Shown piece after piece: positions 1-64,000 of a stretch of DNA of 64,000 nt. How positions within the stretch are numbered: the stretch's first letter is position 1; each line of letters opens with the position of its first letter. This stretch comes from Diphasiastrum complanatum. Taxonomy: Eukaryota; Streptophyta; Lycopodiopsida; Lycopodiales; Lycopodiaceae. Under the pieces are notes generated by a model, which worked only from the letters and a program-made list of their open reading frames with translations, was not told where the DNA came from and did no database searches. The stretch covers positions 2,916,147-2,980,146 of the forward strand of contig CM055109.1 of the NCBI GenBank assembly GCA_029204225.1. The letters are read 5' to 3'. Made by a program: the position numbers and the translations under genes.

Positions 1-3000
1 ATGAGCCATTTTGAGACCGTTATGAAGATTATATTCAAGCCTTATTATGAGATGAGCATTTTCAAATTTATAGAAGTTTTTTAGATAGCTAGAAAACCTC
101 CACACACATTTTTACTTTTGTTTATTTTGTTTTACTTGGCCTACCCCTTGTGCATAATATGTATACTTGTTTGTAGAATACTAAGATGTAGTAAGTTGGC
201 AAAGACTCTTTATAAATTTACACTTCAAGAACCAAGACTTTAGCAAACAAATTGTGTCTTAATTTGTGGTATAACCTGAAAACAGCACATTGGTGTGCAA
301 ATTTTGTTGACATCTTCAACATGGTAAAAGAAATGGCTGGTAGTTAGGATGCTACTCAAGATGAGCTTTGCACGTGCATCCACATGTTTACATAGAGACA
401 ATGTGAAATTCCTTGTATGCTAAAAACATTTTAGAGAAATTGCTTTTTGTCAAAGTTGATTATTGAAATGAAAAGTATCCAAATAAACCTTTTCTCTTTA
501 AGAAGATATTCAAAGTAATTTTGGTAGGATCACTCTAGTTGTTTTCTTCTAATTACATCTCTTTTGACATGTAATTGAAATTTTAGCCATCAAAATCAAA
601 CTATGAGTAACATTTATTAGGTCATATTTTTGTATCTCAATTACTTGTCGTGGGCTTTCTACATGTAATTACATGTTTAGATAGAGATGATGTGACATTC
701 TTCCCACACCACAAACTGCCAAACTTGCTAGTTGCAATGCAATGTGTCATAGTCAATTCCTCTTTTTGGAGATATTCTTTAGTGCATTGCCAATGTGTAA
801 GATGCACGTTTGCCTTCAAATACTAATGGTATCAAACGTGACATGTCTAGCTAGTAGATGGGTGTATTTCATGAATTCTCATAGCAAAAACTCTACACAT
901 TGTGTTCATGATTGAACCAGTCTCCCTTTTGTAATTACTCTTCGTAATCAAGTTTGATCCATGTGTAGGTATTTTCAAGTCATATTTTTATTGATGAAAA
1001 AAGATACCTGCACCCAATATGGTAAAGTGTAAAGTGAATTATTAAAGTCCAACTTACATTCAATGAATTGTCAAAGTATCTAAAAAGTATAGCAAGACCT
1101 CCAAAAAGTAACTGTATAAAAATCAAGTTGCCACTAGGAGTTTGAGGGATCTTTTTTTTATGTCAAAAAATGCGTTTTTGTTGTCTCTATTGTGTATAAG
1201 AGCAAAAGAATATGATTTGTGATGCTGACAACATGGATATTTTGAAACATGAAAATATCATCTACATGGTCTAAAAGATGACATCATCGTTAAATAAGTT
1301 ATTCAATAATGACAAAATGGATGTATCAAAGTAGGTTTATTTGAGGTATATTGTCTCCTATGTCTACTTTTTGCTAAACATCATGAGTTGAACATCTTTG
1401 TTCTCATAGGACTAAATGCAATTGAGCATAAACAATATCATAGTATCATGTTGCAAGTTTGAAAACAACAACAACAAAAGATATTAAATCAAGAGTGGTG
1501 TGGCTAATACCTACTTAAGCTACTGACTACAATTTAAGACAATTTTGAAAATGTCTATTGAATGATGTAATGAAAGATGGGAGATGATATTAAGGCAATT
1601 TGACTCCTTACACTTAACCAAAGAGTGATGTTACCATCAACAATAATGAAAGCAATGTTCTGATGGGCCATGTCTCTCATACACCTCCATCAAATTTTTG
1701 CCTCGCTCAAACACTAAATGAAACTTAGTCTATTGTCCCTCATTTTGCATAGCTTTTTGAGTAGACTAGTTTCCTATCGGATTCATAGTTTCATGAGTTT
1801 CTTTAGCTCATTTGTAGGTCATGGATAGGTTGTTCTCCTGGTTTCACTCTTATAAATATGATTGAGAGAGTTGGAATACACAATGCTTTTTGTCATTATC
1901 AACTCATGGCATCACAAAGAATTGAACTTGAATGAGCATACACCAGCTCACCATGTTTGTAGTACACAATTAGAGCTTTGGACATAAAATAACTCTTAAG
2001 AAAAACCCACACAATGAGGTGATTGAAATCGAAACAACAAAGAATCATATTAAGGTTTGATGCCTTCTCCACCTGTCTCAATTGGATTACTTAATTTGCA
2101 ATCTAACTTTGCATGAATGTCTTCTAAGGTAACAAATACATGGTTTGAAAACTAGCTCACATTTAGACTAGAGTGAAAGTGAAAGAAACTAATTATCAAC
2201 TGCTATTTTATTTTCAGTTTCATTTTTGAATTTTTATTTTTTTTATATAAATATCTATCCCCAAAATATCATCAAGAATACGATTGTGATTGCTATTGGA
2301 AGTCACTTAATATATTTTTTGATGAAACATATTGAAACGAATTTGTTACTCGTTTACTCTAGTAGGGATGTTGAAGTAGTATTGATCTTTCATTCTTATA
2401 ATTTGTAATAATAATGTAATAAAGTACTCAATGTAGAATTCTTTTGTTAAGAATATCACATGTATTGCAATTTAAATATGATCAAAGTCTTTTTATTTCT
2501 ATATTGTTTAAAAAATGTTCTGTAGTTTTGCCATGAATATTTTTATACCTAGTAACTCTTACAAATAGCTCAAAAAAATTCTTTTAACTTTAGCAAATCT
2601 TTTTGAGTTCTAAAAACTGGAAGATAAATGTGCTCACATGTATTGTAATTCAAATATGAACAAATTCTTTTATATTTCTATATTGCCTAAAAAATGTTTT
2701 GAAGTTTTGTAGCTCAAAAAAAATCTTTCAACTTTAGGAAATCTTTTTGAGTTCCAAAAACTGGAAGATAAATGACACATTTATCTTCCAATGTTGTATA
2801 TTCAAACTCTTTTCAACTTGTTTTTTTGATGTGAACAAAGATGCCATTATATTCAAGATGCCCATAATTTCTCGAACCACTCTCTATCATTTGCTCTAAT
2901 ATTATGCATTTTTCTAGTTTTATCCATAACTTAATCACTCTAAAGCAATCACAAAGTATTCTCAACTTCTAGACAAGTAAAAACTATATTTAATAACTTA

Positions 3001-3560
3001 AACAATTTTATATTTCAAAATCATAGTTTAGACTCTCCAATCAAGTGTTTTCTAATAATAATAATAATAATAAATTTTTTTACCAACTAGAAAAGACTCA
3101 TAAAAAAATAGTAGTGTAAGAACTATTGTAGGCTGTCAGCTCCATAGGCTTTACAAACCTAGATGTAGATTTGTAGGAGTTGTTTGAGATCTACCTTCCT
3201 ATCAAACCATGGTAGGTCAATATTAGAAAAATCTCAAATGGTGTGAGGGAGAAGTGTCTTGAGATCATTCGTTGTTGACAAATCTCAATGATCCAACACA
3301 AATAGCCTCCTACCATACCTTAAGTGCATATACCAAGATGGATTTTGAAATAATTTTTGAGTGTTTCACTTTTTAGGTTTTTCAATGTTTTTACAAATCT
3401 TTCTTGATGGAGATAAGTGGATTTAAACAAAAAGAAAAAGATCATTAAAAAAATGACAGAGCAAGGTGGTGTGATGATAATCATTTAGATCAAACTAACT
3501 ATACCATTTTCATATTTTCTTTTATGGCAAATAACAGACAGACATGAGTAATCACAATTT
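1..3560. other. AT-rich intergenic DNA, no gene recognised
   Basis: About 3.5 kb of AT-rich sequence. The longest open frames are about 60 codons, have no recognisable domain and look like chance. Apart from a tandem duplication at 2457-2778 I see no LTR termini, primer-binding site or conserved coding motif. It may be old, unrecognisable transposon DNA. Confidence 0.6.
2457..2778 (+). repeat. Imperfect tandem duplication, period about 180 bp
   Basis: Two diverged copies lie head to tail at about 2457-2634 and 2636-2778. Each opens with CACATGTATTG and ends with CTGGAAGATAAATG. The first copy has about 35 extra bases near 2530-2570. No coding potential is visible. Confidence 0.75.
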
Positions 3561-3715
3561 TACTTGTTGAGACTAGAAATGATGATTAGAGACCAAAGGG
3601 TGAGTAAGAATGATTTAAGTGTGAGTAATTTTGTGAGTACTATGGCAAGTAAAGACACAAGTCATCAATTCAACTCACTGAGATATCCTCTAATAGATCT
3701 GATGATGTACTTAGT

Positions 3716-3838
3716 GACAAAATTTCCAGAATTCACACGTATGGGGAATGTCCACAAGTATGATTGATCTTGATTAAGCTTTGTGATTAGCACAGTAACC
3801 TGATTCTAGATTGTTTAGCAAGATCTAGTTTAGAAGAA
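3716..3838 (-). repeat. Terminal fragment of a Co-c-type LTR
   Basis: About 120 bp that match, with scattered differences, the plus-strand left end of the Co-c LTRs at 17669 and 21770. Shared landmarks are TTCCAGAATTCA, TTGATTAAGCTTTGTGATT and CTGATTCTAGATTGTT. It stops abruptly where Gy-A gag-like sequence begins. It is probably what remains of a copia insertion at the 5' side of Gy-A, or of a recombination there. Confidence 0.7.
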
Positions 3839-3863
3839 ATCCTATCTCCAACCATCACACTTT

Positions 3864-5357
3864 TTGTTCTCACCCAGCTACATTGCTAGAATTGCCTTCC
3901 CATTTTGGGATCCAATCTACACTAATTTCAAATGTCGACCACTGGGTCTAACTATGCATAGTGCTCCCACCTACTATATTCTCACTTCCTCCGCCGATGT
4001 TGCCACACAATTGTTGTTACAACAACCTGAAACCATGAATAAAACCCACCAGGCACAGATGGAAAAGATATCCAAAGATTTTGAACAAAAATTGAAAAAT
4101 ACCACACCACAAGGGCCTATTAACAACCAATTTTCCAAGCGTGATAATGTTCGGTGTCCCACATGTCAACAAAATCACACGGCGAACGAATGTCCACAGA
4201 ATAGACAAATAGCCCAAAGGTTTTGCATCTTTTGCAACACCAACAATCATGATACATCTACTTGTATCTACAATCCAAGAATACAAGCCATTGTACGACA
4301 ATACCAGTGGAGGATGCAACAACAGGGTCCCCAAATCACGAGTTACCAAACGCCCACATTCCAACAAGCACCCCAACAACGCTTAGCACTACCTGGACCG
4401 AATAACGCAGCACCAACCTTAGTAGTGTGACAGCCTGGGCCTCAGATGAACCGCCAAATCATCCCAGCAAACCTTGCTACCACAAGTCATGATCCTCAAC
4501 CTCAGCTAGAGTTCAGCCTTGAGAATGTCTATATGCCTGAGCATCAAGGGTTCCCCTGCTTTTACTCAAATGGAACTGAAGCTTCTATCTATCCTTTATT
4601 TACCACACAACAATGTTTCTATGGAAATAGAGCACCTATCCAATGTTATGGCTGTGGAGAGAACCATCGCATCGCCAAGTGCCCATATAAAGGCACCTAC
4701 ACACCTATCTGTAGGGAATGTGGCCATGGCCATTGCTATAAAGATTGCCCATCCCGACCAGTAGAGCCGCAAGTTGATGCACCTGTCAACCTTGCAACTA
4801 TTGTACATGATAGGAGAGTGAAATCCACAAAACTAGAAGCCCCTGTCTACGTTCAGACACGTGCCCAACACTTGAAAGAGTCCCCAGTGGTAGAGAGAAT
4901 TTTGAACGAGGAGCATAGTCAACCCCATACTATAAGCCACTACGCAAAATCCACTGGACCAGGAGAGTATCCCAACCCACAAAAAGAAAAAGATCGTTAT
5001 ATCAAGGTAAAAAAGTAGATCCAAGAGGAGCAAGCTAAGGCCCCTATTGGTGATCTCAATCGGCCAATAGAAACTATGGATTCACCTGTACACTTGAAAA
5101 AAGTTGTGAATGCTCCTACCTCAACCATGAACCAGGAAGGGCTTATCCAACCTGAGTTTGATGAAGAACCCTTCGCCTCCCTAGAACCATAAGGGAGTGG
5201 GACTGAAGCCTTACCTGCTTTATTGTCCAGTCATGTCACCCTGTCCTTAGGTGATGTTTTGAAGAGTTCCAAACCCCTACGCCAAGCCTTAACTGTCTGG
5301 TTAGGAGATAAGAATACACCTACAAGACCCTCCATGACTGGAGAGAGTGATGATGAC
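3864..5357 (+). pseudogene. Gy-A gag-like region with four zinc knuckles
   Basis: C-terminal part of a gypsy gag polyprotein, which would package the element RNA. Four knuckle-like clusters are visible, at 4155-4193 (CX2CX3HX4C), 4224-4265 (CX2CX4HX4C), 4644-4682 (CX2CX3HX4C) and 4710-4748 (CX2CX3HX4C). They are joined by Gln/Pro-rich linkers. Stops fall at 4428, 5016 and 5190, with another at 5358 just before the protease. No matrix/capsid-like region precedes it and there is no ATG start: the open frame begins at 3864 only if TTG is allowed. The region is therefore truncated at its 5' end and not translatable as a unit. One or two knuckles is usual for plant gypsy gag, so four is odd. The first two are the less certain pair. 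Confidence 0.7.
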
Positions 5358-5360
5358 TAG

Positions 5361-7730
5361 TTCGTAATGGCCATTGGTGCTACTTGGGAAAATGAGAAAA
5401 GTAATGTTACCCTACCTATTAAGCACAAGAACCTCCCTTCAGTAGCTGCTATTATTGACGATGGTTCAGGTGTAAACATCATGTCATCACACATATATCG
5501 AGAGTGGGGGCTGAGTGCCTTAAAGCCCGTAGGTTTTTCTATAAAACTTGCTGATCAGAGCTGTGTCAAACCCATGGGAATTGTTAAAAATGTACATGTG
5601 AAGGTCGTTGACCTTCGCTTTGTCATTAACTTCACAGTCTTAGATCTTCCAAAAACAACTTCATCTTACCGACTTTTGCTAGGAAGGCCCTGGCTAAAGT
5701 TAGCCAAAGTACGCCATGACTGGGGTACAGATCGTATCACATTGGAGAATCGGGATCGAGCCGTGAGAGTCGATCCGAATACCTGGACCATTAAGTCTGT
5801 GAGCCCGTTAGAAGAAATGACTTCGTCCACTACCGATCACACGATCGATCGAAATCTAAAGAAGCGCTACAAGCCATTGGGAATCCATCAAGACTCTGAT
5901 ACTGATATCATCAATTGGATTGATTCTCTAGCTACAGTCGATTGTATGAGCTCCGTAAAAGGATCCATCTCCCTACTCCGAGAAGCCAATCAAGAGTCAA
6001 AACCTTCAAACCAAAAGCTTGTCACCCTTGATGATGAGATTGAAATCGGGATAAACATGATCGAACTATCATGGCTTCCATTAGAACCACCCCTAGAACC
6101 CTATGAAGAAGAATTTCTTTCTTGGTGCTCAGTAATCACCTTGGAAGATGATGTGGGATATTCTGATGAACAAGCATTATCTTACTTTGATCCCCAATGT
6201 TATGGAGAAAGACGACTACCAGAAGACGTCCCTAAAATCCCATCCCTAGCTAAGGTCTCTAAAGAGCCTTTCCCCACAAGTGTATATCAATACCGGGTCA
6301 AGATAAGCCAATGGGACAATCCAGTAGATGAAGCCATAACCAATGTGGACACCACGTTGTGGGACCCCCTTGAGAAGACAGTTTTTCCCTCAAACCCTCT
6401 TATCTGCTCGTGCTCTATCAATACAGTGGCAGTGAAGAAACCAACTTCCAAAATACCTGCTAATTTAAAGGGAAAAGCTAAGATGGGTTGTGATCGTCCA
6501 CAACTCATGAATAACAAAATTAAACCAATAGACACTGCATCTAAGGTCTCAAAAAGAGTCTCGACAACATCCACTTTTCCATCCCAAAATCAAGAACTAA
6601 GACATGATTCAGAAACGACGGCTGAGCCTTTGCACGATGTACCAGCGTACTTTCGAGACTATACCTTAGATGATGTGATCGTTGCTATGCCCCAAGCCCA
6701 ACGGAAACCCGACTCGAATGACGCACCTGAAAATTCTTGTTCGTATGAGGGTCCTACAAAAGTCCAACCTCTAGGTCTAGCCGATCCTGGAGAAGGAGAG
6801 AAGATAGTCTATGTAGGTGAACAACTTACTACTGAAGAGCTATCCGATCTAAGAGACCTCCTACAAGAATACCGCGATTGTTTTGCATGGTCCTACAAGG
6901 ATCTGAAGGGAATACCATTTGAAGTAGTGCAGCACACCATTCCGTTAGTCGATGGTGCCGAATCGAAAGTGAGTCGACCTTATCGCTGCAACCCCCATTA
7001 CTCCGAACTGATTCAATAAGAGTTGGAAAAGTTACTAGAAGCTGGATTCATATATGAGATTGAGCATACTGACTGGGTATCCCCAATTGTGATTGTGCCT
7101 AAAAAGAATGGGAAACTACGCATTTGTGTAGACCTTAAAAAACTTAACACAGTCACAAAGAAGGACCACTTTCTCCTGCCCTTTACCGAAGGAGTGCTCG
7201 AATGAATAGCAGGAGAAGAGGCCTATAGTTTCCTCGATGGATTCAGTGGGTATAACCAAGTGCAAATAGCACCTGAAGACCAACATAAAACTGCCTTTGC
7301 AACTGCATGGGGGACTTATGCTTTTCACGTAATGCCATTTGGGTTGTGTAATGCACCAAGCACCTTCCAGAGGGTTATGCAACATGCCTTCAAGAAGTTT
7401 CTTCAGAAATTCTTAGAAGTATTCCTTGATGATTTGTGTGTACATTCAGCCCGTAGGTATCACTTAAATCGCCTGAAACAAGTTCTGCAACAATGTCGAA
7501 GATATGGCATTTCCCTTAACCTAGCCAAATGCCAAATATGGGTAACTCATGGCATTGTGCTAGGACATATCATATCGCAATACAGAATTGCCACTGATCC
7601 AGATAAGATAAAAGTAATAATTGAGATGACCCTGTCCAAAACAGTGCGTGATGTCTATACCTTTATGGGGCATGCCAACTACTATAGATGTTTCATATTA
7701 CTATTTGCATTATTGGCCTTGCCTCTCTGA
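5361..7730 (+). pseudogene. Gy-A protease and reverse transcriptase (gypsy pol, broken)
   Basis: Retropepsin-like domain near the start: the motif IIDDGSGVNIM occupies the place of the catalytic DSG/DTG loop, and LLGRPWLK matches the usual ILGRxW end of the domain. An acidic linker of about 350 residues follows. RT begins near 6830 (CFAWSYKDLKGIP) and continues through SPIVIVPKKNGKLRICVD, FLDGFSGYNQV (first catalytic Asp) and MPFGLCNAPSTFQRVM to FLDDLCVHS, which keeps the Asp pair in the YxDD position. Stops at 7017 (TAA) and 7203 (TGA) fall at conserved Gln and Arg positions and are each one C-to-T change from CAA and CGA. The frame is otherwise continuous. The protein ends after GHANYYRCF, so RNase H and integrase are missing. 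Dead as a polyprotein. Confidence 0.88.
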
Positions 7731-9030
7731 CCAAATTTTCACAAGAACCCTACAAGTTAACGCTAATAGAAACAACACAATCCGATCGTTCTTATGATAT
7801 TACTTGCAATCAGCAAATTCTTATGCATTCTAAAAACACCATTTTGTAACTTTACCCAATACAATTCCGTATCCCATGCACATATACTCTAGCATGGAAT
7901 AGTATGGATCAAAATAGAAAAGTTCACTAAAGTACCATCCTTCACAACAATGACATAACTTCTATTGATATTGAGTTGAAATTAGAGTACCTTAGTGACA
8001 AACAAGATAGTTGGGTTGTCGCAAGAACCGCTAGTCATGAATGTTTGGGAGATCAACTCGTGATCATGTTATTTCTCAGCTTCCTGGAGATGGAGTCAAA
8101 TAGAAGGATAGAGAACGATTACTCACTCTTCTATAGGGATTACTCACTGCTCATTTGCTGCCACATAAGTGGGACCTTTGCTGCAAAAATGCGATTGACT
8201 GTTTGCCACATATAATTGCCTCTGCAATCAATGACTTACAAGGAGCAGAAACGTGTGCGATTATTTGCCAACTGGAGGTGTGATTGAATGTTGTCTTTGA
8301 AATCAGCGGATGACTTGACCCAAAAGTGCAAATGAAAGTGTGATGTAGCCTCCTCAAAAGCAACGAGTAACTGACTTCACAAGGAACTTGGCTTGCAATG
8401 TTTCAAACTCAATTCTGTATTGCCTTTTACATTTATTGTTGGTATTGGGAGGTCGTCAGTCAACAGGGTAGCATTCTTCCAAACCTCTACTAAGGCAACA
8501 AGGCATGAATCCATAGGTGAAGTGGTTGTAGATGGAGTAAAATCATAGATGTAGGTCTAAAAAGAGTAGTTAGTGCAAACAGATTAGTGAGGAAGTCAGT
8601 CAAGAAGGGCTGACTAGGAGCCGCAGCTGTAGGTCCAACGCAGACAGTGGGTCCTGCAGAACCACATAGTAGGCCTGATACAGATCAACAAGAGGGAACA
8701 CAGTCCACAAGTAGGTGCTTTAGGCCACGTGGCACGTAGGCATTGGCCGCAGATAGATGGTAAATGAGTAGCAGAGTTTGAAAATCATAGGCAGGCTCCA
8801 ACGAGGGTCTGTAGAGCTGCTACAACCACAGCAAGGTCTGGTATGTCAGCAACATCACAAATGCGTGACATTTAGTTGCCATTCTGATCATCACGCTTCT
8901 GGCCTTGCTATCAACATAGGCCTGAATAGGTGTGGAAACACCTATACTGAGATTAAAAAATGGGGTTCACAATTCCAGCGTAGATTTGGTGGTCACCATA
9001 AGGTTAATCCTAGCACTTGCTTCACATTTT
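7731..9030. other. Unassigned sequence between Gy-A and Co-a
   Basis: About 1.3 kb with no recognisable domain. Open frames at 7976-8215 and 8778-9041 are short and unlike any family I know. The 8560-8800 part is richer in G+C than its surroundings. It could be decayed transposon DNA. Confidence 0.5.
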
Positions 9031-9037
9031 GGTTGGA

Positions 9038-9652
9038 CTGATATATGCTTTAGTGTGTGTAGGCTAAGTCAATATATGCAAGATCCATTGATCATACATT
9101 GAAAAAGTGCAAAAAGGATCTTGAGATACCTCTGGTGCACTCTAGATCAAGGAATTCTCTATAGAGGGGATATTATTGATTTGCATGCCTTTAGTGAATT
9201 GGATTTTGTAGGTGATAAAAGGGATAGAAATTTCACAAGTGCCTATGCAACATTCATTGGTGGAGGAATTATTTCTTGGTTGTCAAAAAAACAAGAAACT
9301 CCCTCACTTTCTTCTATTGAGGCCGAGTACAAAGCTCTCACTACCACTACAAAGGAGCTTCTTTGGATCAAAAGGCTACTAATGGAGCTGAAGGTCATGA
9401 GTGTAGATGTTCCAATAATTTATAATGACACATTTCAGCCCAACAAACCCAATCTTCCATGCAAGGTCAAAGCATATTGAGATCTCTCATCATTTTGTGA
9501 GAGAAAAGGTGCAATCCAAGGAGGCATCTTTGGAGCATGTGGCAAGTAGTGAATGTGTTGTTGATATCCTCACTAAACCACTTCAAAGAGCTGCATTTGT
9601 GAAATTAAGATCAGCTCTTGTATTGATAAGCAAGTCTATGTTATCAACAAAC
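9038..9652 (+). pseudogene. Co-a: copia RT end and RNase H fragment
   Basis: RNase H removes the RNA strand during copia reverse transcription. Similarity starts near 9038 (TDICFSV, then RLSQYMQDP) and passes ILRYLWCTLDQGILYRG, SELDFVGDKRDR, ISWLSKKQETPSLSS and EAEYKALTTTTKELLWIKR. The frame changes near 9430-9470, after which the end continues as NPIFHARSKHIEISHHFVREK and DILTKPLQRAAF to a stop at 9653-9655. A TGA replaces a conserved Trp codon near 9100. Everything upstream of the RT tail is missing. The 3' side runs directly into a purine tract and LTR, so this is a 5'-truncated copy or a recombination remnant. Confidence 0.88.
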
Positions 9653-9657
9653 TAGTT

Positions 9658-10065
9658 GTGAGGAGGAGTATTAAAATTACACAAGCTAGTTTGATTTTTC
9701 CACTTGTAATTGTGGGATGTCACACATGCCAAAAGCATAGGATACTCTTTCTAAGTCATATACCTAATCTAGCTTTGGAATGGCACCTTTGGAATGAGGC
9801 CAAATTGTGCATAGATAGGCTAGAGAGACTCTAGGAGCAAAAATAGCAATTTTTACATTGTTTTGGATATCAAGACCTCGACCCCCAATTATGGTGGATC
9901 TTATGACCTAATAAGTTGAACATTAGGGTTAGGTCCTGGAAGGATCAGAGGAATCTCTAAATGCTTAGATCCGAGGCATTCATGTATAAATATGTGATGG
10001 ATTTGCCATCCAATAATGAATAAAATTGAAATCTTCCTTATCACATTTAGGCTTAATCATCAACA
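9658..10065 (+). repeat. Co-a polypurine tract and 3' LTR
   Basis: GTGAGGAGGAG (about 9658-9668) is the polypurine tract. The LTR begins at 9669 with TATTAAAATTAC, where TG has become TA compared with the related Co-b LTR (TGTTAAAATTG). A TATA-like TATAAATATG lies near 9986. The right end, near 10060-10068, is judged from a CAACACA terminus only. Confidence 0.65.
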
Positions 10066-10369
10066 CAAGTATTCTCCACTCTTAGTTTATGAAACTAAAT
10101 CCATAAGATTTATAATAAATAAAAAAAGGGTGTTAGATCCAGACATCACAAACAAAGATCATTAAGATCTGTAGATAGAAGATTTAATACATTGTTCACC
10201 TCCCTTAGAAAAAGTTCAATCTCAAGAAGAAAAGGTCTAGAGCCATTTATGTCTAGATAAATTTAAGATAACCAAAAACTAGAGTCATTGACGCCTAGGA
10301 AAAGAAAAGACAAGAAGAAGAAAAGTAAAGAGATGTATTACCTCTACAATCTAGGCATCATTATGATTT

Positions 10370-10856
10370 GTGCTTTTCATAGAAACTAAAACCAAATCAA
10401 TCTGATGTGTCTAGCAAGAGTTATAAGCTCTTAAAGAGGTTAGGGATAGGTCCAAAATCCGAGTGACAACATTTTGATTTGATTCAATCTTGCTTTGTTC
10501 TGAATCCATTGTTTTGAGCATCCTACACAAGAAACTGAAGATCAAGACTGAGTTTGAAGTAATGAACACCTTTTGAGCCTTCTGAGAGTCAATTGTGTTT
10601 TCTTTTGAAGCATTTCACATGTGCCAAAAGTAGGATTCAAACTAGCCAAAGTGTTTCAATCCACTTTGTGTGCCTGATCTAGATAACTTGTTTTGTGGAA
10701 TATTTGAGAGTCATCTCAAATACAGTTCCAAGTGTTTCACATAGGAGGGTAGTACATCCTTGAAAATACCTATAGTGAAAGAGAGCAGCAACTTTAAGTC
10801 TAATTGGAACAAGCTCAAACATATCTCAGTCCAATAACTAAGAAGTCTTCATTAAA
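10370..10856 (+). other. Co-b 5' leader (untranslated)
   Basis: Non-coding leader between the lost 5' LTR and gag. It matches the reverse complement of the Co-c leader almost throughout, for example AATCCGAGTGACAA, TTGAGCATCCTACACAAGAA and GTGAAAGAGAGCAGCAACT. Homology fades upstream of about 10370. The 300 bases before it (10066-10369) hold nothing I recognise. Confidence 0.75.
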
Positions 10857-10994
10857 ATGGCATCTTAGGGAGGATATCTTCTAGAAGCCAGTGAAAGACT
10901 AAATACTTCTAATTACTCAATTTGGAAGTTCAGAATGGAGTCTATCTTGATACTCCAGGATGTTATGGATATTGTGCTTGGTGTTGAGGAGGAG
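10857..10994 (+). pseudogene. Co-b gag N-terminus
   Basis: Start of copia gag: ATG at 10857, a stop already at codon 4 (TAG), then YLLEASERLNTSNYSIWKF and RMESILILQDVMDIVLGVEEE. This is the characteristic N-terminus (L-x-Y-x-x-W-K-x-R-M-E) seen also in Co-c, Co-e, Co-h and Co-k. After about codon 46 the sequence becomes the antisense of RNase H, the left inversion junction. The gag continuation lies on the other strand near 13078. Confidence 0.8.
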
Positions 10995-13078
10995 CACTCT
11001 CTTGGCCATTTTCCAATGATAGATAGTAGGATTTTGCATAGCCTGGCTCAACTTATGAACACTAAAGCTTATGTCAGGTCTAGTTATTGTGAGCCAAATT
11101 AAGGAGCCTATAAGACTTCTAAAAAGTGTGATGTCCACGAAGGATCTTTCATCACCATTGTTAGAATCCTTTACATTTTGCTCCATAGGTGTTTCTATAC
11201 TCTTACAATTCAACATATTGAACTTTTTTAACATTGAAAGAGCATACTTGGATTGACATACAAAAGCTTTATCGTTAAGAAAGTCAATATCTAATCCTAG
11301 AATATAGTAAATTTTTCCAAGATCTTGCATCTTGAACTCTTTTCCAAGTGCAATCTTGGTTACCTCAACTAACTTGATACTACTTCCTGTCAAAATGATA
11401 TCATAAACATAAATAAGAAGAATGACAATATCTTTATCGAAAAACTTGACATATAAGGAAGGATCATAGTTACTAAGATTAAATCATAGTGACTCAAGAA
11501 AGGTGTTAAGTCGAGAATACCATGACCTTGGAGCTTGCTTCAATCCATATAAACTTTTGAAGAGCAAGCAAACTTTTTCTTTATCATGGATAAACCCAAT
11601 AGGCTGATTCATATAAATCTCTTCTTCTAGATACCCATTTAGAAATGCATTAGAGACATCTAGTTGAAGAACTTGCCAATTGAAAAAACAAGCAAGAGAA
11701 ATTATGATTCTAATTGATACCATCTTTGCAACTGGGGCAAATGTCACCTCATAATCAAGTCCATAAACTTGAGCAAAACCTTTAGCACAAAGCCTAGTCT
11801 TCTACTTGTTGATTGTGCCATCTTGATTATACTTGACTCGAAAAACCCACTTGCAACCAATGATGTGCTTGTTGGATGGAAGATCCACAAGCTCCCATGT
11901 CTTATTGGCCATCAAAGCTTCATATTCCTCCTTCATGGCAAGGTGCCATTCCTTTGAGTTGAGTGCATCATATACATCCTTCGGCTCCTCATGAGAAATA
12001 AAAAAAGGCATAATTAGTGGAGTTGATTTCCACTTGCTTGCCTCTATCTTCATAGGTAAGCCTTCTAGGCTCGGATCTTTCTCTTTGAGATCTCCTTGGT
12101 GAAAAGATTCGAGGTGACTCCTCCTCAATTCTCGGCCCCATCTCTCCATGATAATCTTCAAGGGTGATGATTGGAGTATCTTTGTGAGAATCTTTGAACT
12201 TGGCCTCCTCAAGAATGTATTTTTGATCTTCATGGAATATAACATCCCTACTCTCAATTGTAGTTGAGGTAGAGGGAACATAGATTCTGTAAGCTTTCTT
12301 GTTGGATGCATATCCAACCATGATCCCTTTAATAGAATTAGGATCATCTCTTTTCCTTGTTTCCAAGGGCATATTAACAAAGCAAGCACAACCAAAAACT
12401 CGGGTGATCTACCTTAGATTTCTTCTTAAACAAGACTTCAAAAGGTGATTTTCCAGCAAGTGCATTGTGAGGTAATCTATTGCACAAATAGTTTGCACAA
12501 TTTATAGCTTCACTCCAATAATCAATAGGCAAAGAAGCTGCTACTCGAATTGCTTTAGCACATTCACATAAAGATCTGTTTTTCGTCTCAGCTAGCTACT
12601 CCATTTTGAGATGGAGAATAAGCACAAGAAAACTCTCTCTTTACTCCTTCACCTTCACAGTATTCATGAAACTTGTTGGAGATGTATTCACCTCCTCCAT
12701 CACATCTTAAAGCTTTAACTTTAAAAGAAAACTGTTTCTCAACATAAGCTTTGAAGATTAGGAAGTGATAAAAAACCATTGCCTTTGAAGAAAGTAGATA
12801 TAACCAGGTATATCTGGTAAAGTCATCAGTAAAGGTGACAAAACATGTTGCACCACCAATACTTTTAGAAGAGGAAAAATGTACATCTGAGTGTATAAGC
12901 TCCAAATGATGAGTAGTCTTTATAAAAGACTTTTGATATGGCTTTCTGTGTGACTTTGCAATGGCACTATCTCTCTCAAAATTTCATTAGATACATTCAT
13001 CTTAATGAAATGTAGAGCCATTCTAGCTCTTTTCTTGTACTTAAGAATTTCAGCCTGTGCTTGATATATATCTTCAAC
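10995..13078 (-). pseudogene. Co-b inverted gag-integrase-RT-RNase H segment
   Basis: Read on the minus strand from 13078. A gag piece (ILKYKKRARMALHFIKMN, NVSNEILREI) is followed by an internal deletion that joins it to the integrase front (LIHSDVHFSSSKSIGG; RCDGGGEYISNKF; AYSPSQNGVAS). Integrase C-terminal and linker sequence follows at about 12590-12000, and RT from about 11990 (WHLAMKEEYEALM; GCKWVFRVKYNQDGTINK then a stop; TFAPVAKMVSIRIIISLA; SLYGLKQAPRSWYSRL). The RT active site near 11405 reads YVYD instead of YVDD, so a catalytic Asp is lost. RNase H begins at 11100-11000 (SLIWLTITRPDISFSVHKLSQ) and stops at HWKMAKR. Several frameshifts and stops make it inactive. Confidence 0.85.
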
Positions 13079-13080
13079 TT

Positions 13081-13605
13081 TTGATTTTGGTTTATTGTAT
13101 AAAAGTGAAGATCTTTCTATTATTGGTTATTTTGACTCGGATTTTGCAAGTGATAGAGCAGATCGAAAATCTACAAGTGCTTATGTCATATATCTTGGAG
13201 GAAACTTGATATCTTGGCTTTCCAAAAGGCAAGATATTGTATCACTCATCATGTGAAGCTGAGTACAAGGCACTCACTACAACAACAAAGGAAGTGCTTT
13301 GAACCAAGAGGTTACTAGTGGAACTAAAGATAATCTTGGAAGAGGATCTACCTATGATCATGTGTGACAACATTTCAGCCCAAGCCCTTGCCAACAACCC
13401 GATATTCCATGCAAGGAACAAGCATATCGAAGTTGCACATCACTTCGTGAGAGAGAAGCTCATTGGAGGGGAAATCAATTTGGAGCACATCGACACATCA
13501 TCTTGCATTGCTGATATGCTCACCAAACCTTTGAGCAAAAGTTCCTTCATCAAGCATAGAGCCAACCTTGGAGTTATACCAAGATCTATGTTCAAATCAA
13601 TATAG
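13081..13605 (+). pseudogene. Co-b RNase H C-terminal part
   Basis: Plus-strand remainder of copia RNase H: DFGLLYKSEDLSIIGYFDSD, KSTSAYVIYLGG, LISWLSKRQD, then a frame change and stop near 13250-13310. It continues as IMCDNISAQALANNPIFHAR, HIEVAHHFVREK and DMLTKPLSKSSF, ending with a stop at 13603-13605. Its missing front half is on the opposite strand at about 10998-11100. The sequence runs straight into the polypurine tract. Confidence 0.85.
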
Positions 13606-13611
13606 ATCATT

Positions 13612-14290
13612 TTTAGGAGGAGTGTTAAAATTGAAAAACAATCCATATTGATTTTTTGGCTTGCTACAAATGTTGTACCATGCAAGTATGTAGCTCATTA
13701 ATGCAAAATGCCAAGTTTGGCCTACATAGAACTCGAGCTACATGGTTATGTATTATCTATTTTGATAAATGCAACTTGCATATAGTTTGTAGACATAGAA
13801 TTAGCATGATTATGCTTGTAGAAACTCATGGCAATTCACATGCATTACTTGTAAGTGATCCATAGTGACATGCAAGGCATGCACAAAGTATAATGGACAC
13901 ATGCATGATGATTTGTACTTTGTTAGTTAGAACTAGTACACTTGTAAAAAGTTTGTAGAATTTCAGGCATGGCAAGTGACAAATGTCACATAGACTCTAG
14001 ATGCCACTTTAGTTGTCATTTTGGAATGGATAGATGTGGTTCTACCTCGAGCTACCTCAAACTCCATAAATATGTGTAGCTCTCCTCACAATCTATGATG
14101 AAGAACCAAAGTTTTGCTGCCTCATGCCATTTTGGATCTAAACTATTTTGCTTGTTATCTCTCTAGTTTTCTCTCTCTAACTCGTGTTGAAGCTAATGCT
14201 AATACACTAAAATCTTGTACTTTTGTTCATTCTTTGATTCATTGCTATCATAATCTAATGCTTAGCATGCTAGATTGTGGTTAAGATTTT
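13612..14290 (+). repeat. Co-b polypurine tract and 3' LTR (right end missing)
   Basis: TTTAGGAGGAG precedes an LTR that starts at 13622 with TGTTAAAATTGAAAAAC. It is a diverged member of the Co-c LTR family in the opposite orientation: CCATAGTGACATGCAA, ATGGACACATGCATG and TCTAACTCGTGTTGA are shared with the reverse complement of 17669-18518. Similarity stops near 14290, about 150 bp before the expected LTR end, where Gy-C material begins. Confidence 0.75.
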
Positions 14291-14439
14291 TGGATCTCCT
14301 CTTTGGCCAATGATAAAGGGTGGATGGATGTAGGCTACATTCAAGGGGGGAGTCAAGATATCAAATTTTGGAGTCATGGGGTGATTTTGGGATTGTAGGA
14401 AGCTAGGAGTGAAAAAAGTCCAAATCTATGGATCCTTTG

Positions 14440-15560
14440 GGAGGTATGGCTCTCCCTTCTAGAGATGTCAACACATGTATTAGATCTCTCAGATCTGAAA
14501 GAGGCGAGTCAAAATATCCAAAATTGAAGCCTGTAGGCCAAAAATAGTAAATTTTGGGTTTTCTCTGGTTCTGGCCAATCCTGTGGGTATCTTGGTTCTC
14601 CTGACTCAAATTAGCTTTTTCACAAGTAGAGGATGCCACTTGCAAATAGGCAAACCAAGACCTTGAGGGAACAATGAGATATGACACTCACAAAAAGTCT
14701 CTCAAATTGGGGATCCCAAAAAGTGCAAAAATCAGGATTTTCACATTTTTCAATGCAACATTATGGGTGCTTGGGCTCTTGGTTCGCCCTCTAGATAGTG
14801 TACTAAACTCAATAAGATCTATCAATGGTGAAAGAGGCGAACCAACATATCCAAAAATGAAGAATTTAGGCCAAAATTAATAAATATTGGAATTTTTGAC
14901 TTTCTGGCTGATTCTTTGGGTGTCTTGGCTCTCCTAACTCAAATTAAGCTGTTCTTGAGTGGGTAATGCAACCAGCAAATAGGCAAACCAAGACCTTGAG
15001 ATATTAGTGAGATATGACACTTTGGGATTGTACAAATCTTGAATCTTAGTTGATAGGCTGTTTGGGATCCCAGAAAGTGTAAAAATCAAGATTTTCACAC
15101 TTTTCAATGTAAACTGGTGGGTACTTGGGCTCTTGGCTCGCCTTCTAGATAGTGTACTAAACTCAATGAGATCTATCAATGGTGGAGGAGGCGAGCCAAC
15201 ATATTACAAATCGAAGCTTTTAGGCCAAAAATAGTAAATTTTGGATTTTCTCTATTTCTGGCCAATCCTGTGGATATCTTGATTCTCCTTACTCAAATTA
15301 GCTTTTTCACAAGTAGAGGATGCCACTTGCAAATAAGTGAACCAAGACCTTGAGGGAACAATGAGATATGACACTTTGGGATTTATCGATTCTTGAATCC
15401 TAGTTGGCAGGCTGTTTGGGATCCCAGAAAGTGTAAAAATCAGGATTTTCACACTTTTCAATCTAGAATGATGAGTACTTGGGCTCTTGGCTCGCCCTCT
15501 GGAAAATGTACTGGGCTCAATGAGATCTATCAATGGTGAAGGAGGCGAGCCAAGATGGAT
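14440..15560 (-). repeat. Tandem repeat array, period about 353 bp, about 3 copies
   Basis: Landmarks recur at regular spacing. The phrase GGGCTCTTGG is found near 14773, 15127 and 15480. GAGATATGACACT is near 14674, 15009 and 15364. CAAACCAAGACCTTGAG or a close variant precedes each of these. Copies differ by substitutions and small indels, so the array is old. It lies in the leader of Gy-C. Confidence 0.8.
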
Positions 15561-15850
15561 TTTTACCGAGGCTGTAGAGGCAAGTTTCTCAAAAACTTTG
15601 AAGTCAGATATCTCGGCAATGGCTCAAGCTCTTGGCTCACCCTTTTGATACAATCTTCAACAAGTAATTGTCTCTCTAATTTGAGCTAGGCGAGCCAAGT
15701 TGAGTAGTTTTGGAGTTCTGGGAAACCAAAACAGGTTCAGAGAATTTTTTCTGAGTAAAATCTTCAAATCTTACTGTTAAAGCTCGCCCCTCTGATGGAT
15801 GGTAGTTCATTCTTTGTTTTATCTTCAGTTACGAGGGCGAGCTAAGTTGT
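14770..15850 (-). other. Series of five inverted repeats (potential hairpins)
   Basis: Each has arms of 8-11 bp around a loop of about 45-60 nt. Copy 1 (14780-14845) is TTGGTTCGCC with GGCGAACCAA. Copy 2 (15133-15199) is TTGGCTCGCCT with AGGCGAGCCAA. Copy 3 (15487-15553) is CTTGGCTCGCC with GGCGAGCCAAG. Copy 4 (15630-15699) has one imperfect pair, which is a G-U wobble in minus-strand RNA. Copy 5 (15781-15846) is AGCTCGCC with GGCGAGCT. Arms change together between copies. Confidence 0.75.
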
Positions 15851-16169
15851 CAAGATTTAGGCCTCCAAACATCAGTTGGGGATTCAAGACCCTGTTTGGC
15901 AGTTTTGTGAAGTTGCCAGTCAGATTTGGGGAGGCAGATTCATGATGGTTTAAAAATTAGTTTGAAGGCTGTTTGTTTTTGCATTGTCTTGTGGGGGAAT
16001 GATAGTTTCATGATAGTTCCTCACATACATATGCTCAAAACACCCAAACCACAAGCATAACAGTCATAAAAAAATTTGCAAAGTAACCACTAAAAGCTAG
16101 TGACCAGTCCCTACAACAAAGCAAGTAGAAAAAAAAAAAAAAAACAACAAAAGTTAGCAGACATTTGGC

Positions 16170-16187
16170 TCCCCGACAACGACGCCA
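16170..16187 (-). other. Gy-C primer-binding site (tRNA-Asp type)
   Basis: On the minus strand TGGCGTCGTTGTCGGGGA, one base from the LTR end. It matches the plant gypsy primer site complementary to the 3' end of tRNA-Asp except for two C-to-T changes. A cleaner version is present in Gy-B at 27748-27765. Confidence 0.8.
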
Positions 16188-16188
16188 A

Positions 16189-17081
16189 TGTTGTCAAGAA
16201 GTAAAAGGTTTCCACCTTCTCCTCCTAAGTAGTTTGTAGCACGGAAAGCGGGCTCGAACCTAGGAGCCATGAAGATGCTTGCAAAACAAAGAGTGTTAAC
16301 ATCTACTTCTACTTGCAAACAAATAGCATTCCAACCAAAACATCACCAAGATAAGTAACCATTAACTCTATCTCTCTCACTTCTCTCACATTCTCTTCCA
16401 ACACACTCACACACACACTCTTCCACCCACTCTCACTCTAACATCCAATCTACTCTTTTTAACCACACTCTACGAGCTTAACTAGAAATAGAAACACTCA
16501 AAGAGGAAGCACTTATGCTAAAATGGGACTAAAATAGCAAGAACTTAAGCAAATATGCATACTACACAAAGTCACACTAAATTTAGCCAAACACCAAAAT
16601 TAGCACAAGTGGACCCAAAATGGCAGCACTTAGCTCTCATACATTAAGGATGCAAAATACATAGAAGGGGCTTCTCTTTATAGAAGCTTGTGGAGTGTCC
16701 TTTCCACATTTACTTATGGGACTAGGAATTTCAAGTCTCAATATAGAATGCAAGTTTTTTTTAGAATCTTGACATTGACTTTTGCATACTTTTTTAAGTC
16801 TAAGTTTAAACCTTGAGATTGCAGAAATTGGTTTCTAGTCCCCTAGTGACTAATGGCACCACAAGTTGGACTTATGCACGCAGGTCCATACTTGGGGCCT
16901 AACGCAACTTATCTACTGACGGCTCTTCAAGATGGGCTTATACATGCAGGATGCCATGCTTGGGCCATTAATTATGCAAAATTGATATTTACATTAGCTT
17001 CATCCCTGTAAGGTACTACTTTCCTGAGTTCTCCCAAGCTCCATTGAAATGCCCCTTGGGCCTTGTATTCCGGCCCCCACA
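16189..17081 (-). repeat. Gy-C 5' LTR
   Basis: 893 bp. On the plus strand it opens TGTTGTCAAG and closes GGCCCCCACA, giving TG...CA termini in the minus-strand reading. It lies between the primer-binding site and the RT of Gy-B, which it interrupts just after the codons for RVC-DF. The partner LTR is not in the window. Confidence 0.75.
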
Positions 17082-17668
17082 AAAATCCTAACAAACTCTA
17101 ATCTTGCTCGTCTTCTTCTTAGGTACTATAACTATTGGTGATACCCACTCACTGCTTAGAATAGGATATATAATACCCGCTCTAAGACATCTATCTAATT
17201 CGTCTTTTACTAATAAGGAGTACTTTGGATTCAATCTATATTGACGCTATCTAACAGGTATTGTTCCCTGAATGAGGTCTATTCTATGTTCACCCCATTT
17301 AACTGGTATTCCTATTAAATCATCCATCGACCAAGCAAACATGTTTTGGTATTTTTGAAGAAGCAATATATACTCTTCACGTTCTTGGTCCGATTGGTGT
17401 TTATATAGATTCAAAGTCTTACCTTTATTAATTTCTATTTCTACAAAATCTGTTTTATCTACCATCCCCTCGGTCAGACTTGCTCTGGTTCTACCCAGAA
17501 CTTCTCTTGACTTGGATGTTATCGGTATTTCTTCTTCCTCATCAATCTCATAACATTCTATGAAATTGATCCATGATTCAGCAGGTCTAGCTAACTGCTC
17601 ACCCCATCTCAAAAGGTGACCCCCCATTGGACTGGCTGTGAGAATGCCTGGAAAAAATATCTGTTTGG
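17082..17668 (-). pseudogene. Gy-B linker and reverse transcriptase N-terminus
   Basis: Minus-strand frame with an acidic linker (NFIECYEIDEEEEIPIT) and the gypsy pre-RT motif QKYQNMFAWSMDDLIGIP, then GEHRIDLIQGTIPVR, a stop near 17246, YRLNPKYSLLVKDELD, CLRAGIIYPILSSEWVSPI and VIVPKKKTSKIRVC. It stops in the middle of RT block 2 because the Gy-C LTR begins at 17081. The catalytic Asp residues are absent. The frame differs from protease 2 on the other side of Co-c, so a frameshift lies near the junction. Confidence 0.85.
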
Positions 17669-18518
17669 TGTTGAAAATTCCAGAATTCACATGTGTGGGA
17701 ATGTCCACAAGAGTGATCTTGATTAAGCTTTGTGATTGGCACAGTACCCTGATTCTAGATTGTTCAACAAGATCTAGTTTAGAGGATCTGGCTAATTCAC
17801 AATCTAGCATGCTAATCAATAGACTATGATAGCAATGAATCAAAGAATGATTAAAAGTACAAGATTACAATGCATAAGCATTAGCCTCAACACGAGTTAG
17901 AGAGAGAGAGAGCTAGAGAGATAACAAGAAAAACAGTTTAGATCCAACCAAGCATGAGATAGCTACAAAACTTTGGTTCTTCATTACTTTGTGAATGAGA
18001 ATGATATGTACATATATAGGAGAGCCAAAATTTGTGGTACTCCTTGCATTCAATGCACATCCTACACCTATTCAAGTACTTGACACCTAACTGCTAGCAT
18101 GCACAGGTTGCACCTAACTTCTACCTACTTTCTCCAAATGGCAATTTCTCAACTAGCCATGTACAAATCTACATGTATGTGTCCATTAGAGTGATTGCAT
18201 GCTTTGCATGTCACTATGGAAACTTAGGACATTATGCATTTATTGTGGCTCGAGTTTCTACAAGGTCATAATTGACCAATTCCATGTGAATCTCTATATG
18301 CATGTCAAACTAGACATTGTCAACATTATTGCATATCATACTAGACCAACTAGACTTTATGCATGTCACTGGAAATTGATCTACCTAACCCAAACTTGCC
18401 CTATTCTACAAGGATATGTTCTCAATTCACACACCTTGGATATGTACAAAATATTTACATGGGTAGGATCCCCCAAACAATAACAACAGATGATAGATAT
18501 GTTTTACAATTTTTAACA
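17669..18518 (-). repeat. Co-c 3' LTR
   Basis: 850 bp, plus-strand start TGTTGAAAATTCC and end AATTTTTAACA, an imperfect inverted terminal repeat. Nearly identical by eye to 21770-22635. The most obvious difference is a segment of about 15 bp (GCAAACAACTATTAA) present only in the other copy. CTCTCTCTAACTCGTG sits near 17896 in minus-strand reading. Confidence 0.88.
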
Positions 18519-18531
18519 CTCCTCCTTAAAA
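18519..18531 (-). other. Co-c polypurine tract
   Basis: Minus strand TTTTAAGGAGGAG immediately before the 3' LTR start TGTTAAAAATTG. It is the plus-strand DNA priming site of the element. Confidence 0.8.
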
Positions 18532-20059
18532 TATATCTATCTGATGTTGGTGAAGATCCTTTGAGTTTGGATTCTTTGCTTTGCATTTGAAGTGAAGATG
18601 AACAAAGAATCCATCATAGCAGTATGCTTGCCAAATCCATGATAAGTTCTCTTTGATAGAAATATTTTCCAAATGCCTTTGAAAAATATTTCACCAACCT
18701 GCTACTATGCCAATGTACCTCTTGCATGTCTGATGTCGATCCTGGGTATGCAAAGTCCACATGCATGAATTTGGCTGCAAGAAAGACTGAAAAAACCAAG
18801 GCTTCCATGCCTCATCATGACCACAAAGATCATACAGATCAAGATTGTACCATGAGCAATATTCAAGATTAAGCATACTAGCTTCATTAGTCCAAAAAAT
18901 ATGAACTCTATCCAAAATGGATCTAATCTTGAAACCATACTCAAACTTGATCAAATTAAGGCTAAATACTTTCTTGAGGTATAAGTGTCCTCAGTGGATG
19001 CTTCACTTAACCTCACAAGAAGTTTACAATATGCCTGAATACATGAAAAAGCTCATTTTTTCAAACTATGAGTACTAAACTCATACATGCTCTTACTCAA
19101 TTTAAGAGCATACAAATGATGATACAACATCTTGCTTTCTAGATGTTTTGGAAACATAATCAAGTCACAAAAGACAAGAAGTAATTCCAAACTAAAGACT
19201 TCATTCAAAAACAGAATTGTCTTACTTGATCTTTGAGATTTTTCAAATCTCAATTAAGCAAGATACATCATTAATCAAAGAAAAAGAATAATAGGTGAGT
19301 AAAACAAAATGAATACCACCTTTACTTTTCTTTTCTTTTTCATGAAATCAGATTAACAATGACTCGTCCTTGTACAATGATGAAGATCTCCTTGGACATG
19401 CATGTTGAGGATACTCCTCCTCAAACCTTGACCTCATCACAACTTGATTACTTGCCATAGTAATGACTTGTGATGCACTATGAGACACTGTGCTCTTGGC
19501 CACTTCCAAGATAGAAAATAGATCTTCAAAATCAAGAACTTCTCCATGCTCAAACACCTTCGAGATAGAGAGTGTAAAGGCTATGTAGCCTTCCTTGGTG
19601 GAGAAGCATCCAACCATGATCCATAGACTAGGATCACCATCCTTCTTTCTTTCCAAGAAACCACATACAAGGCAATAGTCTTCAAGAATACTAAGGTATA
19701 CAACCTTAGGCTTATAACTGAACAAGATTTCATAAAGTGCACTCCTTCCATTAGCTTCATAACTCCATAAAGTTTTGCATGATGGAACATACACATGCAC
19801 CAAAAAACTTGAAGAGACAAGACTTAGCCAATTGTAACTTGTGGATCCATCAATAGTTCATGCTAAGCAAGAAACACCTTCCTTGCTTACTGATAAAGAA
19901 AGATGAACATCGAAATGTTCCAACTCCATAGAATGTTCTGTCTTTTTAGAAGACATTAAATATGTATGCATAAGTGATTTTTCCATAGGATAAGCCACTC
20001 TTGGCTTGATCTCCTTGACTATAATAGGCATAGACCTGAAGTTGGAAACATACAACTTC
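18532..20059 (-). pseudogene. Co-c eroded pol (integrase remnants, no RT)
   Basis: Minus strand. A pre-integrase-like piece at about 20085-19870 contains EELWHRKLYVSNFRSM, MELEHFDVHLSLSVSKEG and little else of the integrase fold. At 19803-19348 an open frame resembles the integrase C-terminal linker (KPKVVYLSILEDY, DPSLWIMVGCFSTKEGYI). Between 19340 and 18532 only vague RNase H-like strings are seen, such as MHVDFAYPGS. The zinc-binding HHCC set, the DDE residues and the RT YVDD are all missing. The region is about half the length of a complete copia pol. Confidence 0.6.
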
Positions 20060-21001
20060 CTATGCCATAGCTCCTCCTTGGAAACATAAGTCATCAATGT
20101 GATGATCACATAAACTTGAATTTTCATGCACATCTAGCTTGAAAATACCTCCATATTTAGATCCACTTGCAAGGATCTTATTTTCTTTCTTTATGAAACA
20201 ACCATTGATATTGAAATCCAGTTCATAACCATCATCTAGCAACTTTCCTACACTAATCAAACTCTTTGTGAGATTAGGCACATAGAGAACATTGGAAAGT
20301 GTAAAATTCATAGAAGATGTAAGTTCTAAGGAACAACTTCCAACACCTTCAATTGCACATGCATCACCAACTGTTGTGTATATTGATTTCTTAGGATCTA
20401 GAACAGATTCAATAGAAACAAAAGAATCTTTGGAGCAACTCATATGAGTTGTTGCTCCACTATCAATATATCATGATACATCATTAAAATGTAAAGAAGA
20501 AAAACTAGACATCAGAAGAGATGCCTCTCCACAACTTGCATGTGAGTCTTCTATGATACAACTGGTTTGAACTTCTTGTGTCTTCTTCTTGAAGTTAGAA
20601 AGATGAGCTGACTCATCTTCTACTCCATCATAGTCTTTGTTCTTTGTTTTTTTCTTGGTGAAGGCACGAGAATACTGGTTCTTACTCCTCTTTCTTGACT
20701 TGATCTTGGCTTCATGAAGGTTCTTCAGAGTCTCCCAAGTCTCCTTTGCTGAGGTGCATGAACTAATCTCTCTCAACATCTCATCAGAGATGTTCAATTT
20801 GATGATATGTAGAGCAATTCTTGCTCTCTTCTTGAATCTCTGAACCTCATCAAAAGTTGCAGGTTCAACTTCAGTTCCAGTTACAATATCCATTACACCA
20901 TAGAGAATCAACAAGGATTCTATCCTATCCTTCCAAATTGAATAGTTAAAGGTGTATATTCTTTCACTAGCTTGAAAGAGACAATCTCCTATAGATGCCA
21001 T
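20060..21001 (-). pseudogene. Co-c gag and protease
   Basis: Gag starts at 21001 (MASIGDCLFQASERIYTFNY) and runs through KKRARIALHIIKLNISDEML and TSAKETWETLKNL, then jumps to a Lys-rich linker: the second half of gag and the CCHC knuckle are deleted. One TGA near 20470 replaces a conserved Trp. In the same frame the protease follows: YIDSGATTHMSC with the catalytic DSG intact, VLYVPNLTKSLISVGKLLDD, and an end at 20060. Apart from that stop, gag and protease are a single frame of about 310 codons, which is unusually well kept given the state of pol. Confidence 0.85.
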
Positions 21002-21769
21002 AAATGTGAAGACTCTTGTAATTGGATTGCAATATGTTTGAGCTTGTTCCTATCTGACTTAGAGTTGCTGCTCTCTTTCACTATAGGTATTTTCAAAAAA
21101 TGTACTACCTTCTTATGTAAAACACATGCAACTGTATTTGAGACAGATCTCAAATATTCCACAAGACAAGCTAACTAGATCAGATACACAAAGTGGATTG
21201 AGACACTTTGGTTAGTTTGAATCCTACTTTTGGCACATGTGAAATGCAACAAAAGAAAACACTATTGACACTCAGGAGGCTCAAAGGGTGCTCAATTACT
21301 TCAAACTCAGTCTTGATCTTTAGTTTCTTGTGTAGGATGCTCAAAACCATGAATTCAGAACAAAGCAAAAATTGATTCAAATCAAAATATTGTCACTCGG
21401 ATTTTGGGCCTATCGTAATCCTCTTTAAGAGCTTATAAATCTTGCTAGACACTTCAGATTGATTTGGTTTCAATTTCTATGGAAAGTACAGATCATAAAC
21501 TTTCCATCAAGCTGTAATACTGCTATCTTTGGATCTATCAACAAGGAAAACAAAGAGACTGAAAATCTCTGATTTTCACATGTGCGGAATTCCAGAATTC
21601 CGTACTACCTCAATTCAGGTCTGAAAATTCAGTTCAGGTCCGATTTGATCCAATTATACTTCAGAGAAATGTTAGAAAAGGTGAAAAACTGCTTTTTTGC
21701 TTGTTTATCTCTCAATTTCTTGTACTATCAGGGAAATTAGCATGCAAAGCTTAATGAGGCTCTGTTTGG
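21002..21769 (-). other. Co-c leader with degenerate primer-binding site
   Basis: Non-coding leader between the 5' LTR and gag. Next to the LTR the minus strand reads CCAAACAGAGCC: the last seven bases fit the initiator-Met primer site (TGGTATCAGAGCC) but the first part does not. A short inverted repeat, CGGAATTC/GAATTCCG, lies at 21585-21602, next to TTTTCACATGTG at 21573-21584. Confidence 0.6.
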
Positions 21770-22635
21770 TGTTGAAAATTCCAGAATTCAACGTGTGGAA
21801 ATGTCCACAAGAGTGACTGATCTTGATTAAGCTTTGTGATTGGCACAGTACCCTGATTCTAGATTGTTCAACAAGATTTAGTTCTAAAGATATGGCTAAT
21901 TCACAATCTAGCATGCTAATCAATAGACTATGATAGCAATGCATCAAAGAATGATTAAAAGTACAAGATTACAATGCATAAGCATTAGCCTCAACACGAG
22001 TTAGAGAGAGAGAGCTAGAGAGATAACAAGAAAAAACAGTTTAAATCCAACCAAGCATGAGATAGCTACAAAAGTTTGGTTCTTCATTACTTTGTGAATG
22101 AGAATGATATGTATATATATAGAAGAGCCAAAATTTGTGGTACTCCTTGCATTCAATGCACATCCTACACCTATTCAAGTGCAAACAACTATTAACTTGA
22201 CACCTAACTGCTAGCATGCACAGGTTGCACCTAACTTCTACCTACTTTCTCCAAATGGCAATTTCTCAACTAGCCATGTACAGATCTACATGCATGTGTC
22301 CATTAGAGTGATTGCATGCTTTGCATGTCCCTATGGAAACTTAGGACATTATGCATTTATTGTGGCTCGAGTTTCTACAAGGTCATAATTGACCAATTCC
22401 ATGTGAATCTCTATATGCATGTCAAACTAGACATTGTCAACATTATTGAATATCATACTAGACCAACTAGACTTTATGCATGTCACTGGAATTTGATCTA
22501 CCTAACCCAAACTCGTCCTATTCTACAAGGATATGTGTTCAATTCACATACCTTGGATATGTACAAAATATTTACATGGGTAGGATCCCCCAAACATTAA
22601 CAATAGATGATAGATATGTTATACAATTTTTAACA
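21770..22635 (-). repeat. Co-c 5' LTR
   Basis: 866 bp, the same termini as 17669-18518. The segment near 22185-22199 absent from the other LTR accounts for most of the length difference. High similarity of the pair implies a fairly recent insertion relative to Gy-B. Confidence 0.88.
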
Positions 22636-23053
22636 TTGGGTAGACCAATTTATAATAGCATCTGCTTGATATAACCATGTTCTTCCAAATAATATCAAAT
22701 TAGGTGGTGTATCTATTGGATTCATGACAAGAAAATTCATAACAAATGTCTTTGTCTCTATAATTACGTTAATACCTCTTAGCTCACCCACTGGTATACA
22801 TTTAGTCACGTCCGCTAAATGGATTTCATGATAAGTGATAGGCTGTATCTCTAGTCCTAATTCTTTAACCATTGTTTTCATTACTGGATTGATACTGGAT
22901 CCTGAGTCTATTAGTATTCTATCTATAGTTTGATCTCCTATGGTTGCACTAATCTTTGGAACTCGACAATCTCCTCTATCTACATATTCTACTCTATTAC
23001 TGTATGTAGGTATACTTAGTGTGACTAACCTCTCCCCTTCCTCAGTCCCTACT
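22636..23053 (-). pseudogene. Gy-B second retropepsin domain
   Basis: Minus strand from about 23050: GERLVTLSIPTYSNRVEYVD, then the active-site loop LIDSGSSIN (catalytic Asp codon at 22906-22908), KELGLEIQPITYHEIHLADV, PVGELRGINVIIE, MNFLVMNPIDTPP and the closing FGRTWLYQADAIINW. All retropepsin landmarks are present, with a canonical DSG. It is homologous to the domain at 23055-23740 immediately upstream, sharing the LAD(A/V)T, GEL and GR(P/T)WLYQAD(V/A)I signatures. A 1-nt frame change separates the two. Co-c is inserted at its last residues (INWSTQ). A recombinational duplication is one explanation; a built-in two-domain protease is the other. Confidence 0.85.
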
Positions 23054-23740
23054 GACTGAAGCCCTTATAGCTCGAGGAAGATGTAGGTGTCTCGCCTTCG
23101 TACTTATCTTTTTCCCATGATATGGAAATTCTTTTATGACTTTTTCCTGTCGATGTCTCCATCTGGTCTCTGAAGGTAATCTCCTTTTTCTTCCAGTGGG
23201 TTATAACATCGGCCTGATAGAGCCATGGTCGTCCTAATAACACTTTATATGACGATTGTCTCGTAGTTTTTAATATTATAAAATCCATAAGAAACTTATG
23301 GTCTCCAATATAAATTGTGACCTGAGATAGTTCTCCTATTGGTGATCTTCTAGTTGCATCGGCTAACCTTAAATGTCTTAAAGTGGGAGCTATTTTATGA
23401 TGAATGCCTAATTCATATGCCGTTTCTTCAGTCATTATATTTACACTAGATCCGAAATCTATGGGTACATTATCTAAGATGCAGCCATTAATTACTATCT
23501 GAATCTCTAGTTGGCCTTCATCACCGTAATTAACTAATCCTAAGTTGATTACTGGTAACTTTGCTTTTCTTCTCTTTTTATTTTGCAAGAATTGCTTAAT
23601 TTCTTTCTTATAATATTGGTTATCGTCTAATAACTGTTTAAAGGTTATATTAGGCATTCTAGAAACAAGGTCTCCTACAATATTATAAGAACGGTTTCTA
23701 AGTGGTGACAGATCTCTAGGTATCTCGCTACTTATAACTG
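23054..23740 (-). pseudogene. Gy-B first retropepsin domain
   Basis: Minus strand. After gag comes a basic linker (KKEIKQFLQNKKRRKAKLP), then QLEIQIVINGCILDNVPID, the active-site loop IDFGSSVNIM (Asp codon at 23457-23459), HLRLADATRRSPIGELSQV, FLMDFIILKTTRQSSYKVLL and GRPWLYQADVITHW. The Ser of DSG is Phe here (TTC, one transition from TCC). The catalytic Asp is kept, but DFG is not a normal retropepsin triad. The frame is open from 23771 to a stop at 23049-23051. A frameshift near 23740 separates it from gag and another near 23055 separates it from the second protease. Tail sequence (KDKYEGETPTSSSSYKG) links the two domains. Confidence 0.85.
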
Positions 23741-24092
23741 TTCTTAGGCAAACCACCCAAGAACCATTCATTTTGCATAGGAACTGGATACTGGGCTCCT
23801 AGCTTTCCTATTAAATTCTTAACCCTACGAGTATATTTCCTAAGTGATTCCTTTGGCTTTTTCTCAACGAAGTTAAGCCGAGCTAACAATCTAGTGGAAT
23901 ATCCTATCTCCCTAAACTGTTTAAGGAATGCTGCTTTTAAAGCGTTCCAAGTATTAATTGTTTCCGGTACTAATTGACTGTACCAAATCCTAGCCTGCTT
24001 CCGCAGAAGACCTGACAAAATTCTAATTTTATCCTCATCTGTTGTAAAAGTACTATACTTTAGGACCATAAATGGATCTACAAAAGATCCAC
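23728..24092 (-). pseudogene. Gy-B gag, second half
   Basis: Minus strand, the classical retrotransposon gag domain: PFMVLKYSTFTTDEDKIRIL, GLLRKQARIWYSQLV, TWNALKAAFLKQF, KKPKESLRKYTRRVKNLI and ending NEWFLGGLP. It continues the gag piece at 27682-27215 across the Co-d insertion (EHTD / PFMV). No zinc knuckle is seen before the protease linker, which is missing or was never present. Confidence 0.85.
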
Positions 24093-24722
24093 AAGAGTGA
24101 TTGGATGCTTGCTTAACAATCTATCAAAAAACTAGACACAAAAAAGTTGATCTAGATTGGCAATTTGACAAACAACAAGCATTGACAATCAAAAGCATTG
24201 ATAAACATTGAAATCCGAGCCCACACGTGTGTACTACAGGCTTTAGTACGGACTTCAACCTGAGAAACAAGTAGAAATTGATTTGGTTTCATTTGGATCA
24301 CAAAAACTCAATGTACATAGTGAACTAGCTTGAGATTGCCAATGAGCTCCAAAAATTTTCTATCTTCTCACTATGGACAGAGGGAATACATAGCAAATTC
24401 GACTTCCTTCTTGAAGTTAGGTGGATTTCCAGCATGTAATAAGGAAGTTAACTCACTCTCCTTGACCTAAAATGAAAACCTAGTCTATTTCCTAGAGTTA
24501 TGCTTGGTAGATAGTTAGTTGGTCAAATTTTCACCTTAAACTTAGGTGTAGGTCCTATAAAGTAGGGATGACCACCAAATAGACATGACCAACTCTCTTG
24601 ACTTGACCTAACCTACATTAGGATGGCCTCACATTTGTGGGACCCACTTGTGTACACAATTTACACTATTCTACATGGTTTTTGATCAAGCTAGATTTGC
24701 CAATTTTTGGCAATTCTTCACA
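24083..24722 (-). repeat. Co-d 3' LTR
   Basis: Right end TTCTTCACA at 24722, left end about 24083. It contains CACACGTGTG at 24222-24231 and GTACGGAC at 24246-24253. Compared with the 26830-27214 copy it lacks about 19 bp after TTAGGATGG, a small deletion between ATGG repeats. It directly follows the polypurine tract in element orientation. Confidence 0.78.
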
Positions 24723-24734
24723 CTCCTCCTCAAA
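24723..24734 (-). other. Co-d polypurine tract
   Basis: Minus strand TTTGAGGAGGAG immediately preceding LTR start TGTGAAGAATTG. Confidence 0.8.
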
Positions 24735-24932
24735 TTTAGCTTGATCTATTTACAACTCTCTTCATAGATCAATGAAAGCTTTTAGAAGTGTCTAAAAAAT
24801 CCAGCTACAAAGAAGGAACTTTTGAGACTCCAATAGAGAATGATGTCCATGAAGGATCTTTCACCACCTCTTAAAGGATCCCTTACAAGATGTTCCATAA
24901 ATGTGTCTATATACATGTAGCACACTTCAAAA
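24735..24932 (-). pseudogene. Co-d remnant of RT/RNase H junction
   Basis: About 30 residues on the minus strand (FMEHLVRDPLRGGERSFMDI) match the copia RT end motif seen in Co-h as ESHVKLTIRGNERSFEDI. Everything between the gag-protease frame and this scrap, including YVDD, is deleted. Confidence 0.65.
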
Positions 24933-26906
24933 CTAAACATCATGCCAAGCCATGGATTCCAAGGCATTTTGTGCACTTGAAGATACATCAATCAAAATAT
25001 TAAGTGCATAAATAATGTTGCCAAAGACAACTTGTCTTGCTTGATCCATATGATTGAGCCTAGATGGCTCCATCTTGATACTCAAGGTTCTTCTTGGAGT
25101 CCTCGTGTCTTGAGCTTGCTCCTCCACTTGATTTGACTCCAAACCATCAATGAATTGAATAAGGTGTTGATCCAAAGGTGCTTCTTCAATTTTACAAATC
25201 TTCCACTCTTGAAAGATCACATTTCCACCATTGACAAATTCTTTGGCTGAAAACAAGTAGATTCTACAATCTCTACTTGAAGAGCAAAACACTACCATTA
25301 TTCCTATCATTGAAATAGGATAATCTTTGGTCCTTACATTGGAATGATCATGCTCAAAGCATGTGGACCCAAATATTTTCAATACAAATGATGTTTCATC
25401 TTTTATGACACTATTCAAACTATTACAAAAATAGTTATCCAATGAAATTGCTTTATCAACAACAAATGTAGATTTCAAAGCATCCCATTTCATTGTCTTG
25501 TCATACAAAGTAATAAACACCATGAATCTTAAAGGTAAGAAACAAGTCACCTCATGTCTACTAATACTTTCCAAAAAGTATTCAAAGATAGTAGACTCTC
25601 CAATGCTCACCACCCTTGCAAGATGCACACTTGAATGGACAATTTGCATGCAATTTGATGACTCGGACATTGTCATTGAGGACTGAACTCTCATGCTTTG
25701 AGGCTGATCCTCAAGATCTTCCTCCTTTTGATGCTCCTCCTCAATGCAAGCAAGATTACACTTTGCCAAGATCTCCTCTTGAGTGATCTCCTCCTTTGCC
25801 AAGCTCATTCTTTCAAAAGCAACACTAGCTTCCAACTTAAACAATCTTCCATGTTTAAATCCCTTTGCAATGCAAACATCATTCTTCAAGATGAAGCAAA
25901 CACCATGCTTAAAGTGGACATCCAAACCACTTTCTAAGAGTAGACCAACACTAAGCATATTCTTGGTGATTGATGGTACATAAAGGACATTTTCTAGATC
26001 CATGCATTTTGAGGATTCTAGATACAAAGAGATGGTGCCAACACCATCTATCCTACACTCTTCATCATTTGTAGTAAAGACAAACTTTTTAGCATCATTG
26101 AAAGAGTGTAAGGTTGAGAAAAAGTCCTTTTCACAAGACATGTGGGAGCTAGCCCCACTGTCGATCCACCAATTGTCTCTTGAATTGCTATTGCTTGTTG
26201 GTGAGGATGTAGATGCCATCAAGAATACATCTACTTCATCCTCCTCCTCCTCCTTTGCAAGGTTTCCTTGTTTGTCCTCCTCCACTTGTGCTCTTAGCCT
26301 CTTGTAGCATTCAGATGCATAATGCCCCTTCCTTCCACAAAAGAAGCATTTATGCTTTGACTTGTCCTTTGAGCTTGATGCATCATCCTCTTCTTTGGCC
26401 TCCTTTGGATGCTTCTTCTTTCCATTGGTCTTCTTCTTGCCCTTGAATGAGAAATTGGCTTTCTCATCACCATCCTGCAACGACAAGGAACTCATCCTAG
26501 ATTTTGCATGGAGCATCCTACACTCTTCAGCCACTAATACACTGTGAAGTTTTTCTATAGTTGGCAAAGTGTCTTGGATGGCAAAACTTTGGACCAAATT
26601 TGCAAAGTCATCTCCTACACCATTAAGGACAATTTGTACAAGCTCTTCATCATGAATCTTCTCTCCAATGGAAGCCAACTCCCTATTTAGAGACTTGATT
26701 CTGAGTACATAATTCTGTGCACTCTCTTCACTTCTCCTCATGCTTTGCAAAATTTGATTTCTAAGCATAAGAACTCTAGAAGTGTTGCTAGACTCATAGA
26801 TTGATTTTAAAGACTCCCAAGCCAAATTTTCTATCTTCTCACTATGGAGAGAGGGAATACATAGCAAATTCGACTTCCTTCTTGAAGTTAGGTGGATTTC
26901 CAGCAT
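24933..26906 (-). CDS. Co-d gag-protease with eroded integrase-like tail, one open frame
   Basis: 657 codons without a stop. The first ~27 codons are antisense-free LTR sequence, fused to gag at about ENLAWESLKSIYESS. Gag continues through SRVLMLRNQILQSMRR and a CX2CX4HX4C zinc knuckle (residues 187-200, CFFCGRKGHYASEC) to a protease with WWIDSGASSHMS (Asp249). From about residue 385 on, the tail can still be matched to integrase in order (IVHSSVHLARVVSIGES; KIFGSTCFEH; IGIMVVFCSSSRDCRIYLFS; NVIFQE) but the HHCC and DDE residues are gone. It ends with a linker like that before RT (RRTLSIKMEPSRLNHMDQ). Gag and protease may still be functional; the tail cannot be an integrase. A start codon near the LTR junction is uncertain. 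Confidence 0.75.
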   Translation of the reverse strand: MLEIHLTSRRKSNLLCIPSLHSEKIENLAWESLKSIYESSNTSRVLMLRNQILQSMRRSEESAQNYVLRIKSLNRELASIGEKIHDEELVQIVLNGVGDDFANLVQSFAIQDTLPTIEKLHSVLVAEECRMLHAKSRMSSLSLQDGDEKANFSFKGKKKTNGKKKHPKEAKEEDDASSSKDKSKHKCFFCGRKGHYASECYKRLRAQVEEDKQGNLAKEEEEDEVDVFLMASTSSPTSNSNSRDNWWIDSGASSHMSCEKDFFSTLHSFNDAKKFVFTTNDEECRIDGVGTISLYLESSKCMDLENVLYVPSITKNMLSVGLLLESGLDVHFKHGVCFILKNDVCIAKGFKHGRLFKLEASVAFERMSLAKEEITQEEILAKCNLACIEEEHQKEEDLEDQPQSMRVQSSMTMSESSNCMQIVHSSVHLARVVSIGESTIFEYFLESISRHEVTCFLPLRFMVFITLYDKTMKWDALKSTFVVDKAISLDNYFCNSLNSVIKDETSFVLKIFGSTCFEHDHSNVRTKDYPISMIGIMVVFCSSSRDCRIYLFSAKEFVNGGNVIFQEWKICKIEEAPLDQHLIQFIDGLESNQVEEQAQDTRTPRRTLSIKMEPSRLNHMDQARQVVFGNIIYALNILIDVSSSAQNALESMAWHDV

Positions 26907-27214
26907 GTAATAAGGAAGTTAACTCACTCTCCTTGACCTAAAATGAAACCCTAGTCTATTTCCTAGAGTTATGCTTGGTAGATAGTTAGTTGGTCAAATT
27001 TTCACCTTAAACTTAAATGTAGGTCCTATAAAGTAGGGATGACCACCAAATAGACATGACCAACTCTCTTGACTTGACCTAACCTACATTAGGATGGGTT
27101 TCCCATGTGGCATCATGGCCTCACATTTGTGGGACCCACTTGTGTACACAATTTACACTATTCTACATGGTTTTTGATCAAGCTAGATGTGCCAATTTTT
27201 GGCAATTCTTCACA
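26830..27214 (-). repeat. Co-d 5' LTR, truncated and fused to gag
   Basis: Matches the right-hand part of the 24083-24722 LTR. At about 26832-26842 it switches from LTR to gag inside GAAAATTT, a short string present in both parents (the LTR continues GAAAATTTTTGGAGC at 24350). A microhomology deletion removed the LTR end, primer site, leader and gag start. Confidence 0.82.
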
Positions 27215-27682
27215 TCTGTATGCTCTTTATTTGCTATGGTAATGGATTCAAATTGTGACAAATAACTATCTGCATCTTTAGAAGATGATCCCTTAAAGAA
27301 ATTGTAGCTGATTTTTGTAGATGTGGGTGGTGCTGGATTAGCCATATTAATAGATGGTGGTGAACTAGATGAACTTGGAGGATCTGAATCTAAACTTCGC
27401 TCAGACAAAGATTCTAAACTTGGTTCAGAAGTAGAATCAGACAAATCCGATTCAGGTGAATCTGTAGAACTTGGTTTCAACGGATTTTTTCTCAAATGAA
27501 TCTACAAATGCTGTAGTAGCGTGTAGAAGATCATTAAACGCTTCAGGTGTTAATCTTGCTCTAATTGGTAAATTTTGCAAATTCTGCAAATACAAATCTC
27601 TAGACTTCCTATATGCTTCTAAACATTGTGCACGCTCTAAATGCTTCTGCTCAATAGTTGCTTAAGAGTACGTTCTTGGCAT
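27215..27682 (-). pseudogene. Gy-B gag, first half
   Basis: ATG at 27682-27680, 66 bp from the primer site. Reading: MPRTYS, a stop (TAA, one change from CAA), ATIEQKHLERAQCLEAYRK, LPIRARLTPEAFNDLLHA, then a frame change at an A-run near 27490, a Ser/Asp/Pro-rich stretch (SDSTSEPSLESLSERSLDSD) and YNFFKGSSSKDADSYLSQF, ITIANKEHTD. Co-d interrupts here. The acidic Ser-rich segment is typical low-complexity gag linker. Confidence 0.8.
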
Positions 27683-27747
27683 GCATTACATGAGAAAGAT
27701 TCGTAGATGTAATACACTCAAAAATATTGCAAAAGGTGAAATTCATC

Positions 27748-27765
27748 TCCCCGGCAACGGCGCCA
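27748..27765 (-). other. Gy-B primer-binding site (tRNA-Asp type)
   Basis: Minus strand TGGCGCCGTTGCCGGGGA, the plant gypsy primer site complementary to the 3' end of tRNA-Asp, five bases from the LTR. Confidence 0.9.
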
Positions 27766-27770
27766 AATTA

Positions 27771-28742
27771 TGTGGTGGCCTAGTCATTATAGATTTCCAC
27801 AAAAATGATGAATTATGTAGTATAAAAGGTTTGATCATTCCCCAAAAGAGAGAATAATCTCATCTTTTGCATGGTAAATTTATATATGATAAAATTCACA
27901 ACAAATACTACAGCGACATAACTGGTTATCCAAAGATATTTGGGTAAATTGGCATCCAGGAACACCAATGATGAAATGTTTTGGTCAAGGTCTGTAAATG
28001 TAAGGATTACTTTATTCTTTCAGGCTCTTCAGGCATCAAGGAAACATTCAGAACTGACAACAACTAGAAATTAGATTCAGTAAGCAGAATCACATTAGCT
28101 AAGGATTCTTCTTAATCAAACACAGAGAATTAGTCTTTATCGCAGAAAGGAAACAAAACAGAGCCTCAAACAATTCTGTTATCAGAACACATAGCTCATT
28201 CAGAAATGAAAGAAGGTCTGCTAAGAAATGATGCTGAACAACTTCGATTAATACCCTGCACATATTAGTCAGAATTGTTACTTGCTGGTGTCGCCTGGAA
28301 ATCCATGTTAGAGTAACTAAAATTCAGTATAATATAAGAAATGTGTGTGACGCAAACAGAACAGTGTGTTTGCACATATGATAAGAAGTAATTTTGTGAA
28401 AGATAGCAGAAGGAAAAGAATGCTCAAGCTATAGCAACTCGCTCTTCTCTCTATTGATACTCAGTTCTGCATAGAAATGCATCAATAGAATGGCACGAAG
28501 TGTCAACCTTATAGGAACGATCACCGGCCTCAATGTCATTTACGAACCGTTAAATGTCGGTTTTGGACTTCTATTGCGTCTCTTTAGAACATCGCAACTT
28601 CTACTTAAAATATGAATTTACAAAGTGCGAAATAGGCCTTTACATGTATTTAGGCACTATAGCACATTTTACGTATATGGAAATTGATAATTATTACAAT
28701 ATATGACATAACTCGGATAATGTGAAATCATAAGTCTCCACA
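27771..28742 (-). repeat. Gy-B 5' LTR
   Basis: 972 bp. On the plus strand it runs from TGTGGTGGCC to GTCTCCACA, so both ends are TGTGG/CCACA. The adjacent primer-binding site fixes the inner boundary. The matching 3' LTR is not in the window, lost with the region replaced by Gy-C and Co-b. Confidence 0.8.
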
Positions 28743-30060
28743 ATAATTGTCACCTTGAATCTTTGATACCATCATGTTTCCAGGTATTTACTTATGCAAA
28801 CACCATACTAAGGTGAATTTATGAGGTTATACTACTTACACTTTCCTCGTACTCTTTTGCATTATATTGAAAATAGGCCACCTTCTTGAAAATGATATTA
28901 CGGATACTAAAATAAGGAACACATGTGATTCTTGCTTTTTGCATAACATTGAAAATTCTTCATTGAGTACTATTATAGGCAATCAAACTCAAATATGCAA
29001 TTGCGTTAACCATACAATTTAAAGATTACTATGAAACTCATGTGTTGTTAGCTAACACACTATCCAAATTATAGGATTATGAAATATACTTTAGTGTTTT
29101 ATCTCATTGAACTTTAATCTTGGCTTAGAAGCACAACATTCACATGACTAAAACTTCAAAGAAGATGTGCTCAAGAACAAGATTTCTTTGCATACGACAT
29201 TTAGTTTAATTTCAAACTTAGTATCCAAAGATTGAATATATTTTCCAACTTGCCAAACTAACTGTTTTTCAAGCTAGATATCCTTTGATCACCCAAAAAT
29301 CATCATATATGACAAAAAGAAGTTTGTAATAAATCTAGTATGTTGTTAACTTCACAATAAATCTTGACACCTCATTATCCACTTTGTGGATGGTTCTCAT
29401 GAACATTTGATATACGGAAAATTATCTTTAGCCATTAACCAAATCTTTTTGACTTTTAAAATAGCCTTTTATTCCACTAGTTGCATAGCAATCCATGGTC
29501 CAAGTTAAATATGCACAATAAACCATTATGATCAATGTGATTTCTAAAATAGACATTTTACAACATGTTAAGTCTTTTAGTGTGAACTTTATGGTATGCC
29601 AATGTACTGTGGAGTTGAAAGACCAATTTGTCTATTTAAGAGCGAGAAAGCCATATAAATCATGCAACAAAAATTATATATTTTAGTTTTTGTACAAGAT
29701 TCGAAGATATGATTAAAAGGTGAGTCAATTACAAATTTATACTCATGGTCAACATAATTTTTTCTCATGTTCTAATATACATCCTCTAAGTTTACACCTC
29801 TACAATTGATTTCTTCTTCTATGTTGTAGCCCTCACTATTGTTCTTTCTAATGCAAAAATATCCATACTTTTTTCAATATTCATTACCCATTTCTTGTGA
29901 AACTAGCATTCAAGTTTAACTCAATAGTCATATACTATTAGAAACATAATGCCATCTTTTATGTCCATCTTGACATCTGCATCTTCGATAGCTATTTTTT
30001 TTCTCGTTCCAAATGGGATGAAATGTCAAGGCTTTTATTCAAACAACTAGATTGAAACAT
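28743..30060. other. AT-rich DNA, nothing recognised
   Basis: About 1.3 kb with only short chance open frames. No LTR end, primer site or coding similarity identified. The first five bases, ATAAT, would be the Gy-B target site. Confidence 0.5.
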
Positions 30061-30399
30061 CACTACAGTCATGCAAACCATGCATGAGTTCCAAGAACTA
30101 TATGTGATAAACAATAATTTACAAGAAAATCAGACTACGAAAGGCCTGTATCATAATAGTGGCATCTAATGTGGAAAGTGAGGATGAGGCCATGATACTA
30201 GGGCAGATATCGCTCTTGTGCGCGAGGGAAGCAATACGGAAATTTCTTTTTGTAAAGAACGCGCATAAGAGAAATATGTATGGGGCAGATAGCACCGGGT
30301 TATCGCACTTGTGCACAGGTAAAGATCAAGTAACAACAAACAACACAAAGTGCACGCACAAGAGCAATATGCCATGAAATTCAAGAAAAAAAACGCAAA

Positions 30400-30715
30400 A
30401 AATTAATCGGATTGCGTGCCTTTTATAGGAAATTTTTTCACACGTGCGGTCTCTTAAAAATCAATGATAAACTTCATTGATACTGTTTACGATGTACATT
30501 AATATTGACAGCTATTACCACAGTTGTCATTAGCCATAGGCTAGTCTATTAGTCTACTCTTAGGTTTTCTCTCTCTATTAGGATTCAGGGTTCATTTGTA
30601 TATTTGACATTCAATATAATGTAGTGTGATAGAACAATAATGTGTGTTCTTCTTCCGTCTTCTTTTGGTGAATGCTTATGGTGAATGCTTGATGTTGCAT
30701 ATTTGATTATTGACA
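30400..30715 (+). repeat. Co-e 5' LTR, right-hand part
   Basis: The right end is fixed at 30715 (ATTGACA) by the adjacent primer-binding site. The left end was not determined; it may begin anywhere from about 30000. A TATA-like TTTTATAGG is near 30420 and CACACGTG at about 30432. Confidence 0.55.
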
Positions 30716-30727
30716 TGGCATCAGAGC
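30716..30727 (+). other. Co-e primer-binding site
   Basis: TGGCATCAGAGC, one mismatch from the initiator-Met site TGGTATCAGAGC, directly after LTR end ACA. Confidence 0.85.
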
Positions 30728-30902
30728 TGCGATAGTCTTGCGTGCCTGATCAGTGGATATAGCTTGTCACTGGCTCTGCAATGAAGTGAGAAAGTCCTTC
30801 ATGGGAGGTGAAAGCTTGGAGAGACAAAAACGGCTAGAAGAAATTCTTCTTTGGTGTATTTTGCAGGTTTCGAATTCAGAATTATCAGTGGAGAATGAAG
30901 AC

Positions 30903-31106
30903 ATAGTCCTCGAGGCATTAGAAAGGCCAGGGGAGCATCAGACAGATTGAAAATCTGATAAGTGGGGAGATTTTTACAATACTTCCTAGTTGTTGTGAAA
31001 AGCATAGTCCCGGAGGCATCAGAAAGGCCAGGGTAGCATCAGACAGATTGAAAATCTGTTGAGTGGGGGAGATTTTTACAATACTTCCTAGTTGTTGTGG
31101 AAAGTA
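30903..31106 (+). repeat. 101-bp tandem duplication in Co-e leader
   Basis: Two copies (about 30903-31004 and 31005-31106), each with AGAAAGGCCAGGG, GCATCAGACAGATTGAAAAT and TACTTCCTAGTTGTTGTG. Each contains the small hairpin CAGATT-GAA-AATCTG. Confidence 0.85.
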
Positions 31107-31365
31107 TTATTTGTGTGAGAGGTTTGCCAAGAAATCTCTCATTTGTCTGCTTGGAGTACCACAAATCACACTAGACAGTGTCTAGTACTGCCATTTAGAG
31201 TTAGGAGGCTTCATACTTTTCACATTATTGATCTCTGTCTTTTGAACGATCACACATTTCAAAATCTTTGCAAAGAAGAGACGGCGTAGCCACCACGCCG
31301 AAGTGGAAAATCTAGAATATTCCCTCTGAAAGTTCTTATATTCCCTCTATTTCTCATCTTTTCTG

Positions 31366-31617
31366 TACCAATATCGGATTGACGCGCTAGAGATAAGAAA
31401 AATCCTGATAGTCGTACATCCGCACATGTCATACAGATATAACATATCCATACTAATATTGGATCCACACGCCAAAGGTAAAGAAAATACTGAGCTGTTG
31501 TACATCTGCGCGTCATACCGATATCGCATACTTGTACCAATATCGGATCCACGCGCGCGAGCTAAAGACAATTCCGAGCAGTCGTGCACCCGCGTGCATA
31601 CTGATATCAGGTGTGCA
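31366..31617 (+). repeat. About 84-bp tandem repeat, three copies, in Co-e leader
   Basis: Copies begin TACCAATATCGGAT or TACTAATATTGGAT at about 31366, 31452 and 31536. They are richer in CpG than the surroundings (for example CCACGCGCGCGAG near 31551). The period is close to 28 codons, so open frames on both strands repeat as well, but no gene is evident. Confidence 0.75.
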
Positions 31618-31715
31618 ACCAAATATATACAATTTTGTGGTGTGATAAAATTTGGAGACAGGTTGTGTGCTCAAACTGAGCCATTTTTTTGTGATCCGGA
31701 CTCATTTATCCAGTA

Positions 31716-32640
31716 ATGGCAACTCTAAGCGAGAGTGTCCTCAATGAGTCAAGCAAATTAGAAGGTGCCGACAACTATGCAGTTTGGAAATTCAAACTGA
31801 AGAACATTTTGATGGAAAAGGAGCTATGAGAGATCGTGAGAGGTGAAGAGACAAGACCAGTGATTGAAGAAGATCAGCGGGCATTTGACTTGAGAAAATG
31901 GAAAGCCCAGAATGTCATCAACTTATCAGTTAGAGATGCAATTATTCCCTATATTTCGGATTCAAAAGGACCAAAAGAAGCATGAGATACATTGAAGGCA
32001 TTGTTTGAAACGACAAATACATCTCAAATACTACTTTTGAAGACGAAGTTGCATACATTATGGATGGATGATGGTGCAACTATTGCCGATCACATAATGA
32101 AGATGAAAGAGATTCGTGACCAATTAGCAACAGTTGGAGAGCGAGTACAAGATCGTGGGATCGTGCAATTGACATTGAATAGTCTGAGTGAGTCACATCA
32201 GATGTTTGTGATGAGTATAGCCACAAGAGAAAATCTTCCAACCTATGAAGAACTAGGTGGATTGCTTTTGTAGGAAGAGCAACATCAAGAGAACTTAAAT
32301 CATCGTAACAGGGGCTATGATCAAGATCTTGCAGTTAGAGGACGAGGTGGAAGATTTGGCCGTGGAAGGTGTCAATGAAGAGGAGGAAACTCAAGTCGGG
32401 GATCATTTCAACAATTTCATGAGTAAGTCAATGATAGTCCGAATCGAGCCAATTGGAATCAAGGCTGAGGTCAAGGACGTGGCTATTCAAAACAAAATAA
32501 ACCTGGAAATTGTAGGTACTGGTTACTCAAACCGAATGGAGATAAGCACTATCTACAATGAAGAATATTTGACTATGGTTGAGGTGGAAGAGCATTGGAA
32601 GCTTGATTTTATCAAAACAGAGCTCATGCTATTATAAACC
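31716..32640 (+). pseudogene. Co-e gag (broken)
   Basis: Copia gag from ATG at 31716. Motifs in order: SKLEGADNYAVWKFKLKNIL, MEKEL then TGA in place of Trp, NVINLSVRDAIIPYI, KEA then TGA in place of Trp, LKALFETTNTSQILLLKTKL, IADHIMKMKEIRDQL, SESHQMFVMSIATRENLPTY and a TAG in place of Gln near 32271. An Arg/Gly-rich tail (VRGRGGRFGRGR) then leads to a damaged knuckle near 32510, with more stops. Three of the stops are single transitions from Trp or Gln codons. No protease follows in frame: the next recognisable coding sequence is on the other strand (Co-f). Confidence 0.85.
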
Positions 32641-32904
32641 AATCTACCAACATATTTCAGATTTATCATCAACGGAAGACTCGTAAGTACTCTATGTTTA
32701 TTGCCATTTCAAAATAGTACAAAAAAATTGAAAATGACATAATTTACAATTGCACATTCACTAATATTTGTCATGTCATAGATGCGAAAAAGACAAGAGC
32801 TGATAATGTGCTACAAAGATCTACTTATATCAATCACCATTGTGGAAGAACAATATTTTCAAATAAAGTTTAGTAAAAATCTATGTATAGACTCTTTCAT
32901 TCAA
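32641..32904. other. Unassigned 260 bp between Co-e and SINE
   Basis: AT-rich and possibly a decayed continuation of Co-e. No motif strong enough to name. Confidence 0.4.
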
Positions 32905-33053
32905 TAAATGAAAGCCCAAGTTGGGCATCAGTACATGTATTTTGTGCTCCCAAATTCATAAAATGCTTCTTGGTTTCCAAGGGGAGGCTCGAACTTGAGA
33001 CCAAAGAAACTTTGGCTGTCAAGATAACCAATTGAGCCAACCCCTTAGCATCA
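32905..33053 (-). mobile_element. tRNA-derived SINE (probable)
   Basis: Minus strand begins GGGGTTGGCTCAATTGG. The A box TGGCTCAATTGG (33039-33028) fits the tRNA consensus, and the B box AAGTTCGAGCC (32996-32986) follows at the spacing expected for an internal RNA polymerase III promoter. The body runs on to about 32905. It abuts Co-f integrase exactly where HLRVFGCDA ends. No target duplication was found: the other flank is not integrase, so this side was later rearranged. Confidence 0.6.
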
Positions 33054-34410
33054 CAACCAAATACTCGTAAATGAGAAACATTAGGTTTCTTTCCAGTAAA
33101 AGCTTCATAAGGTGTCTTACCCCCCACGGACTTCGTAGGACACAGATTCAAGATATGAGCAGCTGCGTTGCATGCTTCTGCCCAAAAAGTATTTGGCAAG
33201 CCTTTTCTCTTAAGCATTGCCCTAGCCATCTCCACAATGGATCTGTTTTTATGTTCTGCAACTCCATTCTGTTGTGGTGAATAGGGTGTAGTAGTTGTCT
33301 CTTGATCCCCTGATCCTTGCAAAAATTTATAAACTCTGCTGAAAAATATTAACTGCCACCATCTGATCTGAGAGTCTTAATATAACAATTTGTTTGTTTT
33401 TCAACTAGAGCCTTGAACTCTCTAAACTTGGCAAAAACATTAGATTTCTTGCTTATGAAATAAATCCAGATATGTCTACTATAGTCATCAATGAATGTGA
33501 TGAAATAGTAACAACCACTAATGGACCTAGTTTGTATTGGTCCACACAGATGACTATGAGCAAGATCAAGAATGCCATTGGCTCTTCTTGCTCCATTGGC
33601 TCTTCTTGCTCCATCTTTGGGAAATCTCTCTCTATGCTGTTTTCCCAAAATGCAACCCTCACAAATTTTTTCTTCAAAAAAGATATTAGGCAATTCAACA
33701 ACTAGATTATCTCTTTTAAGGATTTGCAAGCTTTGAGCACTAACAGGACCAAACCTTTGATGCCAAAGATCACTTTGACTATCAACAGTGCTTACCATAG
33801 CTTGAGTAAAAGATCTTGCATTCAATTTGTAGAGTCAATTTCCGTTGACTCTAGCTCTTGTAGCAATCACTTTGTAGTAATTCTTGATGTCTTTGACAAG
33901 ACATTTGTCACTGTCAAACTCAACCTTGAGTTGTTGATCAGTCATCATCCCAACAGATAGTAGATTGTTAGCTAAGCCAGGTACATATTGCACATTGCTT
34001 ATCCTCTTTATCTTCCCGCTGGCTAACTTCACTGGTACCACTCCAAATCCTTTAATAGATAGTAATTGGCCATCGGCTTGTCCAACTTCATCACCATTGT
34101 GAGTTTCCTTGAGTTCTGAAAACCACTCTTTCCTTGAAGTCATGTGCTTGGACGCACCACTATTGATGTACTAGGTATCCTTAGCTTCATCACTTGTCAT
34201 TAATGTTGTGATGAACAAATTTGGACTTTCACCTATATCATTTTCATATTGATCATCATGGTATTGATGTTGATCAGCATAGTTGTCTTCATAATAATCA
34301 TCATCAAATTGATGTTGATCAGCATAATTGCTCGCTTGCCATTTGTCTTTTCTTTGTTCTATCTCCTTCTATTTCTTGAAGCATTCACACTCCCTTCAAT
34401 TTTCTTGTAT
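33054..34410 (-). pseudogene. Co-f: copia gag end, protease and integrase
   Basis: Minus strand. Remnant of a knuckle (ECFKKWKEIEQRKDKWQ), then an Asp/Tyr/His-rich linker, then protease with YINSGASKHMTSRKEW: the catalytic Asp is Asn and the preceding Trp is a stop. It continues with VQYVPGLANNLLSVGMM, pre-integrase SDLWHQRFGPVSAQSL with CEGCILGKQHRERF, and the integrase core YYFITFIDDYSRHIWIYF, LRSDGG, a stop and frame change near 33340-33290, TTTPYSPQQNGVAEHKNRS, then FWAEACNAAAHILN and HLRVFGCDA. A six-residue block (GARRAN) is duplicated in tandem near 33605. It ends at the SINE. RT and RNase H are missing. Confidence 0.87.
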
Positions 34411-34429
34411 CTCTGATAGCTAAATGTGA

Positions 34430-34830
34430 GACTAAGCATTTGTTTTTTGATGAAGTGCAGATCCATCAAGATTCATTGTTCTTGGAGGTGGATCCAAACA
34501 TCAAGTGAACAGTATTGGTTCACTGTGGCTCAACACCAATGGCAGAGACAAATGACTCAAAGATGTTCTATTCGTGCCTACACTGTAGCAGGATTTGCTT
34601 TCTGTGGCAAGAATAGCTGATGCAGGGATGCGTGTGACATTTTTCGATGAAGCATGCAATGTGGTTGATGCCAGTACCCTGATCACTCAAGGCAAAAAAA
34701 AAAGGTAATCTATATCACCTGAAGGTACACCTGCCTGCAGATCAAGTGCATCAGACTCATGATGATTCGTCGGACACTCTGTGGCACATGAGACTATGCC
34801 ACATGAATTCAATGGCACTTTACTATCTTG
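34430..34830 (+). pseudogene. Co-g: copia protease tail and pre-integrase fragment
   Basis: Plus strand: LKDVLFVPTL, a stop, QDLLSVARIADAGMRVTFF, DEACNVVDASTLITQGKK, a frame change in an A-run near 34700, then GNLYHLKVHLPADQ, and LWHMRLCHMNSMAL with the integrase zinc-binding H-x4-H. It is a different copia lineage from Co-f, whose protease occupies the other strand. Both ends are cut. Confidence 0.75.
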
Positions 34831-35332
34831 TACTTTTATTTCTGAATGCATATATACATGTACTAAAACTTTTGATATCGAGTGACCTTTTGCTTTCCAG
34901 TAAGATTTGTATGTCATTTTTGCCCTTTTCTTCTGTCGAAAATTGCCCTTTGATGATGGATGCAACAACACCCACGAATTTTTCATGTATTTTGTTGGCT
35001 TCTAGTTATCAGCTTCATCTTTCTCATTGTAAAGAATCATAGACTCAACAGTAGATATTGGTCTCCTTGCCATTGCTATTTTGAAAGCTTGGACACCAAA
35101 AATTTCTCTGATACAATACTTAATTTCAATTTTTCAATCCACATTTAGTCTAATGTGAATGCCACCGTAGTCACAATTACTACACATACTATATTTTAAG
35201 TAATTGTGCATACTATATTTCTATAACTGTAACTAGTATGGTTAGCAAATTTCATTATACTAGCCAAAATAGTTAAGTAGATTTCACATGAGGTATTGAC
35301 GTCGGGCAGGCAGGAAGAGCACACCAATGGGA
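34831..35332. other. Unassigned DNA left of Co-h
   Basis: About 500 bp without recognisable features. It ends in TGGGA, the left target duplication of Co-h. Confidence 0.5.
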
Positions 35333-35985
35333 TGTGAAAAACTCAGATCCAAAAGATGCTAAAGTTTCATAAAGATCTTGGCCATGGAAGTTATGCACAT
35401 CTAGATTGAAAAAATGATAGAAATTGTGATGTTAAGCATACTAAACATCAACTAAACATCAAAATCTGATCATAAGCTTCCACAAACAGAAACTTGCTGT
35501 CCCTGTCCGTACTTCAGAGCCTACAACCTGCATTTCACACGTGTGAAGCCATAGCAACAAAGAAATCACAATTCTAGTGGCTAGAATGCAAGATATGAAC
35601 AAAAAAGTGAGAGAGAAGAAGATGGATCTTCAAAGAGCATAACATTCATTCAATAGAATGAAAATGAGATGTGTACATACTCGTGGAGATGGCTATTTAT
35701 AGCAGCCATAGTGCCTCTTGGCCACTTGTCTTATGATAGGCTAAAATTGGGGTCCAATAGGATTCACCCATCTACCTAGAAATTTGGTCAAATAGGAATG
35801 CACCAAATTATGAGCCAATAGAAGAGCTCCACACTCGACCTCCTCTAATTAATGTGACCTCAAAAGTAGTGTACACATACTTTGGGCCTCTACATACATG
35901 TATGAACCTATCTCTAACTTTTATTTGGCCATAGGCCTACAAAATCTCAAGTTAGGAAAATACTACTAGTTGACAATTTTTCACA
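35333..35985 (-). repeat. Co-h 3' LTR
   Basis: 653 bp, TGTGAAAAACTC to AATTTTTCACA on the plus strand. It contains the minus-strand TATA box CTATAAATAG (35693-35702), the 14-bp palindrome TTCACACGTGTGAA (35534-35547) and GTCCGTAC (35505-35512). Confidence 0.95.
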
Positions 35986-36652
35986 CTCCCTCTTCAACTA
36001 GTTTTAGCATAGATTTAGAAAGTACACCAAGACTTGTTCTATGCTTGAAAAATAAGTCCTTTCCCAATGCTTTGGTAAAGATATCAGCCACACATTCCTT
36101 TGATGGGACATGTTCAAGCTTGATCTCTTTTGCCAACACTTGTTCTCTCACAAAATGGTAAGCCACCTCGATATGTTTGCTCCTTGCATGGAAAACCGGA
36201 TTGCTTGCTAGACTTTGGGCTGAAAGGTTGTCACAAAAGATGATTGGACTCTCTGAAAAATCCAGCAAATGAAGCTCCATAATCATCCTCTTGATCCACA
36301 CCATCTCCTTTGTGCATGATGTCAAAGCTTTGTACTCGGCCTCACTAGAAGAAAGTGATATAGTTGCTTGTTTCTTCGACATCCATGAGATAGCTCCATC
36401 ACCTATGAAAATAGCATGTGCATTTATGGATTTTCTATCCATAAGGTCTCCTGCAAAATCTGAATCTGAAAAACCAAATAAGTTAGGTGATGAGCCTCTA
36501 TAAACAATGCCAAAATCTTTTGTTCCCGAGATGTATCTCAAGATCCTCTTTCCTAGTTTCCAATGTTCTATGCTAGGATCTTGCATGAATTGGCTTAATC
36601 TACCAACACAATAAGATAAATCAGGTCTTGTGATGGTTAGATATATAAGAAC
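35981..36652 (-). CDS. Co-h RNase H part of pol, separated by a 2-nt deletion
   Basis: Minus strand. It begins, after the frameshift, with RPDLSYCVGRLSQF-like sequence and continues MQDPSIEHWKLGKRILRYI, FSDSDFAGDLMDRKS, ISWMSKKQATISLSSSEAEY, IFCDNLSAQSLASNPVFHAR, KHIEVAYHFVREQ and DIFTKALGKDLFF to SKSMLKLVEEGV. The acidic residues of the RNase H active site (SDSDF, SEAEY, CDN) are intact. There are no stops. The only defect is that it is out of frame with the upstream 1102-codon frame because two bases are missing in GGTTCTTATATATC near 36648. It would need a 2-nt correction, or a frameshift, to be expressed. Confidence 0.88.
   Translation of the reverse strand, partial: VLIYLTITRPDLSYCVGRLSQFMQDPSIEHWKLGKRILRYISGTKDFGIVYRGSSPNLFGFSDSDFAGDLMDRKSINAHAIFIGDGAISWMSKKQATISLSSSEAEYKALTSCTKEMVWIKRMIMELHLLDFSESPIIFCDNLSAQSLASNPVFHARSKHIEVAYHFVREQVLAKEIKLEHVPSKECVADIFTKALGKDLFFKHRTSLGVLSKSMLKLVEEGV
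35986..35998 (-). other. Co-h polypurine tract
   Basis: Minus strand GTTGAAGAGGGAG next to LTR start TGTGA. It is also read as the last codons of RNase H (VEEGV), whose stop TGA lies inside the LTR. Confidence 0.85.
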
Positions 36653-39600
36653 CTATTAGCTTCCTATAGAGAGTAATGTCCTCGAAGGATCTTTCATTAC
36701 CTCTTATAGTTAGCTTTACATGTGATTCCATAGGTGTATCAATAGGATTTGCATCTACCATATGAAATCTATTGAGAATAGAAATAGCATACTTCTCTTG
36801 TGAAATAAAAGTGATTTGAGAAGTTCTAATTACTTCTATTCCTAAGATATAGCTCAAAAGACCAAGATCATGCACTTCAAATTCCTTTTTTAGTGCTTTC
36901 TTGATACCTTCTATATCTTCCTTGTTCCCTCCACTTAAAATAATGTCATCCACATAAATTAGAAGGATTGTAACATCATTAGCACTAATTCTAAAGTAAA
37001 GTGAATGATCATACTCACTCATAGTGAAGTTTTGAGAAAGTAGAAAAGAGTTAAGCCTAGCATACCAACTCCTTGGTGCTTGCTTAAGACCATACAAACT
37101 TTTTTGTAGAAAACACACATGATTAGGCTTGCTATGAGAAACATAGCTCTCGGGTTGCTCCATGTAGACTTCCTCTTCAAGATCACCATTCAAGAAAGCA
37201 TTAGAAATGTCTAATTGCCAAAGATCCCATCCATAAAGAGTTGCAAGGGAAATGATTACTCTTATGCTCACCATCTTTGCCACGGGTGCAAAGGTTTCCT
37301 CATAGTCAATGCCATGCTCTTGAGCATAACCTTTAGCCACCAACCTTGCCTTCAACTTGTTGATAGATCCATCTTGATTTGTCTTTACCTTGAAGATCCA
37401 TTTGCATCCAATTGCACTTTTGCCCTTTGGAAGCTCCACCAATCTCCATGTGTTGTTCTTCATAAGTGCTTCAAACTCAAGATCCATTGCTTGGATCCAT
37501 TCCTCTTTTTGCCTTGCTTCATCTACACATGAAGGTACATCAAAAGAAGTTAGGAAAGCATAGTTGGATCCATCCACCACTTGCTTACCTTTGCCATCAT
37601 AAGTGAGCCTTGAGGGTTTCACTTTATGCCTTGGAGTTCTCCTTGGAATTTGACTTGAAGAGGCTTCTTCAACATCCACATCCAATGTGTCATCAACTCC
37701 ATTGTCATCAAGCACATTAGTTGCAACAACACCATCATCACTTGAAACAACTTTTGGAATGTTACTTTCATCAAAAATGACATCCCTACTTGTGAACACT
37801 TTCTTGATTGAAGGAACATAAATCCTATATGCTTTGCTTACTTCACTATAACCAACAAAAATGCCCTTTCTTGAAGATGGATCCTCCTTAGTTCTATCAT
37901 CAAGAGTAATGTTGAAGTAGCAAATGCATCCAAAAGTTCTTAGAAACTTGACATTAGGCTTCATACCAAACAAAGCTTCAAAAGGGGTTTTTCCTTCCAA
38001 TACAACACTTGGCCATCTATTGCATAGGAAATTTGCACACAACAAAGCATCACTCCAAAAAGGTTTAGGAAGATTAGCATTCAATCTCATTGCCTTTGCA
38101 CTCTCACACAAGGTTCTATTCTTCCTCTCGGCCACTCCATTTTGTTGTGGTGTTCTTGGACATGTGTACTCCCTCTTGATCCCATGCTCATTGCAAAAGG
38201 CTTTGAATTTGTTAGAAATGTATTCACCACCATTGTCGCTCCTCAAGCATTTGATTTTGGTTGTAAATTGAGTCTCAATAGCAACTTTGAACTTGACAAA
38301 CACATCAAACACCTCATCCTTGCTCTTTAGTAGATAAACCCAACAAAATCTACTAAAATCATCAATGAAAGTTACATACATCTTAGCACCTCCATTGCTA
38401 ATTGTAGTAACACCATGAATATCCGAATGCAAGAGAGAAAAAGGCATCTTAGATCTAGATATAGATCTAGTATATGGCAATCTATGTGATTTAGACAAAG
38501 CACATTCTTCACAAACATGATTCAAGCAAGTAAGAGACTTGGGAAGTCCCCTTACTACCTCCTTTTTGGCTATTACCTCCAAGGCCTTGTAGTTGAGATG
38601 TCCCATCCTTTTATGCCATACCTCTTGAATTGACATTTGTTCATTTGCCATGCATCCAACTTGGTTAGCAACAACACATGCATCAAGCTTGAACAATTTC
38701 CCTTGCCTTTTCCCTTTTGCAATGATACTACACCCCTTTTTGATCAAGCAAGCATCACCATCAAACTCAACTTTGAATCCTTTGTCAAGCATTTGGCTTA
38801 CACTAAGTAAGTTCTTGGTAATGGATGGAATGAGCAAAACATCTTTCAATTCTATATTCCTATTTGTAGAAAGTGAAATAGGAATTGTGCCAATCCCCTT
38901 GATTGCACACTCACCATCATTTGCGGTATAGATTACCTTCCTATCACCATCAAATGCCATTAAAGATGAAAAATACTCTTTATGATATGTCATATGAGAA
39001 GTGGCTCCACTATCAATCCACCAAGGATCAATGTCTCCATGATTAGCCAACAAGCAAGATGACATAACAAAAGCATCATTTGAAAGAAGCTCATCCCCAC
39101 CCTCATCAATAGTTAGATTGGTTTGCTTTTCCCCTTGATCCCTCTTTTTCTTAAAACAATCACTAGCAAAATGCCCTTTGACTCCACAATAGAAACATTT
39201 TAGCTTAGATCTATCCTTCTTTTTGCCAAAAGTAGAGTGCTCACCTTGGTCTTGCCCTTTAGACCAATTGCTTTTACCTTTGCCCTTGAACTTGCCTTTA
39301 GAGAACATTGCCTCCTCTTCTCCTCCTTGAGATGTAGAAGATGCTCCCACTCTTGCTTGCAACCTGAATTCTTCAGCCAACAAGACCTCTTGCAAGTCTC
39401 CAACACTTGGTAAACATTTTTGGATAGCATAACTTTGAACAAGATTAGCATGATCATCCAACAAGCCATTGAGAATCACTTGAACAAGCTCCTCATTATT
39501 TATGCCATCATTAATGCATGCTAACTCATCATTCAATGCTTTAACTCTCAAAACAAAAGCATGTCCACTCTCACTCTTCTTTTGCATACAAGAAAAGATT

Positions 39601-39929
39601 TGCCTTCTTAAAGTCAACACTCTAGAAGTAGACTTGGATTCATAAACCTTCTTCAAGGCTTCCCAAGCTTCACTAGATGATGTGCACTTACCAACCTCTT
39701 TGATAAGCTCATTTGTCACATTCATCTTGATCATGTGAAGGGCTTTCTTTGCCCTCTTGTCATACCTCAATTGTTCTTGAGGTGCCAAAGGTCTCTCCTC
39801 CACACCTACAACAATATCCATCAACTCATTCATCTCAAGCAAAGACTCCATCCTTACTTTCCAAGTAGAATAGTTGAGGGAGGTAAGCCTATCATTGCTT
39901 TCCAACATGTAGCCTCCATTTGTAGCCAT
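36621..39929 (-). CDS. Co-h gag-protease-integrase-RT polyprotein
   Basis: 1,102 codons from ATG 39929-39927, matching the first ATG after the leader. Gag spans residues 1 to about 240 (LNYSTWKVRMESL at the front). The zinc knuckle CFYCGVKGHFASDC is at 245-258 and the protease WWIDSGATSHM has Asp306. Integrase has the zinc-binding set His439, His444, Cys473, Cys476 and the catalytic triad Asp503, Asp565, Glu601. RT contains GCKWIFKVKTNQDGSINKL, TFAPVAKMVSIRVIISLA, SLYGLKQAPRSWYARL and YVDDIILSGG (992-995). All key residues are present and no stop is seen until the frame is lost after RKLIGS. It drives reverse transcription and integration of the element RNA in virus-like particles. Loss of fused RNase H probably makes this copy defective alone. 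Confidence 0.95.
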   Translation of the reverse strand: MATNGGYMLESNDRLTSLNYSTWKVRMESLLEMNELMDIVVGVEERPLAPQEQLRYDKRAKKALHMIKMNVTNELIKEVGKCTSSSEAWEALKKVYESKSTSRVLTLRRQIFSCMQKKSESGHAFVLRVKALNDELACINDGINNEELVQVILNGLLDDHANLVQSYAIQKCLPSVGDLQEVLLAEEFRLQARVGASSTSQGGEEEAMFSKGKFKGKGKSNWSKGQDQGEHSTFGKKKDRSKLKCFYCGVKGHFASDCFKKKRDQGEKQTNLTIDEGGDELLSNDAFVMSSCLLANHGDIDPWWIDSGATSHMTYHKEYFSSLMAFDGDRKVIYTANDGECAIKGIGTIPISLSTNRNIELKDVLLIPSITKNLLSVSQMLDKGFKVEFDGDACLIKKGCSIIAKGKRQGKLFKLDACVVANQVGCMANEQMSIQEVWHKRMGHLNYKALEVIAKKEVVRGLPKSLTCLNHVCEECALSKSHRLPYTRSISRSKMPFSLLHSDIHGVTTISNGGAKMYVTFIDDFSRFCWVYLLKSKDEVFDVFVKFKVAIETQFTTKIKCLRSDNGGEYISNKFKAFCNEHGIKREYTCPRTPQQNGVAERKNRTLCESAKAMRLNANLPKPFWSDALLCANFLCNRWPSVVLEGKTPFEALFGMKPNVKFLRTFGCICYFNITLDDRTKEDPSSRKGIFVGYSEVSKAYRIYVPSIKKVFTSRDVIFDESNIPKVVSSDDGVVATNVLDDNGVDDTLDVDVEEASSSQIPRRTPRHKVKPSRLTYDGKGKQVVDGSNYAFLTSFDVPSCVDEARQKEEWIQAMDLEFEALMKNNTWRLVELPKGKSAIGCKWIFKVKTNQDGSINKLKARLVAKGYAQEHGIDYEETFAPVAKMVSIRVIISLATLYGWDLWQLDISNAFLNGDLEEEVYMEQPESYVSHSKPNHVCFLQKSLYGLKQAPRSWYARLNSFLLSQNFTMSEYDHSLYFRISANDVTILLIYVDDIILSGGNKEDIEGIKKALKKEFEVHDLGLLSYILGIEVIRTSQITFISQEKYAISILNRFHMVDANPIDTPMESHVKLTIRGNERSFEDITLYRKLIGSYISNHHKT

Positions 39930-40526
39930 GTTGCAATGATTGATCTCTGATCTTTGACCTGTTCCAATGCACTAAGCACTCTCTTGAATCAACAAATGAA
40001 ACACAAGAAGAAATCACAAAGATTTGGAACCTAAAACCTTACTTTTTCTCTCTTTTCCTCACTTTTTCCTCAATTTTAGCCACTAGTTTTATGATTTCTT
40101 GATCAAACCAAGACCAAACCTCAATATACTTGCTTTTCCCTCACTCCTAAGATTGAAATACACTCTTGAATCATTCAGCAAACTGAAAATCAGAGGGTTA
40201 CATCAATTTTGAAGTTTTTGACATGAAGAAGCAAGAAATTGAATCAAAAAACTATATGCTAGAATGGAAAACTAATAGGATCTTGTTGGATCTTGCATCT
40301 CCCTCTTTCCAAAACAATTTTTGTCTCCTTATTCTGATAAGTACAGAGGGAATTCGCCCTACTTCAATTGAAATGCATACAAATGATGTTTTGATCACAA
40401 AGATCCAATTTCTACACATAAATCAACAAGATTTTTAGCTAGAAACTTGATTGGAATGCTACAAAAGCAAACTCGCCCACAAATCTCTTCTAAATCTGGC
40501 AAAACCTGCACATTTGGCCGCCTAAT
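39930..40526 (-). other. Co-h leader
   Basis: About 600 bp non-coding region between primer site and gag ATG. No stable feature recognised. A small open frame on the other strand (40223-40438) looks accidental. Confidence 0.7.
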
Positions 40527-40538
40527 GCTCTGATACCA
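40527..40538 (-). other. Co-h primer-binding site
   Basis: Minus strand TGGTATCAGAGC, perfect initiator-Met tRNA site, directly against the 5' LTR. Confidence 0.95.
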
Positions 40539-41191
40539 TGTGAAAAACTCAGATCCAAAAGATGCTAAAGTTTCATAAAGATCTTGGCCATGGAAGTTAT
40601 GCACATCTAGATTGAAAAAATGATAGAAATTGTGATGTTAAGCATACTAAACATCAACTAAACATCAAAATCTGATCATAAGCTTCCACAAACAGAAACT
40701 TGCTGTCCCTGTCCGTACTTCAGAGCCTACAACCTGCATTTCACACGTGTGAAGCCATAGCAACAAAGAAATCACAATTCTAGTGGCTAGAATGCAAGAT
40801 ATGAACAAAAAAGTGAGAGAGAAGAAGATGGATCTTCAAAGAGCATAACATTCATTCAATAGAATGAAAATGAGATGTGTACATACTCGTGGAGATGGCT
40901 ATTTATAGCAGCCATAGTGCCTCTTGGCCACTTGTCTTATGATAGGCTAAAATTGGGGTCCAATAGGATTCACCCATCTACCTAGAAATTTGGTCAAATA
41001 GGAATGCACCAAATTATGAGCCAATAGAAGAGCTCCACACTCGACCTCCTCTAATTAATGTGACCTCAAAAGTAGTGTACACATACTTTGGGCCTCTACA
41101 TACATGTATGAACCTATCTCTAACTTTTATTTGGCCATAGGCCTACAAAATCTCAAGTTAGGAAAATACTACTAGTTGACAATTTTTCACA
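40539..41191 (-). repeat. Co-h 5' LTR with promoter
   Basis: 653 bp, no difference from the 3' LTR found by reading both. The TATA box CTATAAATAG is at 40908-40899 on the minus strand. The palindrome TTCACACGTGTGAA (40740-40753) falls about 150 bp downstream of it, hence in the transcribed leader. Confidence 0.95.
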
Positions 41192-41196
41192 TGGGA

Positions 41197-42154
41197 TACG
41201 TCCATGCTGCCCGGACAAAAATTTCAAAGTTTTCTATAATGTATTTTTATTTCTCAGTTTATTTGAGCTACGTTACGTAGATTCAAATTTGTGCATTTTG
41301 ATTGGGCCAGGTGATGGTCGAAACTAGAGAAAAAAAAATAAAAGTATCTTTACAAAGGGTCTTTTTTTATTTTGGAACTCCTCTAATGGCAGCCATTTGA
41401 TGAAAACACCACTTGATTTTTAAATGATTTGGAAACATAGCTAAGCCAATAAAGACATGAAATATGTCCATACAAGAGGCATCATATCAGACCTTCTTTA
41501 TTTTGGAGTTTTTGTTTTGCTTTCTTTGGCCCCTTTTCACTTGACTTGTAGATTGTTCTCTCTTTCTGTGTGTCTACTTTCATGATTAGTATTTTGGTTA
41601 TTTTTTTATTTTTGAGAGTAAAATGTACAGTGACAAGTTATATTCTTTTCTTTCTTTGAAGTGAGAAGAGTGATTTTAGGCAAAGAGAGAATAATCCAAG
41701 TTGTTCATGGAGTTAGTACATGTTACAAGAAAAGAAGTTGAAGACTACCAAACACAATACGATGCAACAAAGTAAATCAATCAGTTTGGATAGAGAAAAT
41801 GAAATCTTCATTAGATATTTCTTGAAAATAGTGCCAATGAAGGAAATTCTCATTGCCAATGATCTGCACATTTCCAAGCTCCATCACTATTTAGCTAAAC
41901 ACAACAACAAAGGCACTATAGATATCTCTCAACAACAAAGGCACTATAGATATCTCTCAATTTTTGTTGTCTAGGTTCGCCTGTTTGCCCATTGCTAAAG
42001 AACATCATGATGAGTCTAAATTGAGTCAGGCATACCCTTAACCCTAATTCTCAGTCCTTAACCCCAAAGAGCAAAAATCATTTAAACCACTCTATAGGCT
42101 TGTAGATTTGACATCTAGATTCACCCTCTTCAATTTAGACTCCCCATATTATGC
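41197..42154. other. Unassigned DNA between Co-h and TL
   Basis: AT-rich, no gene. A 28-bp unit ending CACTATAGATATCTCTC is tandemly duplicated at about 41903-41960. The open frame at 41720-41974 overlaps it and looks accidental. It ends with TCTTT (42155-42159), the TL target site. Confidence 0.55.
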
Positions 42155-43029
42155 TCTTTTGTAATTTGCAGAGACAAATTGCTCCTTAGAAATAAAGACT
42201 TTCCCAGCTTCCAACCCAGATAGATTTTGATGATATAGAATTATCAAGGATCAGTATTCTTTTAGAATATTGTATGAATTTATTGCTTTAATGAATTGAG
42301 TAACAGGCATTGACACCTGTAGAACTAAGAAACTTCGATGAACCATGTTTGATGGTATTATGAACGTTGACCTTTCTTTCAAGGGATGTCCACGTACACA
42401 TGACGTACCTGAAGAATCTGAACAAGAATAAGAAGCCCTATGGGCTTAAGGACTGGTCTCTGTTTGAGGGTATGTGCAGGTACTCGAGAAAGTGCCAGAA
42501 GAACAAGAATCGAAACAAGAAGCTTTTTAAGCTTAAAGACAATAAACAAGAAGGCTTTTGACAAAGTCTATAATGAAGGCTCAGTAGAGTCTATAAAGAA
42601 GGCTTATTTATAAGTCTATAATGAAGGCTCAGAGGAGTCTATAAAGAACAGGACAAGGCTTAGGGTCTGATCACCCTAGTGACTTGTTCCACCATGATTG
42701 AGGATGGGCAACCTCTAGAAAATAAGTGCCAATGACCATGACTGAGGATGGGCAACCTCTAGAAAAAAGTGCCGAGAAATCGATGGACATTATGCAAAAA
42801 CAAGATGGACATATACCTTGGCTCTTCCATAGGAAGATTGCACTTGGGTGAATTCCCAAGTTGTAATCATGTAAAATTGTATGTAATTAAAAGTCAAGTT
42901 TGAACCTTGTACCACCTACCTTCCTTCATGCATTCTAAGCTAATTGACACCTAGAATGGGGCGCCCTCCTACACTCTCACTTCATGGCCAAATCACCAAA
43001 ATAACTCTCCCAAGCTAGTACACATCACC

Positions 43030-44192
43030 TGTAGCGCAGGCATCCTAAAGGGAGCCGGGAACCACGACTTAGCTTCCCAGCCTTCAACTCTTGCCATCCA
43101 AACCCACTTGACATACAAGCAGCCAAGTTGCCAACAACGATCAGACTTAACCAACTTGAAGTTCTGAAAAACCAACATTGAGATCCAACCTGGCGCCATG
43201 CCAGATCGGGGGGTCCCGATGTGGGTGACTTCCCTCCAAGCAAGCCACCCGACATACATCAAACTTAACCAACTCGAAGCTTCGTTACAAACGAGTAACA
43301 TTCATTCCAAGCAAGCGGTCTGACTTACATCAGACTTAACCAACTGAAAGCTTCGTCACGAGCGTTGGAAGCCAACCTGGCGCCACGCCAGACTGGACAG
43401 CCATAAACAGGTAACATCCACCCAAGCAAGCCATCCAACTCAGCCGACAGGTTAGAGCCCGTTCCCCAAGAGCTTAACCCATTCACGTTCATGCAAGGAA
43501 CACTCAGAACCACAAGCCGCGACAGATATGGAAACAACCAGTTTCTGGACCAAATGGTCCCGACAGCATACCGCTGGCGCCAGGACCGAATGGTCCCGAT
43601 GGCATACCGCTGGCGTCCCGGGATACGACCCTCAGCTATGTGCCAAGTTAAAAATTTTGAAAGCGGCCTTACAACTGGCGCTTTTACCGAACACTGAAAC
43701 CCAGAAGGTAATCAGAGTCAGTTTGAGGAAAATCCCACTTTATTGATAAATCTGAGAAGGTTACATTTCATGTGTGTGACCGACCCTAGTCTCCGGGGCG
43801 CTAGCATGCCAAGGCGAGAGCCATGACAACATTCCAGCAAGGGAGGCTGAGACTTGGTTGGAGCTCGCCCTGAGTCGCAACCCGCACTCCCCAATAGTAT
43901 TGGTGTGATTCGGCACCCCCCCCTCATACCAAGCACTCTACCCAAGCTGGTAAAGCACGTTTTTTCTCGTGTGAGGTGATTGCACATCGATCTGAGCTCT
44001 CTGGACTCCACTAGAACCGATCAAAGATTTTCAGCCATAGGAACTTGGCGCCGGCTGGATTCTAGTCACAGTGGCGCCGGGAGAGGCGTCGGTGCCGTTG
44101 GCGCCGGGAGCAGCAGGGGCGCTGCTGGCGCCGGGAACATAGCTGGCGCCGATGGCGCCGGAAGTAAAGCTTGTAAAGGTAGCTTTACAACA
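43030..44192. mobile_element. Solo LTR (probable) inside TL LTR 1
   Basis: 1,163 bp present in LTR 1 and absent from LTR 2 and 3. It begins TGTAGCGCAGG and ends TTTACAACA, with TCACC on both sides (43025-43029, 44193-44197). An 8-bp duplication ACATCACC with slightly different ends fits equally well and would suggest a DNA transposon. It is far richer in G+C than its surroundings, with many GGCGCC sites (about 44045-44160) and diverged internal repeats such as CCAACCTGGCGCC (43187, 43373). No coding domain seen. Confidence 0.65.
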
Positions 44193-44326
44193 TCACCCAT
44201 TCACCCTCCCTAACTAAAACACCTCATCCATGCACTCCACTTCTCCCTAAGTCCAATTGGAGTCTCCCTCATACCTCATACACTTGAACTTGACACTCAC
44301 TCACTTTTGAAGGCCTCTCCACTCTC

Positions 44327-44334
44327 TATATAAG
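44327..44334 (+). promoter_or_regulatory. TATA box of TL LTR 1
   Basis: TATATAAG in CTCTCTATATAAGTGG. The same box is at 47558-47565 in LTR 2. In LTR 3 it is changed to TATATTCG (50797-50804). Confidence 0.7.
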
Positions 44335-44520
44335 TGGAAATGTTCCCCTCTGCCAGGGGGATGAAGGGATAATGCATCCAGACTCTGCCATTTTATTGTT
44401 TGTTGTGTACAGGTGCTCTGGAGAAGAGGATTGAGGGACTATGTCATTTTTGTGATTGTAGGATTAATTGGAGCTCAGACCCTTGGATTTCTATCTCACT
44501 CTCAGATCACCACACAAACA

Positions 44521-44630
<110 letters not shown>

Positions 44631-44703
44631 TTCACCTTCTCTCAAAACTATGGTATGCTCTTGAAACTGTTACCCATATATTAGAATGGCTGATCAGTTC
44701 TCT

Positions 44704-45115
44704 TGCATGTCATAGTATCTGTGGCCAATTGTCTATGCATGTCAGATGTAGAGCTTGCATGTCAGTTTGGAAGCTTGCATGTCATAGCATCAGTGGCCTA
44801 TTGTCTTTGCATGTTAGATCTAGAGCTTGCATGTCAGTCTGGAAGCTTGCATGTTAGTTTGGAAGCTTGCATGTCTTAGCACCAGTGGTTTATTGCCCAT
44901 GCATGTCAGATCTAGATCTCGCATGTTAGTTTTAAAGCTTGCATATCAGTATTGAAGCTTGCATGTCACTCCATGCATTCCTGAAAGGCCATGCATGTCA
45001 CTTCATGACAGTTGCATGTCAAGAATCTATGAACCCTTATGATTGCATGTAAAGAATCTAAGATCCATTGGGATCACATGACAAGAATCTAAGATCCAAC
45101 ATGATTGCATGTCGG
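44704..45115 (+). repeat. Cluster of GCATGTCA motifs in TL LTR 1
   Basis: GCATGTCA or one-base variants occur more than a dozen times within about 410 bp, often as AGCTTGCATGTCA. The cluster is repeated in LTR 2 (47890-48355) and LTR 3 (51172-51597). It lies downstream of the TATA box. Confidence 0.85.
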
Positions 45116-45518
45116 AAAGATTGAGACTGATGAAGAGATGTCTATGCTTTTGTTAAGCTAGTTATGTAATTAAGATCTATGAATATGAATTAAGACTATG
45201 TTAAGTTGATGTTCCTACATCTAAGACACTACTGGAATCCATTGTATATGTCATTGGCATTGGCCAATTGGATTTGCATAACGATAAGAAAAGAATCCTT
45301 CGGGGGGGGGGGGGGGGGGGGGGGCATCTTGACCCCTCAGTGCTTCTGCTATTATGTGAATGAATCTTTGTGATGAAATGTTTTTCTCAAGTTTTGATTT
45401 AAACTCTTAGTTGATTTTCATTAAGTTGATCTGAGACTAGCTTTATGCGAATGAAAAGCCAATCTGTTCTTTTGGCCTTTAAGCACTTAGGACAGGCCCT
45501 TTGCACCTCGAGTTCATA

Positions 45519-46557
45519 GCTTGGTATCAGAGCTTTGGTTTAATTTGTCATGAACTTGATGTGAAGAATTTGTATGTTTATGCATGGCAGAAGAACTCAA
45601 AGCTCCACCCGGTGTTTAAGAGGCCTTGTGCTTCGAAAAACAAGAACTGCTTAGAAAAGATCAAGAAGACCAAGACTCCAACTAGGCCTGAGGAAGAACC
45701 AGATGACCACGAAACACTGCAAGCCTACTTGTGGAGGACTAGAAGACCATGCCTATCAAGAACATACAATCCAAGACTAGTTTTGGCCATAGAATCATTG
45801 AAGGCCGTACTGGTAAAACAGAGGGAGAATTTTTTAAACCATAAAGACTGTCCTCTAGGTCCACAAGAGTGTTTGAGATGTAGATCTCGAAATACTTTAG
45901 AGAAAAACATCAAATAGGATGTTAAATCCTAAGTTGTTTTTAAGAAAGATTTTGATTCAATACTATCAGTAGTTTGCTTTGAATGTTTTAAACATGCGAG
46001 TTTGAGATCTGAGCTTTTAGTAGCTTAGTGTTAGTTTATACTTGTTGCATACTTTATATGCAAAAGTAAACCTTGATGATATGATGAATTGGAATGGACC
46101 TAGATTTCAAACATCTTTTGAAATCATGAATAGGAAGTTAAACCTCCTAAGACATTATGTAAAACCATGGCTAGTATGGCAACATACTAAGAAGGAATGG
46201 GGACTGAAAACTTTAAGACCTCTATACCCTATCTCATTCCTAAATCCCCAAATAAACAATTTTATAATGAAATTGCTCTTTGAGCAATTTAAAGCTCGGG
46301 ATGAAAATGAAATGATTGGATCTACCCGAGACTAATTCAGTAAGCTAATTCTGAATTCATAGATTAAGAGATTTGAGCTTGATCAAGGAAGAAAAGACTC
46401 TTCACCCAAAGCTGATCTTACATATAAGATCAAATCTGAGAGAAAGAAATAAACATAAACACAATTTGGTATCAGAATATCTAGAAATTTTTAAACAAAT
46501 TTAAGACTCTTAGTTGAGAAATTTTCGTTGAGGACAACGCTTTATGCGTTGGAGGGG
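45519..46557 (+). other. TL internal region 1
   Basis: 1,039 bp. The primer site TGGTATCAGAGC is at 45522-45533, three bases from the LTR, and the purine tract TTGGAGGGG is at the right end (46549-46557). Two open stretches (about 45519-45917 and 46042-46335) show no known domain. The first is cut short in the other copy, the second is kept in both (49293-49601). Confidence 0.8.
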
Positions 46558-47782
46558 TGTAATTTGCAGAGACAAATTGCTCCTTAGAAATAAAGACTTT
46601 CCCAGCTTCCAACCCAGATAGATTTTGATGATATAGAATTATCAATGATCAGTATTCTTTTAGATTATTGTATGAATTTATTGCTTTAATGAATTGAGTA
46701 ACAGGCATTGACACCTGTAGAACTAAGAAACTTCGATGAACCATGTTTGATGGTATTATGAACGCTGACCTTTCTTTCAAGGGGTGTGCATGTACACATG
46801 ACGTACCTGAAGAATCTGAACAAGAATAAGAAGCCCTATGGGCTTAAGGACTGATATCTGTTTGAGGGTATGTGTAGGTACTCGAGAAAGTGCCAGAAGA
46901 ACAAGAATCGAAACAAGAAGCTTTTTAAGCTTAAAGACAATAAACAAGAAGGCTTTTGACAAAGTCTATAATGAAGGCTCAGTAGAGTCTATAAAGAAGG
47001 CTTATTTATAAGTCTATAATGAAGGCTCAGAGGAGTCTATAAAGAACAGGACAAGGCTTAGGGTCTGATCACCCTAGTGACTTGTTCCACCATGATTGAG
47101 GATGGGCAACCTCTAGAAAATAAGTGCCAATGACCATGACTGAGGATGGGCAACCTCTAGCAAAAAGTGCCGAGAAATCGATGGACATTATGCAAAAACA
47201 AGATGGACATATACCTTGGCTCTTCCATAGGAAGATTGCACTTGGGTGAATTCCCAAGTTGTAATCATGTAAAATTGTATGTAATCAAAAGTCAAGTTTG
47301 AACCTTGTACCACCTACCTTCCTTCATGCATTCTAAGCTAATTGACACCTAGAATGGGGCGCCCTCCTACACTCTCACTTCATGGCCAAATCACCAAAAT
47401 AACTCTCCCAAGCTAGTACACATCACCCATTCACCCTCCCTAACTAAAACACCTCATCCATGCACTCCACTTCTCCCTAAGTCCAATTGGAGTCTCCCTC
47501 ACACCTCATACACTTGAACTTGACACCTCACTCACTTTTGAAGGCCTCTCCACTCTCTATATAAGTGGAAATGCGCCCCTCTACCAAGGGAATGAAGGGA
47601 TAATGCATCCAGACTCTTGCCATTTTATTGTTTGTTGTGTACCGGTGCTCTGGAGAAGAGGATTGAGGGAATACCTCAAGGAGACTAAGTCATTTTTGTG
47701 ATTGCAGGATTAATTGGAGCTCAGACCCTCGGATTTCTATCTCACTCTCAGATCACCAGACAAACACACACACACACACACA

Positions 47783-47816
<34 letters not shown>

Positions 47817-48785
47817 TTCACCTTCTCTCGAAACTATGGTATGCTCTTGAAACTGTTACCCATATGTCAGAATGGCTGATCAGTGTTCTTGCATGTCATA
47901 GTATCTGTGGCCAATTGTCTATGCATGTCAGATGTAGAGCCTGCATGTCATAGTATTTGTGGCCAATTGTCTATGCATGTCAGATGTAGAGCTTGCATGT
48001 CAGTTTGGAAGCTTGCATGTCATAGCATCAGTGGCCTATTGTCTTTGCATGTCAGATCTAGAGCTTGCATGTCGGTTTGGAAGCTTGCATGTTAGTTTGG
48101 AAGCTTGCATGTCTTAGCACCAGTGGTCTATTGCCCATGCATGTCAGATCTAGAGCTCGCATGTCAGTTTTAAAGCTTGCATGTCAGTATTGAAGCTTGC
48201 ATGTCACTCCATGCATTCCTGAAAGGCCATGCATGTCACTTCATGACAGTTGCATGTCAAGAATCTATGAACCCTTATGATTGCATGTAAAGAATTTAAG
48301 ATCCATTGTGATCACATGACAAGAATCTAAGATCCAACATGATTGCATGTCGGAAAGATTGAGACTGATGAAGAGATGTCTATGCTTTTGTTAAGCTAGT
48401 TATGGAATTAAGATCTATGAATATGAATTAAGACTATGTTAAGTTGATGTTCCTACATCTGAGACCCTACTGGAACCCATTGTATTTGTAATTGGCATTG
48501 GCCAATTGGATTTGCATAATGATAAGAAAAGAATCCTTCGAGGGGGGGGGGGGGGGGGGGGGGGGGGAGGGGGGTTGGGGTTGGGGTCCCCATCTTGACC
48601 CCTCAATGCTTCCGCTATTATGTGAATGAATCTTTGTGATGAAATATTTTTTATCGAGTTTTGATTTAAAGTCTTAGTTGATTTTCAATGAGTTGATCTG
48701 AGACTAGCTTTATGCGAATGAAAAGCCAATTTGTTCTTTTGGCCTTTAAGCACTTAGGACAGGCCCTTTGCACCTCGAGTTCACA
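46558..48785 (+). repeat. TL LTR 2 (central)
   Basis: 2,228 bp, TGTAATTTGCAG to GAGTTCACA. TATA at 47558-47565. (CA)n(CT)n at 47764-47812. G-run of 26 at 48542-48567, extended by further G-rich sequence to about 48587. Not interrupted by the solo LTR, showing the ancestral site. Confidence 0.88.
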
Positions 48786-49823
48786 GCTTGGTATCAAAGC
48801 TTTGGTTTAATTTGTCGTGAACTTGATGTGAAGAATTTGTATGTTTATGCATGGCAGAAGAACTCAAAGCTCCACCCGGTGTTTAAGAGGCCTTGTGCTT
48901 CAAAATGCAAGAACTGCTTGGAAAAGATCAAGAAGACCAAGACTCCAGCTAGGTCTGAGGAAGAACCAGATGACCACGAAACATTGTAAGCCTACTTGTG
49001 GAGGACTAGAAGACCATGCCTATCAAGAACATACAATCCGAGACTAGTTTCGGCCGTAAAATCATTGAAGGTTGTACTGGTAAAACAGAGGGAGAATTTT
49101 TTAAACCATAAAGACTGTCCTCTAGGTCCAAAGAGTGTTTGAGATGTAGATCTCGAAATACTTTAGAGAAAACATCAAATAGGATGTTAAATCCTAAGTT
49201 GTTTTTAAGAAATATTTTGATTCAATACTATCAGTAGTTTGCTTTGAATGTTTTAAACATGCGAGTTTGAGATCCGAGCTTTTAGTAGCTTAGTGTTAGT
49301 TTATACATGTTTGCATACTTTATATGCGAAAGTAAACCTTGATGATATGATGAATTGGAATGGACCCAGATTTCAAACATCTTTTGAAATCATGAATAGG
49401 AAGTTAAACCTCCTAAGACATTATGTAAAATTATGGCTAGTATGGCAACATACTAAGAAGGAATGGGGACTGAAAACTTTAAGACCTCTATACCCTATCT
49501 CATTCTTGAATCCCCAAAGAAACAATTTTATTATGAAATTGCTGTTTGAGCAATTTAAAGCTCAGGATGAAAATGAAATGATTGGATCTACCCGAGACTG
49601 ATTCAGTAAGCTAATTCTGAATTCATAGATTAAGAGATCTGAGCTTGATCAAGGAAGAAAAGACTCTTCACCCAAAGCTGATCTTACATATAAGATCAAA
49701 TTTGAGAGAAAGAAATAAACATAAACACAGTTTGGTATCAGAATATCTAGAAATTTTTAAACAGATTTAAGACTCTTAGTTGAGAAATTTTCGTTGCGGA
49801 CAACGCTTTATGCGTTGGAGGGG
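48786..49823 (+). other. TL internal region 2
   Basis: 1,038 bp, highly similar to internal region 1. The primer site at 48789-48800 has one change (TGGTATCAAAGC). The first open stretch carries a stop near 48987. The second, 49293-49601, stays open. Purine tract GGAGGGG just before 49824. Confidence 0.8.
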
Positions 49824-52005
<2,182 letters not shown>

Positions 52006-52010
52006 TCTTT

Positions 52011-52610
52011 CATCAATGAAGGAAGGCGTACCCAGACTCTTAGCCAATTCTTCTGGCAAACTTCATTTCAAAAAGTCACTAAACAGGCTCCCACACGTGT
52101 GGATTTTACATCTAGTTCGCCTCCTTGATATTTTGTGCCTCTTAACATGGTAAATCTAATGTCAAACTGGAAAACCTAGATCCCCATCCAAACTCCCAAA
52201 ATTTGAGTTTAAGTAATTTCTTGAGTTGGAATAGAGTTTTTAGCCCATTTTTATCCATGTTTGAGTTTCCCAAATGTGTAAATGACCCCATCTGAGTTCG
52301 CCACTTTCACCATTGGTCTTAGAATGTATTTTATAGTCATCTCATACCTAACATCTATGTTCCCCAAATTTGGAGGAGGGGGGTGTATAAAAGGAGGTGG
52401 GAATGAACTAAAATTCACATTTGCTAAGGAGATGCTGCCGAAAATTTTCAAAAAAATTTCCAGTGTTCCCGAGCATACACAAAGCACACATAGATGCCAT
52501 CCAAGCATGCTCAAAGCTCACTTGCTAAAATTAGCAATTTGTAAGTTTTTTAACTTCCAGACTTACTATTTTGAGAAATTTAGACACTTTTTGGGCTTAA
52601 ACTTACCACA
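52011..52610 (+). other. Upstream region of the 52611 frame
   Basis: Resumes the sequence interrupted by TL. It contains the palindrome CCACACGTGTGG at 52091-52102 and TATAAAAG at 52386-52393, about 220 bp before the ATG at 52611. An open frame at 52282-52614 has no known domain. Confidence 0.5.
52386..52393 (+). promoter_or_regulatory. TATA box candidate
   Basis: TATAAAAG in GGGTGTATAAAAGGAGG, upstream of the frame at 52611. Confidence 0.45.
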
Positions 52611-53357
52611 ATGATGAAGGACACTAAGGAAAAAGACAAAGCCGCACACTCATCAAATGAGGAGTTGATGGAGGTAAAGACTGCCATCCCGGAACTCCTT
52701 TCCGTTCCAAAGCTATATGAAGCCAAAAAATGGAGGAAGCTCGGGGAACTCCTCCTGAAGGTCAACAAGTTCCAAGATTACATTTCTCTGCTTCTTCAAT
52801 ATATAACCATAGTGGAGTACTCCTACATGATGACCGCCCAAGAGAAGCCTACCTTCAAATACAAGCTGAACCAAGTCACACACCAGGTCTCCTTTGCAAT
52901 CGAGAATTTGGAGGCCATTAGAATCTTAGATGGGCCGAAGCACATTCCAGCAAACAGAGCAAGGGTAGAAGAGGTAAAACCCTATATGGATACCACAAAA
53001 AGGGCATGGTGCATGAATGATGACATTTTGCTTGAATCCATAGCCGATGAAGTACTCCAGGGTGCCACCACATTTGTGGTGAATTTCCTTGAAGTAGCAA
53101 GGACCAAAAAGGCTCGAATCTCCCTAACCTTCCTCATGTATCTAGTAGCAGCCCTCACGAAGCCAACAAGATACAATTATAGTTGGGCCACTCTTATTCA
53201 AGAGGAAATCTCCAAAAACTTACTGTCCCCAAAAAAGCAGACTACTATGAGACCTTTACTCACACAGCTAGCTGGATCTATTGTCACATTCCACAGTACT
53301 CACAAAAGAGGTCACACCCCCCAAAGAGAAGGCCAAGAAGGCAAAGGAAGGGGATAA
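52611..53357 (+). CDS. Unrecognised 248-codon frame, probably transposon-derived
   Basis: ATG at 52611 (MMKDTKEKDKAAHSSNEELM), then a hydrophilic, mostly helical-looking protein with LLKVNKFQDYISLLLQYI, YKLNQVTHQVSFAIENLEAI and FLMYLVAALTKPTRYNYSW. No catalytic motif, signal peptide or clear membrane segment. From about 53290 another frame reads more coherently as protein (TKEVTPPKEKAKKAKEGDKD then WQQAVQRLSVQF to a stop near 53440), so the gene is probably frameshifted and originally longer. It has an upstream TATA box and sits between TL and Co-i. It could be the gag-like first ORF of an uncommon retroelement or a host gene fragment; I do not recognise the family. Confidence 0.45.
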   Translation: MMKDTKEKDKAAHSSNEELMEVKTAIPELLSVPKLYEAKKWRKLGELLLKVNKFQDYISLLLQYITIVEYSYMMTAQEKPTFKYKLNQVTHQVSFAIENLEAIRILDGPKHIPANRARVEEVKPYMDTTKRAWCMNDDILLESIADEVLQGATTFVVNFLEVARTKKARISLTFLMYLVAALTKPTRYNYSWATLIQEEISKNLLSPKKQTTMRPLLTQLAGSIVTFHSTHKRGHTPQREGQEGKGRG

Positions 53358-53629
53358 GGACTGGCAACAAGCAGTCCAAAGACTTTCAGTCCAATTTGTC
53401 GTGCAGGCCACATCCAGCTCATCACCTCTAGACTTTGCCTTGTAGTTGAAAAATATTTTACTCGATGAAGCTGCCACCCCTCAAATGTCATCGCAAATTA
53501 CCACCTCACTTTACAAAAGTAGTCGAGTACATGAGCTGATGAAGAAAAGGCCTTCGTTCGAATTGTCTCCCTTGCCGTAGATACCCAAAGATTTCAAGTC
53601 ACCATCCAGAGAAGCAGGAGAAAGGGACC

Positions 53630-54118
53630 AAGAAAAGGACCATAGTAGATTTTGTTGGATCTATCTACAAAAGAGCAAAGATGAAGTGTATGATGTCTTT
53701 GTTAAGTTTGATGTTGATGTAAAAGAGTCTACTTTAGATGGTGATGTTGATGGACCTTCATCAAGTCAAAACATCAAGGGAAAGACAAATGCCTTCCAGG
53801 CTTACATATGATTACAAAGGTAAGCCAGTTGTTGGAGGTCACTTTGCTTTCCTATCCTCTTTTCATGAACCTACATGTGTTGATGTAAAGGATTCTACTT
53901 TAGATGGTGATGTTGATGGACCTTTAATAAGTCAAAAGCCAAGAAGAACATCAAGGGAAAGACAAATGCCTTCCAGGATTACATATGATTACAAAGGTAA
54001 GCCAGTTGTTGGAGGTACACACTTTGCTTTCCTAACCTCTTTTCATGAACCTACATGTGTAGATGAAGCAAAGCCTAGTGGATTCAAGAAATGGATCTTG
54101 AGTATCAAGCTCTTATGA
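53630..54118 (+). pseudogene. Co-i integrase scrap and duplicated linker
   Basis: SRFCWIYLQKSKDEVYDVFV (about 53640) is the integrase core segment seen in Co-h as SRFCWVYLLKSKDEVFDVFV. The DDE residues are missing. It jumps to the integrase-RT linker (STLDGDVDGP, TSRERQMPSRITYDYKGKPV, HFAFLTSFHEPTCVDEA), which is present twice as a 166-bp tandem duplication (53719-53884 and 53885 to about 54060). Frames differ between copies. Confidence 0.8.
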
Positions 54119-54119
54119 A

Positions 54120-55206
54120 GAATGGAACATGGAGATTGGTGGAGTTACCTAAGGACAAGAAAGCTATTGGATGAAAATGGATCTTCAAGGTGAAGACAAA
54201 CCAAGATGGATCTATCAACAAGTACAAGGCGTGGTTGGTGGCAAAAGGATATGCTCAAGAACATGGTATTGACTATGATGAAACCTTTGCACCCATGGCA
54301 AAGGTGGTAAGCATTCGGGTCAACATCTCTCTTGCTACTCTTTATGGATGGGATCTATGGCAATCGGACATTACAAATGAATTTCTTAATGATGATCTTG
54401 AGGAGGAAGTGTACATGGAGCAACCCGAGAGCTACCTTTCAACCACAAAGCCAAATCGTGTGTGTCTACTACAAAAGAGTTTGTATGGCCTTAAGCAAGC
54501 ACCAAGGAGTTGGTATGCTAAGCTTAAAACTTTTTTACTCTCTCAAGGCTTTGTTATGAGTGAGTATGATCATTCACTTTATTATAAGTGTGCTGGAAAT
54601 GTTGTTACCATCTTGCTAATCTATGTGGATGATATCATCTTGAGTGGTGGAAATAATCAAGATGTGGAGGATATTGAGAGTGCTCTTAAGAAGGAATTTG
54701 AGGTGCATGATCTTGGTCATTTATAGTGATTAGATCTTCCCAAACTACTCTCATTTGTCAAGAGAAGTATGCTAATTTTAATCTTGCTAATCTATGTGGA
54801 TGATATCATCTTGAGTGGTGGAAATAATCAAGATGTGGAGGATATTGAGAGTGCTCTTAAGAAGGAATTTGAGGTGCATGATCTTGGTCATTTACATTAC
54901 ATTTTGGGAATAGAAGTGATTAGATCTTCCCAAACTACTCTCATTTGTCAAGAGAAGTATGCTAATTTTATTCTAGAAAGATTTCATATGGCAGATGCAA
55001 AATCTTGTGAAACACCTATGGAGTCCCATGTAAAGCTAACTATAGGAGGTAATGAAAGATCCTTCAAGGACATGACTCTCTATAGAAAGCTAGTTGGGTC
55101 ACTTATCTATCTAACCATCACAAGACTAGATCTAAGCTATTGTGTTGGTAGATTGAGTCAATTTATACAAGATCCTAGTGAGGAGCATTGGAACCTAGGA
55201 AAATGA
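54120..55206 (+). pseudogene. Co-i reverse transcriptase with duplicated active site
   Basis: RT from NGTWRLVELPKDKKAIG, then a stop where Cys is expected (54174), KVKTNQDGSINKYKAWLVAK, GIDYDETFAPMAKVVSIRV, SLYGLKQAPRSWYAKL and YVDDIILSGGNNQ. A 171-bp tandem duplication (54610-54780, repeated from 54781) gives a second YVDDIILSGGNNQ block. The first copy ends in a stop at 54724-54726 because about 20 bp are missing after HDLGHL. The second continues HYILGIEVIRSSQTTLICQE to RLSQFIQDPSEEHW. A period of 171 bp is 57 codons, so the duplication itself kept frame. Not functional. Confidence 0.87.
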
Positions 55207-55680
55207 GACTCAAGATTTTGGCATATTATATGAGGGATCATCACCTAACTTGTTTGGATTCTTAGATTTGGAAATACATTAGTGCTCATTGTATTTTCAT
55301 AGGTGATGGAGCTATATCATGGATGTCAAAGAAACAAGCCATTATCTCATTGTCATTTAGTGATGCCGAGCACAAAGCCCTTACTCATTGCACAAAGGAG
55401 ATGGCATCGATTGAGGATCTTCACTTTCTAGATTTTCAGAGAGTCCAATAATCTTTTGTGACAACCTATCAGCCCAAAAGTTGGCAACCAGTCCTATCTT
55501 TCATGCTAGGAGCAACCATATTGAGGTGGCCTATAATTTTGTGAGGGAGCAAGTCATGGAAAAGGAGGTGGAGCTTCAACATCTTTCTTCAAGGGAATGT
55601 GTAGAGCATTGGGAAAAGACTTGTTTAAAAAGCATAGGACATCACTTGGAGTGTTATCAAAGTCTATGCTAAAACTAGTT
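55207..55680 (+). pseudogene. Co-i RNase H (degenerate)
   Basis: Stops and indels from 55206 on. Recognisable pieces are IGDGAISWMSKKQAIISLS near 55300, CDNLSAQKLATSPIFHARS and HIEVAYNFVREQVMEKEVEL near 55460-55570, with the C-terminus shortened. The active-site SDSDF region is lost. Confidence 0.8.
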
Positions 55681-55900
55681 GAAGAGGGAGTGTGAAAGAC
55701 TTCAACTAGTTTAGTCAAATTTGCTATATTTGTTTATTTGGCAATTGAGGCCAATTTCATATTAGACTTAGAGTTTGACTTTTAAAAGTTATATTAGTCT
55801 AAAATTATTTGAATAAACACTTTGGAAAGTGTGGGAAAGTGTAGTACACAAGTTTTTGGTAGATTCAAATACATACAACATTGCCAATGTAGAAAAATCA
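55681..55900 (+). repeat. Co-i polypurine tract and 3' LTR start
   Basis: GAAGAGGGAG (55681-55690), then LTR from 55691, TGTGAAAGACTTCAACTAG. The right end is not determined; only the first 200 bp or so can be paired with the LTR at 58083. Confidence 0.7.
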
Positions 55901-55982
55901 ACACCTACTTAATGAAAGAGATGCAAACTCAATAAGAACTTGATCAAACATCAAATATATGATAAAATGAAGTTGATGTCCA

Positions 55983-57329
55983 TACAATTATAGTACCCTA
56001 TGTGAAAGATTTCTCTCTTTTAGCATCAATAAGATTGGTGGATCTTATGCAAAGTCTAACAAGCTTCCTTATGCTAGATCTAGGTCAAGATCTAATATGC
56101 TTCTTAGAGATGTTCATCTTTGTGCTAACTTGGCTAGTTATGAGGATAATGATGATTCTTCAATGGTTCTTCATGGCAAGTGCAAGAATGAAAAAGATAA
56201 GGAAAGAGCTAACTTCATCAATGGAGATGGTGAAGGTTCTTCCTTGGAAAAGGTTGTTGCTAATAATTTATTTGATCATATGGAAAAAGATGTTGCTAGG
56301 TGCATTCATGAAGAAGGTGGTTCTTCTACATTCTTTTGTGATGAGTCCTAGAAAGTCATTTTTGCAGCAAGTGATGTCACATGTCTTCATAAAGAGAGTA
56401 TATCAAATAGTTCTATCAAGAGACTTGGTGAGGGAAGAAGTCACAAGTCAAGAAGAAGAGAAGTATGTGAAGAGTTCAAAGTAGGATGTAATTTGGATGA
56501 TGTCATTGTGAATGATAGTGATGGAGAGTCATGATCATATGAGTCATTACCTAAATCATTGAATAGAAGTTCTTTTTTGAAAAAAGAGAGTACTTTAATC
56601 ATCCTTATGTTGAAGGTACTAATCATTTTTTTCATGGCTTCTAATATTTTTGAGGTTTCTACTTCTTATGATGCAATCATTAAGAGGGAGTCTTGTGAAG
56701 GAAAGAGCAATTTAATATTTGTTCTTGGGAAGATCCAAGGAATGGATCTCACGTCTCTTCACCAACTCAAAGGACTCTATGATTGTGAATTGATCACTCA
56801 TGATCAAGATGACAAAAGGTTGGTTGGAGAAGACTACATGGAGCAAATCGAGAGGCAATTTCTTCAAGGCAAGGGAGATCTCATTGGTGAGCTTATTGAG
56901 GTTTGTTATGAACTCAAGAGGGCTGGATTTATTAGGTTCGATACTCATCTTCACCTATTCTACATCATGTTGGATGGAAAGTTTGGAATCTATCTTTTGA
57001 TTTATGATGGTGGCATTGTTTTCACTAACTTTATTGGAAGTTCAAGATCAAGCATTGATGAGATCTTGTTGGATCAAGATCATATGTTTGAGAGGGAGTA
57101 TTTGCAAAGGGTCAAGCCCGAAAATATTCATATCTTTGATATCTTCTATGTTCAAGAGAAAGGTAAGCAAGTGGAAGTGACACACTTTGCTTTACTCACA
57201 TATTTTGGAGAATCTTCTTGTGTAGATGATGCTATGCAAGTAGATGGATGTTTTCATGACTTTTCAGAAACTGATGGATCTGGAAAAGAGGTCTTAGTCA
57301 ATGGCTTTGACGTTCAAGTGGAAGATTAA
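55983..57329 (+). pseudogene. Co-j pol-derived frame with two stops
   Basis: One reading frame of about 450 codons with stops only at 56349 (TAG) and 56532 (TGA). The front matches the pre-integrase end of Co-h (YAKSNKLPYARSRSRSNM, then LLRDVHLCANLAS). The last open part, 256 codons from about 56559, can be aligned with RT in order (GEDYMEQIERQFLQGKGDL, CYELKRAGFIRFDTHL, LLIYDGGIVFTNFIG) but YVDD has become YDGG and half the fold is missing. A segment like the integrase-RT linker (EKGKQVEVTHFALLTYFGES) follows RT instead of preceding it. No enzymatic function is credible. Confidence 0.6.
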
Positions 57330-58071
57330 GATGTTGGTCTCAAAGGGCTTCAATAACACAAAAGGCAAGGTGGCAATGTAGAACTAGTCAAGAGCATCAA
57401 AGGAGGGTCAATTGGCAAAGATGTTATGGATCTGTTTCTGCAGGTGTTTGAAGACTCAAGTGAGGTCAAAGGAGCATCAAGGAAGTGTTGTTCAATTTTA
57501 CTTTACTTCTTCTATCTCATGTTTGAGCAATTTCATGTGGATGTGTGCAAATTGTCCAGATATGGTAAAACTAGCTACATTGGTTTGCATCATTTTGATG
57601 TCGGAGTCTGGTTTTGCTGATGGAAATGAAGCTATTGGAGGTCCATTATGTCACTCATTCATGACCAAGTCATCAAGTGTTGATGATATTTTGTGGCAAG
57701 ATGGCAATGGAGGCTCATTCGTGGAGTTTTATGGTGGAGACATATCAAGAAAGGACAAAGTTGGAGGAGACAAGCAAGCAAGTGGTCATTACTCACATTT
57801 ATTTTTTGGCTGCTGTAATTTTCCAGAGAGTTCAAATTTTATAACATGGATGAATCATTTCATTTAAATTCTATTTGGTTCTTCATGTTTTAGTTACATC
57901 TTGACATGTAAAATTGATGTAAGAAATAGTGAAGAATCCAATTTGGACACTATTCTCTATATCAATCATGGAAACTACTTTAGAACCTTAGAAAAGGAGG
58001 TCTATACTTCGTATGGAGATCATTCTAAAGTTAGATCAAAGTTCTATGGTCAAAACTATGCCAAAACTAGT
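57330..58071 (+). pseudogene. Co-j residual pol tail
   Basis: An open frame at 57412-57867 contains SESGFADGNEAIGGPLCHSF, vaguely like the RNase H SDSDFAxD block. The sequence just before the purine tract reads like the end of Co-h RNase H (KTMPKLVEEGV). Otherwise unrecognisable. Confidence 0.45.
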
Positions 58072-59030
58072 TGAAGAGGGAGTGTGAAAGCTTTCAACTA
58101 GTTTAGTCAAGTTTAGTCATATTTTGGTTAATTGTCAATATTAGGCCACTATGCATATTAGACTTAGAGATAAACTTTATGAATTTAGTTATTTTGGTCA
58201 AAGTTCATTTGAATTACCACTTTTGAAAAGTGTGGGAAAGTTATTAGGTCAATTTGGACACATTCAAATTTGAATGTAAGATGCATTGAATCTAGTCACA
58301 TTGTTGATAGGGTTCTTGTTATGGAGGGAAACCTGTTAAAATTGGCAAAAGCTAACTTGATCAAATCTTGTAAATACCATAATGACGTGTACCTATCATC
58401 ATTAGACATGTGGAGCCTGTTTCCACATGTGAAATCTATGCCTAAGTCATTTAGATAGATCATATAGGTTGCACATCTCATTTAATTTGGAAACTAGTGA
58501 CTCAATTGGCCAAAAACTAGTTTAGTAGTATTATGCCACTTGGCACCATTCTAGTGGTAGAAAATGCTATGTCACATGGGTAGGAGTGGTCTCCCACTTG
58601 TGAAATATCATGTAAAATGTTCAAACCCATTGTATATAGTTTTCATACAAGTCAAATGTCAAATCTCCTAAATTGTAGGAATCTAGAAGGTCAACACTAG
58701 CCACCAATGATGATGTGGCAAATTAATAGAATCTTAGCCAAAGTGGATATGGATAAGCACTATGACCTGTCTCACACATCCTGGAAGTGGCTTAGAGGGA
58801 TATTATGATGATTTAATCCATGATGGATCCACTTTGAGAAATCAATGAAGCAAGATCTTGGTTTTGGAGGCATATCTTGAGTATTCTCATATTTGTGTCG
58901 TGATTTTATGGTTCTATTGCTTTATAACACTTGTGTACTTCACTCTCTGCTGTAAGTCCATAGAGGTACTATTCTTCACACGTGTGAAGGCAGTGGGTCT
59001 CAAGTTTAATCATTTGCTTGTTGTTCTTGC
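58072..59030 (+). repeat. Co-j polypurine tract and LTR
   Basis: TTGAAGAGGGAG then LTR from 58083, TGTGAAAGCTTTCAACTAG. The right end is uncertain, placed near 59030. It contains the 16-bp palindrome CTTCACACGTGTGAAG at 58974-58989 and TTCCACATGTGAAA near 58420. Confidence 0.6.
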
Positions 59031-60350
59031 TTCATTCTAGATGTGTTCAAGAGTGAAATGGTTGAGAGGCATCTAAGTGCTAGAAGTCACCCTTGGATAA
59101 GTCCTCCAAGTGAAATCTTAAGTGAATTTCTAGAGCACAAACACTCATAAAGGCAAAATCTACTAATACAAGGTGATAAGAATTGTTGGCAAGTACTAGG
59201 AGAAAAATTTGAGATCCAAGTCACATTGTTCACCCCTACTCAAGTGTGTGAGTGTGTTTTTGACTTTAATTGTCATAAATGTGAGTGAGGCATATGTGTT
59301 GTGGTTGATCCTAAATTTTCAAGAGATCCTTCCTTTGTAGAGGGCAAGAACTAGTAACTCAATTCTTGACTTTGGTGGAAAAATTGTCTTCTTCATTGTG
59401 ATCAAATCTTGCTAAGTGGCATTAGCTCTTTGTAAGCACATATCTTAGTGAGAGAGAAGTATCACATTTATGAAAATTTGAAGTTCATTCCAACTCTAAA
59501 GAGATAGAGTCATTGGTACTTGGTGGAGTCCAATAGGGGTGAATGAATTCAATTTTTTTGAGCAAAATTTGACATTGTATGTATGAAACTCAAATAAGTT
59601 CTAATTCAACTTTCTTTGTGAGAGAATGAGGGTCAAGTTGTGATCCTATTGGGAGTCTAGAATATGGAGGAGTCCATATTTGAGTGTTCATGCATGGTTG
59701 GGATCTTTGTGAATTTCTAGATGTCTAATTTTTAAGCTTGGTGAAAGATTCTTGACATGGATTGTTATCAAACCATTTCATGTCCATTCCAAATCTCAAA
59801 AGTGAGATTCTTTGGGTCAAGAGGGATTCCAAAAGGGGTGATTGGATCTGATCTTTGTGTGTTTGAATCAAGTGTACATGTCAAGTTTATGTGATCTAGT
59901 GGAGATTCTTTTCTTTGTGAAAATTAGTGGTTTAATTTGTTGCCAAATCAAATCAAATTCAATCCAAATCTCAAGAGTGAGATTATTTGGGTCAAGAGTG
60001 AGTCCAAAAGAATAAATTAAGTTTTATTATCAAGTATTTGAAACAAAAACCCATCCTTTGTTGGAGGAATATCAAAAGTTGAGTGAACTAGTCAAGAGAA
60101 AAGGAAATCTAGGTGTCAAATCTTTTCAAATCCATATTTCAACTCTCAAAAGAATGAGTCATTGGTGTTTGTTGAGTCAAATAGGGGTGTTTGGATCTAG
60201 TTTTTGTGATTTGATAGAGCGCTTTTGTCTTTGTGATCAAATCAAAGCTTAGTTTCCAATTGACAGCTAGGTTGAAAAGAGATATAATTCCAAATTTGTG
60301 GTCTAGATCTTGTGTAGATCCTTCTAGATTGTTGAATGTGTTCAAATCTA
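59031..60350 (+). repeat. Degenerate repeats in non-coding DNA
   Basis: A phrase of the type AATCTCAAAAGTGAGATT ... GGGTCAAGAG ... TCCAAAAGGGGTG recurs near 59500, 59780, 59960 and 60130 with substitutions. Spacing is irregular (about 290, 180 and 170 bp). No coding sequence found. Confidence 0.5.
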
Positions 60351-60647
60351 GTTTCTTGAGAGTCACAAATTACATTTTGAAAAGTCATATCATAGTTAAA
60401 ATAGCAATGATCGACTTATACAATGCTTTCTTATTTCAACGGCACCATGTGTGCTTAGTTCTAGAGTTATCGGGCCATCTTTCTTTTACGAGCCCTTTGA
60501 GTGCTTTTAAGCAACTGATCTATGTACTTACTTATTAGTTGAATATACAATTTGTTGAGAGCAATTTTGTTGTCTTGTCTTGTTGCACTTGACGTTGTGC
60601 TGTGGTGATTAATCTGGTTGGGTGTTTAAATTGTGTTTTTTTTAACT
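60351..60647 (+). repeat. Co-k 5' LTR, right-hand part
   Basis: The boundary with the primer site is at about 60647 (TTTTAACT). The left end was not determined and may lie in the repeat region before it. Confidence 0.45.
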
Positions 60648-60659
60648 TGGTATCAGAGC
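60648..60659 (+). other. Co-k primer-binding site
   Basis: TGGTATCAGAGC, perfect initiator-Met site, followed by CTCTTGG. Confidence 0.88.
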
Positions 60660-61904
60660 CTCTTGGTGGCTGAATCACCGGACAAGAACAGAGAGCTGCG
60701 AATTCACGACAGTTTGTTGGCTAGGAAGCACAAAACCGAGTCTGTGGAGATTCGTGGAATAGCTCAAAACTGTAAGAAGATTCAGAGGCAGGGGATTGTC
60801 AGCTGAATCAGAGGGCAAGCAAAAAGTGAAGCTGAAAATCTTCTAAAGGGTTGCTTGGCATGTGTGATTGGTTTGAATCCAATCGAACACCGTTTGAAGA
60901 GCGGTTTGGAGCAAAACATTGCTTGTTGTAGGGCGACCTCAGCCAGATAGGAGCTGTTAGTGAAAGCTCAGGGAAAGCCTGAGTAAAGCCCAATATATCC
61001 TTCTCTTCAAAGTTGCTAGGGTTTCAAAGTGCAAAATCGTGGATTTCTCCTTGTAGGAGGACTTTTTCAGAGTTGTAAGTTACTGAGGAAGGGCTCCCTA
61101 GTAAGGAGAATTAGCTTGTAAGAGGCCGTTGAAGGCCGTGGATCATATAGGGAGCTGGATTGCGAGTAGCAGCCAGAAAACCCGTGAGGAGGCCATAGCC
61201 AGGGGAGCTTGGAGAGCGAAGGAGGCAGGCAGACCTCGCGCTCACACCAATTGCGCAACTACCATAGCGTTTGGAGGGGTCTAGCGCTTGCAAGAGAATC
61301 CATTTCAGCGTGTTGAAGGAACCTTGACCATCGGATCATGTCTATTGAAGATCTATGATGAAAAATGGAGGAATATAGGCTGCAGGATCAAGGGCCACCG
61401 TTGGGATGCATGTGAAAAAGCTTGAAGGGGTCTGAAGTGTAAAGTGCATTGCAACTTCATTAAAAACTCTTCAATCTGAAAAAATTGTTGGGTCCCAAAT
61501 TTCTTGAAGGGTGAAGTTTCTTCACATTGAAGAAACAGTTCAAAAACCCAAATTGCCCTTATTTTCACCTCCTTTAGTCTATTTTGGCCAAACGAAAGGC
61601 TATAGCCTCCAAACGAAGGCACCCTGACTGTACCTGCAAGTACGGTACACCAAACAGAGTGATTTCCACAGAGAAAGTGTTTGAAGCACGCCAAAAGTGA
61701 TTTCACCATTTTCATCGGGCAGGTAGAGTTGGTGACGAGAAGCATTTCGGAAAGCGACGCCAGTTTGGCTTTCAATTTGGCGAAAGAGTGGTGGGTGGCC
61801 TGGTAAGCCAAAAATTACAAGTCATTATTTGTGATTTCTGACATCACGATTGGCTTCAAGCATACGTTTTATAGGCTACAGGTGGAGTTTCAAGTAGTTT
61901 GGAG
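60660..61904 (+). other. Co-k leader
   Basis: About 1.25 kb of untranslated leader, somewhat richer in G+C than average. Open frames on the minus strand (61353-61811 and others) show no known domain and are taken as chance. Confidence 0.6.
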
Positions 61905-62511
61905 ATGGCAAACATCAATGCGGCAATTTTGGGCGATGCAAGCAAACTTGATGGGGCTTCTAACTACAACATCTGGAAATTTAAAATGAAGAGCATTTTG
62001 ATGGAGAAAGAGTTATGGGAGATTGTGGCAGATATTGAAATCCGACCAAATACCACTCCGGGTGATATGAGCGCCTTTGATAAAAAGGCGCAGAGAGCAT
62101 TGTCCTAATCAATCTTTCAGTGAAAGACCATGTAATCACTCATATAAGTGATGTCATGATGACTAGAGGAGCTTGGGAAGCTCTTAGAATGCAATTTCAA
62201 ACTTGCAATCCAGCTCGGGCCATGTTCTTGAAGTCGAGTATTGAACACAATAAGGATGGAAGAAAGTGAATCAGTGGGATCTTTTTTCACAAGGATAAAG
62301 GAACTGAGAGATCAACTTGTGGCGATTGGAGAACCAATTAGGGATGTAGGGTGTGGTACATACCACAATGAGCGGTGTCTCAGAAGGGCTACAGATGTTT
62401 GTGAGCGGCATTGCTTCAAGGGAGAGATTGCCTACTTTTGAAGACTTCCACGGAATCATGTTGCAGGAAGAGCAGCGTCGCGAAGTGGTGAAGTCAAGGC
62501 AAACCCCACAG
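61905..62511 (+). pseudogene. Co-k gag (frameshifted)
   Basis: ATG at 61905: MANINAAILGDASKLDGASN, YNIWKFKMKSILMEKELWEI, then a frame change near 62100, LINLSVKDHVITHISDVM, RGAWEALRMQFQTCNPARAM, a second change near 62255, ESVGSFFTRIKELRDQLVAI, a third near 62345, and RERLPTFEDFHGIMLQEEQ to a stop at 62509. It is the same gag type as Co-e. The zinc knuckle is missing: at about 62515 the sequence switches to the antisense of Co-l integrase. Confidence 0.83.
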
Positions 62512-62519
62512 GAGGATCA

Positions 62520-63084
62520 AGCCTTGTAGAGTCTTCCTTTTGCTTTCCCTTGTCCACATAGGTGAGCCTTGAGGCTCGGCCTTGCTTCTTGATGACCTTC
62601 TCGGCCCCCTTTGACTCGGATCCTCTGTCTCCATCCTCGGGTTTGTCAAGATCCTCCTCGGGTTTGTCAAGATCTCAATGCACAATGGGTTAGATCCATT
62701 AGACAAGTTCTTAGCAAAATTGTGACTCATCAAAAGTACATCCTTGCTTACCTTTACTTTCTTGGATATAGGATCATATATCCTATAGCCCTTGCTATTT
62801 TCTCCATAGCCAACAAAATCCCTTTGAAGTTCCTTCCTTCTTGTCTCCAAATGGATGTGGACATAACAAATACATCCAAAGATCTTAAAATCTTTTACAT
62901 TGGGTTTCTTACCTAACAAAGCTTGATAAGGTGAGATCTCATCTATAGCACTACTAGGAATTCTATTACACAAGTAATTAGCACATGTTATAGCTTCTCC
63001 CCAAAAATGAGATGGGAAGTGATGCATCAAGTTCTTAAAGACTTTGCAAGGCTCAATAGACTTATTGTGTTCAGTATATGTCAT
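62520..63084 (-). pseudogene. Co-l integrase C-terminal region
   Basis: Minus strand: NLMHHFPSHFWGEAITCANY, LCNRIPSSAIDEISPYQALL, KKPNVKDFKIFGCICYVHIH, GYGENSKGYRIYDPISKKVK and VSKDVLLMS, then a Pro/Arg/Ser-rich linker with a duplicated ILTNPR and a frame change before SRLTYVDKGKQ-like sequence. The integrase catalytic core, protease and gag are deleted between here and the leader at 63085. RT is absent because the copy is joined to Co-k at about 62515. Confidence 0.85.
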
Positions 63085-63691
63085 AATGCATGCATCTCTG
63101 TATTGCTTTTGTAACTGATAAAAATTGTCTAAGAATTCAATACTTTATGTTTGGCTATGTAATCACCTTAATATCTAGCGATTTCAAAGTTAGTTACTAG
63201 AGATTGGACGTGATTTTCATCACTACTGCTTGTTCAATTTTTGATTGGCGTAGTCATGCATTGAAAGCATGAAGTTTCTGCATTACATTATCCTATCCTA
63301 TTTCCAATACTATCCTCAATCTAATGACTTTTGCCACTTCGTAAGATTGAAACACACTCAAATGAAGTCCAAAAATCTCACTATCTAGAGAGTCCAATCA
63401 AAATTAGGGTTTTGACAAAATCACAAACAAAATGGATTATTCCAAATCCACATGCAAATGCTGGAAAATCTAATATGCAATCTATTAGCCACCACTTAGG
63501 CTGATCCAAAATTCAAAATTTAGAATTGGTCAAGTTATAGATCTATATAGGGGTTTTGATTTACAAAAGATCCAATCTACAAAGGCAAAAAACTCGATTT
63601 GGTGTAGAATCCTCTCTAGCATGCTCTAGACTTGATATCTTCACCAAATTATTGATAGATATGATTTCCTCCTTCATAACCTAAAACACAA
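63085..63691 (-). other. Co-l leader
   Basis: About 600 bp of non-coding DNA between the primer site and the integrase fragment, AT-rich. It resembles an untranslated leader in position and size (Co-h has a similar one). No gag ATG recognised. Confidence 0.6.
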
Positions 63692-63703
63692 GCTCTGATA
63701 CCA
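63692..63703 (-). other. Co-l primer-binding site
   Basis: Minus strand TGGTATCAGAGC directly adjoining LTR end ATCACACA. Confidence 0.92.
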
Positions 63704-64000
63704 TGTGTGATAAAATTTTCAGTTTTTAGGACAACAATGATTGTACTTAACAATCATAGAGAGTTATTGGTTGTTTAATCAATGGATCTATCAAGTTCTA
63801 CACATTAGATCTTGATCTAGATTCACTACACTTGGATTTAAGCAAGAGCAATGGATTGCACATCATAAATTAGTGAAGGAGGCCTCCACACGTTGTGGAA
63901 GTACTGTCCATAGTACGGCCTGCACCTGAACAACAAGTACAATAGTTCTAGATAGCAATTCATTCATAGAAATCACAAGACAAATGACTAGAAATCTCAC
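63704..64000 (-). repeat. Co-l 5' LTR, continues beyond the window
   Basis: Starts TGTGTGATAAAATTTTC on the plus strand at 63704 and runs past position 64000. It contains CCACACGTTGTGG (63885-63897) and GTACGGCC (63913-63920), the same motif pair as in the Co-d and Co-h LTRs. Confidence 0.8.

What the first reader, a model, noticed from the sequence alone, without database searches (positions are those of the whole stretch)
22636..23740. Two consecutive retropepsin domains in gypsy element Gy-B
Seen: minus strand, first domain with loop IDFGSSVN (Asp at 23457-23459) closing GRPWLYQADVITHW; second with LIDSGSSIN (Asp at 22906-22908) closing GRTWLYQADAIINW. They are about 184 codons apart and clearly paralogous. 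Known: LTR-retrotransposon proteases are normally single domains that act as homodimers, each giving one Asp. Inference: a covalently linked two-domain protease, one half altered (DFG), would parallel the two-lobed pepsin design. The alternative is a recombination-made duplication in one dead copy.
Basis: partly seen in the sequence, partly recalled or inferred. Interest (0 to 1): 0.72.

Follow-up and report, generated by a model that had tools for sequence, protein, structure and literature searches.

The report
Retrotransposon family with twin proteases
A numerous family of plant jumping genes carries two related but long-diverged protease domains side by side in one protein where such elements normally carry one, which could be a natural stage between the paired retrovirus-type protease and the two-lobed pepsin type.

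Summary
The window holds one broken Ty3/gypsy copy (Gy-B) with two retropepsin domains in a row (35% identical, E 4e-21), here in different frames; a copia element cuts PR2 near its end. In the window's own genome the pair is a family trait, not an accident of a dead copy. All 29 other loci read from the PR2 search have PR1 similarity upstream (in four only partial). 26 of 30 loci read from the PR1 search have the PR2 active loop downstream; the other four are deleted or truncated. Asp-Asp spacing is 188 codons, in one frame, in about half of measurable loci, and some copies have both domains in one open frame. In 50 distinct copies PR1 keeps Asp in 47 of 47 readable, PR2 in 45 of 47. Both domains are under purifying selection; the linker is not detectably so. 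The 'altered' DFG loop is polymorphic in PR1 (29 Ser, 17 Phe, 1 Tyr). PR1 and PR2 lie nearer each other than to the PRs of two other families here. They probably pair within one chain, but that is inference. A caulimovirid with two proteases is in print; my searches found no Ty3/gypsy case.

The parts
23184..23534 (-). PR1, first retropepsin domain (inside open frame 23798-23049); catalytic Asp codon 23459-23457, loop IDFGSSVN
   Evidence: weak Pfam matches PF08284, PF13975, PF13650 below their cut-offs
22984..23183 (-). linker between PR1 and PR2; the frame changes here in this copy
   Evidence: linker not detectably constrained across copies
22636..22983 (-). PR2, second retropepsin domain (open frame 23064-22630); catalytic Asp codon 22908-22906, loop LIDSGSSIN; cut near its C-terminal end by the copia insert
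   Evidence: Pfam matches PF13650 and PF13975 below their cut-offs
23728..24120 (-). Gy-B gag (capsid) piece upstream of PR1
   Evidence: PF03732 E 1.9e-12, over its cut-off
17088..17661 (-). continuation of Gy-B beyond the copia insert: end of PR2, pre-RT stretch and start of RT, then broken off
   Evidence: read by eye; no Pfam match for these pieces; contiguous with PR2 in six of six uninterrupted relatives compared
17660..22635 (-). copia element inserted in PR2 (two LTRs 94.65% identical); not part of Gy-B
5451..5753 (+). retropepsin of a different Ty3/gypsy element (Gy-A), loop IIDDGSGVN, no second PR found in window 3001-8000; used for comparison

Best explanation
Gy-B is a large Ty3/gypsy family whose pol reads PR1 - linker - PR2 - RT - RNase H - integrase, with two full retropepsin domains in one polyprotein. 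Shown: the tandem pair recurs with a modal fixed spacing, both catalytic Asp are kept, both domains are under purifying selection, and copies exist with both in one open frame. Inferred: the pair arose by an old tandem duplication in the Gy-B lineage (or capture from a near relative). Also inferred: each lobe gives one Asp to a single active site formed within the chain, a natural single-chain pseudo-dimer, which would let the protease act without waiting for two polyproteins to meet. My estimates: family-level functional tandem protease 0.93; origin by duplication rather than capture 0.6; in-chain PR1-PR2 pairing as the main active form 0.45.
For: PR2 as query: 150 scored matches (of 13450 first-look candidates) in the own genome, 78-100% identical; PR1 similarity lies upstream in 29 of 29 other loci read, its active loop alignable in 25 of 29 (L018, L022, L024 and L032 keep part of PR1 only). 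PR1 as query: 26 of 30 loci read, the window copy and its twin included, have the PR2 loop downstream; of the other four, L049 has an internal deletion through the rest of pol (L050 gives the same values and looks like its twin), L068 is broken off in the linker, L065 keeps part of PR2. Asp-Asp distance exactly 564 nt in 15 of 30 and 14 of 26 measurable loci (the two lists share some places). One open frame without stop covers both domains in L042 (657 codons) and L027 (508 codons), both with Asp-x-Gly loops in each domain, and in L041 (831 codons, RT included). In 50 distinct copies PR1 Asp 47 of 47, PR2 Asp 45 of 47, both 42 of 44 readable. Omega where the domain was not the search query: PR1 0.577 (2dlnL 15.8), PR2 0.589 (2dlnL 9.0); linker 0.787 (2dlnL 3.3, not significant). 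Both domains keep the G-R motif and a following hydrophobic stretch. Stem-to-stem tree distance PR1-PR2 about 1.4, against 2.3-2.7 to two other families.
Against: No structure or biochemistry: both models are poor (mean pLDDT 42 and 49). Nothing tested here separates in-chain pairing from PR1-PR1 and PR2-PR2 homodimers. L041, the longest frame read, has Arg for Gly in its PR2 loop, as do 6 of 47 copies. Pfam reports its best protease stretch in L041 in PR1 and names none in PR2. The loci read are the best-scoring ones and some are twins of each other. All copies come from one genome; no second species could be searched. The tree is unrooted, its long branches meet, and the PR2 group has only 90/70 support. 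Omega of 0.4-0.6 is modest; decay of inserted copies is mixed in.
Confidence: 0.5

Rival explanations
1. Two proteases with divided labour: PR1 and PR2 each form an ordinary homodimer, with different cut sites or timing (one for gag, one for pol, say).
For: Both domains look complete and similarly constrained; they have diverged to 35% identity; the residue after Asp behaves differently (PR1 Ser, Phe or Tyr, PR2 Ser in 45 of 47).
Against: The modal fixed spacing and one-chain arrangement favour, but do not prove, pairing in the chain.
Confidence: 0.33
2. One domain (PR1, or its Phe form) no longer cuts and serves as a folding, dimerising or regulatory partner of the other.
For: The residue after the PR1 Asp is Phe in 17 and Tyr in 1 of 47 copies; its C-to-T fraction, 0.36, is the highest of 10 CCG sites (mean 0.105), though 12 of 474 cytosine or guanine sites of the region in all contexts also reach 0.30.
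Against: PR1 Asp is kept in 47 of 47; omega of PR1 is about the same for Phe copies (0.418) and Ser copies (0.449) (both lowered by loci found with PR1); Phe and Ser are mixed on the tree (11 changes, shuffled mean 13.8, 22 of 300 shuffles as low), so recurrent mutation is not excluded. The window's Gy-A element, in which I found one PR, has Asp at this residue.
Confidence: 0.17
3. A recombination-made duplication in one dead copy, or a chimera of two families seen only here.
For: In this copy the frame changes in the linker and the copy is broken.
Against: The pair recurs through the family with both Asp kept. PR1 and PR2 are too diverged for a recent copying: third codon positions differ at 62% of aligned codons.
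Confidence: 0.02
4. Origin: the second domain was captured from another, related family by recombination, rather than made by tandem duplication.
For: PR1 and PR2 are deeply diverged (tree distance about 1.4), and families with a closer PR may exist that I did not sample.
Against: Of the PR groups compared, PR1 and PR2 are nearest to each other, and they share the closing WLYQAD motif that the Gy-A protease lacks.
Confidence: 0.4

Closest known systems
Ty3/gypsy (Metaviridae) retropepsin, single domain (order GAG-PROT-RT-RH-INT in Neumann et al. 2019, PMC6317226, passages seen)
   Same: Retrotransposon gag, PR before RT, then RNase H, then integrase; Asp loop and G-R motif in each domain.
   Different: Two PR domains in tandem, not one. 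That survey says elements encoding multiple copies of one domain type were in every case removed as likely mispredicted, so such a family would not appear in it.
Wendovirus, a proposed caulimovirid genus (Tomas and Vicient 2022, PMC9794742, one passage seen; also PMC10377300, passages seen)
   Same: A plant reverse-transcribing element with two aspartic protease domains.
   Different: There the two lie in different ORFs, match different Pfam families (PF13975, PF00077), and the authors discard duplication. Gy-B has them in one frame, as paralogues, in a Ty3/gypsy element with integrase.
Pepsin family A1 (two-lobed; PMC2761423 start of abstract in a search listing; PMC2642776 passages)
   Same: Two retropepsin-like lobes in one chain, held to come from duplication and fusion. 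The Asp-Asp spacing here, 188 codons, is near that of pepsin (about 183, recalled).
   Different: No match to the pepsin family in Pfam; sequence and context are those of an LTR retrotransposon; pairing of the lobes not shown.
Engineered tethered-dimer retroviral proteases (recalled, no call)
   Same: Two retropepsin units in one chain.
   Different: Made in the laboratory from two copies of one unit with a short linker; here natural, diverged and with a linker of some 65-70 residues.

Membership tests
Retropepsin (clan AA, family A2-like) | Asp-x-Gly active loop, x usually Thr or Ser (rule recalled) | tested here: met
   Asp 47 of 47 in PR1 and 45 of 47 in PR2; Gly 43 of 47 and 39 of 47; x Ser 29 of 47 in PR1, Ser or Thr 46 of 47 in PR2
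Retropepsin (clan AA, family A2-like) | hydrophobic-Gly-Arg motif near the C-terminus | tested here: met
   G 0.94 and R 0.82 in PR1 (49 and 44 rows), G 0.96 and R 0.98 in PR2 (45 rows)
Retropepsin (clan AA, family A2-like) | sequence relation to known retropepsins | tested here: met
   profile of PR1, PR2 and the Gy-A PR matches Ddi1 structures at 3.7e-4, PR1 alone matched none; Pfam PF13650 at 2e-6, over its cut-off, with its best stretch in PR1 of L041; window PR1 and PR2 match only below the cut-offs
Retropepsin (clan AA, family A2-like) | acts as a homodimer of single domains | not testable with these tools
   no binding or activity data; models too poor
Ty3/gypsy retrotransposon | order GAG-PR-RT-RH-INT | tested here: met
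   gag over cut-off in the window and just below it in L040; RNase H then integrase over cut-off in L040; PR1, PR2, RT in one frame in L041 with a below-cut-off integrase match after it
Ty3/gypsy retrotransposon | paired LTRs, PBS, TSD | tested here: inconclusive
Ty3/gypsy retrotransposon | one protease domain | tested here: not met
   two in the family; one found in the window's Gy-A element (5 kb searched) and in 2.4 kb of another family
Pepsin family A1 | match to pepsin-family sequence profile | tested here: not met
   no such Pfam match
Pepsin family A1 | two lobes in one chain share one active site | not testable with these tools
   both domains in one open frame in L027, L041 and L042; shared site not shown
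Wendovirus / Caulimoviridae | no integrase; movement protein (recalled, and PMC10377300 passage) | tested here: not met
   integrase core PF00665 over cut-off in L040; no movement protein among the ten ORFs scanned

The most novel reading that the evidence does not exclude
Gy-B encodes a natural single-chain two-lobed retropepsin: an LTR retrotransposon protease that duplicated, diverged and became an intramolecular pseudo-dimer, independently retracing the step long supposed to have made pepsin, and it spread widely, perhaps to thousands of copies, in one plant genome.
Probability: 0.38. Interest if true: 0.82.

Novelty: new variant of a known kind. Interest (0 to 1): 0.62.

Why it matters
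Pepsin is held to have come from duplication of a dimeric retropepsin-like ancestor (PMC2642776 passage), but the two lobes of pepsin resemble each other in sequence only round the active Asp and one short motif (PMC2761423, start of abstract). A family in which two retropepsin domains of 35% identity sit in one selected chain makes that step testable: one can ask whether the lobes pair, whether each Asp is needed, and how asymmetry sets in (PR1 varies at the residue after Asp, PR2 hardly does). It also bears on control of retrotransposon processing, which is usually held in check by the need to dimerise (established knowledge). And it warns that a standard survey filter, removing elements with repeated domains, would discard such families.

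Tried and rejected
Programmed frameshift between PR1 and PR2: the overlap holds no canonical slippery heptamer by my reading, and many relatives have both domains in one frame, so the shift is decay of this copy. DFG as simple decay: doubtful as sole cause, since Phe is at 17 of 47 while the matching PR2 site has the same kind of change in 1 of 47; but clustering on the tree is weak (22 of 300 shuffles as low), so I do not claim a clean subfamily. Copia insert without target duplication: my first reading; comparison with six uninterrupted relatives shows one contiguous site and, by my reading, fits a 5-base duplication with one mismatch.

Relatives in other collections: IMG/VR and prokaryote contigs gave none; one search gave one stretch (L001) with a 29-residue RT match and no protease match of weight. 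Omega for PR2 in loci found by PR2, and PR1 in loci found by PR1, is 0.39 each and biased down by the search; I rely on the crossed values. The first PR comparison had only three sequences; adding seven loci still leaves the tree unrooted.

Counts: 63 loci (L010-L073 less L044, the window copy again) were reduced to 50 distinct copies by dropping exact and near-identical rows; 47 entered the copy tree; 8 of 50 had both domains without a stop by the script's rule and were used in the PR tree. Of the 300 scored matches, the best 60 were cut as loci; one search added four stretches, two of them places already among the 60. Intact copies are therefore over-represented.

Full report
What is in the window. 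On the minus strand, 23798-22636 encodes two retropepsin domains. PR1 (loop IDFGSSVN, Asp 23459-23457) and PR2 (loop LIDSGSSIN, Asp 22908-22906) align over 118 residues at 35% identity, E 4e-21. They are old paralogues, not a copying slip: at aligned codons they differ at 46, 34 and 62% of first, second and third positions. Upstream lies a Ty3/gypsy capsid piece (PF03732, E 1.9e-12). The copy is broken: the domains lie in different frames, and a copia element (LTRs 17660-18518 and 21761-22635, 94.65% identical) sits near the end of PR2. In six of six uninterrupted relatives compared, the two flanks of that insert adjoin, so the RT start at 17246-17088 belongs to the same element.

A family trait. 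A search with PR2 of the genome that holds the window (1.74 Gb, 5176 contigs) gave 150 scored matches out of 13450 first-look candidates, at 78-100% identity; with PR1, 150 out of 15222. These first-look counts are loose and are not copy numbers. In 29 of 29 non-window loci read from the PR2 search, PR1 similarity lies upstream; the active loop is alignable in 25, while L018, L022, L024 and L032 keep only part of PR1. In the reverse test 26 of 30 PR1 loci, the window copy and its twin among them, have the PR2 loop downstream. Of the four exceptions, L049 lost the rest of pol by an internal deletion (L050 gives the same values and looks like its twin on another contig), L068 is broken off in the linker, and L065 keeps part of PR2. 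I saw no intact single-PR branch, but only the best-scoring 60 of 300 scored matches were cut as loci, and some are twins. The Asp-Asp distance is exactly 564 nt in 15 of 30 and 14 of 26 measurable loci (the lists share some places); the window copy has 551.

One chain. Open frames without stop cover both domains in L042 (657 codons) and L027 (508 codons), each with an Asp-x-Gly loop in both domains. L041 reads PR1 (Asp at 138), PR2 (Asp at 326) and RT (600-759) in one 831-codon frame, but its PR2 loop has Arg for Gly, and Pfam reports its best protease stretch in PR1 and names none in PR2. L040, another copy, shows RNase H, then integrase, then further ORFs without Pfam match. So the order is gag - PR1 - PR2 - RT - RH - INT, a Ty3/gypsy plan with a doubled protease.

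Selection. After removing duplicates 50 distinct copies remained. PR1 Asp is kept in 47 of 47 readable, PR2 Asp in 45 of 47, both in 42 of 44. To avoid bias by the query I used each domain in the loci found by the other: omega is 0.577 for PR1 (23 rows, 2dlnL against omega 1 = 15.8) and 0.589 for PR2 (15 rows, 9.0). The linker gives 0.787, not different from 1 (45 rows, 3.3). RT on a coarse grid gives about 0.6. So both domains were selected while the family spread, and the linker between them was not detectably so, which is a useful internal control, though the linker is half as long and has less power. These are codon-model estimates on mixed live and decaying branches.

The DFG loop. PR1 has Ser 29, Phe 17 and Tyr 1 of 47 at the residue after Asp; PR2 has Ser 45, Leu 1, Thr 1 of 47. 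In a 430-codon stretch, 14 residue columns have a second residue at 25% or more, most of them mild exchanges. The C-to-T fraction at the PR1 site is 0.36, the highest of 10 CCG sites (mean 0.105); over all contexts 12 other sites of 474 reach 0.30. That suggests, without proving, that the Phe form was carried by replicating copies; PR1 of Phe copies is about as constrained as that of Ser copies (0.418 and 0.449, both lowered by loci found with PR1). Against this, the two forms are mixed on the tree: 11 changes, shuffled mean 13.8, 22 of 300 shuffles as low; a two-clade comparison gave p 0.03 but was chosen after seeing the tree. Recurrent mutation may contribute. In seven PRs of other families here the loop is DGG, DDG or DRG, so Ser or Thr is not a strict rule in this genome.

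Origin. In a tree of 8 PR1, 8 PR2 and 8 PRs of two other families (grouped by me by identity), each group is one side of a branch (PR2 support only 90/70); stem to stem, PR1 and PR2 lie about 1.4 apart and 2.3-2.7 from the others. The tool warns of long branches meeting and the tree has no root, so a tandem duplication in the Gy-B lineage is favoured, not shown. In the window's Gy-A element (5 kb searched) and in 2.4 kb of one element of the other family I found one PR; the other six comparison loci are too short to tell.

How it most likely works. Retropepsins need two lobes, each giving one Asp (established knowledge). Two complete lobes in one chain, joined by some 65-70 weakly constrained residues, should find each other more readily than partners in another polyprotein. 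I therefore hold in-chain pairing as the likeliest main form (0.45), followed by two separate homodimers with divided work (0.33) and one helper domain (0.17). Nothing here tests pairing: the models of each domain were poor.

What is in print. Within the held library (open-licence PubMed Central; searches) I found no Ty3/gypsy element with two proteases. The nearest is Wendovirus, a caulimovirid with two different aspartic protease domains in different ORFs, where duplication was discarded (PMC9794742, passage; also PMC10377300, passage). The main survey of plant LTR elements removed in every case elements with multiple copies of one domain type as likely mispredicted (PMC6317226, passage), so absence from it is not evidence against such families. 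Most subscription journals and preprints are not in that library.

Noticed in passing
window 5361-5780 and about 21118-25067; G000:C18:19648957 and 19659238: The proteases of both gypsy elements of the window have 99% identical twins on the same contig about 16.7 Mb away; the twin of Gy-B (L045) shares the copia insert and lacks about 540 bases round its edge. The Gy-A twin lies on the other strand. Looks like a segmental duplication with rearrangement.
   Followed up: partly
window 35332-41191: A copia element with 100% identical 654-base end repeats and a 1116-codon open frame, 36621-39971: a very recent insertion.
   Followed up: no
window 24353-27214: A copia copy (end repeats 93% identical) whose 5' end repeat runs straight into the gag reading frame (open frame 26918-24933), so the usual leader seems to be missing.
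   Followed up: no
window 42160-52009: Large near-tandem repeats of about 3.2 kb, roughly 88-99% identical, with CT-rich runs.
   Followed up: no
L040 6733-7869, L041 6856-7719: Gy-B copies carry further open frames after integrase without any Pfam match; possibly the extra 3' ORF known from other plant gypsy elements (recalled).
   Followed up: no
PR2 active loop across copies: PR2 has Arg in place of the loop Gly in 6 of 47 copies, with 4 changes on the tree; probably decay, but frequent.
   Followed up: partly
window 5451-5753, L075-L080: Seven PRs of other gypsy families of this genome have DGG, DDG or DRG active loops, not DTG or DSG; the loop of L074 was not read.
   Followed up: partly
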